Of a DNA stretch of 64,000 nt, positions 1 to 64,000 are shown one piece after another (the first letter of the stretch is position 1; each line of letters opens with the position of its first letter). The position numbers and the translations under genes were made by a program. The notes beneath the pieces are model-generated. The model saw only the letters and a list, made by a program, of their open reading frames with translations, did not search any database and had not been told where the DNA came from. Origin of the DNA: Saprospiraceae bacterium (GTDB lineage Bacteria; Bacteroidota; Bacteroidia; Chitinophagales; Saprospiraceae). The stretch spans positions 1-64,000 of the forward strand of contig JAIXOO010000235.1 of NCBI GenBank assembly GCA_027486765.1, written 5' to 3'.

Positions 1-495
1 CGGGTGTTCAATACCGCTTTGTCTTTGTTGCAAAATTGGGAAGAAGCCGAAGAGTTGACCCAGGATGTGTTTGTGGCTGCGTACGAGGCCATCGGCAGTT
101 TCCGGGGGCAGTCGAGTATGTATACCTGGTTGTACCGCATCACAGTGAACAAGGCCCTGGATCGGATCAAAGCCCGCAAGACGCAAAAACGTTCCGGCTT
201 CACCCTTTCGCTCTGGCGGCAACCGGAGCGTGAAGAAAAACCCCTGGATGTACCCGATTTTGTTCATCCCGGAGTGCTGCTCGAACAGCAGGAATCCAGC
301 GTCGCCTTGTTCAAAGCCATTGCCCAGTTGCCCGAAAATCAACAAAGCGCTTTTGTACTAGCCAAAATCGAGCAACTCAGTTATGCTGAAATTGCGCAGG
401 TTTTGGAGATCAGCATTCCAGCCGTAGAGTCGCTTTTGGTGCGGGCCAGGCAGAAATTGCGGGAATTGCTCAAAAACTTTTACGAAAACGATTAA
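1..495 (+). CDS. RNA polymerase ECF sigma factor, probably 5'-truncated by the window edge
   Basis: Frame is open to base 1; sigma-70 region 2 (EEAEELTQDVFVAAYEAIGSFRGQSSMYTWLYRITVNKALDRIKARK) and region 4 HTH (SYAEIAQVLEISIPAVESLLVRARQKLRE). Confidence 0.88.
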   Translation, partial: RVFNTALSLLQNWEEAEELTQDVFVAAYEAIGSFRGQSSMYTWLYRITVNKALDRIKARKTQKRSGFTLSLWRQPEREEKPLDVPDFVHPGVLLEQQESSVALFKAIAQLPENQQSAFVLAKIEQLSYAEIAQVLEISIPAVESLLVRARQKLRELLKNFYEND

Positions 496-506
496 ATCAT
501 TGCCTT

Positions 507-809
507 ATGGACGAACCAAAACACCACGATCCAGTAGAGGCTGCACTACAAAGCCTGGAAGGCCTACAACGGGCCAAGGCGGACGAGGCTTTGCTGCAAA
601 AAATCGAAGCCCGCATCCAGGCTACCCGTGCGGCCCGACAAGGGCAACAAACGCAGGTTCGGCGGCTGACCAGACAAATGCTTGCTGCCTCGGTGCTGAT
701 GTTGTTGCTCAACTCTGCAGTTTGGTTTAACGTAGGCTTCAAACAACAGGAAATGCAAAAAGTGGAGCAATTCTCCCGCCTGTATTTTACATCACCACTC
801 AATTATTAA
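507..809 (+). CDS. small single-TM protein, possible anti-sigma-like partner of the upstream sigma factor
   Basis: ORF 11 bp after the sigma gene, one hydrophobic segment (MLAASVLMLLLNSAVWFNVGF); position suggests an ECF partner. Confidence 0.55.
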   Translation: MDEPKHHDPVEAALQSLEGLQRAKADEALLQKIEARIQATRAARQGQQTQVRRLTRQMLAASVLMLLLNSAVWFNVGFKQQEMQKVEQFSRLYFTSPLNY

Positions 810-811
810 AC

Positions 812-1276
812 ATGAATGTCCTCAAAATAATGGGCGCGGCCCTCTTGCTTTTGTTTGTGCTCAATGTCGTTTCGCTGGGTTTGCTCCTGCGCCTGAATCG
901 ACCCCATGATCGGCCCAATCGGCCCTCCGCTGCGGCAGAATTCCTGATGCACGAACTGAAATTCAGCCCGGTTCAACGGGATTATTACCAACAATTGATC
1001 AAACAACACCGCAGCAAAATACGGGCGATTGAAGCGCAACGCGCCGAGTTGCGTCATGCTCTTTTTGCAGGAATTGCCCAAAACGATACCGCTGCACTAG
1101 CTGGTTTGCGGCAATTGGAGGGCAAAACGGAATGGGTCACTTTTCAACATTTTCAGGCCGTGCGCAGATTGAGCAATCTGGAGCAAAAACAGCGTTTTGA
1201 CCACATCATTCAGGAGGTATTGCGCAAAATGGGAGCTCATGAAAGACGGCACCCTCAAGGCTTACAGCATCATTAA
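812..1276 (+). CDS. periplasmic heavy-metal sensor / Spy-CpxP-like protein
   Basis: N-terminal TM then charged helical region (EFLMHELKFSPVQRDYYQQLIKQHRSKIRAIEAQRAELRHALF); third gene of the sigma operon. Confidence 0.6.
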   Translation: MNVLKIMGAALLLLFVLNVVSLGLLLRLNRPHDRPNRPSAAAEFLMHELKFSPVQRDYYQQLIKQHRSKIRAIEAQRAELRHALFAGIAQNDTAALAGLRQLEGKTEWVTFQHFQAVRRLSNLEQKQRFDHIIQEVLRKMGAHERRHPQGLQHH

Positions 1277-1367
1277 ACCAGACCCCAAATAGCGCAAGAT
1301 TTTCGGCATTATTGGTTTAGCTTCCCTAACTTTACCCTACCAAAGGAAACCGAATAAAACCAAATTT

Positions 1368-2528
1368 ATGCCGATCTACCACAAGCTGGGGAAAATCCCT
1401 TCCAAGCGCCATACCATTTTTGAAAAACCCGGCGGCGGGCTGTACTATGAGCAATTGTTTGGCACCGTGGGGTTTGATGGAATGTCCTCCTTGTTGTACC
1501 AGATTCATCGCCCCACGATGATTCGCGACATTGGAGAAGCCATCGATGTCAGTCCTGTAATAGCGGTAGCCAAAAACATCCACCCGCGCAAGTTGCTCGG
1601 TTTTGAAGTGCCCGCCAAAGCGGATTACCTGGAAAGCCGTACGCCCCTACTCGTCAATTCCGACATCCACATTGGACTGGCTGCGCCGCAAAGCTCCCTG
1701 CGCAATTACTTCTACAAAAACGCGGATGCCGACGAACTGCTGTTCATTCACCGTGGAACGGGCACCCTGCGCACCCTCTTGGGCAATATTCCCTTTGAAT
1801 ACGGCGACTACCTGCTGATTCCACGTGGAATGATTTACCAAATCGACTTTGATACCGCCGACAATCGTTTGCTCTACGCCGAGTCTTTTCATCCGATTTA
1901 TACCCCCAAACGTTACCGCAACTGGTTTGGGCAACTGCTAGAGCATTCCCCCTTTTGCGAACGCGATTACAAACTTCCCCAAGACCTCGAAACCCACGAT
2001 GAAAAAGGGGAGTTTTTGCTCAAGGTCAAAAAGCAAGGCATGCTCCACCAATTGGTTTATAGCACACATCCTTTTGATGTTGTGGGTTGGGATGGTTACA
2101 ACTTCCCCTACGGATTTTCGATCCACAATTTTGAACCGATCACCGGGCGGGTACACCAACCACCGCCTGTGCATCAAACCTTTGAAAACAAAGCCTTTGT
2201 GGTCTGTTCCTTTTGCCCACGTCTGTACGACTACCATCCACGGGCCATTCCTGCACCCTACAATCACTCCAACATCGATAGTGACGAAGTGCTGTACTAC
2301 GTGGATGGCGACTTTATGAGCCGAAACAACATCGCGGCAGGGCATATTTCCTTGCACCCCGGCGGCATTCCCCACGGGCCACATCCAGGTGCCTACGAGC
2401 GGAGTATCGGCAAAACATCCACAGAGGAGTTGGCCGTGATGATTGATACGTTCAAACCACTGATGGTGACCGAGGCGGCGCTGAAGATCGACGATGGGGT
2501 GTATTATCAATCCTGGTTAGAGGGGTAA
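1368..2528 (+). CDS. hmgA: homogentisate 1,2-dioxygenase
   Basis: Cupin-type protein with HGA dioxygenase-like segments (YHKLGKIPSKRHTIFEKPGGGLYYEQLFGTVGFDGMSSLLYH-like start; HPGGIPHGPHPGAYERSIG). Confidence 0.88.
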   Translation: MPIYHKLGKIPSKRHTIFEKPGGGLYYEQLFGTVGFDGMSSLLYQIHRPTMIRDIGEAIDVSPVIAVAKNIHPRKLLGFEVPAKADYLESRTPLLVNSDIHIGLAAPQSSLRNYFYKNADADELLFIHRGTGTLRTLLGNIPFEYGDYLLIPRGMIYQIDFDTADNRLLYAESFHPIYTPKRYRNWFGQLLEHSPFCERDYKLPQDLETHDEKGEFLLKVKKQGMLHQLVYSTHPFDVVGWDGYNFPYGFSIHNFEPITGRVHQPPPVHQTFENKAFVVCSFCPRLYDYHPRAIPAPYNHSNIDSDEVLYYVDGDFMSRNNIAAGHISLHPGGIPHGPHPGAYERSIGKTSTEELAVMIDTFKPLMVTEAALKIDDGVYYQSWLEG

Positions 2529-2546
2529 ACCGTCCCATTCCACCGG

Positions 2547-3665
2547 TCATTTTTTTCGACCCAGGCCAAATTGGTCCCCTTTTTTCACTGCCTTATTTCC
2601 TTGAAAATGAATTTCCACTATTTTTTCGCTTTGTACAATCTCGCCCTTTTCATCCGCAAGGCGGTGGATGATTTCCTTGCTGGCGATGTCGATGATTTCA
2701 CCCGTACTCGGCCAGGCGTGGCGCCCGTCCATGCTAAATGTGACCCAACCCGGCTGGTCGCGTAAGGCCACCGAAGACAAGTAACGTGGTGGCATTTGTT
2801 GGTTGTCAAAAATGTGCATGCGCTGGTTGGCCCCATCCGCTACCCAGAGTTCTTTTTCGTTGGGCGTCAGGCCAATGCCGTGACTGGGGCAGCCATGTCT
2901 CTTGATGAAGCCCTTTTCAAAGCCGGGTACTTCCACCCGATGGATCATCTTTCCGGTTTTTAGGTCGGCTATTTCAAAGCCGAGTAGTTCGTTCACGTTG
3001 CCGTACAACAATGACTGTTTGCCATTGATGGTAAAAGGACGTACGCTGGCTGAAAAAGGCCCGATCTGCCGCTGTTTGCTGGTGTTTTTAGGATTGACTA
3101 CGGTCACATAGGGTGAGGCGAGGCCTTCCATGTAAACCGCCTTCCCGTTGGGGGCAAAAATGGTGTTGTGGGCTTTACTTTTGAGTACCACCTGCTCGTT
3201 TACCTCGCCCGTTTTGGCATCAAGAACGTACCATTGGTCTTTTTCAAAGGAAGGTTGAAAGATGGTCAGCCCATCGGGCGAAATGGCCATACGGTCGCAA
3301 CCCGCTTCGTAAACCTTTTCCCAAAGTAGCTTTTCACTTTGTAAACTGATGCACATCAGCGATTTAACGGTACTTACATAGATGCATTGGGTGGCCAGGC
3401 TCACACATACGCCTTTGACGTTGGAGGGATGGCCCGTGGCATCCAGACTACCCGTAGGAATCCGTTTGACCAACTTGTAATGGTCGTCGATGTCGTACAC
3501 CAAAATGCCGTGGCCGCCGTATTCGAGGTAGTTGCGGATGCCGGGTTCGGCTACGTAGAGGTATCTCTTCACACCAGATTGTGCCTGAGCCGTGGTCAGG
3601 AAAAGGCATAAAAAGGTGAGGGATAAAAGTGCGGCGCGGATGGATTTAACGTTGATTTTAAGCAT
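2547..3665 (-). CDS. secreted YncE-like beta-propeller protein
   Basis: Signal peptide; repeated propeller-blade motifs (KRYLYVAEPG, GVCVSLATQCIYVST, HGIGLTPNEKELWVADGANQRMHIFD). Confidence 0.7.
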   Translation of the reverse strand: MLKINVKSIRAALLSLTFLCLFLTTAQAQSGVKRYLYVAEPGIRNYLEYGGHGILVYDIDDHYKLVKRIPTGSLDATGHPSNVKGVCVSLATQCIYVSTVKSLMCISLQSEKLLWEKVYEAGCDRMAISPDGLTIFQPSFEKDQWYVLDAKTGEVNEQVVLKSKAHNTIFAPNGKAVYMEGLASPYVTVVNPKNTSKQRQIGPFSASVRPFTINGKQSLLYGNVNELLGFEIADLKTGKMIHRVEVPGFEKGFIKRHGCPSHGIGLTPNEKELWVADGANQRMHIFDNQQMPPRYLSSVALRDQPGWVTFSMDGRHAWPSTGEIIDIASKEIIHRLADEKGEIVQSEKIVEIHFQGNKAVKKGDQFGLGRKK

Positions 3666-3753
3666 TTTGCATGAGTTGAAGGCAAACCAAAAGCTAAAAA
3701 AACTAATTTATCTCAATGGGCCACAAACATGAATCATCCCGAATTTTTCAGAA

Positions 3754-3926
3754 AACACAAAGCATTTTTTAGCACAAAGACCCCAAAGGCAGCACAAAGG
3801 ACACAAAGGTGAGATGTTGACGAGGCATTACATCCAAAATAAGATAAAGTCCAGGCGTATTGCTTTGTCAAAATCGCGTCTTTGTGCCCTTTGTGCTGCC
3901 ATTGTGCCCTTTGTGCTCATTTTTTC
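3754..3926. repeat. intergenic inverted tandem-repeat element R1 (CACAAAGG-type)
   Basis: Left arm GCACAAAGACCCCAAAGGCAGCACAAAGGACACAAAGG; right arm reverse complement GCACAAAGGGCACAATGGCAGCACAAAGGGCACAAAGACGCG. Confidence 0.85.
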
Positions 3927-3996
3927 ATTGTGCTAATTGTAAATTCGAGATGACTCCTTTTTGTCGCTAAAGAATACTTTACTTGCGCTTGTAGCG

Positions 3997-4857
3997 TCAA
4001 TATTGATGGAATGCCTGGGAAACAAATGCGAGTACATCGGGTAGCGCTTCCCGCCAGTAAGTCCAGGTGTGGCCGCCATTGCGGACGCGAAATTCGTGAG
4101 GAACTTCCTTTTTGCGCATGGCGATGTGTACCAAGGAATTGCCTTCGTACAAAAAGTCATCGTCGCCGCAGTCGATGTACCAGCGGACGGCCTTCTTTTG
4201 GTCGTCGGGCATGTTGTTGATGATGTGCAACGCGCTCTGCTGTTTGAAAAAAGCGTCGATTTGGGCCTCGGTGGCCGTAGAATCTGGCCCACGCTTGATC
4301 TGCATTTTAGCAGCCTCCAAGTTTAAAGGCCCAGTTACTGCACTCAAGGGACAAGCGGAAGAAAACAACTCGGGATGGTGCAGCGCATAAGCAAAACTTC
4401 CGCCGCCACCCATCGATAAGCCTGCGATTGCTCTGAAGCGCTTTTCGGCTTTGATGCGGTATTTTTTTTCCACAGCGGGCAGCAATTCTTTGAAGAAAAA
4501 ATCCTCATAGAGCCAGCTACCCGTGGCGCTGTTGGCATACCCCCGGCGCCCCGTATTGGCATCGGGCATGACGATGATCATCGGAGTGGCGGTGCCTGCG
4601 GCAATGGCTTTGTCGGTGATGTTTTGCACTTCGCCAAATTGAACCCAACCAGTTTGGTCGTCGCCCGCACCATGTAAGAGGTAGAGCACTGGATAAGTCC
4701 GGGAAGAGGTTTCATAATCGGGAGGCAGATAAATGGCGTACTTCCGCTCCATGTTGAGGATTTTGCTTTGGAGGGTAAGGTTGTCGAAAACTTTGCTGGT
4801 TTGAGCAAAAAGGAGATGGGTACCCATCATGGCGATCAGTAGGAAAAAGTTCTTCAT
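3997..4857 (-). CDS. secreted alpha/beta-hydrolase esterase (esterase D / Fes-like)
   Basis: Signal peptide; YPVLYLLHGAGDDQTGW and nucleophile elbow GLSMGGGGSFAYAL. Confidence 0.82.
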   Translation of the reverse strand: MKNFFLLIAMMGTHLLFAQTSKVFDNLTLQSKILNMERKYAIYLPPDYETSSRTYPVLYLLHGAGDDQTGWVQFGEVQNITDKAIAAGTATPMIIVMPDANTGRRGYANSATGSWLYEDFFFKELLPAVEKKYRIKAEKRFRAIAGLSMGGGGSFAYALHHPELFSSACPLSAVTGPLNLEAAKMQIKRGPDSTATEAQIDAFFKQQSALHIINNMPDDQKKAVRWYIDCGDDDFLYEGNSLVHIAMRKKEVPHEFRVRNGGHTWTYWREALPDVLAFVSQAFHQY

Positions 4858-4947
4858 GTAGTTTATAGTTTAAACAAGCACTGAATGATACACAAAATAC
4901 AAAACGTTTTGCCTTCTAATTCAAAATTTTACAAAACCGAACAAAAG

Positions 4948-4963
4948 TGTTCACAGGTGAACA
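4948..4963. promoter_or_regulatory. palindromic operator-like site upstream of the FtsX-type permease
   Basis: TGTTCAC-AG-GTGAACA, perfect 7-bp arms, about 110 bp upstream of the ATG at 5073. Confidence 0.4.
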
Positions 4964-5072
4964 GCACACCAGATTTGCAAATATCTAATTGACTGATTTT
5001 AGGTTATTTTGTTTTCTTGGCACAAAAATTGGGCCTTGTTTTAAGATTGGCTTTGAAAAAACTGCACACACG

Positions 5073-7433
5073 ATGCTCCACCACAACCTCTTGTTGATTT
5101 ACCGCAACATCAAACGATTCAAACACAGCTTTTTCATCAACTTGATCGGCTTGTCTACCGGATTAGCCTGTACCTTATTGATCTACCTCTGGGTGAACGA
5201 TGAACGGAGTGTTGATCATTTTCATAAAAACGACCCACGTTTGTTTCAGGTCATGGGCAATCTGGAAAACGAAGGCAAGTTGTTTACCCAGTCCGCTACA
5301 CCCAAACACCTGGCGGAGCTGCTGAGTACCGAAATGCCGGAAGTAGAAATGGCCGTTACGACTACCCCTCCCGCCTGGTTTCCCAAATTCACCCTGAATG
5401 CACAAGCCGAGCCCCTTAAAGGAGTAGGCAAATTTGCAGGTGTGGATTTCTTCCGCTTGTTTTCTTACGAACTCCTGCAAGGCAGCGAAACCCAGGTACT
5501 AAGCGACAAAAGTGCCATTGTCATTTCGGAAAAACTGGCCAAAAGTTTGTTCAAATCTACTGAAAACGCCATTGGCAAAAGCCTGGAGTGGGACTTAGCG
5601 GGGTTGAAAAAACAATGCACCGTCAGTGGGGTATTTAAAAACTTGCCCAGCAATGCCTCCGAGCAGTTTGACTTCGTGTTACCCTTCGAATCTTTTTTGG
5701 ACATCATCGGTCGGGGGCTGAGTTGGGACAATCTATTCAATACCTATGTGATCCTGAAAAAAGGTGTTGACCAGGAGCGGTTCAACGCTAAAATTGAGGA
5801 TTACATCCAGCGCAAAAACCCCGGTGCAAAGATCGAGTTGTTCATCAAACCCTTTGCCGACAACTACCTGTACGGCCAGTACGAAAACGGAGTTCAGGCA
5901 GGTGGAAGAATCGAATACGTCCGCCTTTTTTCCCTGATTGCCTTGTTTATTCTGCTCATTGCCTGCGTCAATTTTATGAACCTGGCTACCGCAAAAGCGG
6001 CCAACCGCATCAAAGAAGTCGGCATCAAAAAAGCCATCGGGGCTCGGCGGAGCACCCTCATCTGGCAACATTTGGGCGAATCCACCGCCATGACCTTACT
6101 CTCCTTTTTGGTGGCTGCGTTATTGGTAATTTTGCTTTTGCCTGCGTTTAACGAGCTTACGGGCAAACAACTGGCGCTGAGCTGGAATCCGAATTTGTTG
6201 CTCGGGGCTCTGGCGATTGCTGCAGCTACCAGCCTCGTGGCAGGCAGTTATCCGGCCTTTTACCTTTCCAGTTTCAAACCGGTAGCAGTGCTGAAAGGGA
6301 AATTGAGCACTTCCGGCAGCGAGCTGCTGGCCCGCAAAGGACTAGTGGTTTTTCAATTTGGCATTTCCATCGTGTTCGTTGTAGCGGTACTGGTCATTTA
6401 CCAGCAAATTGAATTTGTACAAAACAAAAACCTAGGTTACAACAAAAACAACCTGCTCTATTTTGAAATGGAAGGAAAAGCCACGGCCAATCCCGAAGGT
6501 TTTTTGACCGCTTTGCGCAAAGTGCCCGGTGTGGAATCGGCTGCCAATATGTTGACCAACATCGTCGTTGGGCCAGGCGGCAATATGCCCAACATCGATT
6601 GGAAAGGAAAAAAAATAGCTTTTCAAAATGTAGGGGTTAGCTATGACATGATCGAAACCCTGGGCTTGGAGATGCGCTCTGGTCGGCCTTTTTCCAGAGC
6701 TTTCAGCTCCGACACCAGCAAATTGATCTTCAACGAAGAGGCCGTTGCAGTGATGGGTTTGTCTGAACCTGTAGCAGGGCAAGTCATCGACTTTGCTGGC
6801 AGAAAAGTAGAAATTTTGGGGGTGGTCAAAAACTTCCACCTGCAATCCCTGCACGAACCCGTCAAACCTTTTTATTTCCGCTTTGATCGCATGTATGCCG
6901 TAACCGTGATGGTGCGCATCGCCGCCGGGACAGAACAAAAGACCTTGGCTGCTTTGGCGCAGTTTTACAAAGATTACAATCCTGGCTTTGTGTTCGACTA
7001 TACTTTTTTGGATCAAACTTACCAGGCGCAATATGTGGCCGAAAAAAGAGTGTCGGTATTGTCGCGTTATTTTGGGGCCTTGGCGGTATTGATTTCTTGT
7101 TTGGGGTTATTTGGTTTGGCGACTTTTACAGCCGAGCGGCGGGGCAAGGAGATTGGAATCCGCAAAGTGTTGGGGGCATCGGTATTGAGTGTGGTACGGC
7201 TGCTTTCTATGGATTTTGTCCGGCTGGTTCTGCTGGCGATTGTGCTGGCGCTTCCCATTGCCTGGTACCTGATGCGGGAATGGTTGGCTGGATTTGCTTA
7301 CCATATTGAGCTGCAGTCTTGGGTGTTTGTGTTGGCGGGAGTGGCGGCATTACTTATTGCCATCCTGACTGTTGGGTATCAGGCCATTCGGGCGGCCATT
7401 GTCAATCCAGTGGATTCGCTGCGGAACGAGTAG
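5073..7433 (+). CDS. FtsX/MacB-type ABC transporter permease
   Basis: Two MacB-periplasmic/FtsX modules; MLHHNLLLIYRNIKRFKHSFFINLIGLSTGLACTLLIYLWVNDE start; RRGKEIGIRKVLGASVLSVV. Confidence 0.9.
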   Translation: MLHHNLLLIYRNIKRFKHSFFINLIGLSTGLACTLLIYLWVNDERSVDHFHKNDPRLFQVMGNLENEGKLFTQSATPKHLAELLSTEMPEVEMAVTTTPPAWFPKFTLNAQAEPLKGVGKFAGVDFFRLFSYELLQGSETQVLSDKSAIVISEKLAKSLFKSTENAIGKSLEWDLAGLKKQCTVSGVFKNLPSNASEQFDFVLPFESFLDIIGRGLSWDNLFNTYVILKKGVDQERFNAKIEDYIQRKNPGAKIELFIKPFADNYLYGQYENGVQAGGRIEYVRLFSLIALFILLIACVNFMNLATAKAANRIKEVGIKKAIGARRSTLIWQHLGESTAMTLLSFLVAALLVILLLPAFNELTGKQLALSWNPNLLLGALAIAAATSLVAGSYPAFYLSSFKPVAVLKGKLSTSGSELLARKGLVVFQFGISIVFVVAVLVIYQQIEFVQNKNLGYNKNNLLYFEMEGKATANPEGFLTALRKVPGVESAANMLTNIVVGPGGNMPNIDWKGKKIAFQNVGVSYDMIETLGLEMRSGRPFSRAFSSDTSKLIFNEEAVAVMGLSEPVAGQVIDFAGRKVEILGVVKNFHLQSLHEPVKPFYFRFDRMYAVTVMVRIAAGTEQKTLAALAQFYKDYNPGFVFDYTFLDQTYQAQYVAEKRVSVLSRYFGALAVLISCLGLFGLATFTAERRGKEIGIRKVLGASVLSVVRLLSMDFVRLVLLAIVLALPIAWYLMREWLAGFAYHIELQSWVFVLAGVAALLIAILTVGYQAIRAAIVNPVDSLRNE

Positions 7434-7441
7434 CCTTTCTT

Positions 7442-7530
7442 AGGTGATTCCTTGAGTGCCTAGGGTTTCTTAGGTGGTAAAAAAATATTATTTCACCACC
7501 TAAGAAACCAAAGGCACCTAAGCATCACCT
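7442..7530. repeat. intergenic inverted tandem-repeat element R2 (TTAGGTG-type)
   Basis: AGGTGATTCCTTGAGTGCCTAGGGTTTCTTAGGTGGTAAAAAAATATTATTTCACC against AGGTGATGCTTAGGTGCCTTTGGTTTCTTAGGTGGTGAAATAATATTTTTTTACC (reverse complement of the other arm). Confidence 0.88.
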
Positions 7531-7552
7531 CAGAAGCTCGTAGGCTTATGGT

Positions 7553-8660
7553 TTAATTAATGTCCTTGTTTCCCTTCAACTGGGTTTTCAAGTCCTCCGT
7601 TGCCTTCTTTTGTTGCTCGTTAGGCGCCTGAGCGATGGCCTTATCCGCAAATTCGATGGCTTTGGGGTAATTGCCTTTGGCGCTATAGGCCCGCATCAAA
7701 CCACTATTTACCACAAAATTGTCCCCGTGTTTCTTCTGGTTTTCCAGCATCAATTTCAGGGCAAGGTCCGCCTGTTTCAGGGTGATCAAGCTGCGACCAA
7801 ACGTAGCCAACTGCTGCGCATTGCCCAAGGCTACCACGTCCGTCATTAGGGAATCTGCTTCTTTCAAACGATTGGTTCTCACCGCTGCATTGACCCAGTT
7901 GCTCATGGTGGGGAATGTTTTTTGCCCACCAAATCCGTTGATGGCTCTTTTGCTCCAGCCGTAGGCTTCTTCCAGGTTTTTATTGACCGTGAAGCAGTAT
8001 TGAGCAGCCTGTAGAACGATTTGAGGGTTAAAGCCCATGTTGCCCTTCAACTGATCTCGAATGGTAGCAATGACAATGTCTTCGGTGTTTACGCTTACCC
8101 GGAATGGCAAGGAAAGATTGTCCCACATCAAGGCGATGGTACAAGCATTTGCGCTGTGGTTGGTGAATTCAAACTTGAGGTATTCCACACTTTTGTCCAG
8201 CGCTTGAGGTTTGACCTTTACGCGGAGTACATCGTCTTTTTGTTCGTAGTAAAAGCTGCCCCAGGCGTTGTTGACTTTGTTGAAAATCAAAATGGTGCTA
8301 TCGGGGTTGTAGGCTACGTGAAAGCCATATTTCCCAGCCTTGATCTCTTTGCCTTCTACTTTTACATCGTGTTCAAAGGTTATGGTAGTGTTGTCATTGG
8401 CACCAGCGCGCCAGGGTGCGCTAGGGCTATTGGTCAGAAAGCTGAAATTGGTGAAGCCAAGTGGCACCAAAGTCCCCCAGATTTTTCCTTCCCGCTTGTT
8501 GACGTCGGGACGAGCATACGTGATCGTGATGCTGGTGATGCCCACCTCTTCACTGACCATGGCGCGAGGATTCCCGGCAACGGGTGGAATGTCCAATTGA
8601 GCGTAAGCAACCACGTTGCCCAGCAGTAAAGTCATCGCGAAAATGAGTAGTTGTTTCATA
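7553..8660 (-). CDS. DUF2911-domain protein with C-terminal TPR-like region
   Basis: Signal peptide MKQLLIFAMTLLLGNVVAYAQ; EEVGITSITITYARPDVNKREGKIWGTLVPLG...WRAGANDNTTITFEHDVKVEGKEIKAGKYG is typical of DUF2911. Confidence 0.85.
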
Positions 8661-8762
8661 AAATGAGTTGAGTGAGTAAATTGAAATGGAAAATTAGCTG
8701 TTTTTGGAATCATTTGCCTATCGATTTTGTACTGCTTAAAATTGTGTTTAAAAGTTGAAGTT

Positions 8763-9602
8763 ATGCCGCCTGAGCTACCCATCCCGACCTTGCAGCTATT
8801 CCCCAAATTGGACGAGCTTTTATTGGATTTTTTGCGCAGCCTCAGCCCCGCCGACTGGGAAAAACAAACCATCGTACCACTCTGGACGATCAAAGACATT
8901 GCCGCCCATTTGCTGGACGGTAACCTGCGCACCTTGTCAATGTCTCGCGACGGGTACTTTGGGGAAAAACCGGACCCCATCGAGTCTTATGGCGATCTGG
9001 TGGCCTACCTCAACCGCCTGAATGCCGATTGGGTCAAGGCCTTCAAAAGGGTGAGCCCAACTGTGTTGATTGAATTATTGGAGCTCACTGGTTCCCAATA
9101 CAATACTTATCTCAAGACACTCAACCCGTACACTCCGGCCATCTTTTCGGTTGCCTGGGCGGGGGAAGAAGAATCCAAAAACTGGTTCCACATCGCTCGG
9201 GAGTACACCGAGAAATGGCACCACCAGCAACAAATGCGCCTGGCGATGGGACAGGAGGAAGTGCTGTATGCTCCAGACTTGTATTTTCCATACCTGGATA
9301 CTTCGATGCAGGCATTGCCGCATCATTACCGGAATGTGGTGGCTGAGCCAGGGACTGTGATTTTTTTTGAGGTGAAAGGGATTCCAAATGCGCAATGGTA
9401 CTTGCAGCAAGGCGAAAATGCTTGGGTTTTGAGTAAGACTTTGGAGCAAAGTCCTATTGCTTCGGTGAGCATTGACGCGACTATCGCCTGGCGTATGTTG
9501 ACCAAAGGGATTGCCAAGGCGGAGGCAGCGAAGAGGATGAAGATCGAGGGAGAGCAAAAACTGGGAGCAGTGGTACTCGATATGTTGGCGGTGATGGCGT
9601 AG
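8763..9602 (+). CDS. DinB / maleylpyruvate isomerase N-terminal-like protein
   Basis: VPLWTIKDIAAHLLDGNLRTLSMSRDGYFGE and EYTEKWHHQQQMRLAMG. Confidence 0.68.
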   Translation: MPPELPIPTLQLFPKLDELLLDFLRSLSPADWEKQTIVPLWTIKDIAAHLLDGNLRTLSMSRDGYFGEKPDPIESYGDLVAYLNRLNADWVKAFKRVSPTVLIELLELTGSQYNTYLKTLNPYTPAIFSVAWAGEEESKNWFHIAREYTEKWHHQQQMRLAMGQEEVLYAPDLYFPYLDTSMQALPHHYRNVVAEPGTVIFFEVKGIPNAQWYLQQGENAWVLSKTLEQSPIASVSIDATIAWRMLTKGIAKAEAAKRMKIEGEQKLGAVVLDMLAVMA

Positions 9603-9654
9603 GATTCCCAATTTGAAAAACCGGGGAACACTATGGGTAACTCAGAAACAGTTC

Positions 9655-9692
9655 GTCATCCCGAATTTTTGAAAAGTCAAAATCGGGATGAC
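9655..9692. terminator. hairpin between convergent genes
   Basis: GTCATCCCGAATTTTTGA...GTCAAAATCGGGATGAC. Confidence 0.55.
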
Positions 9693-9715
9693 TCATGTTT
9701 TGCGAATCCTAATCA

Positions 9716-10900
9716 CTACAAATTTTCTATTTTTTTCAGCAAGGCCTTGGTCTCTGAGGCATCCTGGCCAGTTTCGTTTGCTTTTTCAATCGCCTTTAAT
9801 GCATACGTCTTGGCTTGTTCTTTGTTGCCCAGTTTAAAATAGAGGGCAGCGGCAGTATCGTTGTATTGAAACATGTCTTTGATTACTATGGCTTTTAACG
9901 CCCAGGAAAGTGCTTTCTCCAAATACACTTTGTCTTTCGTTTCTTCATAAAAAGCTAAGGCAACATTGTTGTATAGGTGGCCGCTAAAGCAGGGATACTG
10001 ATCAAAATATTGGGTTGCATTGACCAGGAGCTCCGGGGTATTTTTTTTCATCATGTTATGATTCACTGTAAACAAAAGCCAGTATTGATCAAATAATTCC
10101 TCGGGCAAATATTTGAGTCCGTATGCTTTGGCCAGTGTGAGATCAAAGTCCCGTTGGTCATAATTATAGGAATAAAGGCTCATGCTGTTCATAACCACCT
10201 CGTCTACCAGGTTGAATATTTTGGCCTCGCTGTAAGCTTCAATGAAGTCCTTTTTGTGTTTCAGCAGGAAGGGAAAGGTACTTTGCTCAGGAGATTTCAA
10301 GCCCATCAGCAGGATGTCCATGTTCTCCTTGCTGAGCCAATTGTCTTGAGTAGAAAAATAAGCCTCGTATACACTCCCCAGCAAGTCGTAGTCGGTCAAA
10401 TCCTTGGCCATTATGGTCAGCCTTTTGAGCAGTTCCGGAGATCGGTCGCCTTGGAAAAATCGGTTTTTCAATGGAAAAAACTGGTGCGCTGTATCGGTAC
10501 TGTTTACGCCCATCGCTAAAAATTGTTCCATGGTCATCGTCCCCATTGCACGATGTACTAGCTCGCCTTTTCCATCAATAAACAGGTAACTTGGATAGGC
10601 CATAATGCCGTATTTAATAGCGAAATCATTGGCTTCGGCCTTATCCATGTCCAACTGAACATTGATGTATTTGCCGTTGTAGGTTGCTCCCGCCTGCTCG
10701 GCAGGATATATCTTTTTTTGCATATCCTCACAATTGTGGCAGGATAAGGAATAGGCCACTACAAATATCAGTTTGTTTTCACTTTGGGCTTTGTCCAGAA
10801 TGGTTGACCAGCTATTTTCAGCTGACTCAAATTGGATGCCTTGCGCAAAACCAGTGTGAAGCAGTAAAAAGCTCAACAGCGCAAAAAACGACCTTTTCAT
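9716..10900 (-). CDS. thioredoxin-fold protein with C-terminal helical/TPR-like region
   Basis: ILDKAQSENKLIFVVAYSLSCHNCEDMQKKIYPAEQAGATYNGKYINVQLDMDKAEANDFAIKYGIMAYPSYLFIDGKGELV. Confidence 0.8.
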   Translation of the reverse strand: MKRSFFALLSFLLLHTGFAQGIQFESAENSWSTILDKAQSENKLIFVVAYSLSCHNCEDMQKKIYPAEQAGATYNGKYINVQLDMDKAEANDFAIKYGIMAYPSYLFIDGKGELVHRAMGTMTMEQFLAMGVNSTDTAHQFFPLKNRFFQGDRSPELLKRLTIMAKDLTDYDLLGSVYEAYFSTQDNWLSKENMDILLMGLKSPEQSTFPFLLKHKKDFIEAYSEAKIFNLVDEVVMNSMSLYSYNYDQRDFDLTLAKAYGLKYLPEELFDQYWLLFTVNHNMMKKNTPELLVNATQYFDQYPCFSGHLYNNVALAFYEETKDKVYLEKALSWALKAIVIKDMFQYNDTAAALYFKLGNKEQAKTYALKAIEKANETGQDASETKALLKKIENL

Positions 10901-10920
10901 ATTGCATGGATTTTTGAAAA

Positions 10921-10949
10921 GGGCTGAGCAACCCGAGATTGCTCAGCCC
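10921..10949 (-). terminator. rho-independent-like terminator downstream of the AbfB/Cys-rich gene
   Basis: GGGCTGAGCAA-TCTCGGG-TTGCTCAGCCC followed by TTTTC on the minus strand. Confidence 0.75.
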
Positions 10950-10967
10950 ATCGATGGATGGTGAAGA

Positions 10968-12491
10968 TTATTTAAAGTCTTTACACAGCGGTTTGTTGAA
11001 CGCTTTCACAACATTGGCTACGCCAGTTGGGTCAAGATCTTCCCAACTGAATTCGCCGGTCAATTGCGCTTCGTAAAATGTAGAAGCAGCATTTTCAGCA
11101 GCGGATTCGAGCAACTCCTTGCCCATTTCCTTTGCTTTACGGATCATTTGGCTCTTGATGCTTGCTTTGGCAATGGTTTTGGCACTGGTTACTGCTGCGG
11201 ATTTGGCCACGGCAGAACCGCCACCCGACAAGGCAATGCCAGTAATATTCACGACCATTTCAAGAGGAGTTGTCACCTGGCTCACTACTGCCTTTATGCA
11301 AGCATTAGTAGTGCGCGCACAACCGGCAGCACACTTGATAGGGAAAACATTGGGGCACTGGTTGGCCCAGCACACGGGGCCTACACCATTAAATCCAGCA
11401 GGACATGGGACATAACAGAGGCCAGCTTGATTTACTTTCCCAGCGGGGCAGTTTTTGGGTACAGTGCCTGCGCCCCTGCCATAACTTGGCTTTGTACAAG
11501 ACACCCCAATGTCTATAAATCCAGCAGGGCATACCGGGCTACAAATACAGCAGCCTGCTGGGCTAAAGCCCTCACTGCATTTTGGATACATGATTTCGCC
11601 GTATTTTTCACAGCCTTGACGGTTGTCTTTTTCACAGCGTGCTTTTGCTGCATCCAGATTGAGGCCATCCCCAAATTTCCAAGGGTATCCTCCGCCCCGG
11701 CCATAAGCGGCTGGTTTGGCACAAAATGCACCATCGTCACGGTATCCCGGAGGACAAGATTTCCAGCATACCGGCCCTACACCTACATAACCAGCCTGGC
11801 ATTTGGGATAGCAAAGCCCTGCGTCTAAATCTTCATTTGGCCCACAGATGTTAGGGAATGTACCCGCGCCTCTGGTTCTTGATTCCGTCCAGCACATGTC
11901 GGCATCTGGCGGAAGGTTTGCTGTCACATTGCCTGTTCCGGGAGGGGTTACGTTAACGCTACTATTTTGAACAAAAAAAACTTCATTGTCCCTGGCATAA
12001 TCTGCCACTTGAGTGATGAATAATTCATTGTTTCTTGGTCTTATGTAATGCCCGGGAAAGTTGAATGACTCGAAAGCAAAGGCAGACGAAGTGGAATTGG
12101 TCCTTTGCCGAAATGAAGCATCTTTCTTGTTCAAATCACTAGCAATGGGTCCCAGTACGATACGATAATTTTGATGCCGTAGAAATTGCCCTGGGAGGTT
12201 GACAGATTCAAATGAAATGCAATCCGCACAATCCGTCGAAAGCCCCCGAACTATTTTAAAAGATGCATCTTTTTGATCCAACGCTGATTTGATAGGCTGA
12301 ATGTATGCATTGTAATTAGAATGTCGGATGTAAAGGCCAGGATATTGAAGCGATTGAAAAGAAACGGCTGATTGCGCTTGTGAGAAAATGCCCAAACAAC
12401 AAAGTATCAAAGTTGATACCGAATACCTTATGGTGTAGAACCGGGTGAAAAAATTTTCCCGATCAAACAAAAAATGACTCCTTAGTTTCAT
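10968..12491 (-). CDS. secreted AbfB-domain (beta-trefoil) plus Cys-rich repeat protein
   Basis: Three repeats SFQSLQYPGLYIRHSNY / SFESVNLPGQFLRHQNY / AFESFNFPGHYIRPRNN with K/D-ASF motifs; then CPxGY/CxxGPVCW repeats. Confidence 0.72.
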   Translation of the reverse strand: MKLRSHFLFDRENFFTRFYTIRYSVSTLILCCLGIFSQAQSAVSFQSLQYPGLYIRHSNYNAYIQPIKSALDQKDASFKIVRGLSTDCADCISFESVNLPGQFLRHQNYRIVLGPIASDLNKKDASFRQRTNSTSSAFAFESFNFPGHYIRPRNNELFITQVADYARDNEVFFVQNSSVNVTPPGTGNVTANLPPDADMCWTESRTRGAGTFPNICGPNEDLDAGLCYPKCQAGYVGVGPVCWKSCPPGYRDDGAFCAKPAAYGRGGGYPWKFGDGLNLDAAKARCEKDNRQGCEKYGEIMYPKCSEGFSPAGCCICSPVCPAGFIDIGVSCTKPSYGRGAGTVPKNCPAGKVNQAGLCYVPCPAGFNGVGPVCWANQCPNVFPIKCAAGCARTTNACIKAVVSQVTTPLEMVVNITGIALSGGGSAVAKSAAVTSAKTIAKASIKSQMIRKAKEMGKELLESAAENAASTFYEAQLTGEFSWEDLDPTGVANVVKAFNKPLCKDFK

Positions 12492-12697
12492 GTAGATAAA
12501 GTTTTAATGGTGAATTTTCCTCAAAGTTCGGATCATCACAGCTGCGGGGCGCATGATTGGAGGTGAGCGGTGCTGCCAGTGTAATGAATGGAGTATTTTT
12601 TGGTATTGAGCGGGAATGATTGGTGGCTTGAATTCCAGTTTTAGCCGTATCTTAGACGCGCCCTAAATCATTGTCTTGCCCAAACGCCAATTGAATC

Positions 12698-15103
12698 ATG
12701 AAGAAAGTTAAATTAGTTTTTTTCTTTTTCTTTTTGTGCTGTTATTCAATCTATTGTCAACAATTCTTAATCGAAAGCCTCCAAAAAAAATTACCCATCA
12801 CCGTTGATCCGATTCAAAAAATTGACCTCCTCCTGGGTTTGACCAGGGCCAACATATTTGTGAATGGACAGGCCGAGGCGAGTGTTTATGTAAAGCAAGC
12901 CATGCAATTGGCAAAAAACCAAAACTATAAAGCAGGCATAGCCATGGCGATGCTGTTCATGGAACAGGTAGAGGTTTTAGGTGTTCGGACTACAACCATT
13001 GATTACCCAGGAGAGGCCCTAAAAATTGCACGGTCTATTCCTTCCAAATCGGTGGAAGCGTTTGCGGCCTATCATGTGGCAGAACAATACATTTATGAGC
13101 GAAACGACTACAAAACAGGCCTAGAAATACTACACAAAGCCCTGAAGAAAACCGACAAAAGTGTACCTGATAGACACATCGGCAACATTCACAAGGTGAT
13201 GGCAATAGCTTACTCCCGAATGGGTGAATCGACTAAAGCCATTGATCATTTTCAAAAAGCACTTTATTATTTCAATCGCTTGAAAACCCATCCTTTTATC
13301 GATCCTCTGCTGGGACGCCCCAGTTACATGGATGCAGACGGTGGGGAGTGGAATAAATCACAGGTACTGCTTTATTTATCGAGAGAGTTCTACAACAAAG
13401 GAGACCATCAAGAAGCACTACACCTATTGAAAGAGGCTCTTGCGCTTTCGAAAAAGTACAATTTGCGCGGCAATGAAGCCTGGGCCCTTGAAGAAATGGC
13501 TGTTAATTACATCGCAATGGGCACCTTTGACCGGGCAATCGAAAACTACCAACGCGCTATTGGTATTTATGAAAAAAACAAATCCCTATACTATCTGGCT
13601 CCTACTTTGCAGGAGTTAGGATCTTTGTTTTACCGCATGAAAGATTGGGCAGTGGCAGACAGCTACTTCAAAAAAGCATTGGCCATCAATCGGTCTTTGC
13701 CTGACACCCTCGGCATGATGAGCAATTACAGCCGGATGGGGCAGGTAGCGATTGCGCAAGCTCAGCCCCAAAAAGCTTTGCAATTGTATCAGGAAGCCGC
13801 TCTGCTGAATGCAAAAATCAAAGACTCTACCACTTTGTCAACAGTATACGCCAATATGGCCATGGCCTGGAAAGCTTTAAAAAAATTTCCCCAGGGCTTG
13901 CTCAATTACCAGAAAGCCCTCCAGCTCAACCAGCATTTCAACAATCAGATACTTGCTTTGGGGAATTTGATTGGAATCAGCACGATTTATGTGGAACAAG
14001 CTCAACCGGATTCTGCCCAATACTATGCGGAGTCGGCTCTAGTTCAGTCAAAAAAATATGGCTCCCTGGAGCAACAAAAAGTCATTCAACTCTTGATGAG
14101 TCAAATCAATGAACAGCAAGGGGACCATCAAATGGCATTGCAGCACTACAAAAACTACCAACTATTAAGCGACAGCATCTACACGAACGAGGCACAAGCG
14201 AAACTCAAACAAGAGCAGGTGCGCCAAAACGTTGCCGATTACCAAAAAGAAAAAGAACAGGCCAAACGCGAAGCAGCCTTGCTCAATACCCGCAATCAAC
14301 TTTATTTGGCCCTGGTACTCGCTTTTTTGAGCATCATTTTGTTGGGGGGCTTTCTATTTCTCCAATTGCGCAAAGCCCGGAATCAACTCAAAGCCCAAAA
14401 TCTACAGCTTCAACAACTCAATGCAACCAAAGACAAGTTTTTTGGCATCATTGCGCACGACATCCGCAGCCCGATCGTTGCACTGGAAGGCGTGGGCGAA
14501 CAAATGACGTATTACCTGGAAAAACAACAAGCAGATAAATTAGCGCGCCTGGCCAGCAGAGTGGAAAAAACCGCGCAACAGCTCGGCACCCTGCTCGATA
14601 ACCTACTCAATTGGGCGCTGTTGCAACAAGGTGTAATCCCTTATCACCCCAAACCCATCAACGTAAAACAGGCAATGGTAGAACTCATGGAAATTTTTCA
14701 GGCCAATGCCCAGGCCAAAAACATCCAGCTGGAAAGCAATATTCCCGAAGATCTGATCGCTTATGCAGATGAAAATACCTTTCAGGCAATTTTGCGCAAT
14801 TTGCTCAGCAATGCCATCAAGTTTACGCCCAGCGGTGGCAAGGTCGCTGTGACTACGGAGAACAAAGAGCACAAAGTGTTCATCAACATCAACGACACTG
14901 GAACTGGAATCTCGGTTGAAAAAATGGCTAAACTATTTGCGATTGACAAAGCCAGCGAAAAAGGCACTGCCGGAGAAAAAGGTACGGGTTTGGGCTTGCT
15001 GCTTGTAAAGGAATTGGTGGAATTGAACAAGGGAAAGGTGCTGGTTGAAAGCAAAATCAACCAGGGGTCTCGTTTTACGGTGTCCTTGCCCTTGTCCGCA
15101 TAA
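12698..15103 (+). CDS. TPR-containing sensor histidine kinase
   Basis: Multiple TPRs, TM, HisKA FFGIIAHDIRSPIVALEGV, HATPase NLLSNAIKFTPSGGKV...GTGLGLLLVKELVELNKG. Confidence 0.92.
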   Translation: MKKVKLVFFFFFLCCYSIYCQQFLIESLQKKLPITVDPIQKIDLLLGLTRANIFVNGQAEASVYVKQAMQLAKNQNYKAGIAMAMLFMEQVEVLGVRTTTIDYPGEALKIARSIPSKSVEAFAAYHVAEQYIYERNDYKTGLEILHKALKKTDKSVPDRHIGNIHKVMAIAYSRMGESTKAIDHFQKALYYFNRLKTHPFIDPLLGRPSYMDADGGEWNKSQVLLYLSREFYNKGDHQEALHLLKEALALSKKYNLRGNEAWALEEMAVNYIAMGTFDRAIENYQRAIGIYEKNKSLYYLAPTLQELGSLFYRMKDWAVADSYFKKALAINRSLPDTLGMMSNYSRMGQVAIAQAQPQKALQLYQEAALLNAKIKDSTTLSTVYANMAMAWKALKKFPQGLLNYQKALQLNQHFNNQILALGNLIGISTIYVEQAQPDSAQYYAESALVQSKKYGSLEQQKVIQLLMSQINEQQGDHQMALQHYKNYQLLSDSIYTNEAQAKLKQEQVRQNVADYQKEKEQAKREAALLNTRNQLYLALVLAFLSIILLGGFLFLQLRKARNQLKAQNLQLQQLNATKDKFFGIIAHDIRSPIVALEGVGEQMTYYLEKQQADKLARLASRVEKTAQQLGTLLDNLLNWALLQQGVIPYHPKPINVKQAMVELMEIFQANAQAKNIQLESNIPEDLIAYADENTFQAILRNLLSNAIKFTPSGGKVAVTTENKEHKVFININDTGTGISVEKMAKLFAIDKASEKGTAGEKGTGLGLLLVKELVELNKGKVLVESKINQGSRFTVSLPLSA

Positions 15104-15115
15104 AACCAGGCTTGC

Positions 15116-15841
15116 ATGAAAATACTCATCGTAGAAGATGAAGAATTGTACGCTGACAAGCTCGAAATGCTGGTTGAAAAACTGGAATACGAACTTGTTG
15201 GCATTGTAGACAACAGTGCGGATGCTTTGGCCAAAATCCGCCAAAATCCGCCCGACCTCATTTTGATGGATGTTCACATCCAGGGGCAGCACGATGGCAT
15301 CGAACTGGCCGATCTCATCAATCGCGAATTCAATATCCCGGTAATTTTCATTACTTCGCTACTCGATGATTTGACCTTCAATCGGGCCGCACGCGCCAAA
15401 CCCATCTATTTCCTCAACAAACCCTTTAGCGACATCCAACTGCAACGAAGCATTGAACTGACCGTTCGGCAATTGGGTACACAGGCCAACGATACACCGG
15501 AATGGGAGCAGGATGTCTTTTCAAAAGAACATTTGTTCATCAAAGTGCGGCAAAAACTGGAGAAGGTCGCCATCAAGGACATCGTTTACCTGGAAGCTGA
15601 TGGACGCTATTGTCAGATTTTCACCGAGAGAAAAAAATACCTGGTTCGATTGAGCCTTCAGGAATGTATGGCGCTGTTGCCTGCTACTGACTTCCTCCAA
15701 ACTCATCGCAGTTACCTCATCAATACTGAGAAAATTCAGACAATTGATTTACAGGATAATTTCATTCAGTTTGATAAATTCCAGGTGCCCCTGAGCAAGC
15801 GGCACCGGGAAGTTCTGTTGAAAAAATTGAATTGGTTATAG
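15116..15841 (+). CDS. LytTR-family response regulator
   Basis: Receiver domain (MKILIVEDEELYADKLEML...DLILMDVHIQG...NKPF) and LytTR domain (DIVYLEADGRYCQIFT...FLQTHRSYLIN). Confidence 0.93.
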   Translation: MKILIVEDEELYADKLEMLVEKLEYELVGIVDNSADALAKIRQNPPDLILMDVHIQGQHDGIELADLINREFNIPVIFITSLLDDLTFNRAARAKPIYFLNKPFSDIQLQRSIELTVRQLGTQANDTPEWEQDVFSKEHLFIKVRQKLEKVAIKDIVYLEADGRYCQIFTERKKYLVRLSLQECMALLPATDFLQTHRSYLINTEKIQTIDLQDNFIQFDKFQVPLSKRHREVLLKKLNWL

Positions 15842-16012
15842 CAGCTGGATTTTTATTAATTGAAAACAGTTGTATCGAATGCACCGGAGGTAATGGCATA
15901 AATTAACCCCAAAAAACAGCCGCCCCATGTCTACCCTAATTCCACGGAAGCGGCTGCTAGCAAACTATCCAGTCTACTGAACACTGCAATAGAGGGAACC
16001 CATAACACACAT

Positions 16013-16936
16013 CTAAAAATCCAGTGAATAAGCAAAGCTTACGCCATGCGATACGGCATTTTTTTTGCGGTCCAAACGCTGTTGAAAGCGGTAACCAAAA
16101 GAAAAGGAATGCGTTTTGGAAAATTTGTATTCCAGCCCGGTATCGTAACGAAAGCGATCCCATTCCCAAACGCCTTCGTCAAAAGCTCCATTGACGGAAA
16201 AATTATTGAACCAAATGTGGCGATCTTTAAATTCCCAGTCGGTACCCAGTCGGGAGCTGAAATCGGAGTCCAGCCTCAACTTGCCTTTTCTGGATTCAGC
16301 GCCCAATTGGTAAGCAATCCGGTATTGCAAGTCGAATTTTTTGCTGGGCATTTTGGGCTGTAGCGTGAGGTCGGTTCGGCTCAGGTGCCTGATATCTTCA
16401 TTGTCCAACAACAAGGAGTAAGATTGACCGAATCGCAACCACTTGCGAATTTTGTAATCAAAATCAAGGGTAGAAGAGGAGCGCCAACTCAGGTCGATGC
16501 GGTAGGGGTCATCATTCAGGTCATTAAAACCGGGGTTCGAGCCGCTGCCTGAGCCTTTGTTTGAGCCATCAGGTGTACTCCCTTTGATCGTGTTGTCATC
16601 ATCGTCATCATCGTCATCTTCGTCATCGTCATCATCGTTGTCATCATCATCCTTATCATCATCGTCTTTGTCCTCGTCATCCTTATCCTTATCATCATCG
16701 TCATTGCCTTCACGCAAAAAGGGAAAAAGTTCAAATTCGTCGAAGATGCGGTCGTATTTGCGCTCGATGTTTTTGATCTCAGGGGTCAGCTGCAATTGTT
16801 GCGAAAGCTCGATTTTCGTTTTTTTATCCAGCTTAAAACTTTTGGCCGCATCTAGCCTAAGATTAATGCCCACTTGCTGGGCGTTTAAGCTCAAAGAAAT
16901 AATCAGCAATGCAATCAGGGTAATCAGGTTTTTCAT
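16013..16936 (-). CDS. DUF2490-like outer-membrane beta-barrel protein with poly-Asp insert
   Basis: Signal peptide; barrel-like C-terminus (GLEYKFSKTHSFSFGYRFQQRLDRKKN); NDDDDKDKDDEDKDDDDKDDDDNDDDDDEDDDDDDDDN. Confidence 0.68.
   Translation of the reverse strand: MKNLITLIALLIISLSLNAQQVGINLRLDAAKSFKLDKKTKIELSQQLQLTPEIKNIERKYDRIFDEFELFPFLREGNDDDDKDKDDEDKDDDDKDDDDNDDDDDEDDDDDDDDNTIKGSTPDGSNKGSGSGSNPGFNDLNDDPYRIDLSWRSSSTLDFDYKIRKWLRFGQSYSLLLDNEDIRHLSRTDLTLQPKMPSKKFDLQYRIAYQLGAESRKGKLRLDSDFSSRLGTDWEFKDRHIWFNNFSVNGAFDEGVWEWDRFRYDTGLEYKFSKTHSFSFGYRFQQRLDRKKNAVSHGVSFAYSLDF
16590..16705. repeat. trinucleotide (GAT/GAC) microsatellite inside a CDS
   Basis: Run of catcgtcatcatcgtcatc... encoding the Asp tract. 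Confidence 0.9.
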
Positions 16937-16997
16937 TGGTAATGGATTAAATGAACAACCTGATATTGCAAGAAGAGAAAAATGTTACCCGAAAATT

Positions 16998-19142
16998 TTA
17001 TTTAAAAATTGAAACGGAACCAAATTTTACAAATTCCTTTCGCCCTTCTGGCCGAATGCGCAAAACGTAGTAGTACACTCCAGGAGGTAAAGCACCGCCA
17101 TCACGGGAAGTGCCCGTCCATTGGTTTTCATAGGGTTCCTGCACAAAAACTTTGTCGCCCCAGCGGTTAAAAATGGTGATGTCACTTTTGGCGTAGTTGG
17201 AAGGGCAGCCCAGTTTGTCGATGAGGTTGAACACCAATTGGTCATTGTAGCCATCGTCATTGGGGGTAATGCCTTCCGGAAAAATCGCCCTTGGGTCAAT
17301 TTTTTCCAACTCACAAATGGCCGCTTCATCGTTGAGCACAAAGGCTACCCAACTTGTATCACAGGCATTGGGGCATTCTGCGGCGCAAATGCTGTAATAA
17401 AGGGTATCGGCACCACTCTGACCTGCTTTTGGCGTATAGATCAGCACATTGTCCACCCCGATGCTACCCGAGCCTTTTTTGCCCTGTTGCAGTACATTCA
17501 ACTCAACTAGCGCGCTGCCCGCATAAAGCTTCAGCGAGAGGGGGTCTTTATTGACTTCAATGCCGGGAAAATCCTTCCCGGAGGGTGCTGCCGGAATGGT
17601 GATTTGAATTTTAGCCTGGCTGTAATTGGCACAGCCCACTGCCGACAAGGTCCAGATCGCTTCTACGGTTCCGGCCCTTTGTGGGCGAAAAGTAGTTTGG
17701 GCATTTTGTGTATTAGCCAGGGTACCTACGTCATTGGATAAGCTCCAGCGACCACTTGTTCCGGCCGGCAAATTGCCTTGCAAGCGCAAATTTTCAAACA
17801 AACAAGCAGAAACAGCCGCTGATCCAGTGACGGTGGCGGGTGCTAAATTGCCAGTTGCGGAATTGAGCACCACGGCGAGACTAGCCTGGCAACTGCGGCT
17901 ATCCCGCACACTGATTGTATAATTCCCGGGCCCTAAGCCCGCAAAAGTAGCGTTGTTTTGAAAACTCCCCCCGCCAAGCGCATAGGTATACGGGGCCAAA
18001 CCACCCTGTGCCTGTACTTGAATTTGGCCGTCGTTGCCCGCACAGGTAGGTTGGCGCAGACTGGAAACGCTCGCGCTAGGACTGGCTGCACCTTGCAGAT
18101 TAGCCGTTGTCGTGGCAGTGCAGCCATTGGCATCGCGCACAGTGACGCTGTAACTGCCCGCTGCCAGATTGGCGAAGCTGCCCGAACTTTGGAACGCGCC
18201 ACTATTCAGGCTGTACTGGTAGGGCGATGCGCCGCCTGAGCCCTGTGCAGTGAACGCACCATTATTTTGCCCGCAGCCGGGTTGGGTCACGTTGGTGATG
18301 CTGAGACTGGGGGCACCAGGTGCAGTCAGGTTTTGCGTTTGCGTGCTGGTGCAGCCATTGCCATCGCGCACCGTGACGCTGTAACTGCCCGCTGCCAGAT
18401 TGGCGAAGCTGCCCGAACTTTGGAACGCACCGCTATTCAGGCTATACTGATAAGGCGAAGCACCACCTGAACCTTGAGCAGTGAACGCGCCGTTGTTTTG
18501 CCCACAGCCAGGTTGAGTTACGTTGGTAATACTGAGATTGGGCGCGCTGCCCGCATTCAGGGTTACATTCTGCGTGCTGGTACAGCCATTGGCATCTCTT
18601 ACACTTACGGTATAATTTCCTGCTGCAAGATTGGTAAAACTGCCCGAACTTTGGAACGAAGCACCATTCAAGCTGTATTCAAAAGGCGAAGCTCCACCAG
18701 TTCCACTGGAGGTAATGCTGCCATTGTTTTGATTACAGTTCGGAGCACTTGAGCTGATGTTCTGGCCAGGAGCACTGAACACTTCGAGACTGGTACTTTG
18801 GTTGATGTTGGCCGTACAGCCCAGGACTGTTACCGTCAAAAGGGTTGCAGTAGCGGTAGCTGAAAGGGTATGCTCCACCTCGTGTTCGTTGGACACACCC
18901 GTCAACTGAAAAGTTTGCCCACCGATGCGATAGCTAAGATCAAAAACTGCTGTATCGTTGTCATCATCATCGTCATCATTGGAAGCCAGTATGAATTTTA
19001 GGCGAAAAGTTGCCGGGCTACAGCCACCACCCACAACTTCCATGGCTCCGCTGGGAGGCAGGGTATCGTCGTCGCATTGAGCCAGAATGATGATGGGCAA
19101 AAGAAACAAACCCAAAACCAGAATGCCGATTTTTAGAGCCAT
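16998..19142 (-). CDS. SprB-repeat surface protein with gliding-motility-type C-terminal domain
   Basis: SprB-like repeats (GGASPYQYSLNSGAFQSSGSFANLAAGSYSVTVRDANGC); C-terminus IFPEGITPNDDGYNDQLVF...ITIFNRWGDKVFVQEPYENQWTGTSRDGGALPPGVYYYVLRI. Confidence 0.9.
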   Translation of the reverse strand: MALKIGILVLGLFLLPIIILAQCDDDTLPPSGAMEVVGGGCSPATFRLKFILASNDDDDDDNDTAVFDLSYRIGGQTFQLTGVSNEHEVEHTLSATATATLLTVTVLGCTANINQSTSLEVFSAPGQNISSSAPNCNQNNGSITSSGTGGASPFEYSLNGASFQSSGSFTNLAAGNYTVSVRDANGCTSTQNVTLNAGSAPNLSITNVTQPGCGQNNGAFTAQGSGGASPYQYSLNSGAFQSSGSFANLAAGSYSVTVRDGNGCTSTQTQNLTAPGAPSLSITNVTQPGCGQNNGAFTAQGSGGASPYQYSLNSGAFQSSGSFANLAAGSYSVTVRDANGCTATTTANLQGAASPSASVSSLRQPTCAGNDGQIQVQAQGGLAPYTYALGGGSFQNNATFAGLGPGNYTISVRDSRSCQASLAVVLNSATGNLAPATVTGSAAVSACLFENLRLQGNLPAGTSGRWSLSNDVGTLANTQNAQTTFRPQRAGTVEAIWTLSAVGCANYSQAKIQITIPAAPSGKDFPGIEVNKDPLSLKLYAGSALVELNVLQQGKKGSGSIGVDNVLIYTPKAGQSGADTLYYSICAAECPNACDTSWVAFVLNDEAAICELEKIDPRAIFPEGITPNDDGYNDQLVFNLIDKLGCPSNYAKSDITIFNRWGDKVFVQEPYENQWTGTSRDGGALPPGVYYYVLRIRPEGRKEFVKFGSVSIFK
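17940..18750. repeat. tandem SprB-type repeats, about 230 nt per unit
   Basis: Repeated ...gctgcccgctgccagattggcgaagctgcccgaactttggaacg... blocks encoding near-identical units. Confidence 0.85.
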
Positions 19143-19960
19143 TAGTTGCTGATTTTGATGGAAACAATTGCCGTTTTACTCGACAAAATTTGACCTTCGG
19201 TGGAACTGACCACAATCAAATAATAGGTACCATTCAACAAGTTGCCGGGCAACGCAATTTGCTCTTTTACCTGCAATTGTGCGTTGGCCGGGATGTTGCT
19301 CAAGGTTTTGGTTTTTAACAATTTATCGCTCCAATCCAGAACGCCATCTTCGGAGAAGAAGTAGCGCAACTCGGTCAATGGGGTGGCTTGTTCAAAAATA
19401 TTCTGAATCGGGGTACTGACCTCCATGTTTTCGCCTGAACGAAATACTTTATTGGGAGTTGCTACACTGCCAATGAGCAGAAAAATCTGTCGCTGCGCCC
19501 CAAATGCCTCATTCTCTGCCAATAAATCACTCGCTTCAATGGCGACAGCCCCACTTTTGCGCAAAAAGCCTTTGTCTAGTGGCCCCATTTTCGAGTTGCT
19601 TTTGCCATCATTGGCCACTACGGTGTAGTAATAATCCACGTTGGGCAAGGCCGTATAATCGCACAACCAGGTGCTTTTTTGCCAGGCATTGCTCACTTCC
19701 TGCAATGAGCTGGCCTTGGAACTGGTAGACCGAAAAACCTTGTATGCCAATGCCTGTTCACTGGCCTCCCAGCGGATGAGGATGAACTTATCGTAGATGC
19801 CATCACTGGCACTGATTTCGCGTGGCGCTTGTGGAGTAGCGGTACTACTCCAGTTTACATTTGGGGCACCCATTTCCAACTTCGAAGTATCTTCTTGCGA
19901 AAACCCTGCTCCATAAATACAGAGCACGAGGCCAAGTGAGTACAATGATTTTTGCAACAT
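19142..19960 (-). CDS. secreted fibronectin type III-like protein
   Basis: PREISASDGIYDKFILIRWEASEQALAYKVFRST...DYYYTVVANDG; stop/start overlap (TAATG) with the downstream SprB-repeat gene. Confidence 0.65.
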   Translation of the reverse strand: MLQKSLYSLGLVLCIYGAGFSQEDTSKLEMGAPNVNWSSTATPQAPREISASDGIYDKFILIRWEASEQALAYKVFRSTSSKASSLQEVSNAWQKSTWLCDYTALPNVDYYYTVVANDGKSNSKMGPLDKGFLRKSGAVAIEASDLLAENEAFGAQRQIFLLIGSVATPNKVFRSGENMEVSTPIQNIFEQATPLTELRYFFSEDGVLDWSDKLLKTKTLSNIPANAQLQVKEQIALPGNLLNGTYYLIVVSSTEGQILSSKTAIVSIKISN

Positions 19961-20206
19961 AACTGCTCAATTTTTCTTATATCGTACCAGGTCAATAATG
20001 TTACCATAGATAAAGCCAAAATTTAAGTTTAGGTTCGAAAAAAAAGAAAAAATACACAATGGATTGATTTTCAAATATTTAAAATTTCAATGTTAAGCTG
20101 AAATTAATTTTGTGTGAATTTTTTTGGATTTTAAAAGTAACAAAAGGATACAACTGCAATATGCTCTCGAAAAATGGATTTGTTGATCATTTAACGCTTC
20201 AAAGGT

Positions 20207-21391
20207 ATGAAAATTCTAGTCGCACCATCCGGGTTTAAAGAGAGCATGATGGCTGATAAAGTCGCCGAGTGTATTGAGCGTGGCATCCGCCGCATTGTAC
20301 CAGAAGCAGAGGTGCTCAAGATGCCCATTGTTGATGGAGGTGAAGGATTTACAAAAATATTGGTTGATGTGACCAAAGGCACCCTGCATCATGTAGTGAC
20401 AATGGGGCCGGTAGGTCAACCTGTCGAGTCGTTTTTTGGATTTTTGGGTGGCGAACCCGTCAAAACTGCTATCATTGAAATGGCCGCTACTGCGGGTTTG
20501 TCACTCATCCCACCTCAACAGCGCAATCCCATGCACACCACAACCTATGGCCTCGGCGAGTTGATCAAACACGCCTTGGATGCCGGAGCACAACGGATTT
20601 TGATCGGTTGTGGGGATAGTGGTACCAATGATGGTGGTGCCGGCATGGTACAAGCTTTGGGTGCGAAATTATTGAACAAAAAAGGAGAACAAATTGCCCT
20701 CGGTGCACAAGGATTACTGGACTTACACCTCATTGATCTTCAGGGTTTAGACCCTCGGTTAAAAGAAGTACAAATTGATGCGGCTTGTAATCCACATGTA
20801 CGATTGTGCGGCAAGCAAGGCGTGGCAAGGGTATTTGGGCCACAAAAAGGAGCAACTCCAACTCAGGTTGAGCAGATGGATCAGGCCCTTAGCCATTGGG
20901 GCGAACAAATTCAGGAACAAACCGGAATCAACGTCATCAGTGTGCCAGGTACAGGAGCTTCAGGAGGCTTAGGTGCGGGGTTAATGGCCTTTCTTGGAGC
21001 GCCTTTGCACCCTCGCTACGATATCATCATGCAATACCAGCACTTGGATGAAATGCTCAAAGGGGTGGATTTGGTTGTCACGGCTGAAGGTGCCATCGAT
21101 TTTCAGACGCATCAGGGCAAAGTGCCCGTGGAGGTAGCTCGCCAGGCAAAATTGAGGGGGATTCCAGTAGTGGCGTTGGCGGGCACGATAGGGAAAGGTG
21201 CCCGTGAAAATTACGATTTCGGGATAGATTCCTACATTAGTATCCTCAAGAAGCCTTGTTCGCTGGAAACCGCAATAGAAGATAGCCCCAAATTAATCGC
21301 TTCGGCAGCCGAGCGACTCATGCGTTTCATTTTAGTAGGCATGAACCTTTCGAAACGAATTAACCTGCAAGCCCCCTTGGCGGCTGCGTAA
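20207..21391 (+). CDS. glxK: glycerate kinase
   Basis: MKILVAPSGFKESMMADKVAECIERGIRR...PIVDGGEGF...GCGDSGTNDGGAGMVQALGAKLL. Confidence 0.92.
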   Translation: MKILVAPSGFKESMMADKVAECIERGIRRIVPEAEVLKMPIVDGGEGFTKILVDVTKGTLHHVVTMGPVGQPVESFFGFLGGEPVKTAIIEMAATAGLSLIPPQQRNPMHTTTYGLGELIKHALDAGAQRILIGCGDSGTNDGGAGMVQALGAKLLNKKGEQIALGAQGLLDLHLIDLQGLDPRLKEVQIDAACNPHVRLCGKQGVARVFGPQKGATPTQVEQMDQALSHWGEQIQEQTGINVISVPGTGASGGLGAGLMAFLGAPLHPRYDIIMQYQHLDEMLKGVDLVVTAEGAIDFQTHQGKVPVEVARQAKLRGIPVVALAGTIGKGARENYDFGIDSYISILKKPCSLETAIEDSPKLIASAAERLMRFILVGMNLSKRINLQAPLAAA

Positions 21392-21412
21392 CCATTTTGA
21401 ACAATCGTTATT

Positions 21413-22807
21413 ATGTCCAATCTTTTGAACAAGAAACTACTGTTGACTGGCTCGCTCTTGGGGAGTATTTTGGTCTTGATTTTATTCGCTACACCAGGCC
21501 TGAGCCCAATGGGAAAAACTGCACTTTTCATTTTTGGAACCTCCATAGTGTTATGGACTACTACCAAAATAGATGCCAACCTGGTCGCTTTATTGGGTGC
21601 CTTTGCGATGGCAATTACCGGGCTAAATACTGCGGAAAAACCATTATTGAGTGCACTAGGCGACCCTTTCATCATCCTGCTGATTGCAGGATTTATGCTA
21701 GGCGAAGCCTGGCAAGTATCGGGTTTGTCCACTCGCATTGCCAAGGGATTTGCACGCTACTCAAGCAATGTGGCGGGGATGTTTTATATGCTTACTACGG
21801 CATTGTTGATTTTGTCCTTTATTATTCCCTCTACTTCCGCCAGAGCAGCAGTGATGGCACCAGTTTACCTGAGTATTGCGGCAGCGACAGACAACCGCAA
21901 CATCCGAAGAGCCTTAGCACTCCTTTTTCCTAGTATCATTGTGCTCTCTTGCATCACTTCTTATTTAGGAGCAGGCGCCAATCTGATCACTGCCGATTTG
22001 ATCCAACGCTTTTATGGAACAAAAATCTCCTATACGGCTTGGCTTTTGCTGGGGGGCCCAATTGGGGTACTGAGTTGTTTCAGCACAACGTGGATACTGT
22101 TGCGCGTTTTTTTATCGCCTGAAGAGCGAAGAACCAGTCTAAAAATCACCCCTGAACCAGACGCTGGAGTGGAAAAAAAAGACGAGCCGTCCCTTCAACT
22201 TAAAACTGTGCTGGTTTCTTTCACCCTGATTGGACTATGGATGACTGAAATTTGGCATGGCATCGATCCCGGCCTAATCGCAATGGGTGGCGCCATTTAT
22301 TTGTGTCTGCCTAATTTTGGGGTGCTGAATTTTAAAACGGCCCTCAAAAAAATTGAATGGCCATTGATTGTATTTATGGCTGCAACCATTGAGATCAGTA
22401 ATGGTTTATTGAACAGTGGTTCGATTGACTACCTCATGGGAGGGGTGTCGGCTTCAATCAAACAGTTACCGGCTACGGGAGTTTTAGTGGCAATTATTGG
22501 CGTTTCTTTGCTTTCTCATTTGCTGATCAACTCTCGTACCGCTCGGGTTACTGTTTTGCTGCCACTTTTGCTACCGATGGCTGTAGCAGTAGGACAATCA
22601 GGAGCTTTGCTGGCATTCATCGCCAATGCCGCTATGGGTTACTGTCTGACTTTGACGATTAGTGCAAAACCAGTCGCGCTGTTCAGCACCATTGATGAAG
22701 ATTCTTACTCTTCGCGGGATCTCTTGCGATTGAGTGGGTACCTACTGCCACTGCATCTCGTGCTGTTGATCGGAACTTATTACGCTTACGCTGCTTTAGG
22801 TTGGTAG
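21413..22807 (+). CDS. SLC13/DASS-type anion transporter
   Basis: Multi-TM; GDPFIILLIAGFMLGEAWQVSGLSTRIA and C-terminal SRTARVTVLLPLLLPMAVAVG. Confidence 0.78.
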   Translation: MSNLLNKKLLLTGSLLGSILVLILFATPGLSPMGKTALFIFGTSIVLWTTTKIDANLVALLGAFAMAITGLNTAEKPLLSALGDPFIILLIAGFMLGEAWQVSGLSTRIAKGFARYSSNVAGMFYMLTTALLILSFIIPSTSARAAVMAPVYLSIAAATDNRNIRRALALLFPSIIVLSCITSYLGAGANLITADLIQRFYGTKISYTAWLLLGGPIGVLSCFSTTWILLRVFLSPEERRTSLKITPEPDAGVEKKDEPSLQLKTVLVSFTLIGLWMTEIWHGIDPGLIAMGGAIYLCLPNFGVLNFKTALKKIEWPLIVFMAATIEISNGLLNSGSIDYLMGGVSASIKQLPATGVLVAIIGVSLLSHLLINSRTARVTVLLPLLLPMAVAVGQSGALLAFIANAAMGYCLTLTISAKPVALFSTIDEDSYSSRDLLRLSGYLLPLHLVLLIGTYYAYAALGW

Positions 22808-22863
22808 TATTGTAATATTTTCAAAAATCATACGTAACATTTTTTGCTTCGTACGATATTTTA

Positions 22864-22904
22864 GGGGCGACAAAAAACAAGTGATCATTTTGCCCCACTA
22901 CTTA
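22864..22904 (+). repeat. GGGGC/GCCCCACTACTAA palindromic element, short copy 1
   Basis: GGGGCGACAAAAAACAAGTGATCATTTTGCCCCACTACTTA; matches the short copy at 63153-63193. Confidence 0.85.
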
Positions 22905-22930
22905 ATGACTGTGATAAACCAAAATCCTGC

Positions 22931-23503
22931 ATGGAGTACACAACTCAGGAGTTATTGATCGGAATACAAGAGAAGGATACGGAAGTTTTTCGATACCTCT
23001 ACAAGCATTACAGCGGAATGATCGCTGGTTATGTGCGCAAGAACAGCGGATCAGAAGAAGATGCTGTAGAAATGATTCAGGTCGTTATGCTCGAGCTTTG
23101 GATGGCGGTACAAAACGGACGGTACAATGAAGAAGGTAAACTGGCAAATTACATTTACCAACTTACCTCAAACACCTGGCGCGATGAGTTGCGCAAGCGG
23201 AAGAAACGTTCTTCTGAGGCCTTATCTGATGGAGAACTACAGCTAAAGGATGAAAGTGAGCTTGATTTGGTTCATGCCATTGTCAAAGACCGGCAGCTCA
23301 ATGCCATTCACGAGGCAATGGGCCAACTCGGCGAAGTTTGTCGCGACATCATCCAGATGTACCACTTGCAAAAGATCAAGCTTCAGGAAATCGCCGAACG
23401 CCTGGAATACGATTACGACAATTTGCGCAAGCGCATTTTTGATTGTCGAAAAAAATTAAAACAACTGACTGAAGGCATCTTGGCAAAAGATACTCAGGAA
23501 TAA
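22931..23503 (+). CDS. RNA polymerase ECF-type sigma factor
   Basis: Sigma region 2 (FRYLYKHYSGMIAGYVRKNSGSEEDAVEMIQVVMLELW) and region 4 (KIKLQEIAERLEYDYDNLRKRIFDCRKKLKQL). Confidence 0.88.
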   Translation: MEYTTQELLIGIQEKDTEVFRYLYKHYSGMIAGYVRKNSGSEEDAVEMIQVVMLELWMAVQNGRYNEEGKLANYIYQLTSNTWRDELRKRKKRSSEALSDGELQLKDESELDLVHAIVKDRQLNAIHEAMGQLGEVCRDIIQMYHLQKIKLQEIAERLEYDYDNLRKRIFDCRKKLKQLTEGILAKDTQE

Positions 23504-23514
23504 ACAGCACTACA

Positions 23515-24282
23515 ATGGAGCAGATGGAATGGCAAGAAAAACTCCGCGCCTTGAGTGCCGGAGAACTTACCCCGGATGAAGCGGCCAGTGTCCTTCGTGA
23601 AGCAGCCGAATCGGAAACAAAGCAGGCAGAATTGCAGTTTAGTCAAAAGCTGACCACGGTTTTGAAAGAACGTGACCTATTTGAAGTGAAGGGAATTGTA
23701 GCCGGGCTGATCTTGGAAGAAGGTTTGCCCGCTGCGGAACCCAGCTCCTGGCTGGGTAAATTGGGACTGAATTGGATCTTGGGCCTCTCCTTATTCCTTT
23801 TGCTTGGTACTGGAGTGTTTTTTGTCGGAAAAAGGATGGCTTGGTGGGCCATTGATCCTCAAGCTTTGGCGCAGCAATACCTTCAGCCCATGGAAAACGT
23901 GATTTACCTGGAGGACAATGAAGCGCCCGCCATCGAAGATCTACGCCAGGGGATGGCCGCGTATGATCAACAAAATTACCGGAAAGCCGCCCAGTATTTG
24001 ACGAGCTATTACGCTCAGGTACAAGACGGCAACGCTGGTCTGTTCCTGGCGATCAGCCACCTGATGGAAGGCGAAACGGATCAGGCGACGCCAATCCTGC
24101 TGAACGGCCTCCAAAAAACCGGTCCCATTCAGGAAGCCAGTCGCTGGTACCTGGCCCTGGCCTATTTGCAAAGAGCGGATACCCAGGCTGCCATCAACAC
24201 CCTGGAAGCCATCCCGGCCAGCAGCATTTACGGCCCCGAAGCCCAGAAATTACTTGAATCCCTTACGGGCGAAAAAAAATAA
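23515..24282 (+). CDS. membrane-anchored TPR-like protein, probable sigma partner
   Basis: Central TM (WILGLSLFLLLGTGVFFVGKRM) then TPR-like helices; 11 bp after the sigma gene. Confidence 0.65.
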   Translation: MEQMEWQEKLRALSAGELTPDEAASVLREAAESETKQAELQFSQKLTTVLKERDLFEVKGIVAGLILEEGLPAAEPSSWLGKLGLNWILGLSLFLLLGTGVFFVGKRMAWWAIDPQALAQQYLQPMENVIYLEDNEAPAIEDLRQGMAAYDQQNYRKAAQYLTSYYAQVQDGNAGLFLAISHLMEGETDQATPILLNGLQKTGPIQEASRWYLALAYLQRADTQAAINTLEAIPASSIYGPEAQKLLESLTGEKK

Positions 24283-24386
24283 ATGTTCATTTTGCCAAAG
24301 GATTAGATAAGTAAACGATTCATTTCAAGTGCCTTATCTAATCCTTTGGCTCGGAAAAATGAACGTTTATTTTTGCCCACTACTAA
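24267..24386 (+). repeat. GGGGC palindromic element, long copy 2
   Basis: Inner stem CCAAAGGATTAGATAAG / CTTATCTAATCCTTTGG; near-identical to the reverse complement of 39420-39542; overlaps the last codons of the upstream CDS. Confidence 0.92.
24345..24375 (+). promoter_or_regulatory. Bacteroidota-type promoter inside the repeat, facing the C1 peptidase gene
   Basis: TTTG (24345-24348), 19-bp spacer, TATTTTTG (24368-24375); fits TTTG-N19-21-TAnnTTTG. Confidence 0.65.
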
Positions 24387-24387
24387 A

Positions 24388-25893
24388 ATGAGCGATATGA
24401 AGCGCAGTTTACTGTTGTGGATGATTTTTTGGATGATTGGAATGGCCTCCCAAAGTGTGGCCCAAAATAGCGGGCTCCTCTGTTCGGAAAACAAATACCG
24501 AAGCATCCCCGTGTTGCCTTCTTACAGCGGCCTCAAGTACAATGAGGTGCCCTTGCGGGTCAGTTTGCGCCAATACTGCCCAGTGCCCGGCGACCAACAA
24601 CGTATGGGCTCCTGCGTAGGCTGGGCAGTAGGCTACGGCGCGCTCACCCTCATGCGGGCACAACGCCTGGGGCTGAACGACCCTTCCAAAATCACCCAAA
24701 TGGCCAATTCTGCCGCTTTTGTGTACAACCAAATCCGCTTGCAGTCCGACGATTGCAGCGCTGGGGCCTACATTGAAGACGCCCTGGCCTTGCTTAAAAC
24801 CAAAGGTGATTGCCTGGAAAATACGTTCAATTACAAAAAAATGGATTGCACTACAAACCCGGGCACCACCCCTGCCAACGAGGCTTTGCAATACCGCATT
24901 CAGGATTTTGCCGCAGTTTTTAACACCCAGGAAGAGCCCAAAAGTAAGATTTCCAAGGCATGTAAGGTCCTGGCCACTCAAACTCCTCTGGTCGTCGGCA
25001 TTGCCGTAACCACCGATTTTTGGGAAATCAAACCGGGTACCCAGCTTTGGGATCCGGCAGAAGACGCCCCCAGCAGCAGCCATCACGCTCTGGTTTTGGT
25101 GGGTTACGACAACGTCGAGAAACAATTTGAGTTCATGAACAGCTTTGGTGCTTCCTGGGGTCGCAATGGTTTCATTCGGATGAAGTACGACGATTTTGCC
25201 CGCTTGTGCAAATACGCCTACGTGCTGCTCCCCGAAGATCGGGCGGAATCGCTGGCACAGTTGCAACCCAATGTCCAAGAGACACCGAGTGCAAAAACCG
25301 AATTTTCCCTGAGTGGCACTTTCGCCTTCCGCAAACCCAGTGGTTACCTCAGCACCAGCGATGGGCAGGAAATCCCCTATTACGAAGAAGTCGCCACGCG
25401 TTGGAACACCGCAGCCGGGCTTTACGAAACGCAACAGGCCAGTTTTGAAGTAGGGGATGTCTTTCAATTGGTCGCCCGCGAGATTCCCCGGGGGCGTTAT
25501 GCCTATGTGTTCAGCCAAAGCCCGGGCAGCAAGGTCAATTTTCATTTCCCCAAAATGAACAACCAGGTAGCCACCGCAGGATTTGTTTTGGAAAAAACGG
25601 CGGAAATTGTCATTCCCAGCGAAGAATCCGTGTTGCAACTGCCGCTGCCAGGCGAAGACTTTTTGTGCATCATCTACAGTCATAGCCCCATTGCGGACAT
25701 CAGCCGCCGGGTTGAACAACTAGAAAAAAGTTCGGGCGAATTTGCCGAGCGAATCCAAAAAGTATTTGCCGACATCGCCATCCCGGCCACACAAGTGCGC
25801 TACAATGCCGATAAAATGGTCTTCAGTGCCCGACCCGACCCGGCAACGGGAAAAATCGCCGTACCTCTGATTTTAAAAGTGCTTGCACAATAG
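24388..25893 (+). CDS. papain-like (C1 family) peptidase
   Basis: Signal peptide; catalytic motifs QQRMGSCVGWAVGYGALT, SSSHHALVLVGYD, FEFMNSFGASWGRNGFIRM. Confidence 0.9.
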   Translation: MSDMKRSLLLWMIFWMIGMASQSVAQNSGLLCSENKYRSIPVLPSYSGLKYNEVPLRVSLRQYCPVPGDQQRMGSCVGWAVGYGALTLMRAQRLGLNDPSKITQMANSAAFVYNQIRLQSDDCSAGAYIEDALALLKTKGDCLENTFNYKKMDCTTNPGTTPANEALQYRIQDFAAVFNTQEEPKSKISKACKVLATQTPLVVGIAVTTDFWEIKPGTQLWDPAEDAPSSSHHALVLVGYDNVEKQFEFMNSFGASWGRNGFIRMKYDDFARLCKYAYVLLPEDRAESLAQLQPNVQETPSAKTEFSLSGTFAFRKPSGYLSTSDGQEIPYYEEVATRWNTAAGLYETQQASFEVGDVFQLVAREIPRGRYAYVFSQSPGSKVNFHFPKMNNQVATAGFVLEKTAEIVIPSEESVLQLPLPGEDFLCIIYSHSPIADISRRVEQLEKSSGEFAERIQKVFADIAIPATQVRYNADKMVFSARPDPATGKIAVPLILKVLAQ

Positions 25894-25916
25894 TCCCTAA
25901 ATAAAACCCATTCGCC

Positions 25917-28900
25917 GTGAAATCTTTTTCCTATACCCTTGCCCTGTTTTTATACTTATTTCTGCCCCTCTGTTTGTCAGCTCAGCAATTGGAGGACGAG
26001 CCCCTCATCGAGCACCTTTACGGCCGTTCTGGACAAGATCGCCTGGTTGCTATGGTTGAAAACTGGGAAGGAACCATCGCCGCGGTAGGGCAAACCAATC
26101 AGAGCAATGGTGCCGCAAAGGGCAGCAACATCTACCTCATCTTGTTGGATGAAAAGCTGAAACCAACCGCTGAGGTTTACATTGGCCGCAACGGGGACGA
26201 TGCCGCCCGCCGCATCCGCCAGGACCTGGATGGCCGCTACCTTATCGTAGGGCATTCTGAAACCCCGGCAGACCGCGACCGACAAAGGGACAAGTATTTT
26301 GGAAAAAAAGACGGCTGGCTGTTGGTAATAAACGAAGCAGGTAAAACCGAAGCGGAACTGATTTTAGGCAGCAAAGAAAACGATGTGTTCATTGAGGTTT
26401 TGCCCTTGCCGAATGGCGATAAAATAATCGTTGGCAACTCCGGCGAGCAAGCCTGGGTCTTGCGCATCAACGCCCAACTAAAGGTCTTGTGGCAAAAAAA
26501 GGTACAGTACCACGGTTTGCCTACCCAGGCCTTGGGTGCCACCTTGGGTGGAGCAGAACAAGTTTTTATCTCTGGCTACGCCGAAGAAGAATCCAGCCGC
26601 AAAATGTGGCTCGCCGCTTTTGATGGCAAAGGAAGCCAATCCTGGGGTAAAATTTTTCCCGCTGCCGAAGCCACCGAGGGCGCCAACATCATTCGCATCA
26701 ATGAACAATCTTTGGCGGTTACCGGATATGTCAACACCCCGGATCACCGGGAGGAAGGGTTCTTCTGCCGCATCGACCTCAATGGCAATGTGCAGGCTTA
26801 CAAAACCATCGGCGGGCGGGAAGACGACCGTTTGAGCAACCTATGTTTGTTGTACAATGGTGAAATCGCGCTGATTGGCCATAGTCAGTCCTTCGCACGG
26901 GGCAGCCGTCGCCCCACGGTGTGGGCAGTACGGGTCGATCAAGACGGTTTTTTGCAGGAAGAAGCTTATTACGGCAGCAAATTATCCGACGAGGGCTGCG
27001 CCATTCTGCAAAGGGGCGACGGTAGCCTGGTTGCATTGGGTGCTTCCAATCAGCAGATTTTAAAAGGGGCCCAAGGCTGGGTGGCCCAAATTGGCGAGAA
27101 GCTCGATTTGAAGCCTAACGCAGTCTCTTGGAATTACAAAGCAGGTCAACTGTATTACCCCAACGGACAATACCTGAGCCCCAATGAACGCTCTTTTTTG
27201 GCCGTCCACATCGATGCGCCACCAGGCAAGGGCTTGACCCATTTGCGGGCAAAACTCAGTTATGCTAAAAACGATTCAACCGTTACCCGAACCATCAAGT
27301 TGCCTTCCATGGCACCCGGACAAAACGAAGACCTGCACATACCGCTAGCATTGGCCATCTCCAGCGACCTTCAGGGTGAAATCCCCCTGGAGGTACAGTT
27401 GTTTCAGGGCAAACAAAAAATGGGCAGTTCCACCCGGATTCCCCTGCGGCTGGGACGTTTGAGCAAACCTCAATTGGAGCTCAGCGCAAATACTTTCCCC
27501 ACGCAGGTAGAACGAGGAACTTTACTACGGAATTCCTTCACGCTGCGCAACAAAGGGCAAGGCACAGCCCGTGCCGTAAGCCTGGAGCTGCACGGATCCA
27601 AGGGTTTACAAATCCCGAAAGCCATCAACATAGGCGACCTGGCACCCGGTGAATACCGCACCTACGAATTGCCTTTTGGAGTGCCCGCCAATTTTACGGA
27701 AGACAGCGTCTGGATTCGGGGCCGGGTGGCGGACTTGATGCTTGAACATACCCAGGTCGTGGATTGGCATTTGCCGCTGGCCGCTGCATCTGCCAATCCA
27801 CCTGCCAAAGAGAGTTTGCAAAAAGACTACCTGACTGCCGTGTGGCTGCACCCCAATCCAGATCATTACGAAGGGCGCGGGATTGTTTGGGGGGAAAATG
27901 AAATCTACGTACAAGTCAAAGCGGTATCCAACAAAACCCTGGACAAGCCTAATTTTTGCCTCGAAATCAATGGTAAACCTTGCGTTTCGGGGACAAAAAT
28001 GGACGAAGTAAGCATCAAGGGAACGGCATACAGCCGCACCTATACCCAGCGGGTGAAACTGAGCGAAGGCACTACGACCATCCGCACTAAAATGCAAAAC
28101 GAGGCGGGCAAGATAGAAACCGACCCCATTCAAATCATCTATTCGCCAAGCAAACCCAACTTACACCTGATTTCGATTGGCGTGCCTGCGGTCGATTTGA
28201 AATACACCCACCGCGATGCCCGTGATTTTGCACGGGTCATGCTGCAATCCAATGGACAACTGAACCAGCAGTTTCAAAGTGTTTTTGTCGATACCTTGAT
28301 TCAGGAAAAAACCACCGCCAAAACCGAAATCCTCAAAACCCTGCGGCGCTTGCAATACCGCTTTGCCGACCGCCAAATCGGGCCGCAAGACCTGATTTTG
28401 GTCTTCATTTCTTCCCATGGCATCAACACCCCACAGGGGGTATTTCACATTGCGGCCAGCGATTACGATGGCCCATTTTTGCAGGAGACCAGCCTGGACT
28501 TTGAAAAAGAAATCATCAACTACCTGGCCAGCATCAGTTGCCGGAAATTGTTCCTGATCGACGCCTGCCATAGTGGGGCGGGGAGTGAAGAGTATGCCAG
28601 CTCTCAACTGAGCGGGGAACGGATGAATCAATTGACCAGCGGGCAAAAGGGCTTGAGCTTGATGATGTCTTGCCGGGCCAACGAATACAGTTACGAAGAT
28701 GACCAGTGGCAAAATGGCGCATTCACGCAGGCCATGTTGCACACCATTGAACAGTTTACCCGCCGCGTACCCGGCATTGACCTGAATCAGGATGGGGCAC
28801 TCGACATCAAGGAGCTGTATACCCACTTGGAAAAAGAAGTCCCCAAACTGGTGCAAAACAAACGCCCCAAGCCCCAAACAAGCCAACAACCCCTCCTGGT

Positions 28901-28955
28901 CAGCGATCCGCTCAGTTCGCCAGTTGTATTGTTTCAATTGCCCAAAAACAAATAA
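25917..28955 (+). CDS. secreted caspase-family (C14) protease with N-terminal beta-propeller and Ig-like domains
   Basis: GTG start with signal peptide; catalytic His in LILVFISSHGI and Cys in KLFLIDACHSGAGSEEY; EF-hand-like DLNQDGALDIKE. Confidence 0.9.
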   Translation: MKSFSYTLALFLYLFLPLCLSAQQLEDEPLIEHLYGRSGQDRLVAMVENWEGTIAAVGQTNQSNGAAKGSNIYLILLDEKLKPTAEVYIGRNGDDAARRIRQDLDGRYLIVGHSETPADRDRQRDKYFGKKDGWLLVINEAGKTEAELILGSKENDVFIEVLPLPNGDKIIVGNSGEQAWVLRINAQLKVLWQKKVQYHGLPTQALGATLGGAEQVFISGYAEEESSRKMWLAAFDGKGSQSWGKIFPAAEATEGANIIRINEQSLAVTGYVNTPDHREEGFFCRIDLNGNVQAYKTIGGREDDRLSNLCLLYNGEIALIGHSQSFARGSRRPTVWAVRVDQDGFLQEEAYYGSKLSDEGCAILQRGDGSLVALGASNQQILKGAQGWVAQIGEKLDLKPNAVSWNYKAGQLYYPNGQYLSPNERSFLAVHIDAPPGKGLTHLRAKLSYAKNDSTVTRTIKLPSMAPGQNEDLHIPLALAISSDLQGEIPLEVQLFQGKQKMGSSTRIPLRLGRLSKPQLELSANTFPTQVERGTLLRNSFTLRNKGQGTARAVSLELHGSKGLQIPKAINIGDLAPGEYRTYELPFGVPANFTEDSVWIRGRVADLMLEHTQVVDWHLPLAAASANPPAKESLQKDYLTAVWLHPNPDHYEGRGIVWGENEIYVQVKAVSNKTLDKPNFCLEINGKPCVSGTKMDEVSIKGTAYSRTYTQRVKLSEGTTTIRTKMQNEAGKIETDPIQIIYSPSKPNLHLISIGVPAVDLKYTHRDARDFARVMLQSNGQLNQQFQSVFVDTLIQEKTTAKTEILKTLRRLQYRFADRQIGPQDLILVFISSHGINTPQGVFHIAASDYDGPFLQETSLDFEKEIINYLASISCRKLFLIDACHSGAGSEEYASSQLSGERMNQLTSGQKGLSLMMSCRANEYSYEDDQWQNGAFTQAMLHTIEQFTRRVPGIDLNQDGALDIKELYTHLEKEVPKLVQNKRPKPQTSQQPLLVSDPLSSPVVLFQLPKNK

Positions 28956-28956
28956 C

Positions 28957-29922
28957 ATGCTGCGCATAACCTTTAGTTTTATTACTTGCCTAATGTTGTC
29001 GATGCCCCTCTGTGCGCAACAGTTGCCCTATTTCACCCAATTCCGGCAGCACCAACCGCTGCTGAATCCCGCTTCGATCAACAGCGATTTTTTCCTCTAC
29101 GAATACAATGTATCGCTGGCTACGAGCTACCGCATGCAATGGATCAGCCACCCCGAAACGCCCCGCACTTTGCAGGCTACGGGGGAGTTCATCAGCGATT
29201 TTGGTGGGGCGTTTGAGTTGGTCACCGGGCTTTCAGTCTTGCAAGACCGCACCGGGCCATTTGGCTCAAGTGCCATACAGGGGCGCATCGGCAGCATTTT
29301 CACCAATGATCCTTATTTCGGCGGGCTTTCGGTAGGGCTGAGTATTGGCATGGTCAATCACCGCGTCAGTTCCAATCGGATTACCTGGAAAGATCTCGGG
29401 GATCCGCTGGCACCCGACATCGATTTTTCGGTGAATCAGCCCGAAGTTGGTTTGGGGGTGTTTTATTACCGCCGCATGGAAGGTGCGCTGGATGGCGACA
29501 ACATTTACCTGGGGCTGTCGGCACCGCAGTTGTTGCATGGCAATTCCCTGGTACCTGTTGGCGAAGATTTTATCCCTCTGCGGCGCGTAGCGCATTATTA
29601 CGCCACGGCGGGCTGGTACCATTTTTTCAACCAGGAAGCTTTTTTGGAAACCTCCATGTGGGCCAAATACACCCCGGGAGCACCCTTCAACTTGGATATT
29701 TATGGCCGTTTTCAGCCTGCTCGCCCCCTGTGGTTTGGGGCAGGGTTTGGCATCAATGGTCTGGCACACCTGGAGGCGGGCTTCAATGTACCGGGGCTTT
29801 TGTTTGAAGATGCCAACCTCAAGATCGGCTATGGTTTTGACTACAATATTTCCGCCTTTGATTTGCCGCTCGGCGCTTCACACGAGCTGCATTTGACCAT
29901 CCTCTTTGACACTTACCGCTAA
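28957..29922 (+). CDS. type IX secretion system PorP/SprF family membrane protein
   Basis: LPYFTQFRQHQPLLNPASINSDFFLYEYNVSLATSYRMQW...GLSIGMVNHRV; typical PorP/SprF layout. Confidence 0.9.
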   Translation: MLRITFSFITCLMLSMPLCAQQLPYFTQFRQHQPLLNPASINSDFFLYEYNVSLATSYRMQWISHPETPRTLQATGEFISDFGGAFELVTGLSVLQDRTGPFGSSAIQGRIGSIFTNDPYFGGLSVGLSIGMVNHRVSSNRITWKDLGDPLAPDIDFSVNQPEVGLGVFYYRRMEGALDGDNIYLGLSAPQLLHGNSLVPVGEDFIPLRRVAHYYATAGWYHFFNQEAFLETSMWAKYTPGAPFNLDIYGRFQPARPLWFGAGFGINGLAHLEAGFNVPGLLFEDANLKIGYGFDYNISAFDLPLGASHELHLTILFDTYR

Positions 29923-29934
29923 AAATACCCTTTG

Positions 29935-31587
29935 ATGCAAAATTCAGGCTTGTTGCGCCAATTTTTGGATACCCAACGACGTGCATTTAGACTGGTCTTG
30001 GGTTTGGAGTTGCTGGGCAGCATTCTTACGCTTTTGTTGCCATTGCTGGTCGCACAGGCCTTTGCCGAGGTGTTCGAATTTCAATCGATGCGGGGGCGTT
30101 TGTTGCAAAAAATGGGCCTGAACTTTCAGCCTAATTTTTTACTACTCCTGGGACTGGCCATCCTCGCCAAACTGGGTTTTGACTACTACCGACGCTACAT
30201 CAAGGGCTTGTTCATGGAGCGTTTTTTGACCTGGCTGCGCCAAAAGTTGTTCACGCAGCACCTGCGCATGCACGTTCAGGAATACGAAAAAACGGGCACC
30301 AGCAAGTACCTCATGCGCTTCAGCGGCGATCTGGGCAGTGCACAGCAGTTGTTGAACAAAGGTGTTTTTCAATTTTTTGCCGACGCCAGTTTGTTGGCTT
30401 TAGGGACCTTGTTGTTGCTCTGGCTCAATGTGCAGTTGGGTGGATTGATTCTGGTTTTGAGCTTGCTGGCGAGTTGGGCGGTGATGGGTTTCAATCGGCG
30501 CATCGAGCGGCTGGAAGAACAACGGCGCGACCGCAAGTCCGGCTTACTCAGTTTTGTCAACCAACGATTGGCCAATATCCTCAGCATTAAAGCCCTCAAT
30601 CGAGAAACGCCCGAGCAACATTTGTTTGCCAAACGCACCCAAAAAATACAGGCACTCGGGGATCAATACCAACAACAAGTCGCATTGCTGAACGCACTGA
30701 TTCCTTTTTTCATTTATTCATTGTTGTTGTTGGTACTGGGGGCTGTATATGTTTGGAAAAAACAAGGCGTGATTTTCCCCCAGGATGCTCTTTTTGCTTT
30801 GATTCTGGTCTTGTTGACCTGGAAACCGGTGCTGAATCGGGTGATGCAAATTGGAGTGGTGTGGAAAAAAGGTGGGATTTCTCTACGGAAAATTGATCAA
30901 TTGCTCGCCAAACCACTGGAGCCGGCGGGGGCCGATCGGGAGCAAGATTGGAAGGCTGCCCGTGTGCAAATCGATTTGCCCGAAACAGCAATGCATCCAG
31001 CGCTTCAATTTCAGTTGCAAAAGGGGGCACAGTTGTACCTGGAGCTAAACGAAAGTGTTCAATCAACTTTGATCAAATACCTGGCTGCCCTGGAGTCGCC
31101 GCCGGAGGGATCGATACAGCTGGATGAGGTAGCAAGTGGAACCTTATCGCCCAAAAGTATCCGCCGTCAATTCACCTTTGTGTCGCCACTTTTCCCATTG
31201 TACGGCAAAAACGTCCTGGAAGCGATCGCTTACAGCCGCAAACACCAGGCCAAAGCCGCCGCCATGCTGGCAGAATGGCAAGTGCTTTTCCCAGAATTGA
31301 GCACCATTCACGCGGAGACTCCCGTAACTGAGCGCACGCTATTGACCTCGGCTCAGGTACAATTGTTACAGTGGCTACGGGCTTTTTTGACCAATAAACC
31401 TTTTTGGATCTTGCAGGACGCATTTCGCGGGTTGTCAACTACAACTTGCCAGCAATTACAAGCATTATTGGAACAAAAAAAGGGCAAAACGGGGGTTTTA
31501 TTCCTTGCGGACCAGCCTCAATTTGAAAATAATTGTAAAAAAATAAGTTCAGCCCAGGTAACATTCTCCGCCAGCACCGATATGTAG
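29935..31587 (+). CDS. ABC-exporter-like half transporter with degenerate nucleotide-binding domain
   Basis: Six-TM exporter-type domain followed by an NBD-like region lacking Walker A, signature and Walker B consensus. Confidence 0.78.
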   Translation: MQNSGLLRQFLDTQRRAFRLVLGLELLGSILTLLLPLLVAQAFAEVFEFQSMRGRLLQKMGLNFQPNFLLLLGLAILAKLGFDYYRRYIKGLFMERFLTWLRQKLFTQHLRMHVQEYEKTGTSKYLMRFSGDLGSAQQLLNKGVFQFFADASLLALGTLLLLWLNVQLGGLILVLSLLASWAVMGFNRRIERLEEQRRDRKSGLLSFVNQRLANILSIKALNRETPEQHLFAKRTQKIQALGDQYQQQVALLNALIPFFIYSLLLLVLGAVYVWKKQGVIFPQDALFALILVLLTWKPVLNRVMQIGVVWKKGGISLRKIDQLLAKPLEPAGADREQDWKAARVQIDLPETAMHPALQFQLQKGAQLYLELNESVQSTLIKYLAALESPPEGSIQLDEVASGTLSPKSIRRQFTFVSPLFPLYGKNVLEAIAYSRKHQAKAAAMLAEWQVLFPELSTIHAETPVTERTLLTSAQVQLLQWLRAFLTNKPFWILQDAFRGLSTTTCQQLQALLEQKKGKTGVLFLADQPQFENNCKKISSAQVTFSASTDM

Positions 31588-31613
31588 TCGAATAACATCA
31601 AAAACGACTACAC

Positions 31614-32663
31614 ATGAAAACCAAAATCAAAAAAGCCCAGATTTGTGCTGCCATCGAATCCTTTGAAGTCAATGTAGAACTAACCAATACTTATACCCCT
31701 AAAATGGGTGATGTAGGAATATTCAGGGTCGTGATGGCCAATTCCGCAGCTTTGATGGATGGTCATGGCGTGGCCCGTCACCTGTTTGAAGAAGACATCA
31801 TCATGGCCGCTTTTGGCAATCGTTATGCTACCAGTCAGATTGAAGGATATGTACCTGAGCAGCCAACGATCAATTGCCAATTGTTGGGCCGTGGAGGCGT
31901 AGTGGGCAGCATGAAGACTTTGAATGCCACTGTCCGCAATCAACCAGCCGAACTGGAACTGCTTGGTTACGCGGTTGGTGCCAACGGCGCTGTGCTCAAC
32001 ACCATTAAGGCGGACCAGTTGACCCGCTTCAGCCCCCGGAAGATTAAAACCAAGGTGATTTTGTCGATCGGGACTTCAATGGACAGTGGCAAGACCACGA
32101 CTGCCGCTTATTTGTGCGCTGGACTGAAAAAAAATGGCCACCGCGCCGCTTACATCAAACTTACGGGTACGGCTTTCCCCAAAGATGCGCGTTTTTGCGT
32201 GGATCGTGGAGCGGATTTGGGCATTGATTTTGCTCAGTATGGCTTCCCTTCTACCTTCATGTGTTCGGAGCAAACCCTGCTGGATTTGTACCAATCATTG
32301 GTTGATTTGGCGGTTGCAGAAGCCAATCCCGATTACATTGTCATGGAAATAGCCGATGGCATCCTGCAGCGCGAGACAGCGCTTTTGCTCAACAATTCAC
32401 GCTTTATGGATACGGTACATCAGGTGATTTTTTCTTGTGGGGACAGCATGGGTGTACGAGCTGGCCTGGATGTACTGCTGCAAATGGGCATTCGTCCCTT
32501 TGCGATTTCGGGCTTATTCACCTCCAGCGAGTTGTTGATTCAAGAGGTAGAGCGAGTGTGTAGTACTCCAATCTTACGCTTATCTGATTTGTTGGAGGGT
32601 ACTGAATTGACCTACTTGCTGGAGGAAAAGCCGATGCCAGTGGCGTTGCGGGCCGTGGCTTGA
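31614..32663 (+). CDS. P-loop NTPase, DUF1611 / dethiobiotin-synthetase-like
   Basis: P-loop LSIGTSMDSGKTTTAAYLCAGLKKNGHRAAYIKLTGT; YIVMEIADGILQRET. Confidence 0.65.
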   Translation: MKTKIKKAQICAAIESFEVNVELTNTYTPKMGDVGIFRVVMANSAALMDGHGVARHLFEEDIIMAAFGNRYATSQIEGYVPEQPTINCQLLGRGGVVGSMKTLNATVRNQPAELELLGYAVGANGAVLNTIKADQLTRFSPRKIKTKVILSIGTSMDSGKTTTAAYLCAGLKKNGHRAAYIKLTGTAFPKDARFCVDRGADLGIDFAQYGFPSTFMCSEQTLLDLYQSLVDLAVAEANPDYIVMEIADGILQRETALLLNNSRFMDTVHQVIFSCGDSMGVRAGLDVLLQMGIRPFAISGLFTSSELLIQEVERVCSTPILRLSDLLEGTELTYLLEEKPMPVALRAVA

Positions 32664-32691
32664 ATCAATCAACGTGTACTGGATTGGGTGT

Positions 32692-32740
32692 AAAAAGGGC
32701 ATTCCGAAGATCAACTTCGGGATGCCCTTTTTTGCTTTTT
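32692..32740 (+). terminator. rho-independent terminator at the end of the protease/caspase run
   Basis: GGGCATTCCGAAG-ATCAA-CTTCGGGATGCCC-TTTTTTGCTTTTT. Confidence 0.88.
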
Positions 32741-32780
32741 ACAACGTTAAAAGTTTAGTACACGTAACCGAATAGTATTT

Positions 32781-33106
32781 AACGTGAGTTTTGAATTAAT
32801 TAATTTTTTTACCGCAGAGTCTCGCAGAGTAAACACAGAGTTTCTCAGAGTTTTATTAGTTTTTAGGAGTTTTGCCACCTCTGGTGGCTCGAGGTCGACT
32901 ACGATTAAAATTTGATCGTTAGCCATTTAGTGTTCATTCAATGCGCCTCTGAGTACGCTTAGCCACCGAAGGTGGCCTGAACTCTGCGAAACTCTGTGTT
33001 TACTCTGCGAGACTCTGCGGTAAAAAATATGGTGGAAGAATAGCTTTTTCGTCAAAAAAAATAATAACCCATTAATATTCAATGCAAAAAACTCAAAACT
33101 CACGTT
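32781..33106. repeat. nested inverted tandem-repeat element R3 (CGCAGAG-type)
   Basis: Outer AACGTGAGTTTTGA / TCAAAACTCACGTT; inner ACCGCAGAGTCTCGCAGAGTAAACACAGAGTTTC / GAAACTCTGTGTTTACTCTGCGAGACTCTGCGGT; plus GCCACCTCTGGTGGC and GCCACCGAAGGTGGC. Confidence 0.9.
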
Positions 33107-33108
33107 AT

Positions 33109-34029
33109 TTAAGCAAAAACCGATTTGACAGACAAAGACCTTTGTACAAAAGCCCAAGCTTTCTCCAATTCAAAGAAGGACAAAAAGATCAAACCGGTTG
33201 TGTGGTACGGAAAATCGATGCCCATGATCAGGTAAATGCCCCAATGCATCGACAAAGTAAGTGCCGCCCAAATCCAGGTCAAACGTTTGTTCAACAACAC
33301 CAATGGTGCTCCTAATTCAAGAATCAAAGCACCAAAGCCCATCAAAAAAAACAGCCAGGTGTGCGGATACAGCCATTCAAACAAGGGCGTTGCACTACTA
33401 CCGAGCATTTCTTTGCGCAAGGCATCCACCGCAATTTGTGAACGCATGGCACTGCCATCGATCCAGGACCAGGCCAGGTCGCCCATAACCTTTGCCAAAC
33501 CAGATAAAAAATAAGCAGCAACCGTAGCTGCGCAAATCAGTTTGATGGGCCAGCCATAACGCCAGTGGGCACCAGGCGCAGCCTGAGCGTGGCGACTCAG
33601 CCGATCCAGCGAAAGGGCATCCGCTGCTGCGGCCCATCCGATGATAAAAACTGTGAGCACGAGGGAATTGTAATTGTGGTAAATCATCGACCAGGAATTG
33701 CGGTAACACATAAAAAAGAGCAGTGCCATTGCAAAACCTGGGCCAGTCCAGCGGTATTGCCAGCCTAGAATATAAGCAATGTTCAGAGCAATGCAGGCGA
33801 GGAGTAAGTACTGAAATGTTTCGGGGGACAAGGGACTGGATAGTAACTTGGCCAAACCAACGGGCTCGAACAGCGATGCATCCGACTTGGAAAGCCGTTG
33901 CAACATACTATAGCGATCCAATAAATACCACAAGGAGAAACACCCTGTAGCTATTCTCAAGATGGCCAAACGCAGCGGGGAGATGGCCGCAAACCAATAT
34001 TCCTGAAGTTGGGCGAGCAGTTTTTTCAT
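33109..34029 (-). CDS. HTTM-like multi-TM protein
   Basis: AISPLRLAILRIATGCFSLWYLLDRYSM...YRNSWSMIYHNYNSLVLTVFIIGWAAAADALSLDR; ATGA overlap with upstream gene. Confidence 0.7.
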   Translation of the reverse strand: MKKLLAQLQEYWFAAISPLRLAILRIATGCFSLWYLLDRYSMLQRLSKSDASLFEPVGLAKLLSSPLSPETFQYLLLACIALNIAYILGWQYRWTGPGFAMALLFFMCYRNSWSMIYHNYNSLVLTVFIIGWAAAADALSLDRLSRHAQAAPGAHWRYGWPIKLICAATVAAYFLSGLAKVMGDLAWSWIDGSAMRSQIAVDALRKEMLGSSATPLFEWLYPHTWLFFLMGFGALILELGAPLVLLNKRLTWIWAALTLSMHWGIYLIMGIDFPYHTTGLIFLSFFELEKAWAFVQRSLSVKSVFA

Positions 34030-34493
34030 AGCTTGACGATTTTTTGGGTGCACAATACCTTTTCCTTTAGGGGAGTTTTGTCCCCTATTTCAAAATAGAT
34101 TTCAAAGTTGTAAGTCCCCTTTACCACCTCAATTCGTTCGAGATTTTGGTACTGTGGGTCCTTACTTTTGGCCAGGCGACGGGCCACTTTTTTAGCCAAT
34201 TTTTTCGATTTTCCGTTTTTGCATTGTTTGATGATTTGGCGGCGCACTTGATTGAAGCCTCCGTTGCCAATGTAATGGTAAGGGATGTGGTAGCGCCGTT
34301 GTTGTTCATCATAACCGACTACATAGCGCAGGGTGTAAGTAGCCTCGCGTTTTTTGGAAAACATGGGATAATACGAGAGTGGGAAGTTATCCTTTGGTGT
34401 TTTGCTCCAGTTTTCCCCAACTGGAGACAACACCAACAACAGCACAACAATGCTGAAAATCGCCGCAATGGCCTTGTGTTGATTGATTTCCAT
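34026..34493 (-). CDS. hypothetical membrane-anchored protein, partner of the HTTM-like gene
   Basis: N-terminal TM; 4-bp stop/start overlap with the next gene. Confidence 0.6.
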   Translation of the reverse strand: MEINQHKAIAAIFSIVVLLLVLSPVGENWSKTPKDNFPLSYYPMFSKKREATYTLRYVVGYDEQQRRYHIPYHYIGNGGFNQVRRQIIKQCKNGKSKKLAKKVARRLAKSKDPQYQNLERIEVVKGTYNFEIYFEIGDKTPLKEKVLCTQKIVKL

Positions 34494-34583
34494 GATAGAA
34501 TGGTTTTTGATCCATATCTATATGGGTTGGCAGGGAAAATGTTACCGGGAGCTTGTTTACATTTGTGCTTATACCTTAAAAAG

Positions 34584-34946
34584 ATGCAACTCAGACTCCT
34601 GGTCATCCGCAGCGCCAATCCGGCCCAACTGGCTCAATTCTACACCCAACTCGGCTGTACCTTTGAGCAACATCGGCATGGCACAGGCCCACTGCACTAT
34701 TCTTGCACTATTGATAAAACGGTATTGGAAATCTACCCTTTGGCCAAAGGGCAAGTAGCTGCTGATCCAAACTTACGCTTGGGTTTTGAGATTGAGCAGT
34801 TTGAATTGGTGTTGGAAAAACTGACTGAGCAAGGAGGTAAGATCATTCAGGCTCCGTATGAGAGTGAGTTTGGCTGGATGGGTGTAGTAGAGGATCCGGA
34901 AAGGCGAAAAGTAGAGTTGTATAAAAGTGAAAATAAAAAAGGGTAG
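34584..34946 (+). CDS. VOC-family (glyoxalase/bleomycin resistance-like) protein
   Basis: MQLRLLVIRSANPAQLAQFYTQLGCTFEQHRHG...FGWMGVVEDPERRKVELYK. Confidence 0.82.
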   Translation: MQLRLLVIRSANPAQLAQFYTQLGCTFEQHRHGTGPLHYSCTIDKTVLEIYPLAKGQVAADPNLRLGFEIEQFELVLEKLTEQGGKIIQAPYESEFGWMGVVEDPERRKVELYKSENKKG

Positions 34947-34975
34947 CAACCTGAAATTGCTACCCTTTTTTATTA
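34938..34975. terminator. bidirectional terminator between convergent genes
   Basis: AAAAAAGGGTAGCAA-CCTGAAA-TTGCTACCCTTTTTT. Confidence 0.88.
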
Positions 34976-36340
34976 ATCCGGCTTGATCGCCGCCATATTC
35001 TCTTTCATCCAGGGCTCCAAATTTGGACAACCCTGATACGTCCGATCGATGAGGATAAAAGTTTTCCGGATCCTTTCATCCACCCATTTGTTCACAATTT
35101 CATTGCGTTTGGATTCGATGGCGGCCTTTTGGATTTTGGCATAATCTTGCGCCAGGTTGGCTTTGTGTGGCGTGGTGCGCGACATCAGTTTCACCAAACG
35201 GAAGAAATAATCCCCGGCATCGTCACGGAATTCGATCGGTTTGGATACCGAGTTGACTTTCATGGTATCAATCGCGAAGTAGATATCGGGATCGAGGTCA
35301 CCCACTTCAAAGAAGGTATTGCCCGAGGTAGCGTTCACCATCCGGCCATCGTTGTTGAAACTTTGTACATTTTTGTCCGAAAACTTCTTCACTGCGCGGG
35401 AAAAAGAGAGCGAGTCTTTCAGCAGCATGGTTCTTACGGTATCCATGTGGAGTTTGCCCAGAGAAACATCGTCATCGGTGATTTCTGGACGAATCAGGAT
35501 GTGGCGCACGTGGATGGAGTTCCCCCGCCGGCCCAACATCTGAATGATGTGGAAGCCGAATTGGGTTTCAATCACAGGAGACACTTCCAATTCTTCCAAC
35601 TTATAAGCCGCCGCTTCAAATTCGGTAACGTACTTGCCTCGCTTGGCGAAGCCCAAATCACCACCACCACGGGCAGAACCATCATCGGAGAATTTTTTGG
35701 CCAATTCCGCAAAATCCTCTTTGCCATCTACAATCCGCTTGCGGATGTCGTCGAGTTTGGCCATGGTCACGCGTTTTTGCTCGGCGTTGACTGGCACCTT
35801 GTGTACAATTTCGCCCACTTCTACTTCGGAGCTGAAGTAGGGTAAACTGTCTTTGGGAATCCGCCGGAAAAAGTCCTTCACTTCTGAAGGCGTAACCGTT
35901 ACGTCGGTCATGATTTTATTGCGCATCCGTTCGATGAGCAGGTTGTTGCGCAAGTCCTCGCGGAATTGCTCTCGTACCTCATTCACGGTTTGGCCATAAT
36001 ATTCTTCAAACTGTTTGAGGTCGTCGTTCATGTAGCTGAGAATGCGCTCAATCCGGGCATTCAACTGGCTTTCCACCTCTTCGTCTTTTACCTCGATACT
36101 GTCCAGTTTGGCCTGGTTGAGCAGCAGTTTGTTCACCAGTACTTGCTCGACCAGCATACAACGTGCATCGGGTGGCACTGTACCATTGCGTTGGGCTTTG
36201 GTATAGGCGTACTGCTCCTCTACTTCGGACAATAGGGTGATTTCCCCACCGACGGTGGCGACCATTTTGTCCAAAATTTGCTTCTGCGCGGTTGCTGCCA
36301 TTGACAAAGTCAACAAGACAGTAAATACTAAATACCTCAT
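34973..36340 (-). CDS. surA: SurA-type peptidylprolyl isomerase
   Basis: Signal peptide; N-terminal SurA-like region; parvulin domain (GEIVHKVPVNAEQKRVTMAKLDDIRKRIVDGKEDFAELAKKFSDDGSARGGGDLGFAKRG). Confidence 0.85.
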   Translation of the reverse strand: MRYLVFTVLLTLSMAATAQKQILDKMVATVGGEITLLSEVEEQYAYTKAQRNGTVPPDARCMLVEQVLVNKLLLNQAKLDSIEVKDEEVESQLNARIERILSYMNDDLKQFEEYYGQTVNEVREQFREDLRNNLLIERMRNKIMTDVTVTPSEVKDFFRRIPKDSLPYFSSEVEVGEIVHKVPVNAEQKRVTMAKLDDIRKRIVDGKEDFAELAKKFSDDGSARGGGDLGFAKRGKYVTEFEAAAYKLEELEVSPVIETQFGFHIIQMLGRRGNSIHVRHILIRPEITDDDVSLGKLHMDTVRTMLLKDSLSFSRAVKKFSDKNVQSFNNDGRMVNATSGNTFFEVGDLDPDIYFAIDTMKVNSVSKPIEFRDDAGDYFFRLVKLMSRTTPHKANLAQDYAKIQKAAIESKRNEIVNKWVDERIRKTFILIDRTYQGCPNLEPWMKENMAAIKPD

Positions 36341-36359
36341 GATGTTTAAGTTCGTGAGC

Positions 36360-36447
36360 TCCAAGGTTCCAGGGTTCCAAAGTTCCAGGGTTCCAAGGAT
36401 AAAGCCTCGAACCCTGGAACTTTGGAACCCTGGAACCTTGGAACCTT
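36360..36447. repeat. inverted tandem-repeat element R4 (TCCAAGGT, period 8)
   Basis: 33-bp perfect stem CCAAGGTTCCAGGGTTCCAAAGTTCCAGGGTTC (36361-36393) / 36409-36441 with 15-nt loop. Confidence 0.95.
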
Positions 36448-36451
36448 AAAG

Positions 36452-37306
36452 TTAAAATATTTCAATATTGCCTTTTTTTAAGGCAATTTCGTACAAATCT
36501 TCCCGTTTGCGCTGCAATAAATCCAATTTGCGCTTGTGCAGCACGAAGGTACGCGCTTGTTGTTGAATGTACCCTAAAGGGGCAATTTCTTTCCGATTTT
36601 TTAACTCCAGCAAGCGGAAGTAATAAACAAACTCGCCATCACTTTGGCGAAATTCCCGCTTGGAGGCGATGTTGTCGGCAGTGATGGTGCCTTTGGGCAT
36701 CACCGAACCAATCACATCTACCTTGTGCCAAATGCTGTCAACGAGGGTATGCGCGGTGGCATATTTTTGGCAATAAGCCTCCAACTTGGAGAGATTGCTG
36801 CCTCTTGGTTTGGTCCAAAAGTTCACCAAACTATCCGTTTTGGGAACCGGAGCGGCTATTTTGATGAAGTAGCAGCGAATGATGGGCGTTTCCAGCTCGT
36901 ACTGCTCCTTGTTTTGTTCATAAAAACCCTGTAACTCAGTTTTGGTTACGGTAGAGTCCAGCAGTTGTTCTACCAAAACCTGCTCGTAGTTGTTGCGGAT
37001 CAACGAACGCCGGTAATCCCTTACCAACTGGTCAATATTCAGATCAGGTGGCAGGTTTTTTTCAGCTTCGTGCATCAACAATTCCTCGCGCACCCAGCGG
37101 CTCACAAAAGCTTGAATGATCAAAAAACTGTCGGCGCGGGAAGCTTCTTCGGGGAACATGTTTTCCAGATCCGAAAGGTGCAACTCCCGGTTAAAAACAC
37201 GTGCCAGCAACCGATCTGAGCCTTGGTCTGATTTCCAGTCACAGGCGACCAAGGTCGCTGCCAGTGCGAAAAACACTAGAAGGTTCAAGCTCCACTTACC
37301 AAACAT
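36452..37306 (-). CDS. SurA/PpiC-like lipoprotein
   Basis: Lipobox-like LVAC; SurA N-terminal-like helices; lies between two PPIase genes on the same strand. Confidence 0.65.
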   Translation of the reverse strand: MFGKWSLNLLVFFALAATLVACDWKSDQGSDRLLARVFNRELHLSDLENMFPEEASRADSFLIIQAFVSRWVREELLMHEAEKNLPPDLNIDQLVRDYRRSLIRNNYEQVLVEQLLDSTVTKTELQGFYEQNKEQYELETPIIRCYFIKIAAPVPKTDSLVNFWTKPRGSNLSKLEAYCQKYATAHTLVDSIWHKVDVIGSVMPKGTITADNIASKREFRQSDGEFVYYFRLLELKNRKEIAPLGYIQQQARTFVLHKRKLDLLQRKREDLYEIALKKGNIEIF

Positions 37307-37320
37307 AGCTGTTGGGGAAA

Positions 37321-37436
37321 GTTGAGAAAGTTGAGAAGGTTGAGAAGGTTTAGGCTTCCGTAACGACTTAGACATTGACATTGTCAAAATCGCTGCGGAA
37401 GCCTAAACCTTCTCAACTTACTCAACCTTCTCAACT
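37321..37436. repeat. inverted tandem-repeat element R5 (GTTGAGAAG, period 9)
   Basis: GTTGAGAAAGTTGAGAAGGTTGAGAAGGTTTAGGCTTCCG / CGGAAGCCTAAACCTTCTCAACTTACTCAACCTTCTCAAC. Confidence 0.93.
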
Positions 37437-39405
37437 ATTTTTTAATTAAACTTTCAAATACCGCTTTTTCAGTCTTCACCGGATATTGCTTTTTCAGCTC
37501 ATTGACCCATTGTACTTCCAGGTAGTCCTGATAATCAGCAATGATGTAGCCTCGTGCTTCATTGAGCATCTTGTCTTGTGCAGGGATGATTTTTTCAACC
37601 TTGCGGAAAGAATACTCATTGTTTTGCCGGTCAAATTTGGAAATGGTCACTTCTCCCGGCTTCCATTCTTTCAAGTCAGTAGCTTCGGGAGACTTGCTTT
37701 TTTCCAAAATTTGTTCCTCTACCCGAATGCCAATGGTGTCTGACTTGTTGTATTTGGCCAAGACCTCCTCCGTTGAATGTTTGAGTGCATAGTCACGCAT
37801 GGGCTCCAAAACCGATTTGGAAATACCGTCGACAAAAAATACCGTAGTCACAGCCCGATCTTCCCAGCGGTACTTGCCTTTCAGGGTTTTGAAGTAACTT
37901 TTCAACCCCACGGTATCCTGTGAAGCCTTGTCCCATACGTTGATGCGGGTCGCTTCAAACAAAAGAATACCTTCTTCGTACTCGCGCAACAAGGCTTTGA
38001 ACTCTGGGTATTTTTGATCCAGGCGTTGCTCCTCAAAGCGCAGGCAAGATTCATTGACGTATTCCTCGTACAGGTTTTGTACTGCTGCATCGAGACTGGT
38101 CTCGCCCGACATTCGCATGCGCTGACGGGTAGCATTTTCAGCAAATTGTGCAAAGTCGCCCATGGTGTGCGCCTTTTTCGCCATCGTAAACAGCACCTTG
38201 GTACTAGGTGGTTGAGGTGCGTGCCACTGAAAAGTGAAAAAGGTATCGTTCAAGGTCGCGGCAAACTCGGTCAGCAGATTGGGATAATCCTTAAAGCCAG
38301 TTTCGCGCTTGATGTCGTCCACCATGGCCTTACGTGCCATTTCAAAGCGGGCATCTCGTTTGATGCGTGCTTCTAATTGACCACGCATTTGGTCATAAGG
38401 TTGTATCTCTTTTTTGCTGATGCGCTTAATGATGTGCCAACCCACGCTCGTTTCAAAAGGTTTTGAGTACTCTCCATCCTTCGCTACGCTGTAAGCTGCG
38501 TCTTCAAATGCTTGTTCGAAGCGGTTGATGGTCACAAAACCTACATAACCGCCCTTGTCTGCGGTGCGGGAATCGTTGGAATTTTTGGCGGCCATTTCTT
38601 CAAAATTGGCACCACGTTTTAGCGCAGCATACATCGTATCGATCTGTGCCTTGATCACAATGGCACTGCTGCCTTCGGTACGCATTAGAATATGGGCCAC
38701 TTCAACCTCACCACGCGCTGGGCGTTTGCTGTGCACTTTGAGCAAATGGTAGCCTGCACTGGTGCGGATGGGCATCGAGAGTTGCTCAAAAGGCAGGCGA
38801 TAAGCCGCACTTTCCAAGGCGTAAAACCCATTGGGGAACATGGCTGTAACATAGCCGATGTGGCCACCGTTGGTAGCGGCAGACTTATCCGCCGAAACCT
38901 GTTGGGCTACGGTCGCAAATTTCTCACCCTTAAGCAAACGGGCACGCGCCTCCATGGCCAGGCGATGGGCTTCGAGGGTATCGGTACCTTTGGCCTCGGC
39001 GGGCAGGGCAAAAAGGATGTGGCTAATGTCAAGATCGAATTGAGAGCGCTCAAACAGCTCTTTGGTCAATTTCTCGGTCACCTGCTTGTTCAACAGGTAC
39101 GAATCGGCCAACTGACGGCGGTAACCAGCCAGTTCTTCCTGGAGTGCCTGCACGGTGTCCAGTTGCATGTCTTTGGCCTTCTTTACCTTGAGTTTGAACT
39201 TGGTGTACAAATCCAAATACTCTTGTAGGGTGGCGCGGGAAAAATCCGCATTTTTTCCATTGGTTTTGGAATAGATGTACTTGAATTCGGAAACATGCAC
39301 CGGGGTGCCGTCTACCGTAAACAACACCGGGTCTTTATCCTGTGCCTGGGTGAAAACGATCAGGCTGAAAAAGCAGCCCAGAAGTAGCAAAAGGTTCTTT
39401 GCCAT
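37435..39405 (-). CDS. peptidylprolyl isomerase with two PpiC (parvulin) domains
   Basis: Two parvulin domains (ISHILFALPAEAKG...KSAATNGGHIGYVTAMFP; VAHILMRTEGSS...SRTADKGGYVGFVTINRFEQAFEDAAYSVAKDGEYSKPFETSVGWHIIK). Confidence 0.88.
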   Translation of the reverse strand: MAKNLLLLLGCFFSLIVFTQAQDKDPVLFTVDGTPVHVSEFKYIYSKTNGKNADFSRATLQEYLDLYTKFKLKVKKAKDMQLDTVQALQEELAGYRRQLADSYLLNKQVTEKLTKELFERSQFDLDISHILFALPAEAKGTDTLEAHRLAMEARARLLKGEKFATVAQQVSADKSAATNGGHIGYVTAMFPNGFYALESAAYRLPFEQLSMPIRTSAGYHLLKVHSKRPARGEVEVAHILMRTEGSSAIVIKAQIDTMYAALKRGANFEEMAAKNSNDSRTADKGGYVGFVTINRFEQAFEDAAYSVAKDGEYSKPFETSVGWHIIKRISKKEIQPYDQMRGQLEARIKRDARFEMARKAMVDDIKRETGFKDYPNLLTEFAATLNDTFFTFQWHAPQPPSTKVLFTMAKKAHTMGDFAQFAENATRQRMRMSGETSLDAAVQNLYEEYVNESCLRFEEQRLDQKYPEFKALLREYEEGILLFEATRINVWDKASQDTVGLKSYFKTLKGKYRWEDRAVTTVFFVDGISKSVLEPMRDYALKHSTEEVLAKYNKSDTIGIRVEEQILEKSKSPEATDLKEWKPGEVTISKFDRQNNEYSFRKVEKIIPAQDKMLNEARGYIIADYQDYLEVQWVNELKKQYPVKTEKAVFESLIKK

Positions 39406-39419
39406 ATCAAGTTTTATTT

Positions 39420-39542
39420 TAGTAGTGGGGGCAAAAATAAGCGTTCATTTTTTCTGAGCCAAAGGATTAAATAAGGCACTTAAAATGAATCGTTTTCTTA
39501 TCTAATCCTTTGGCAAAATGAACACTTATTTTTTTCCGCCCC
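39420..39542 (-). repeat. GGGGC palindromic element, long copy 3
   Basis: Reverse complement near-identical to 24267-24386; sits directly upstream of the PpiC gene. Confidence 0.92.
39432..39463 (-). promoter_or_regulatory. Bacteroidota-type promoter inside the repeat, facing the PpiC gene
   Basis: Minus strand TTTG (39460-39463), 20-bp spacer, TATTTTTG (39432-39439). Confidence 0.65.
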
Positions 39543-39562
39543 AAAGCGTCGCAAAAATATAC

Positions 39563-42019
39563 TTATTCCTGTAAATAGACACGTTTAACTCGGGGTGAAA
39601 TTCCGGTAAATACCTCATATGGAATGGTTCCGAGTATTTGTGCCAATTCATTCACAGAAGGATCCAATCCAAAAATCTCCACGGTATCCCCTGTTTGAGC
39701 CTCGGGAATATGGCTGAGGTCGATCATCGACATGTCCATACACACGCTACCCAAAATTGGGGCTTTTTTCCCGCGTACCTGCACTTGAAAAGCACCATTG
39801 CCTGCCCCGCGACGTAAACCGTCGGCATATCCAACCGAAATTGTTCCAGTTCGCATGAGAGAATGGGCCTGGGCGCGGCGACCGTAACCAATGGTTTCGC
39901 CAGCGGCAACCTCCTTGATTTGTGAAATAGTAGCCTTAAAACTCAAAACTACCTGTAGTGGCTCGGGTAAGGTATTGCTTACATCGATGCCGTACAGGCC
40001 AATTCCCAAACGCACCATATCCTGCTGGTATTGTGGAAAACGGGTAATGCCATTGGAGTTGAGCGCATGTTGCAGGGGGCGGTAGCCTAAAGTGTCCGAA
40101 ATTTGTTCAAAAGCAACCTGAAAACGCAGCGCTTGCTCGTGGGTAAAGGCATCGTGTTGGGGGTCTTCACTCGCAGCGAGGTGGGTATAGATGGACCTAA
40201 CCAGCAGGGCAGGATGTTGCCGCAAGTAATTCAACAAGCCGGGAAGTTCATGGCGGTCAAAACCCAGGCGGTGCATGCCACTGTCGATGCTAAGGTGGAT
40301 GCCGTAGGGAAGGGCCTCATGGCGCAAGTTGCGGAGTTGTTCCAAACTGTACACGACCGGTTCCAGGCGGTGTTGGCGCATTTGTTCAAAAGCCCCGGCT
40401 TCGGGATTCAGCACCATGATTGGGGCGCTGATGCCCGCCTGCCGCAGTTCGATGCCTTCATCGGCATAGGCCACACAGCAGTAGTCTACTCGCAGGTGTT
40501 CGAGCAAACGGGCTACTTCTTTGCTGCCTGCACCATAAGCGGTGGCCTTGACCATCACCATTGTTTTGACTCCAGGACGCAAACAACGCTGATAGGCACG
40601 CAGGTTGTGGGCCAAGGCGCTCAGATTGACCTCCAAACGCGCCTGATGTACCTGTCGAGCCAGCGCTTGAGCTACTTTTTCAAGGTGGTATTGCCGAGCA
40701 CCTTTGAGGAGCATGATTTCGGATTGAAAGTCGAGTTGTGGCAGTGCATCGAGTAGATGTTGAGTGTTTTCAAAATAATTCTGCTCAAATCCTTTGGGTA
40801 AAAAATCTTGCAACTGCATCGTAGCTGCTCCAACCCCGATCACCCGCTCAATCTGGTATTCTTCAATCAGGCGGCTGATTTTTTGGTACAACTGTTTTTT
40901 GGTGCTGCCACTTTGTAGAATTTCGGACAGGATCAAGCTGCGTTTGCGTCCATGTTCGTGCTGGCGCATCCACTGCAAGCCCAAGCGCAGTGAACTGAGG
41001 TCGGCATTGTAGGTATCGTTGATGATGAGGCAATCGTTTTGTCCGTCCAGTAATTCCATGCGCATGGCTACGGGCTCCAACTGCGCCATACGTTCGGCAA
41101 TTTGCTCTGCTTTAATGCCCAGATGCAACAAAAGCACCCAGCAATGAATGGCATTTTCAATGGCAGCCTGATCGGTAAAGGGAAGGGTAATCCGTTGGCT
41201 TTGCCCCTGGAAGTTGCCTTCCAAATGGGTATGGCTCAGGAATATTTCGGGGTTTTGTACAAAAAAATCGGCGCTAGGGTGCTGCCCAAGCGACCAGCTT
41301 AGTTTTTTACAAGGAAGTGCCTGAATTTCTGCCTGGATTGCCGGGTCATCAGCGCGATAAATCAGTAACTCGACAGCAGCAAAAAGTTGTAATTTTTCGC
41401 GTAATTTCACATGTTTGCTGCTAAATCCTTCGTTGTGGGCCTCACCTAGCATGGTGAAAATTCCGATCTGGGGTTGGACGATTTTTGCTAAATTCGCCAT
41501 CTCGCCTGGGCGAGAGATGCCTGCTTCAAAGATGCCCAACTCGTGTTGGGGCTGGATGTTCCATACTGAAAGGGGGACTCCGATCTGGGAGTTAAAGCTG
41601 CGGGGACTGCGGATGATCGCGTAATTGGCATACAACAACTGAAAAAGCCATTCCTTAACGGTGGTTTTGCCATTGCTGCCCGTGATGCCAATGACCTGAA
41701 GAGGAAATTGCTGGCGGTGATGAGTGGCCAACTGTTGCAATGCAGCAATGACATTGGGCACCGCCAGGAAATTGGCATCGGGAAATGCGTGGGGCTCCGG
41801 CAATTCGGTCAGCACAAAATTGCGCACCCCTGCCTGGTACACTGCTGCGATGAACTGATGCCCATCGTGTTGGGTACCTTTGATGGCAAAAAAGAGGCTG
41901 CGCTCGGCAAAAATGATTTGGCGACTATCCAGCAACAAATGTTCAATTTGGGCCTCATGCAGCGGCCTATCCGCGGTTTTGGCTTGTAAAATGTGTTGAA
42001 TAGCCTCGATGGAATACAT
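39563..42019 (-). CDS. bifunctional UDP-MurNAc-tripeptide:D-Ala-D-Ala ligase / alanine racemase
   Basis: MurF half (VIGITGSNGKTTVKEWLFQLL, NDTYNADLSSLRLGL) fused to Alr half (MVMVKATAYGAGSKEVARLLEHL, SVGYADGLRRG, GSVCMDMSMIDL). Confidence 0.93.
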   Translation of the reverse strand: MYSIEAIQHILQAKTADRPLHEAQIEHLLLDSRQIIFAERSLFFAIKGTQHDGHQFIAAVYQAGVRNFVLTELPEPHAFPDANFLAVPNVIAALQQLATHHRQQFPLQVIGITGSNGKTTVKEWLFQLLYANYAIIRSPRSFNSQIGVPLSVWNIQPQHELGIFEAGISRPGEMANLAKIVQPQIGIFTMLGEAHNEGFSSKHVKLREKLQLFAAVELLIYRADDPAIQAEIQALPCKKLSWSLGQHPSADFFVQNPEIFLSHTHLEGNFQGQSQRITLPFTDQAAIENAIHCWVLLLHLGIKAEQIAERMAQLEPVAMRMELLDGQNDCLIINDTYNADLSSLRLGLQWMRQHEHGRKRSLILSEILQSGSTKKQLYQKISRLIEEYQIERVIGVGAATMQLQDFLPKGFEQNYFENTQHLLDALPQLDFQSEIMLLKGARQYHLEKVAQALARQVHQARLEVNLSALAHNLRAYQRCLRPGVKTMVMVKATAYGAGSKEVARLLEHLRVDYCCVAYADEGIELRQAGISAPIMVLNPEAGAFEQMRQHRLEPVVYSLEQLRNLRHEALPYGIHLSIDSGMHRLGFDRHELPGLLNYLRQHPALLVRSIYTHLAASEDPQHDAFTHEQALRFQVAFEQISDTLGYRPLQHALNSNGITRFPQYQQDMVRLGIGLYGIDVSNTLPEPLQVVLSFKATISQIKEVAAGETIGYGRRAQAHSLMRTGTISVGYADGLRRGAGNGAFQVQVRGKKAPILGSVCMDMSMIDLSHIPEAQTGDTVEIFGLDPSVNELAQILGTIPYEVFTGISPRVKRVYLQE

Positions 42020-42058
42020 GGCAATCATTTTTTTGCAAGCAGCAAAGGAACGGAAAAA

Positions 42059-42187
42059 AGTTGAGGAGAAGGTTGAGGGAGGTTGAGAAGGTTTAGGCTA
42101 CCGCAGCGGCATGCACCTCGGCTACGCTAGGCAACCATGTCGCTGCGGCAGCCTAAACCTCCTAAACCTTCTCAACCTCCCTCAACC
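42059..42187. repeat. inverted tandem-repeat element R6 (GTTGAG/GTTTAGG type, related to R5)
   Basis: GTTGAGGAGAAGGTTGAGGGAGGTTGAGAAGGTTTAGGCTaCCGCAGCG / CGCTGCGGcAGCCTAAACCTCCTAAACCTTCTCAACCTCCCTCAAC. Confidence 0.92.
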
Positions 42188-42215
42188 ATTAATCTTGTAA
42201 CCCTGTTTACCAAAC

Positions 42216-42887
42216 ATGGACTTGACATTTATACAAAGACTAGAAAAAAACCTACAACATCCCTTACCAGGGGAAATGGCTCAAATCAAAATGGCCCATC
42301 CTGCCCGTTATCAAGGGCGGAACATCCCTCCTACGGCCATTTTAGCCGGGGTACTGGCGCTGTTTTTCCCAAAAAATGGACAGTGGAATTTGGTGTTCAT
42401 CGAGCGGGTTTCGCACAATCCCAGGGATGTCCACAAGGGGCAAATCAGCTTCCCTGGTGGCCGTTTCGACGATGGCGATGGACACTCCGCGCAAACGGCC
42501 TTGCGGGAAGCGCATGAAGAAGTGGGGGTGAATCCAGCGGACATCAAGTTGCTGGGTGCATTGACCGAATTGTACATCCCCGTAAGCAACTTCCAGGTGC
42601 ATCCCCACGTGGGCTTTGTGGAGTATGCGCCCCAATGGCAACCCCAAGTAACGGAGGTGGCCGATATATTGGAAGTGCCTTTTGAGTACTTTCAAAATCC
42701 AGCCTATCAAAAGATGAAGGACCTGGTGATCAATCCCAATTTTACATTGACGGATGTGCCTTATTTCGACCTGGGAGGACGGATTTTATGGGGTGCTACG
42801 GCGATGATTGTGAGTGAGTTGCTGGAGGTGGTTAATTTTACTCATACCGCAAAGACTCAATCGGATCCAATCTCGCAGCCTTCATAG
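42216..42887 (+). CDS. NUDIX hydrolase (CoA pyrophosphatase-like)
   Basis: Nudix box with [27 protein letters not shown]. Confidence 0.92.
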
Positions 42888-44079
42888 CCGGATACAAACC
42901 CGAAGCCAGCCCTACTACCGTACAAGTCAACACCGCCATGGAAATCCACATCCAAGGGAACAAGAAAGAGCCGCCCATGAAGTAAGTCACGGTGTTGCCA
43001 ATCAATACGCCGAGGATGATGCCCAAAAAGCCACCCATCAAGGAAATCACCACGGCTTCGGTGAGGAATTGGATCAGGATATGTCGCCGGGTGGCACCTA
43101 GGGCTTTACTGATGCCTACTTCCCGCGTTCGTTCGGTTACCGATACCAGCATGATGTTCATCAAGCCAATGGCAGCACCCAATAAGGTGATCAGCCCGAT
43201 ACCTGCCGCAGCGGCCCGGAAATAAACCGTATTCTCCTTGATGATGCCAATCAAACTGTCACTTTTGGTAATTTCAAAATCGTTGTCTTGCGAAGCCCGC
43301 AGCTTGCGGATGTTGCGCAAAAGGCCCGTAGCAATCGCAATGGCATTGTCGATTTGGGTCGGGTCGGTTACCGCTACCATGATGCGGTAGTTGGTATTTT
43401 GAGTGGCGTAAGACATTTTACCAGTGTACAGTGGAATGATGATGCGGCGATCCTCATCCTGATTCATGCTGGAGCCTTTGGATTTGAGTACCCCAATCAC
43501 CGTGAGTTTCATACTCCCTGTAGAAATGGTTTGCCCAATGGCCTTATCGGCTTTTCCTTTGAACAACAGCTTGACAACCTCAGCCCCAATGATGGTGACG
43601 TATCCACCACTATTCACTTCTCTGGCCGTAAATCCGCGGCCTATTTCCAGGTCAAAACCTTTTGCTTCCAGGTAATTTTCATCTGCTGCAAAAACCAGCA
43701 TGACCGGGTTGGTCTTTTCCTTGCCCGAACGCAGTGCAGCATTGTTCGTACAACGGAATGAAATGGCCGTACGCGCATTGAACCGAAAGCGCTCTTTAAA
43801 AGCCGTTGATTGTTGGAAGGTGAATACTTCTCCACGTTTGGCTACCTGGCCTCCCCGGTTGCCCCGCACCCCTTCATCAAACTTGGGGTCCACATCAAAA
43901 GCATTGGCCCCCAAATAGGATAAATTGCTGCTCAGCGAATAGATGGCACTGTCGATCGCCGTCAAAATGCCCACCAGGGCCATAATGCCCAGAGCAATAA
44001 TCAGTAGGGTAAGTACTGCTCTTAATGAATTGGCTCGGATAGAGCGGAAGGCCAAATTGATATTTTCAGTAAAATTCAT
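42838..44079 (-). CDS. MacB-type ABC transporter permease
   Basis: MacB periplasmic core and FtsX C-terminus ([37 protein letters not shown]...[17 protein letters not shown]). Confidence 0.9.
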
Positions 44080-44215
44080 AGCAAAACTATTTCATAGTAA
44101 CGCAGAAAAACTGACTTCCCGATTTTTTGCGTCATATTAAGGTACGAAAGATAAGGTCTTATCGTTAGGGCTAGTGCATTGTTCGATAAAAGGCAGGTCT
44201 TTTTAGACGGGAGAG

Positions 44216-44275
44216 CCTTTGTCTTCCTTATCTTTGCCTTTGTCTTCCTTATCTTTACCTTTGTTTTTCTCAAAC
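44216..44275. repeat. 21-nt direct tandem repeat (about 2.9 units) upstream of rfbA
   Basis: CCTTTGTCTTCCTTATCTTTG / CCTTTGTCTTCCTTATCTTTA / CCTTTGTTTTTCTC. Confidence 0.85.
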
Positions 44276-44293
44276 CAATAAAATTAAACTACA

Positions 44294-45172
44294 ATGAAGG
44301 GAATCATTCTGGCTGGTGGCCTCGGTACCCGCTTGTATCCACTCACACTAGCGGTGAGCAAACAGTTGATGCCAGTATACGACAAACCGATGATTTATTA
44401 CCCTTTGTCTACGCTGTTGTCGGCGGGCATTCGGGATATTCTGATCATTTCCACTCCGCATGATTTGCCCAATTTTGCCAAACTATTGGGGGACGGCTCA
44501 GAGATCGGCTGTAACTTTTCTTACGTCGCTCAACACGATCCCAATGGACTGGCGCAAGCCTTTGTATTGGGGGAGGAATTTATTGGAGATGACAGTGCGG
44601 CCCTGATTTTGGGCGACAATATTTTTTATGGCAACGGTTTAAAAGAGTTGTTGCAAGAATCGGTAGACCCTCAAGGCGGAGTGGTTTTTGCCTATCAAGT
44701 AGCCGATCCAGAGCGCTATGGGGTAGTCGAATTTGATAAAAAATTCAAGGCTCTGTCCATTGAAGAAAAACCAGTTCAACCCAAATCCAATTACGCAGTT
44801 CCGGGTCTGTATTTTTACAACAACAGCGTGGTGGAGGTTGCCAAAAACCTGAAACCCAGCGCCAGAGGGGAATACGAGATCACCGACGTCAATAAATACT
44901 ACCTTGAGGAAGGAAAGCTGGAGGTAGGCGTTTTGGGCAGGGGCATCGCCTGGTTGGATACTGGCACCCACCAATCTTTGATGCAAGCAGGGCAATTCAT
45001 CCAGGTCATTGAAGAACGGCAAGGCCTTAAAATTGGCTGCATCGAAGAGGCGGCTTTTGAGATGGGCTTCATCGATGCAACACAAATGGAAGTGCTGGCT
45101 CATCGCTACATGAAGAGTGGATATGGGGAATATTTGATGAATGTTTTGAAAATGAGCCAATTAATCCACTAA
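44294..45172 (+). CDS. rfbA: glucose-1-phosphate thymidylyltransferase
   Basis: [46 protein letters not shown]. Confidence 0.96.
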
Positions 45173-45194
45173 TGTCCTTATACCAATTTCTCCA

Positions 45195-46292
45195 ATGACA
45201 ACAACACCTACCACCACCTCACTCTTCACCATCGACGCCCACCTCGACCTCAGCATGAACGCCATGGAATGGAATCGGGACCTGCGGCGACCCATCAATG
45301 AAATCAATGCCCGTGAGCAAGGCCTGCACGACAAACCCGACCGCAGCCAGGGCACCGTGAGCTTTCCTGAACTACGCAAAGGTAACGTGGGCCTGGTGGT
45401 GGCTACCCAAATTGCCCGTTTTGTGGCTCCCGACAATCCCTTGCCGGGCTGGCATTCCCCCGAACAAGCCTGGGCGCATACCCAAGCGCAACTGGCCTGG
45501 TACCAGGCGATGGTGGCGGCAGGTGAGATGGTGCAAATCCGCGATTTGGAAGGCCTGGAGCAGCATTTGAGTTTTTGGAACGATGGGCAAGATACTGCAC
45601 AGAAACCCGTGGGCTTTATCCTCAGTCTGGAAGGCGCCGACTCGATCGTCAGCGTAGAGCACCTCGAAATCGCCTATGCCTATGGCCTGCGCGCCATTGG
45701 CCCTGCGCATTACGGCCCCGGTCGTTATGCCAACGGCACTGACGCTACGGGTAAAATGGGGCAGATCGGGCTCGATTTGTTGAAAAAAATCGAATCCCTA
45801 AATATGATTCTGGATGCCACCCACCTCTGCGATGATGTTTTTTGGCAAGCCATGGATCACTTCTCGGGGGCCGTGTGGGCCAGTCACAACAACTGCCGGG
45901 CTCTGGTAGACCACAACCGTCAATTTTCTGACGAACAGCTCAAGGTCTTGATCGAACGCGACGCCGTAATCGGGGCTGCATTTGATTCCTGGATGATTGT
46001 ACCCAATTGGGTGCGGGGAAAATCCACGCCTCTGGGTATGGATTCTAACCTGGACAAGGTGGTGCGCCACATCGACCACATTTGCCAATTGGCCGGGAAT
46101 GCCCGGCATGTGGGCATTGGATCAGACCTGGACGGGGCCTTTGGCCGGGAGCAATGTCCGTATGACATCGAGACCATTGCGGATTTACAAAAGTTGATTC
46201 CCGTTTTGCAAAGCCATGGTTACAGCGATGCGGACATTGAAGGGGTAATGCATGGGAATTGGTTGCGTTTTTTGCGGCGGGTATGGGGGTAG
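45195..46292 (+). CDS. membrane dipeptidase-like (peptidase M19)
   Basis: FTIDAHLDLSMNAMEW; GLRAIGPAHYGPGRY; ILDATHLCDDVFWQAM; HVGIGSDLDGAFG. Confidence 0.88.
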   Translation: MTTTPTTTSLFTIDAHLDLSMNAMEWNRDLRRPINEINAREQGLHDKPDRSQGTVSFPELRKGNVGLVVATQIARFVAPDNPLPGWHSPEQAWAHTQAQLAWYQAMVAAGEMVQIRDLEGLEQHLSFWNDGQDTAQKPVGFILSLEGADSIVSVEHLEIAYAYGLRAIGPAHYGPGRYANGTDATGKMGQIGLDLLKKIESLNMILDATHLCDDVFWQAMDHFSGAVWASHNNCRALVDHNRQFSDEQLKVLIERDAVIGAAFDSWMIVPNWVRGKSTPLGMDSNLDKVVRHIDHICQLAGNARHVGIGSDLDGAFGREQCPYDIETIADLQKLIPVLQSHGYSDADIEGVMHGNWLRFLRRVWG

Positions 46293-46341
46293 GAACTACT
46301 CTACATCAAAAGCAGCGCAGCCGCTGAGCATCGTAGATGCA

Positions 46342-46455
46342 TAACTAAGGTGTTCTAAGGTGACTAAGGTGGTTCAAAAAAAGAAATAAAGGATGGTTTT
46401 GAACACTTTAGACGTTTTATTGAACCACCTTAGGCACCTTAGAACATCTTAGTTT
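46342..46455. repeat. inverted tandem-repeat element R7 (CTAAGGTG-type)
   Basis: ACTAAGGTGTTCTAAGGTGACTAAGGTGGTTCA / TGAACCACCTTAGGCACCTTAGAACATCTTAGT. Confidence 0.9.
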
Positions 46456-46654
46456 ACAATACGCCTTCGGCGCTTGCGAGTGAAACTGCTCTTGCGTAAT
46501 AAGTAGAAATTACGTATGTCCGATTCTACGCCCAATTGCTCGTTATTGAACAGTCGCAGCGAACACCGTTTTACACAAAACATTACAAATCAATCTTTTA
46601 TTCTTTTTGGCACAGCGTTTGATCCAGGAACAATACACTTTCAAGCGCCACAAC

Positions 46655-49114
46655 ATGTTGTACAATTACCTAAAAATCGCCCTGCGCAATCTCCTGCGAA
46701 ACAAATTATCGACTACGCTAAATATAGCTGGCCTCACCTTTGGCCTTACTTGCTTTTTTATCCTGGGTCTTTTTGTCCTGGACGAGCTCACCTTTGATCG
46801 GCATCATCCTCATTCAGACCGCATCTACCGAGTCATCAAACAGCGAAAAACACCTACTGAGTCCCTGAACATTGCCGGAGCAAGCTATAAACTGGCGGAA
46901 GAATCAAAAAAAAGCATCGGGGAAATCGAAAATACTGCCCGGATTACCCAGGGAGGCAGAGACAACCTGGAAAACCTGGCCAATCGAAAAAAAATCAACG
47001 AAGAAGTTACCGTAGCCAACAATGGCTTGATGGAAATTTTTGATTTTGATGCGCTTGATGGCAACCCCAAAACTGCCCTGATCGAGCCCTATTCCATCGT
47101 CATTGTGGAAGATTTGGCCCTGCAATTGTTTGGCAGTACACAGGTAGCTGGCAAAACGCTGAAATGGCACGGTATGGAGCAACCCTTTAAAATCAGCGCC
47201 GTCCTCAAAAACCACCCCCGCAATTCTAGCTTCAATTTTAGCTCGGTGTATTCCGAAAGTACCTATTTATCCGACTCCGAATATCTGACGGAATTGAATG
47301 CCGATTGGGGATCCCATGATTTTTTGGTGTATACCCTTTTGAGAAAAAATGCCAACCCGCAGTCGGTCGCCCAAAAAATGCGCAACTTGCTGTATGCCAA
47401 TTATAAACCCGACGCCGGAATCGCTCTTTCATATAGCCTTCAAGCGCTGCAAGACGTGCATCTCCATTCTGAAAACATCCTGGACAGTGCTAACATTGGT
47501 ACGCCAGCTGCGCCAGGAAACAGCTCATTGTTGTACCTCAAAATATTTGCCCTGGTGGCACTTTTTGTCTTGACCGTTGCCTGCATCAACTACATGAACC
47601 TCACTACCGCCAAAGCTTCCACGCGGTGTAAAGAAATTGGCATCAAAAAGGCGGTGGGGGCTTTTAGAGGGCAATTGATCACACAATTGTTGATTGAATC
47701 GGTTTTGGTCACTACGATTTCCTTTGGTTTGGCGGTTTTGTTGGTCAATCTGATCCTGCCCTTGTTTAATGAATTCACCAAAAAGGAACTTTCTCTCGGA
47801 TTTTCGACCGATTACCGCATTTGGCTTTCCGCATTTTTGATGGCCATCCTGACGGGCTTGATGGCAGGGTCTTATCCAGCCTTGATGCTTTCCCGTTTTA
47901 GCCCAAATATGTTATTGAAGAGCCTGAAAGCCCAAAAAAGCTCCGACTTTTCCCTGCGCAAGGGTTTGGTGGTGTTTCAGTTTGCGGTTTCGGTGTTCAT
48001 GATCATTGCCACCATGGTGGTGTTTTTACAAGTCCGTTATGTGCACAACAAAGACCTTGGTTTCAACCAGGAACTACTCGTGGTAATGGACATAAACAGT
48101 GGTGCCATCCGCAGGGCTGCATCAACGATTGTTACAGAGATCGGTAAACTCCCCAACGTAAAAACCGTATCGACCACTTCGCGGGTGCCCGGCGAATGGA
48201 AAAACCTTCCTTCGGTTAAAATCAGGCAAGAGGGTCGCCTGGACGAGCAAAAAGAAGCTTTCTTTTTAGGGATAGATGAACATTTTTCCCAAACTTTTGA
48301 GGTTGAATTGTTACAAGGTAAAAACTTCAGCGGCACTGGCGATTCTGCATCGGTCATCCTCAACGAAACCGCCGCCAAACTGCTGAACATCCAAGAGCCT
48401 TCGGATCAATTGATCGAAATTCCGGCGGCTTCCTATGGCCTCAGTTTTAATCCGCTACGCAACAATCAGGTGTTTAAAGCGCGGGTGATTGGGATTGTCA
48501 AGGATTTTCATTTCCAGACTTTGCGGGAAAAAATCGCGCCTTTGGTGATGGCTTATCAGCAAAATCCCATCCACAGCATCGATTATTACACGGCGAGAAT
48601 TGAGGCTAAAGATGCCAGCACAACCATCAAAGCCATGGAGGCTATTTTGGCAAAAGTTGATCCCGCCGAATTGTTTGAATACCATTACCTCGACCAGCAA
48701 TTGGCGCTTTTTTACGCAGAAGATGCCCGCCGCGAAACCATGTTGATTTGGATGGCCCTGGCCACGGTCTTGATCGCTTGTTTGGGGCTATTTGGTCTGG
48801 CCACCTATGCAGCAGAACAAAGAATCCGGGAAATTGGGGTGCGCAAAGTACTAGGGGCAAGTGTACTAAGCTTGGCCAACTTACTCTCCATCGACTTTTT
48901 GAAATTGGTCGGCATTGCCATCGCGATCGCCTTCCCGATTGCCTATTGGGCGATGAACAAATGGCTGCTGGAATTTGCCTACCACATTGAAATCAAGTGG
49001 TGGGTGTACGTTTTGGCTGGCCTGATCGCCATTACGATTGCACTGTTGACGGTGAGCTATCAGGCGATAAAGGCTGCTTTGATGAACCCGATTAAGAGTT
49101 TGAAGACGGAGTAA
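46655..49114 (+). CDS. FtsX/MacB-type ABC transporter permease
   Basis: MLYNYLKIALRNLLRNKLSTTLNIAGLTFGLTCFFIL; EQRIREIGVRKVLGASVLSLANLLSIDFLKL; same architecture as 5073-7433. Confidence 0.9.
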   Translation: MLYNYLKIALRNLLRNKLSTTLNIAGLTFGLTCFFILGLFVLDELTFDRHHPHSDRIYRVIKQRKTPTESLNIAGASYKLAEESKKSIGEIENTARITQGGRDNLENLANRKKINEEVTVANNGLMEIFDFDALDGNPKTALIEPYSIVIVEDLALQLFGSTQVAGKTLKWHGMEQPFKISAVLKNHPRNSSFNFSSVYSESTYLSDSEYLTELNADWGSHDFLVYTLLRKNANPQSVAQKMRNLLYANYKPDAGIALSYSLQALQDVHLHSENILDSANIGTPAAPGNSSLLYLKIFALVALFVLTVACINYMNLTTAKASTRCKEIGIKKAVGAFRGQLITQLLIESVLVTTISFGLAVLLVNLILPLFNEFTKKELSLGFSTDYRIWLSAFLMAILTGLMAGSYPALMLSRFSPNMLLKSLKAQKSSDFSLRKGLVVFQFAVSVFMIIATMVVFLQVRYVHNKDLGFNQELLVVMDINSGAIRRAASTIVTEIGKLPNVKTVSTTSRVPGEWKNLPSVKIRQEGRLDEQKEAFFLGIDEHFSQTFEVELLQGKNFSGTGDSASVILNETAAKLLNIQEPSDQLIEIPAASYGLSFNPLRNNQVFKARVIGIVKDFHFQTLREKIAPLVMAYQQNPIHSIDYYTARIEAKDASTTIKAMEAILAKVDPAELFEYHYLDQQLALFYAEDARRETMLIWMALATVLIACLGLFGLATYAAEQRIREIGVRKVLGASVLSLANLLSIDFLKLVGIAIAIAFPIAYWAMNKWLLEFAYHIEIKWWVYVLAGLIAITIALLTVSYQAIKAALMNPIKSLKTE

Positions 49115-49131
49115 ATTTGGTTTTTGGGGTT

Positions 49132-49800
49132 CTAATTTACTGGTTTCCCTTTACGCAAAGCCTTTAAAAAGCCCCGTACCTCTCGTTCAGCCAAAAGCCG
49201 ATGGTACAAATTCCCAAAAAGGATGCACAAAATCCCGATCACAAAAATCGAGTTGCGCGATACTTCCACCGTTTTGGCATGCATTTCGTAAAAAGGGCGG
49301 ATCAGCAACACTTCCAAGGCTATCACAAAAGCGGTGAGCAGAAACAAAAACACCGCTACTGCGTGAGCGTTGCTGCGGATTTGGGGATAATGGGTACGCA
49401 GGCATTTTTTCAAAAACAAAATGGCACCCTGATCTTCACGATCCATGCGCAATAACTCGGCCAGGACGTGCTCCGCTTTTTGAAACTGCCCGGTATGGTA
49501 CAAAGAGGCTGCTTTGCGGAACAGCATGCGCCGAAAGAGATCCTCCCCCTTGTATTCCAAAATGTTGTTGCTGATCGTGGTTTCAATCACCACGTCTACC
49601 ATCAACAAATGTTCGCGGTAAGCCCCCACCTCAAACAGTGCAGTAACATAAGCCGCCAACACCTCAAAGTATTCCTCAAAATCCAGTTCGCGAATCTCCT
49701 TTTCATTTTCTTCAAAAAAATGAATCAACTCCTGGAATGCCGTTTCATCCAAGCTCAAAAAAGTGCGATAGGTTTTGGAGTAATACGTTGGTTTATACAT
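49132..49800 (-). CDS. hypothetical TPR-like protein with C-terminal TM helices
   Basis: TPR-like helices (FRKAASLYHTGQFQKAEHVLAELLRMDREDQGAI) then two TM segments. Confidence 0.6.
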   Translation of the reverse strand: MYKPTYYSKTYRTFLSLDETAFQELIHFFEENEKEIRELDFEEYFEVLAAYVTALFEVGAYREHLLMVDVVIETTISNNILEYKGEDLFRRMLFRKAASLYHTGQFQKAEHVLAELLRMDREDQGAILFLKKCLRTHYPQIRSNAHAVAVFLFLLTAFVIALEVLLIRPFYEMHAKTVEVSRNSIFVIGILCILFGNLYHRLLAEREVRGFLKALRKGKPVN

Positions 49801-49807
49801 GACGATG

Positions 49808-50566
49808 TTACGGTTTCAAAGTATAAAGCACAGGTTTACTTGGGCTGACGTCTAGTTCCAGGGATGCAATCTGAATGTTGAGCAAATAATCGCCATCGGG
49901 CAGTTCCGACGGCACATAAATCAACTCGGTAATGGTGCACTCGCTACGCGGATCATCAGGATATTGCCAAAAAGCTTTGTGCCCCAATAAATCGCCTCCG
50001 TCCTCTTCCCGATCCACCGAGGGCAAATCCAGAAGTAAGTGCTGTACTCCTCGTTTAACCAAAAATGCGATGGCTTCGTGGTGCACGTATGGCGGATTAC
50101 TGCCCGAATAATTTTGGCGCAATTTGCGTTCATCATTGGGCAAAGTGCGGATAACCAGCGCTTCGGGTATCTGGGTAACAAACAAATCTTCCAATTGTTG
50201 TCGCATAATGACCCGATCACCATTGTCCAGCCGCTGCGGCCAAATACTTACCAATTTGGCGAAAAAATGAAAGCGGCGCAAGCACTGGTGGATGGTATAT
50301 TTTTCGCGGGCAATGTGTCCTACACACTCGGTATGGGTACCGTTGCCGTGGGGATTGATTTTGAGGTTGTAAAAATTGACCGCGCCACCCCGATTGGTGT
50401 CGCCGATGAAGCCAAATTCAGGTGCTTCTACGGGCCAAAATTCGGGATGAGGGGCATAAAAACAATTCGCGTTGTCTTCCCCTGCTACCAGCGGCATACT
50501 GATGTCGATCGGTGCAGCCAAATCAACAGATCGAGTTTGGTCTAAAAATTGTACGGTTGCTTGCAT
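49808..50566 (-). CDS. cyclase family protein (kynurenine formamidase-like)
   Basis: AAPIDISMPL; NFYNLKINPHGNGTHTECVGHI; HLLLDLPSVDREEDGGDLLGHKAFW. Confidence 0.82.
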   Translation of the reverse strand: MQATVQFLDQTRSVDLAAPIDISMPLVAGEDNANCFYAPHPEFWPVEAPEFGFIGDTNRGGAVNFYNLKINPHGNGTHTECVGHIAREKYTIHQCLRRFHFFAKLVSIWPQRLDNGDRVIMRQQLEDLFVTQIPEALVIRTLPNDERKLRQNYSGSNPPYVHHEAIAFLVKRGVQHLLLDLPSVDREEDGGDLLGHKAFWQYPDDPRSECTITELIYVPSELPDGDYLLNIQIASLELDVSPSKPVLYTLKP

Positions 50567-50712
50567 GCTTATTTTTAGGGTGTACTACCGTTCACAGGTT
50601 TTTATGCAACGTTAAATAAATTTTAATTATCAATCGCTTGATATTGATTAACTTTTCGCCACCGTTGAAAAACGTGTTGACTAAGTGCGAGTTTGTAAAC
50701 AATCCCTTCATC

Positions 50713-52164
50713 ATGAATTTTTTGAAAAATAGCCTATTGATTTGTATGTCGTTTTTGGTGTACGGATGTGCCCATGCGCAACCCAAGGACGTGGAAGAAA
50801 AAATGGCCTATGTGGAGCGTTATCGCCTCTTGGCCGTAGAAGAAATGGAACGCACCGGCATTCCGGCCAGCATCAAACTGGGCCAGGGACTGTTGGAGTC
50901 GCGTTGGGGCACCAGTGATTTGTCTCGCCTGGCCAACAACCATTTTGGCATCAAATGTGGCAAAGACTGGAACGGCGAAGGTTACTACAAAGAAGACGAC
51001 GACCTCAATGATAAAGGTGAGCTGATCAAATCCTGCTTCCGTGTTTACGGTAGTGCAGAGCAGTGTTACCGCGACCATTCGGCCTTCCTGATGAATCCAG
51101 CCAAAAAAGAAAGGTATGGCCCGTTATTTGAACTCAAACGGACGGATTACAAAGCTTGGGCCGAAGGCTTGAAAAAAGGGGGCTACGCCACCGATCCTGG
51201 CTACCCCAGTAAGTTGATCAAGCTGATTGAAGACTTCGATCTGCACCGTTACGACGAAATCACCTACCAGGATTTGTTGTCTGAAATTGGCACTTTGCCT
51301 ACACTTACCCAGCCCGATTCACCTGAAAAACCCAAACCCATTTTGGTCGTAGGGGTGCCACAGTCCACCAACGATGTAAAATTCATCGTTGCTGCGGCCG
51401 GTCAAACCGTAAAAGACATTGCCTCCAAGCAATACGTATCCCCCAAAGCCCTGATGCACCACAATGCCCACATCAGCGGGGCCGACGAGCCGCTCCAAGC
51501 AGGCACGCGGGTGTTTTTGCAATCCAAACCCAAAGGCTGGCGGGGTCAGGAAACCTACCACAAGGTGCGCAAAGAAGAAAAGATGATTGACATTTCGGTG
51601 CTCTACGCCATCGACCTGGACAAACTTTACATCCGCAATAAGATGAGTCACGGGCAAGAGCCTGCTGAAAATGCGCAAGTCAAAATTCGGGGTGGAAAAA
51701 TCAAAAAGCAGCCAAAACTGAAGAGCGACCAGCCCGATAAAAAACCAACGCCAATGCCAACTGTGCCCCAAACCAGCACACCCAGCAAGGTCAGTACCAC
51801 CTCAACCATTCCCCCAGCTACCACTTCTTCTACCAACAACGGATCCAAAACTAGTGTACCAGCAAGCAAAGTGCCCGTCATCAACGGAAGTACCACTGCT
51901 GCTGAGTCGTCCAATAACAAGGTCAATCCAGCAAACAACGGAGGGAGCGATCCTTTTGGCAAATCCAACCCCGCACCAAGTTCGGGTACACAAAGTGCAG
52001 GTGGCACAGGCTCCGTTGTCGCGCCACAATACCACCTGGTGATGGAAGGAGATACGCTGGAGAGTTTGGCACAAAAATTCAAAACCTCTATTGATGGGCT
52101 GAAGAAGCTCAATAATTTGAATAGTTCAGAATGTAAGGTGGGGTCGCGGATTCGGGTGAAATAA
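50713..52164 (+). CDS. glucosaminidase-domain peptidoglycan hydrolase with LysM domains
   Basis: GIPASIKLGQGLLESRWGTSDLSRLANNHFGIKCGKDWNGEGYYKEDDD; C-terminal LysM YHLVMEGDTLESLAQKFKTSIDGLKKLNNL. Confidence 0.9.
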   Translation: MNFLKNSLLICMSFLVYGCAHAQPKDVEEKMAYVERYRLLAVEEMERTGIPASIKLGQGLLESRWGTSDLSRLANNHFGIKCGKDWNGEGYYKEDDDLNDKGELIKSCFRVYGSAEQCYRDHSAFLMNPAKKERYGPLFELKRTDYKAWAEGLKKGGYATDPGYPSKLIKLIEDFDLHRYDEITYQDLLSEIGTLPTLTQPDSPEKPKPILVVGVPQSTNDVKFIVAAAGQTVKDIASKQYVSPKALMHHNAHISGADEPLQAGTRVFLQSKPKGWRGQETYHKVRKEEKMIDISVLYAIDLDKLYIRNKMSHGQEPAENAQVKIRGGKIKKQPKLKSDQPDKKPTPMPTVPQTSTPSKVSTTSTIPPATTSSTNNGSKTSVPASKVPVINGSTTAAESSNNKVNPANNGGSDPFGKSNPAPSSGTQSAGGTGSVVAPQYHLVMEGDTLESLAQKFKTSIDGLKKLNNLNSSECKVGSRIRVK

Positions 52165-52165
52165 A

Positions 52166-52200
52166 ACTAAGTAGGGGGGCAATTTTTTTTGTTGCCCTAA
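52166..52200 (+). terminator. hairpin after the glucosaminidase gene, loosely similar to the GGGGC element
   Basis: AAGTAGGGGGGCAATTTTTTTTGTTGCCCTAAG. Confidence 0.45.
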
Positions 52201-52250
52201 GTGCCCGCCAAAACGTTTCTTTCCTGCATCTATCCTTCAAAATTGGCTTT

Positions 52251-53453
52251 ATGATGTGGAAAGAGTTACACCATTTTTTGCTGTGGGCGATCCTCGGCAC
52301 GCCTTTTTACGTCTTGGCCCAAGTGCAACCGAACCTCGGGACGGTGGAACCTACGCAGTTTCTCAGCGAAACCAGCTTTGATTTTCAACAAAATCACATT
52401 TATTTCAAAGCCAAAATCAATGGCGTTGAAGGCACCTTTATCTTCGACAATGGTTTTACCATCACTGGGCTGGATGATGATTTTGCAGCGCGTTGTGGCA
52501 TCGTAGCGGACTCTAGCATCACCCTGGCCGATGCCAACGAAGCGGAAGCTCAAGGGCAAACGGGGAGTGCTGGACTGATCCAAATCGCAGAGGTGAATTT
52601 TCGCGATACCCGGGTGGCCATCATCGACACCGACGGTTTGCCCGCTTGCCAAAGAGTAGATGGTTTCATCGGCAGCTCAGTCATCAACAAGGCCAATTGG
52701 AAAATTGATTTCGAACAAAAACGCCTCCAGTTTTCCTCCCGTCCTTTTATTGACGCGGGCTTGCGCTGTTCCTACACCGTCAGCCGCAGCAATCGCCATT
52801 TCATCGAATTCAAGTACGAAGGAGTGCCTTTTTGGGTACACATCGACCTGGGTTCCAGCGGCGAACTGGAACTAAACAAAGCAGCATTCACCCCCATTTT
52901 TGCGGGTTTGCCTGCCCAGATGAATGTAGGTGCCTCTAGTCTGGCGCTGTTCGGCCTGAATGCGGTGGATACTTTTTATACCCTCAATCGCCCCTTCAAG
53001 TTTGGCTATGACAAATACCAAATCACCAATTCACCGCGCATCGAGTTGCAGCGCGACGTGGAGTATGCCCGTTTGGGTTTGGGCTATTTGCACCAATTCA
53101 ACCTCATCATCAACTCGGATGCCAAGGAATACATTCTGAGTCCGAATAAATTATTGAGTTCTACCCGAGAGGAAAAAGACTATGGGGTTGTGTTTTACCC
53201 AGTAGAAGGTCAGCAACGCCTGGTGCGTTTGAGCGCATGCGAGAATGTGGCCAGGTTGGGCCTTACCTTGGGTGAAGTGATAGAAAAAGTAGATGGACAG
53301 GCCGTAGACAGTCTGGGCGACTGGTGCGCCATCAAAACCTATATCCGCGCCAAAGCCAATCGGGGCGAAACTTTGCGCCTCAAAATACGCGGGCGGAAAG
53401 ATGAATGTGTTTTACAACCTGATTATCATCCAGCGCGCAGCATTATCCGCTGA
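52251..53453 (+). CDS. retropepsin-like aspartyl protease-fold protein with C-terminal PDZ-like domain
   Basis: GTFIFDNGFTITGLDDDFAARCG; FWVHIDLGSSGELELNK; GLTLGEVIEKVDGQAVDSLGDWC. Confidence 0.7.
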   Translation: MMWKELHHFLLWAILGTPFYVLAQVQPNLGTVEPTQFLSETSFDFQQNHIYFKAKINGVEGTFIFDNGFTITGLDDDFAARCGIVADSSITLADANEAEAQGQTGSAGLIQIAEVNFRDTRVAIIDTDGLPACQRVDGFIGSSVINKANWKIDFEQKRLQFSSRPFIDAGLRCSYTVSRSNRHFIEFKYEGVPFWVHIDLGSSGELELNKAAFTPIFAGLPAQMNVGASSLALFGLNAVDTFYTLNRPFKFGYDKYQITNSPRIELQRDVEYARLGLGYLHQFNLIINSDAKEYILSPNKLLSSTREEKDYGVVFYPVEGQQRLVRLSACENVARLGLTLGEVIEKVDGQAVDSLGDWCAIKTYIRAKANRGETLRLKIRGRKDECVLQPDYHPARSIIR

Positions 53454-53505
53454 TAACCTTTGAACTACCTTTCAGGGTTCTTATCTTGTGGCAAAATTGT
53501 GTGTC

Positions 53506-54045
53506 ATGTATAAGCCCTTGATGATTCCTTCCTTAATTACAATCCTGTTGATTGGTTCCTTTTCTTGTCAACCTACCAGTAAAGGTACAGATCCAGAAAC
53601 CGAAAAACTACAACGTGAAGTAGACAGCCTGCGCCGGGTCAAAGAAGCATTAAAAGATGAACTTAACGAAGTAAAAGAGGAGGATGCCCCGCGCATAAAT
53701 AAGCCCGAAGTACCCACCAATGCTGCGGATGGCCCCTTGGATGGGTTGACCGTACTCTCCGCCAAGAAGCAATTTGACGCCAATTTTAATCCTATTCTCC
53801 GCATCACTTTTCGCAATTACGCCACCAAAAGCATCAGTGCTGCGGATATCGCGGTGGACTTCAGCTTCAATAGCGATGAACTTTCGCCCAATTGTCATTT
53901 TGAAAAAAAAATCAGCCTGAGCCTGGCACCGGATGCTAACCAAACCATTAACCTGCCCATTCCCGTTGATTACGGTAAAAACTGTGCGGATAAAGCTTGG
54001 GTTGTCGTCAAAGAAGTGACTTTTAGTGACGGCAGCAAAAAATAA
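53506..54045 (+). CDS. hypothetical lipoprotein
   Basis: Lipobox GSFSC, coiled coil, then Ig-like region. Confidence 0.6.
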   Translation: MYKPLMIPSLITILLIGSFSCQPTSKGTDPETEKLQREVDSLRRVKEALKDELNEVKEEDAPRINKPEVPTNAADGPLDGLTVLSAKKQFDANFNPILRITFRNYATKSISAADIAVDFSFNSDELSPNCHFEKKISLSLAPDANQTINLPIPVDYGKNCADKAWVVVKEVTFSDGSKK

Positions 54046-54057
54046 AATTCTTTCCAA

Positions 54058-54576
54058 ATGTTAATTACTCAACAGAACTTCAAGCAGTATTTTTCCATTC
54101 TGCGCCTCTTGCATTTGGCGATGACGGCGGCAGTGGTCGTTTTTGGCTTTGTTGCCCATTTTGTATTGATTCCGGTTCAAGATTTAAAGCCTAATGACTA
54201 TGCAGCCCTCTTCGTCAATATTGCGGCAGTTTATTTGGCCATTGCGGTGGCCCTCAGTTATTGGCTTTTTGGGGTACGGCTCAATGTGGCAAAGCAGCAG
54301 ACCAGCTTGAGCGACAAATTGAATACCTATCGTGCGGCTACAATCCTGCGTTTTGCCTTGATAGAAGGTGCGGCATTGTTGACTGTTGTTTTTTATCTGC
54401 TCACTGGCAATCTTGTCCTGCTGGGCATTGCAGGGATTGGGTTAGTGGTTTTGTTGCTACATCACCCTAATTTGGTGAAACTCAAAATGGATTTGGATTT
54501 AAGTCCTGCCGACCTTGCCCGCCTGGAAGATGATGCGGATATGGTGGTGCAATTACCGCGATTGCGAAGATTTTAA
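54058..54576 (+). CDS. hypothetical multi-TM protein
   Basis: Four hydrophobic segments; 12 bp after the lipoprotein gene. Confidence 0.65.
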   Translation: MLITQQNFKQYFSILRLLHLAMTAAVVVFGFVAHFVLIPVQDLKPNDYAALFVNIAAVYLAIAVALSYWLFGVRLNVAKQQTSLSDKLNTYRAATILRFALIEGAALLTVVFYLLTGNLVLLGIAGIGLVVLLLHHPNLVKLKMDLDLSPADLARLEDDADMVVQLPRLRRF

Positions 54577-55527
54577 GGTCCAGCTAGCGCCACATCTTAT
54601 TTGATTCAAGCCCTTGAGCTGTCGCTGAAGGGCATGTGTAGCTTCAGCTAAAGTTGTTGGCTGAAATTGAAAACTTTGCCCCGGCCCCATTTGTGCCAAC
54701 TTAGGCCAATCCGCCTGAATCACCTGCCCCAAAATGGAATAACCACCCGTAGTTTGGTGATCAGCCGTCAATACAATGGGCTGACCATTGGGTGGCAACT
54801 GAATGCTGCCCCGACTTAGCCCAGCCGACAAAAGAGACTCTTCCTGTATCAATTTTAGTGTTTCCCCTTCCAATCGATAACCCATCCGATCACTTGCAGG
54901 AGTAATGCGCCAATGTTGGGTTTGCAATTGCACTTGACTTGGCTGAGTCAAGACTTCAAAATGCTGGCCTGGAATGAAACGAATGACATTTGAGTCATAA
55001 AATGGTGCCAAATCGGCATAATGACTGGCCATTCTTGTCTCTTTTATGGCAGCTAATGCGCTCTTTTTGAAGGGCAAAACAGCTCCTTTTTGCAAGCTTC
55101 GGCCCTGCCAGCCGCCTTGTACCGCTTTGAGATTGGTGCTTTGGCTGTTTAGCCAGGGCTCCAGGTCAAATCCACCTTGTACACATAGGTAGAGGTATTG
55201 GCCCCAATGTTTGTGCTGGAATTGCAATTCTGTTCCTGCGGCGATCCAAACTGGTCGGTAAGGGGTAATTTTTTTCCCACCAATGCTGGCGCCAAAATCG
55301 CCCCCAGCCAAAACCATAAAAGTTGGTTCAAGGAATAACAAACCCGCGGCGGGGAAACACATTTCTAGTGCAGCTACTGAGCCCTCATTTCCGACCAGGA
55401 AATTGCCCACTTGTAAAGCCAGCGGATCCATCGCACCAGAGCGGTTGATGCCGTATTGTGCATAGCCGGGGCGACCCAAATCTTGCACAGTAGCCAACCA
55501 ACCTTTGTTCAAAACCAGGATACTCAT
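54553..55527 (-). CDS. pxpC: 5-oxoprolinase subunit C / biotin-dependent carboxyltransferase family protein
   Basis: GWLATVQDLGRPGYAQYGINRSGAMDPLALQVGNFLVGN; SDRMGYRLEG; ILTADHQTTGGYSILGQVI-like segment. Confidence 0.9.
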   Translation of the reverse strand: MSILVLNKGWLATVQDLGRPGYAQYGINRSGAMDPLALQVGNFLVGNEGSVAALEMCFPAAGLLFLEPTFMVLAGGDFGASIGGKKITPYRPVWIAAGTELQFQHKHWGQYLYLCVQGGFDLEPWLNSQSTNLKAVQGGWQGRSLQKGAVLPFKKSALAAIKETRMASHYADLAPFYDSNVIRFIPGQHFEVLTQPSQVQLQTQHWRITPASDRMGYRLEGETLKLIQEESLLSAGLSRGSIQLPPNGQPIVLTADHQTTGGYSILGQVIQADWPKLAQMGPGQSFQFQPTTLAEATHALQRQLKGLNQIRCGASWTLKSSQSR

Positions 55528-55542
55528 GCTTGATGGCGTTGC

Positions 55543-56676
55543 CTAATACACCGCTGCTTTGAGAATGGACTCATAATAGGCCTCGTATAGCGGCAAAATT
55601 TCCTCAATGTCAAAACGCTTGGCTTGTGCCAGTGCATTGGCGCGGAATTCGGCCAGTACTGCGTCGTCACTCAGGATAATGATCGCATTTTTTGCCATGT
55701 CATCCACATCCCCCACATCACTCAAAAAACCGGTCACCCCGTGGATGTTGACCTCTGGCAAACCGCCAGCATTGGTTGAAATGACCGGCACCTCACAGGC
55801 CATGGCTTCCAGAGCAGCCAAACCAAAACTTTCACTTTCCGAAGGCATGATGAACACATCTGCTACGGCCATGAGTTCTTCAATGGCATCCTGTTTGCCC
55901 AGGAAACGGACATCGTCAATAAGGTCGAGTTCCCGACAAAGGTCTTCGGCAGCACGGCGCTCAGGGCCATCGCCAATGAACAGCAGCTTAGAAGGCATCT
56001 GTTGATTGACGCGGTGAAAGACCTGCACTACGTCGTTGATGCGTTTTACCTTGCGGAAATTGGATACATGGATGAGGATGCGTTCCCCTTTGGGCGCAAT
56101 GGCTTTTTTGAAATGGTCTTTGTTGCTTTTGCGGAAGCGCGAAAAATCAATAAAGTTGTAAATCACCTCGATTTCCCGCGTCAAATTGAAGGTATCGTAG
56201 GTTTGTTGGCGCAGGCTATTGGATACAGCCGTTACGCCATCCGATTTGTTGATCGAAAATTCCACCACTGGTGCAAAAGACTTGTCTTTGCCTACTAAGG
56301 TAATGTCTGTACCGTGCAGCGTAGTCACTACCGGAATGTAACGCCCTTGGGTCAGGAGGATTTTTTTGGCCATGTAGGCTACCGCCGCATGGGGGATGGC
56401 GTAGTGCACATGTAAAAGGTCTAACTCTTCGTGTTGCACCACATCGACCAGTTTGCTGGTCAAAGCTGTATCATATGGGGTATATTCAAAAAGGGGGTAT
56501 TGCTCGGTATCCACTTCGTGGAAGTACACATTTTCGTGGAAATGAGTAAGCCGGGCCGGGCGTTTATACGTGATAAAATGGATTTCATGTCCGTTTCTGG
56601 CCAGTGCTAAACCTAGTTCAGTTGCCAAGACGCCGCTACCTCCGTATGTAGGATAGCATACAATGCCGATTTTCAT
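55543..56676 (-). CDS. bshA: N-acetyl-alpha-D-glucosaminyl L-malate synthase
   Basis: MKIGIVCYPTYGGSGVLATELGLALARNGHEIHFITYKRPARL; HVHYAIPHAAVAYMAK; PSESESFGLAALEAMACEVPVISTNAGGLPEV. Confidence 0.93.
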   Translation of the reverse strand: MKIGIVCYPTYGGSGVLATELGLALARNGHEIHFITYKRPARLTHFHENVYFHEVDTEQYPLFEYTPYDTALTSKLVDVVQHEELDLLHVHYAIPHAAVAYMAKKILLTQGRYIPVVTTLHGTDITLVGKDKSFAPVVEFSINKSDGVTAVSNSLRQQTYDTFNLTREIEVIYNFIDFSRFRKSNKDHFKKAIAPKGERILIHVSNFRKVKRINDVVQVFHRVNQQMPSKLLFIGDGPERRAAEDLCRELDLIDDVRFLGKQDAIEELMAVADVFIMPSESESFGLAALEAMACEVPVISTNAGGLPEVNIHGVTGFLSDVGDVDDMAKNAIIILSDDAVLAEFRANALAQAKRFDIEEILPLYEAYYESILKAAVY

Positions 56677-56798
56677 GCCTATCAGGTTTCTGTGCTCACA
56701 CGACTTTGGTCGTGATAAGGAACGGGTAGAAACTATTGTGTCGCTAGACTCATTTTCACCCGTGCTTACCTAAGGATACAATTGAAAGAATAAAAAGT

Positions 56799-58886
56799 TT
56801 AAAGCCTGCTCACCCTGACTTTTGCGCCACTAAACGCCGAATTTCCGGTCAACTCATCCAGCACATATTCATCAGTAAGGTCATTGATGCTGGCTCCCGC
56901 GTATTGTTTGGCCACATCGAGTTGGACACCTTGGCGAGCGTGCCCGTAACCATGCGGCATACTCACTACGCCAGGCATGATGCTCGTACTTATTTCCACT
57001 GGCAGCTCAATTTCACCTACGCGGGATGCCACTTTGACCACTTGTTGATCTTGCAAATGGAGTTGCGCTGCATCCTCGGGGTGCATGTGTAAGGTACAAC
57101 GATTGCGGCCCCGCATCAGGCGTTGGCTATTGTGCATCCAGGAGTTGTTGTCGCGCAGGTGCCGCCTGCCGATGAGCAGGAAGGGAAAATCAGTAGCAGC
57201 TTGGTTATCCCTCAACAAAACCTCGACCCGCTGCAAATCTTTTACCAAATCTGCGGGAGCAAGGGGAATGCGTTTTCCTGGAATAAACAAACGTTGGGGC
57301 AAACTAGGCTCCAGCGGCCCCAGGTCAAGTCCGTGCGGGTTGGCGATCAATTGATCCAGCGAAAGTCCGTAGGGACCAAACATCAAGCCGAGATTCAGCT
57401 TTTCTTCAGGTGGCTCGGCCTGAAAAGGTTCCGAATTGCCACTCAGGCGATGCGCCAATTCCTGATAAATTTCGTAATCATGCCGGGCACCCGGGCTTTT
57501 TTCAAACAGTGCCGGAGAATATTTCGCTGTGTTCCGCACTGCCAATACGTGAAAAGTCAGATCGTAATGGGGTACTTCCAAGCCCGTGGCTGGTGGCAAA
57601 ATGATGTGCGCATGGCGACTGGTTTCATTGATGTAAATGTCGATACTCACCATAAAATCCAGGCCACTCAGCGCTTTTTCCAGTTGGGTCCCGTTGGGTG
57701 TGGACAGTACGGGATTACCGCAGCTGGTGATCAAAGCACGAATTTGGCCCTCTCCGGGAGTCAGCATTTCTTCAGCCAGGGCAGCGACGGGTAATTCACC
57801 TAGTGCCTCGGGCAAGCCCCTCACGCGGGAGTGCCAGCGGGCGAAGCGTTGCTCATATTTTCCACGGGCAATGAAGTCCACAGCGGGTTTGGTGAACAAG
57901 GCCCCACCTACTCGATCGAGGTTGCCCGTGAGGATGTTCAACACATTGATTAGCCACTGACAAAGTCCACCATATACCTGGGTCGATACTCCTACCCGAC
58001 CATAACAAACTGCGCTTTCGGCTGCTGCAAAATCGCGAGCCAATTGCCGGATGGCTTCCGCAGGAATTCCGGTAGCGTTGGCCACCCGCTCCGGGGTATA
58101 CGCCGCGCAGGCTTGTTGGATGTCGGCAACGCCATCGGTAAAATCGGCGAGCTGCTTCAAGTTCACCTTTTGCTCAGCAAACAAAACCTGGATCATGGCC
58201 AAGAGCAGCAACACATCGGCATTGGGTTTGATGAAATGGTGCGCGTCGGCTATTTCCGCTGTTTCGGTGTAGCGGGGATCAATGACGACTACTTTCCCGC
58301 CGCGTTTTTGAATGGCTTTGAGGCGGTGCGCTACATCGGGCACGGTCATCATACTGCCATTGGAAGCGATGGGATTGCCGCCAATGATCAGCATAAACTG
58401 GGTATGGTCAATGTCTGGAATGGGGACCAGCAAAGGATGCCCAAACAGCTGCCAGGAGGCATAATGATGCGGCAATTGATCGGTAGAAGTGGCGGAGTAC
58501 AGGTTTTTACTGCGCAAGGATTTGGCAAAAGCCGGGGAGTTCATCGTAGTGCCCAGGTTGTGGATCGAGGGGTTGCCCTGGTAAAGCGCTACCGCATTGT
58601 TGCCGTATTTTTGTTGAATGGATTGGATGCCTTCTACTACTGTGTCCATCGCTTCTGCCCAGGAAATGGCCTGCCAGCCCTGAGCGGTTCTTTTCATCGG
58701 CGTTTTGAGCCGATTGGGGTCTTCGTAAATGTCTTTGAGGGCAACCGCCTTGGGGCAAATGTGGCCCCGGCTGAAAGGGTCGTTTTTGTCGCCAGCAATG
58801 CTGGTAATCTGGCCATTTTCGAGTTTGATCTCAAGGCCACACATGGCTTCGCAAAGGTTGCAGTTGCGGTAGTGGAGTTGCGACAT
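56799..58886 (-). CDS. molybdopterin-dependent oxidoreductase with N-terminal [4Fe-4S] motif
   Basis: YRNCNLCEAMCGLEIKLENGQITSIAGDKNDPFSRGHICPKA; GGNPIASNGSMMTVPDV; C-terminal molydopterin-dinucleotide-binding-like MHPEDAAQL. Confidence 0.9.
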   Translation of the reverse strand: MSQLHYRNCNLCEAMCGLEIKLENGQITSIAGDKNDPFSRGHICPKAVALKDIYEDPNRLKTPMKRTAQGWQAISWAEAMDTVVEGIQSIQQKYGNNAVALYQGNPSIHNLGTTMNSPAFAKSLRSKNLYSATSTDQLPHHYASWQLFGHPLLVPIPDIDHTQFMLIIGGNPIASNGSMMTVPDVAHRLKAIQKRGGKVVVIDPRYTETAEIADAHHFIKPNADVLLLLAMIQVLFAEQKVNLKQLADFTDGVADIQQACAAYTPERVANATGIPAEAIRQLARDFAAAESAVCYGRVGVSTQVYGGLCQWLINVLNILTGNLDRVGGALFTKPAVDFIARGKYEQRFARWHSRVRGLPEALGELPVAALAEEMLTPGEGQIRALITSCGNPVLSTPNGTQLEKALSGLDFMVSIDIYINETSRHAHIILPPATGLEVPHYDLTFHVLAVRNTAKYSPALFEKSPGARHDYEIYQELAHRLSGNSEPFQAEPPEEKLNLGLMFGPYGLSLDQLIANPHGLDLGPLEPSLPQRLFIPGKRIPLAPADLVKDLQRVEVLLRDNQAATDFPFLLIGRRHLRDNNSWMHNSQRLMRGRNRCTLHMHPEDAAQLHLQDQQVVKVASRVGEIELPVEISTSIMPGVVSMPHGYGHARQGVQLDVAKQYAGASINDLTDEYVLDELTGNSAFSGAKVRVSRL

Positions 58887-58927
58887 GATGGAGGATTTGG
58901 GGTAAGTTAAGGTTTTTTTGGGGAAAC

Positions 58928-59614
58928 CTACTCCGGGCACACAAACTGAAACCCAATCCCATGCACATTCTCAATCTTGATCCCTTCATCCTTTTGCAAG
59001 TACTTGCGCAAACGCGAAATAAACACATCCAGGCTTCTGCCCAAAAAATAATCGTCTTCGCCCCAGATCTGTTCCAGGATGGCCGAACGGCGGATGACCT
59101 GGCCACGGTTGCTCATCAGGTAGCGCAGTAAGTCGGCTTCGCGTTGGGTGAGGCGGCGCAGTTCTCCGTTTTGTTCCAGGGTCAGGTTGGTATAGTCAAA
59201 GAGGTATTGCCCGATGCGGATCAGCTTGGGCATTTGCGGGGCCACCATGTGCCGGCGGCGCAGGAATATTTCCACTTTCAGCAGCAGTTCTTCGATGCTG
59301 AAGGGTTTGGTCAGGTAATCATCCCCACCGATGCGGAGGCCTTCGATGCGGTCCTCTTTGAGCGATTTGGCACTCAAGAACAAGATGGGCACTTCAGCGT
59401 CGTATTTGCGGATCTCCTTAGCAATGGTAAAACCATCCACTTCGGGTAGCATCACATCCAGGATACAAAGGTCAAAACGTTCATTTTTGACCACTTCCAT
59501 GGCCTCGCGGCCATCCATACAGCAAGTGATTTTGTACCCATTCATCTCCAGGTTGTCGCGGGTCACAAAACTCAAACTGGCGTCGTCTTCAACGTACAGC
59601 AGGTGCGCTTTCAT
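58928..59614 (-). CDS. OmpR/PhoB-family response regulator
   Basis: MKAHLLYVEDDASLSFVTRDNLEMNGY; DLCILDVMLPEVDGF; winged-helix READLLRYLMSNRGQVIRRSAILEQIWGEDDYFLGRSLDVFISRLRKYL. Confidence 0.94.
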   Translation of the reverse strand: MKAHLLYVEDDASLSFVTRDNLEMNGYKITCCMDGREAMEVVKNERFDLCILDVMLPEVDGFTIAKEIRKYDAEVPILFLSAKSLKEDRIEGLRIGGDDYLTKPFSIEELLLKVEIFLRRRHMVAPQMPKLIRIGQYLFDYTNLTLEQNGELRRLTQREADLLRYLMSNRGQVIRRSAILEQIWGEDDYFLGRSLDVFISRLRKYLQKDEGIKIENVHGIGFQFVCPE

Positions 59615-60908
59615 AAACGGGTGTGTTTTTGGGATGGGTTCTGGGAATTTGGATGGCCATACAGGTGCCTTCTCCAGCATCACTTTGTAAGCGGATTTTC
59701 CAGCCATGTGCAACACAAATGCGCTGTACATAGTACAAACCTAGTCCAAATCCTTTGACATTGTGTACGTTCCCAGTAGGAACACGATAGAATTTTTCGA
59801 ATATTTTGGATTGATATTCCTTCGCGATACCAATGCCTTGGTCTTGTATTTTGAGTTGCATGGTGGACGCGCCTATACTTTCCAGGGATAATTCAATCTG
59901 TGGCACCTCTTTGCTGTATTTGGTGGCATTGTCGAGCAGGCTGTGCAGTAGATTGGTTAAATGGAAACGGTCGGCCCAGATGGGTTCCAGGTCTTCAGCC
60001 AGATTAACCGTCAGGGTGCCGCCCCGCTCTTGTACGCGTATACGTGCACTACTGCAAACCGTCTGCATCAAATCAGGCAAATCCAGCCATTCCTCGTGCA
60101 AGTCAAAATTGTCTTTTTCAAAACGGGCAATGTCCAATACCCGCTCTACCTGTTGGTTGAGGCGGGAGTTTTGTTCCTTGATGATGCCTGCGTATTGAAC
60201 CAGACGCTGGTCTTTTTGTACTTCTTCGTGTTTGAGAAAAACGTCGGCAGCGATTTGAATGGTAGAAAGCGGTGTTTTGAACTCATGCGTCATGTTGTTG
60301 ATGAAATCCTTCTGCATTTCCGAAAAACGTTTTTGCCGGAAAATCACCCACAAGGAATACGCAAAAAACAGGACGGTAATGAACAAAATCCCGGTCATGA
60401 TCAATGCAATCTGCATTTTGCCAAACAAGAAATTGTTGCGCGTAGGAAAACGGACACCGAAGTAGTAGGTAAACTCGTGATCGAAAGGTAAATTCTGTTG
60501 TACAGCCTTTGAAGATTTACAATCCTGCCCATAGGCACAATAGTTGCCATATACCATCTGGCGGTTGCTGCAATCAAAAACCGCGTATTCAAAATCAATG
60601 CGCAATTGTTGCTTCTCCAGTTCTTTTTGCAAGTAAAATTCCAGTAAAGAAGGGTTAATTTCCGTTTCAGTATTGACGATATAATAATTGCCGCTGCGTT
60701 GCTTGATGAGGTTACTGGCAGGCAGAATAATGTCGTTGGTATCAGCAATAGCCTGTGCTACACGGTACAGAGCCCGATGAACTTGCCCATTGAATTCTTC
60801 CTCGTTGATGTTCCAGGTATTGACCACCCAGTATGTCTGCAAAGACAAGATCCCGATGATGGCCATCACCCCCAGGAAAAACACGCGGAGAATTTGAACG
60901 TCCTTCAT
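59589..60908 (-). CDS. sensor histidine kinase
   Basis: HisKA DFINNMTHEFKTPLSTIQIAADVFL; HATPase LLDNATKYSKEVPQIEL...GFGLGLYYVQRICVAHG; 26-bp overlap with downstream regulator gene. Confidence 0.93.
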   Translation of the reverse strand: MKDVQILRVFFLGVMAIIGILSLQTYWVVNTWNINEEEFNGQVHRALYRVAQAIADTNDIILPASNLIKQRSGNYYIVNTETEINPSLLEFYLQKELEKQQLRIDFEYAVFDCSNRQMVYGNYCAYGQDCKSSKAVQQNLPFDHEFTYYFGVRFPTRNNFLFGKMQIALIMTGILFITVLFFAYSLWVIFRQKRFSEMQKDFINNMTHEFKTPLSTIQIAADVFLKHEEVQKDQRLVQYAGIIKEQNSRLNQQVERVLDIARFEKDNFDLHEEWLDLPDLMQTVCSSARIRVQERGGTLTVNLAEDLEPIWADRFHLTNLLHSLLDNATKYSKEVPQIELSLESIGASTMQLKIQDQGIGIAKEYQSKIFEKFYRVPTGNVHNVKGFGLGLYYVQRICVAHGWKIRLQSDAGEGTCMAIQIPRTHPKNTPVYESAPAVR

Positions 60909-60913
60909 CTTGA

Positions 60914-60991
60914 TGATTTCGGATTTCGGGATTTCGGATTTCGGTTAGTGCTTTGCTCCAACCGAAATCCGCAATCTGCAATCCGCAATTA
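60914..60991. repeat. inverted tandem-repeat element R8 (GATTTCGG, period about 8)
   Basis: ATTTCGGATTTCGGGATTTCGGATTTCGGTT / AACCGAAATCCGCAATCTGCAATCCGCAAT. Confidence 0.88.
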
Positions 60992-61801
60992 CGCTGCCTT
61001 CACTGGCCTGAGTACAAAGTATACCCCAATCAACACGAAGGGTATACTGAGCAACTGGCCAGTAGACAATACATTATTAAATGCGGTTTCAAAGCCACCC
61101 TGGCTGGTTTTGAAAAACTCCATGACAATCCGGATGCCCCAGATAAAAATCATGAACAAACCGAACATGTAGCCTGGTTTGTGGCGTTTTTCAGTGCGCC
61201 AGTACGTATAATACAGCACAAAAAAACTGATCAAATAGCTCAATGACTCGTACAATTGTACCGGGTGCCGTGGCAAACCGTTGGGGCCATCCACCCGCTC
61301 GAAGACGAAGCCCCAGCTCGCGGTAGTTGGGTTACCCAGGATTTCAGAATTCATCAAATTGCCCAAGCGGATGAAACAACCTGCCAGTGCCGTAGGCACC
61401 ACCACCTTGTCCAAAATCCAGAGCAATGATTTTTTAGACACCCGTTTGGAAAAAATCCACAGCGCCAAAATTACCCCAATGGCACCTCCATGACTAGCCA
61501 AACCACCTTTCCACACCTGTGGAATCTCATTGAGGTGTTGGCTGTAATAAGGCCAGTCGTAAAAAAAGACGTGCCCCAAACGTGCTCCAACTACCGCACC
61601 AACGACTATGTATACAAAGGCTTTGTCCAGCCATTCTTCCGGGGCTTTTTCCGCCAAAAACATCTTGCGTACAATGAATAAGCCGAGCAAAAAGCCGGAG
61701 GCAAAAAGCAATCCATACCAACGCAGGGTAATGGGGCCAATCGAAACAATTTCTGGAGAAGCATTCCAGTGAATGTAATTCAAGAGCATAGGTTCTGGCA
61801 T
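60989..61801 (-). CDS. lgt: prolipoprotein diacylglyceryl transferase
   Basis: WYGLLFASGFLLGLFI; GGLASHGGAIGVILALWIFSKR; CFIRLGNLMNSEILGNPT; RHPVQLYESLSYL. Confidence 0.95.
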   Translation of the reverse strand: MPEPMLLNYIHWNASPEIVSIGPITLRWYGLLFASGFLLGLFIVRKMFLAEKAPEEWLDKAFVYIVVGAVVGARLGHVFFYDWPYYSQHLNEIPQVWKGGLASHGGAIGVILALWIFSKRVSKKSLLWILDKVVVPTALAGCFIRLGNLMNSEILGNPTTASWGFVFERVDGPNGLPRHPVQLYESLSYLISFFVLYYTYWRTEKRHKPGYMFGLFMIFIWGIRIVMEFFKTSQGGFETAFNNVLSTGQLLSIPFVLIGVYFVLRPVKAA

Positions 61802-61930
61802 TTAACGCTCAATGATACTGCAAATCGCGCAAAAATTTGGCAGTTGTCGTAATTTTTTACTTTCATTGACAACTCATTAACTTGTCTTCTCTTAGCTTAA
61901 AACATTACAAAGCGGCGTTAATTTTTTTGC

Positions 61931-62434
61931 GTGGAAAAAGAATTTGTACAATTGGTACAACAAAACGCGGGAATCATCCATAAGGTCATTCGCTTGTACG
62001 TGGATCACCCCGAGGATCGGCGTGACTTGTATCAGGAAGTCCTGTTGCAGGCCTGGAAGTCTTATGCCAGCTTCAAGGGTGAGGCCGCTTTTTCCACCTG
62101 GTTGTACCGCATCAGCCTCAATACAGTGCTTACTTTTCGCCGAAGGCAACGGGTGCCCATCAGTGAATTGCCCAGCCAATTGGACCTGGCTTCAGAACCG
62201 ACCAGGCACAATACCGAGGACAGCGAACTGTTGTGGCTGGCCATCAAACAATTGAACGAAATCGACCGCGTGATCATTACCCTCCATCTGGATGGCTATG
62301 ACAATGAGGAAATTGCCCAGGTAACCGGACTGAACAAAAACAACACAACTGTACGTTTGCACCGCGCCAAACAAAGCGTGGTGCAACGTTTAAAAAACTG
62401 GACTAGTGCCCCGTCCACTAACTCCAAAATATAA
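61931..62434 (+). CDS. RNA polymerase ECF sigma factor
   Basis: Region 2 (DHPEDRRDLYQEVLLQAWKSYASFKGEAAFSTWLYRISLNTVLTFRRR) and region 4 (YDNEEIAQVTGLNKNNTTVRLHRAKQSVVQRL); GTG start. Confidence 0.92.
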   Translation: MEKEFVQLVQQNAGIIHKVIRLYVDHPEDRRDLYQEVLLQAWKSYASFKGEAAFSTWLYRISLNTVLTFRRRQRVPISELPSQLDLASEPTRHNTEDSELLWLAIKQLNEIDRVIITLHLDGYDNEEIAQVTGLNKNNTTVRLHRAKQSVVQRLKNWTSAPSTNSKI

Positions 62435-62440
62435 CGTACT

Positions 62441-63055
62441 ATGGATTTGCAGCAGGAATGGAATAAATTGCAGGAAACCAATCTGGCCGCGCCTCCACTT
62501 TCAGAAATTGAAATCAGGGAGGCCTTGCAGCATGGCTCGCGCGCACCCCTCGCCGGGGTAAAGCGGGTCATTCGTTTCAGGCTTTACGCAGTCATTGTAT
62601 ATCTATTGCTGGCACTGGGGTTCATGTGGTACAATTGGAATGAGCCCGAAAAACTGCCCATTGCCCTTAGCATTTTGTTGTACTATAGCCTGGCCCTCCT
62701 GTTTAGTGGTTGGCAACTTTGGCAACTGCAACGAAGGGCGGTGGACATGGACGGTAATTTGTTACAAACCTTGCAAACTTATTATCAAATCGTCGAATAC
62801 AACATCCGCATTGATGCCATTCTCGGCTGGTTCATTTATCCAATGTCTTTTGCGCTGGGCTTTCTTTATATGCTGATCCGCCCGGATCGGGGGATCGTAG
62901 ATATCCTACAAACCCAGAGCTTCATGCTACCACTGTTGTTGGGTATGGTGGTGGTGACACCGCTGTTTTGGTGGTTTACCAAATTGGTGAATCGCAGATT
63001 GTTCGGGGATTTGTTGGCGCAGCTAAAAGAGAATATTGAAGTTTTGAAGGAATAA
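62441..63055 (+). CDS. multi-TM protein coupled to the ECF sigma gene
   Basis: 6 bp after the sigma gene; four TM segments. Confidence 0.65.
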   Translation: MDLQQEWNKLQETNLAAPPLSEIEIREALQHGSRAPLAGVKRVIRFRLYAVIVYLLLALGFMWYNWNEPEKLPIALSILLYYSLALLFSGWQLWQLQRRAVDMDGNLLQTLQTYYQIVEYNIRIDAILGWFIYPMSFALGFLYMLIRPDRGIVDILQTQSFMLPLLLGMVVVTPLFWWFTKLVNRRLFGDLLAQLKENIEVLKE

Positions 63056-63089
63056 GCTTGAAACCCCTTCCTTAGGGACGGGAATGAAG

Positions 63090-63130
63090 TCCGGCAGTCG
63101 ACAAGAAGTCGAGCTGCCGGATTTTTTATT
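63090..63130 (+). terminator. rho-independent terminator
   Basis: TCCGGCAG-TCGACAAGAAGTCGAG-CTGCCGGA-TTTTTTATT. Confidence 0.9.
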
Positions 63131-63152
63131 GGTTTAACTTAAAACAGAGCCT

Positions 63153-63193
63153 TAGTAGTGGGGCAAAATGATCACTTATTTTTTTATTGCCCC
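63153..63193 (-). repeat. GGGGC/GCCCCACTACTAA palindromic element, short copy 4
   Basis: Reverse complement GGGGCAATAAAAAAATAAGTGATCATTTTGCCCCACTACTA; matches 22864-22904. Confidence 0.85.
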
Positions 63194-63213
63194 TTGTAAC
63201 AAAAGAACGTGAC

Positions 63214-63900
63214 TCAAGCCACCTGGGCCATGACGTCGCTTTTACAAGACACCAGCGTATCTTCCAAAAACTCCACATGCCCAGTATCCAAATCGTGCTT
63301 GGCCCCAATGATGGCAATCTCTCCCGCCTCGATCATTTGTTCCAAAATATAGCTACGGTTAACGATGGCTTTAACCGAACGGCGAATGTTAAGGGTGGCC
63401 ACATTTTCTACAAACTCCGGGTTTTTGGAGTTCCGCTTATCTTTTTCTAGGGTGAGGTCTTCTTCATAAACGGCGGGCTGGATTTTGGACAACAATTCAG
63501 TTAAGTTGCCCATTTCCACATGGTCGCAAGCACCCTTAATGGCGCCACATTTGGTATGGCCCAATACCACGATCAGTTTTGAACCCGCTACTTTGCAGGC
63601 GAACTCCAAACTACCGATGATGTCAGTATTGACCACATTGCCCGCGATGCGAATTGAAAAAACGTCGCCCAGACCCTGGTCAAAAATCAGCTCGGCCGAA
63701 GTGCGACTGTCAATACAGCTCAGAATTACCGCAAAAGGCCATTGCCCATCGCGGGTTTCATTGGCCTGCTGGAGCAAGTCGCGGTTGGCCTTTAGATTGT
63801 TGACAAAACGTTCGTTGCCCTCCTTTAGAAACTCAATGGCTTTGGCAGGAGTAATCGAAGATTGCGTTACTGAAGTATGTGCTTTCATGTGTCTTTTCAT
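63214..63900 (-). CDS. beta-carbonic anhydrase
   Basis: FAVILSCIDSRTSAELIFDQGLGDVFSIRIAGNVVNTDIIGSLEFACKVAGSKLIVVLGHTKCGAIKGA with Cys/Asp/His/Cys zinc-site pattern. Confidence 0.95.
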   Translation of the reverse strand: MKRHMKAHTSVTQSSITPAKAIEFLKEGNERFVNNLKANRDLLQQANETRDGQWPFAVILSCIDSRTSAELIFDQGLGDVFSIRIAGNVVNTDIIGSLEFACKVAGSKLIVVLGHTKCGAIKGACDHVEMGNLTELLSKIQPAVYEEDLTLEKDKRNSKNPEFVENVATLNIRRSVKAIVNRSYILEQMIEAGEIAIIGAKHDLDTGHVEFLEDTLVSCKSDVMAQVA

Positions 63901-64000
63901 TTTTTAGTGTGACGAAACATGGCTGGAAAATTCCATGGTATATTCGTCCTTGAATCCAACTAAGGATACTTGAATGTTTTTATCCTTGGAGCCAATATTT

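Follow-up and report, generated by a model that had tools for sequence, protein, structure and literature searches.

A family of MITE-like mobile hairpins dispersed between the genes of Haliscomenobacter

Introduction

The closest known elements to the one described here are BrickBuilt of Porphyromonas, the Correia elements and ERIC. BrickBuilt, a MITE of Porphyromonas gingivalis, shares with our element a Bacteroidota host, an intergenic location and IS5-like affinities, and its promoter activity has been measured in E. coli (PMC4596501). However, it has a 23-nt minisatellite base, GAGACC-type ends and known IS5 relatives, and it is not described as a single covarying hairpin (PMC4596501). 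The Correia elements of Neisseria are likewise small MITEs that lie upstream of genes and carry promoter sequence, but they belong to another phylum and their promoters have been shown experimentally, whereas ours is read from sequence (PMC10969869). ERIC, the 127-bp enterobacterial palindromes, resemble our element in size, palindromic form, intergenic location and copy number, which runs from tens to hundreds (PMC10969869, PMC2759123). Their host phylum is different, and we set them apart from our element by description rather than by sequence comparison.

GTAG-tagged REPs and their RAYTs (PMC3733652) are a further point of reference: our element has GTAG at one end of its hairpin and its short forms are REP-sized, but it duplicates 3 bp at its target, and in its own genome no RAYT gene flanks it. 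A last piece of background concerns promoters. Transcription in Flavobacterium johnsoniae starts 4-5 nt after the -7 element of the Bacteroidota, TAHHTTTG (PMC6847099).

Our element is abundant in a little-studied genus. Its kind is ordinary; the conservation of its loop and of its pairing is unusual, and it is a new family of MITE-like mobile hairpins. We analysed a stretch of 64,000 nt from a Saprospiraceae bacterium (the window), followed by searches of that genome (G000) and others.

Two long copies and their neighbours

Two long copies, A and B, lie in the window with the following parts and neighbours (position, strand, feature):

23515..24282, +, TPR-protein gene upstream of A; its frame enters the element, which provides the stop codon
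24263..24265, +, left target triplet of A, TTA (3-bp register from the flank-triplet test)
24266..24383, +, long copy A, CGGGC...GCCCACTAC; H. hydrossis has an empty site at the orthologous position
24295..24311, +, 5' side of the inner stem of A, CCAAAGGATTAGATAAG
24312..24332, +, apical loop of A, with the conserved motif ACGNTTCATTTYAAGTG at 24315-24331, which is shared with a sister family whose stems are unrelated
24333..24349, +, 3' side of the inner stem of A, CTTATCTAATCCTTTGG
24368..24375, +, tail of A, TATTTTTG, which matches the Bacteroidota -7 element perfectly (consensus TAHHTTTG, PMC6847099)
24384..24386, +, target triplet on the right of A, TAA, differing from the left one at a single base
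24388..25893, +, gene for a C1 (papain-like) peptidase, whose first in-frame ATG lies 4 nt beyond A
37435..39405, -, gene for a PpiC-type peptidyl-prolyl isomerase, whose ATG lies 16 nt beyond B
39419..39421, -, target triplet on the right of B, TAA
39422..39542, -, long copy B, GGGGC...GCCCCCACTAC; the corresponding H. hydrossis site is cleanly empty
39432..39439, -, tail of B, TATTTTTG
39543..39545, -, left target triplet of B, TTT
39552..39559, -, native TATTTTTG directly upstream of B, which the empty site of H. hydrossis has as well

The initial annotation of this DNA described near-identical copies of about 120 bp in opposite orientations, each a nested palindrome, and both descriptions hold. 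Repeat detection and direct reading of the window give A and B as an inverted-repeat pair of 98 nt with 92% complementarity. As single-stranded DNA, both fold far more stably than their shuffles, at -30.5 kcal/mol for A (z = -9.65) and -32.1 kcal/mol for B (z = -8.38), with none of 200 shuffles equally stable in either case. The arms also read as had been reported, i.e., TTTG-N19-TATTTTTG in the tail arm of A, TTTG-N20-TATTTTTG in that of B, and TATTTTTT outward in the head arm, and start codons do adjoin both copies. The trailing sequence given there has to be divided: its CACTAC is part of the element, but the subsequent TAAAAT is flank.

Copy number, distribution and short forms

Copies were gathered by pattern and covariance-model searches, and all copy numbers are lower bounds. 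With copy A as the query, its own genome (7.72 Mb, 514 contigs) gave at least 40 scored places at 88-100% identity. There, a pattern for the inner arms matched 189 times (two arms per element) versus twice for a reversed control, and a pattern for the loop matched 110 times versus three for its control. At least 113 distinct copies, A and B being two, were collected from this genome and at least 189 from the genus, and none of those collected lies within a gene.

Searched with the covariance model, all five Haliscomenobacter genomes contain the element, the window's own and that of the H. hydrossis type strain (G002) among them, while 36 further genomes from the same bacterial family or order gave no hit. 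As far as tested, the element is therefore confined to Haliscomenobacter. A pattern scan of a contig collection and BLAST searches of plasmids and phages, sets from which near relatives may be missing, returned no match to the element.

Shorter forms are also present in the window:

22864..22901, +, short form, 38 bp, flanked TTA/TTA, equal to the long form deleted between its TTTTGCC repeats
52171..52197, -, probable 27-bp remnant, GGGCAACAAAAAAAATTGCCCCCCTAC, flanked TTA/TTA
63155..63193, -, short form, 39 bp, flanks CAA/TAA

The short forms (38-39 bp) match the long form minus the segment between two TTTTGCC repeats, and they probably arise by slippage across the hairpin.

One locus of the same genome, L049, was considered as a larger family member and is better read as a short form containing a nested, unrelated palindromic repeat of ~255 bp. 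This repeat, GTAACGTGAG...CACGT (L049 1508-1800; G000:C136:61687-61979, - strand), was apparently inserted at TAA, and about 15 more near-full copies of it occur in G000, G001 and G003. Other intergenic palindromes in the window (7451-7522, 32805-33027, 36360-36442, 37320-37436 and 46343-46454) consist of short repeated words (e.g., TCCAAGGTTCCAGGGTTCC and AGAAGGTTGAG), and their relation to the element is not obvious. The window also has 231-nt tandem repeats (77-residue) at 18096-18698, within an ORF on the - strand (16998-19142).

Empty sites and target duplication

When the window is aligned to H. hydrossis, the sites of A and B are both empty there. At the site of A, the stop of the H. 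hydrossis TPR gene and the start of its peptidase gene almost touch. At the site of B, H. hydrossis reads TATATTTTTGCGTCGCTAAAATAAAACTTGACATGG, while here B lies between CGCTTT and TAAAATAAAACTTGATATGG, having inserted between the native -7 motif (39552-39559) and the ATG. The reciprocal case also exists: H. hydrossis has a copy of its own between the ECF sigma gene and the TPR gene, a place where the window lacks one. As a side observation, the insertion of A altered the C-terminus of the TPR protein relative to H. hydrossis, with the stop now inside the element (window 24263-24282).

Among the 155 copies with clear ends, the triplet before GGGGC equals the triplet after CACTAC in 80, compared with a shuffled expectation of 21.8 +/- 3.8 and a maximum of 36 in 5000 shuffles. 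These matching triplets include AAA, CAA, TTT and TTG, and the adjoining positions match at the level of chance. We therefore conclude that insertion duplicates 3 bp. The preferred target is C-TWA-G. At A and B, the two flanking triplets agree only partly (TTA/TAA and TTT/TAA).

The suggestion that the element is mobile and copy-propagated is thus borne out by the empty sites, the 3-bp duplication and the number of copies in the genus. Judged by site differences between species, it has been active recently: 2 of 42 sampled copies in G003 share a site with sampled copies in G000, a figure that is a rough guide to turnover.

The element is a non-autonomous, MITE-like mobile element. It has many dispersed short copies (~120 bp) with no coding capacity, a target site duplication, empty orthologous sites and terminal inverted repeats. 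These repeats are GGGGC...AAATAAGTG at both ends, with 5 extra bases on the right, so the ends are asymmetric (GGGGC on the left versus GTAGTGGGGC on the right, read inward).

Hairpin structure and covariation

In the main family (family 1; consensus GGGGCGATAAAAAAATAAGTGYTCATTTTGCCARAGGATTAGATAAGTAAACGNTTCATTTYAAGTGYCTTATCTAATCCTYTGGCTCARGAAAAATGARCACTTATTTTTGCCCCACTAC, ends GTAGTGGGGC/GGGGCGATAAA), the element is 118-124 bp long and nearly all of it is one hairpin. A 25-bp outer stem and a 17-bp inner stem form an almost continuous 42-bp stem, with an apical loop and a CTCARG bulge. The sister family (family 2) has about ten copies and ends in GTATGACGC/GTAACGC. Its stem positions are mostly different from those of family 1, but it retains the loop AACGSTTCATTTYAAGTG and a CTCA bulge.

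With several hundred copies across five genomes, the structure can be read by covariation. An alignment of 46 copies has 97.1% of its pair cells paired (81.4% when shuffled), 175 cells with double changes (44.3 when shuffled) and a covariation score of 0.420 (0.141 when shuffled), a signal that comes partly from the contrast between families 1 and 2. None of 500 shuffles reached this score, and slid controls stayed at or below 0.140. Compensated pairs also segregate within family 1, where consensus pair 22/100 is TA (87), CG (43) or AT (29) and pair 34/82 is AT (96), GC (60) or TA (8).

Stem variants that at least 10% of copies share behave differently from private ones. The shared variants are 159 Watson-Crick, 43 G-T and 16 mismatched, and the private variants are 15, 13 and 39, respectively (shared versus private, Watson-Crick versus rest: p about 2e-13, which overstates independence because cells count copies, not events). 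Since most shared stem changes are compensated, unlike most private ones, propagation appears to depend on pairing. Read most simply, pairing is required in propagating lineages and decays after insertion. Together, the kept loop, the replaceable stems and this pattern of compensation suggest that folding matters for movement. Template switching between the arms could also keep them alike, but it leaves the kept loop and the replaced stems unexplained.

A more specific possibility is that recognition acts on the element folded as single-stranded DNA or RNA, through the apical loop and bulge that are conserved, while the stems can be exchanged freely and insertion still duplicates 3 bp. We regard this as rather unlikely. 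If true, it would be a form of mobilisation unlike the double-stranded end recognition of DDE enzymes and unlike HUH/REP transposition.

Mobilising enzyme and proposed mechanism

IS5-family elements of Haliscomenobacter are found as C-TWA, IS, TWA (e.g., CTAA, then GAGTATG...CATACTC, then TAAG). Six copies carry this mark, four of them in G002 and a single one each in G000 and G004. Like these IS (L269, L270 and L271), our element duplicates the 3 bp of TWA within C-TWA-G. However, the IS are autonomous and the element is not, and their ends are GAGTATG, GAGCATG and GAAGCCG. Regarding derivation from IS5, target and duplication length are thus shared and the ends do not match.

Searches with PF01609, PF13586 and PF01797 gave DDE_Tnp_1, DDE_Tnp_1_2 and Y1_Tnp hits, and no transposase with the element's ends was among them. 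As candidates for a parent IS, the ends of DDE_Tnp_1 and IS5-like loci were compared in all five genus genomes, and none match the element. In G001 the IS5 query was without match, though this genome is copy-rich. The mobilising enzyme is probably a trans-acting one of the DDE, IS5-like type, which we infer solely from the fact that target and duplication length are identical; the transposase families searched did not yield its gene. Separately, G002 has IS701-family elements (L262-L266) with ends CTGGACTTTATCCC, CTTAG/CTAAT-like targets and an apparent 5-bp duplication.

We propose that a transposase acting in trans would move the element, making a staggered cut, mostly at C-TWA-G, that duplicates 3 bp; the insertion and the duplication are seen from the flanks and empty sites. 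Folding of the element as a single strand (DNA or RNA) would be necessary for its propagation. Insertions persist between genes, frequently at operon junctions or in short leaders, where the tail -7 element may incidentally transcribe some downstream genes. As a whole, this account (a MITE-like, non-autonomous Haliscomenobacter element with 3-bp-duplicating insertion, a need for folding and an incidental tail -7) is in our judgement likely to be right. Speaking against it are the asymmetric ends, the partly differing triplets at A and B, the lack of a transposase with the element's ends in the families searched, and the missing IS5 match in copy-rich G001.

Promoter activity and other explanations

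The initial annotation saw in these copies a mobile promoter cassette that co-regulates unlinked genes. The mobile part of this claim stands, but a co-regulating cassette is not established, because the orientation bias is weak and the motif is not better kept near starts. We consider it unlikely that the element is a selected portable promoter, with the tail driving the downstream gene and the copies forming a dispersed co-regulated set. The tail does have a perfect TAHHTTTG, intact in 154 of 179 family-1 copies, whereas the head has an outward TAnnTTTG in 0 of 179, and the expected leaders of about 10-25 nt are ordinary for the phylum (PMC6847099). Yet TAHHTTTG is no better kept in the copies with a start near the tail (36 of 41) than overall. 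The -33 TTTG is present in 20 of these 41 copies and in 62 of the 138 others.

Gene positions were taken from simple ORF calls treated identically on both sides of the element. A start lies within 30 nt of the tail in 41 cases and of the head in 20 (p = 0.01), but several cut-offs were examined and from 40 nt upwards the difference weakens. The check for gene-start bias that had been suggested thus gave a result between bias and randomness. Between co-directional genes, 59 copies point tail-to-start and 41 head-to-start (p = 0.09), and 36% of tails face a gene end. A native TAnnTTTG lies 45 nt or less upstream of the insertion in 9 of the 41 start-near copies, copy B included, versus 7 of the 138 others, which argues against a selected promoter. 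So do the lack of the TAnnTTTG spacing in family 2 and the fact that, for most sampled sites, no sharing between species was seen. The data therefore do not support a selected promoter cassette that co-regulates genes. Incidental promoter activity of the tail is plausible from its sequence, and with a perfect phylum-type -7 element at one end, the element may rewire some genes by chance.

Another reading gives the hairpin a function in the host, as a conserved cis-acting RNA or a binding site for a host protein, with its mobility being incidental; we consider this very unlikely. Such a function could account for the conserved loop and bulge that families 1 and 2 share despite their replaced stems, but private mutations of single copies are mostly uncompensated and the neighbouring genes occur in all orientations. 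In addition, no Rfam family was found in the window at gathering score, the permissive matches being generic hairpins.

Also very unlikely is that the element is a REP whose movement depends on a Y1/HUH transposase (RAYT): the right end read inward is GTAG(T)GGGGC, i.e., GTAG then the hairpin (GTAGTGGGGC), and the element's own genome has six Y1_Tnp genes, but Y1 transposition is not expected to give a 3-bp target duplication, here seen as matching triplets outside the element, and ~120 bp is long against 20-40 bp. We set aside the RAYT/REP membership suggested by the GTAG end because of this duplication and because the element flanks none of the six Y1_Tnp genes. One Y1_Tnp (IS200-like) gene in this genome (L069 1297-2059, G000:C79) is flanked by short hairpins in inverted copies (e.g., CCCACGACTAAAGTCGTGGG).
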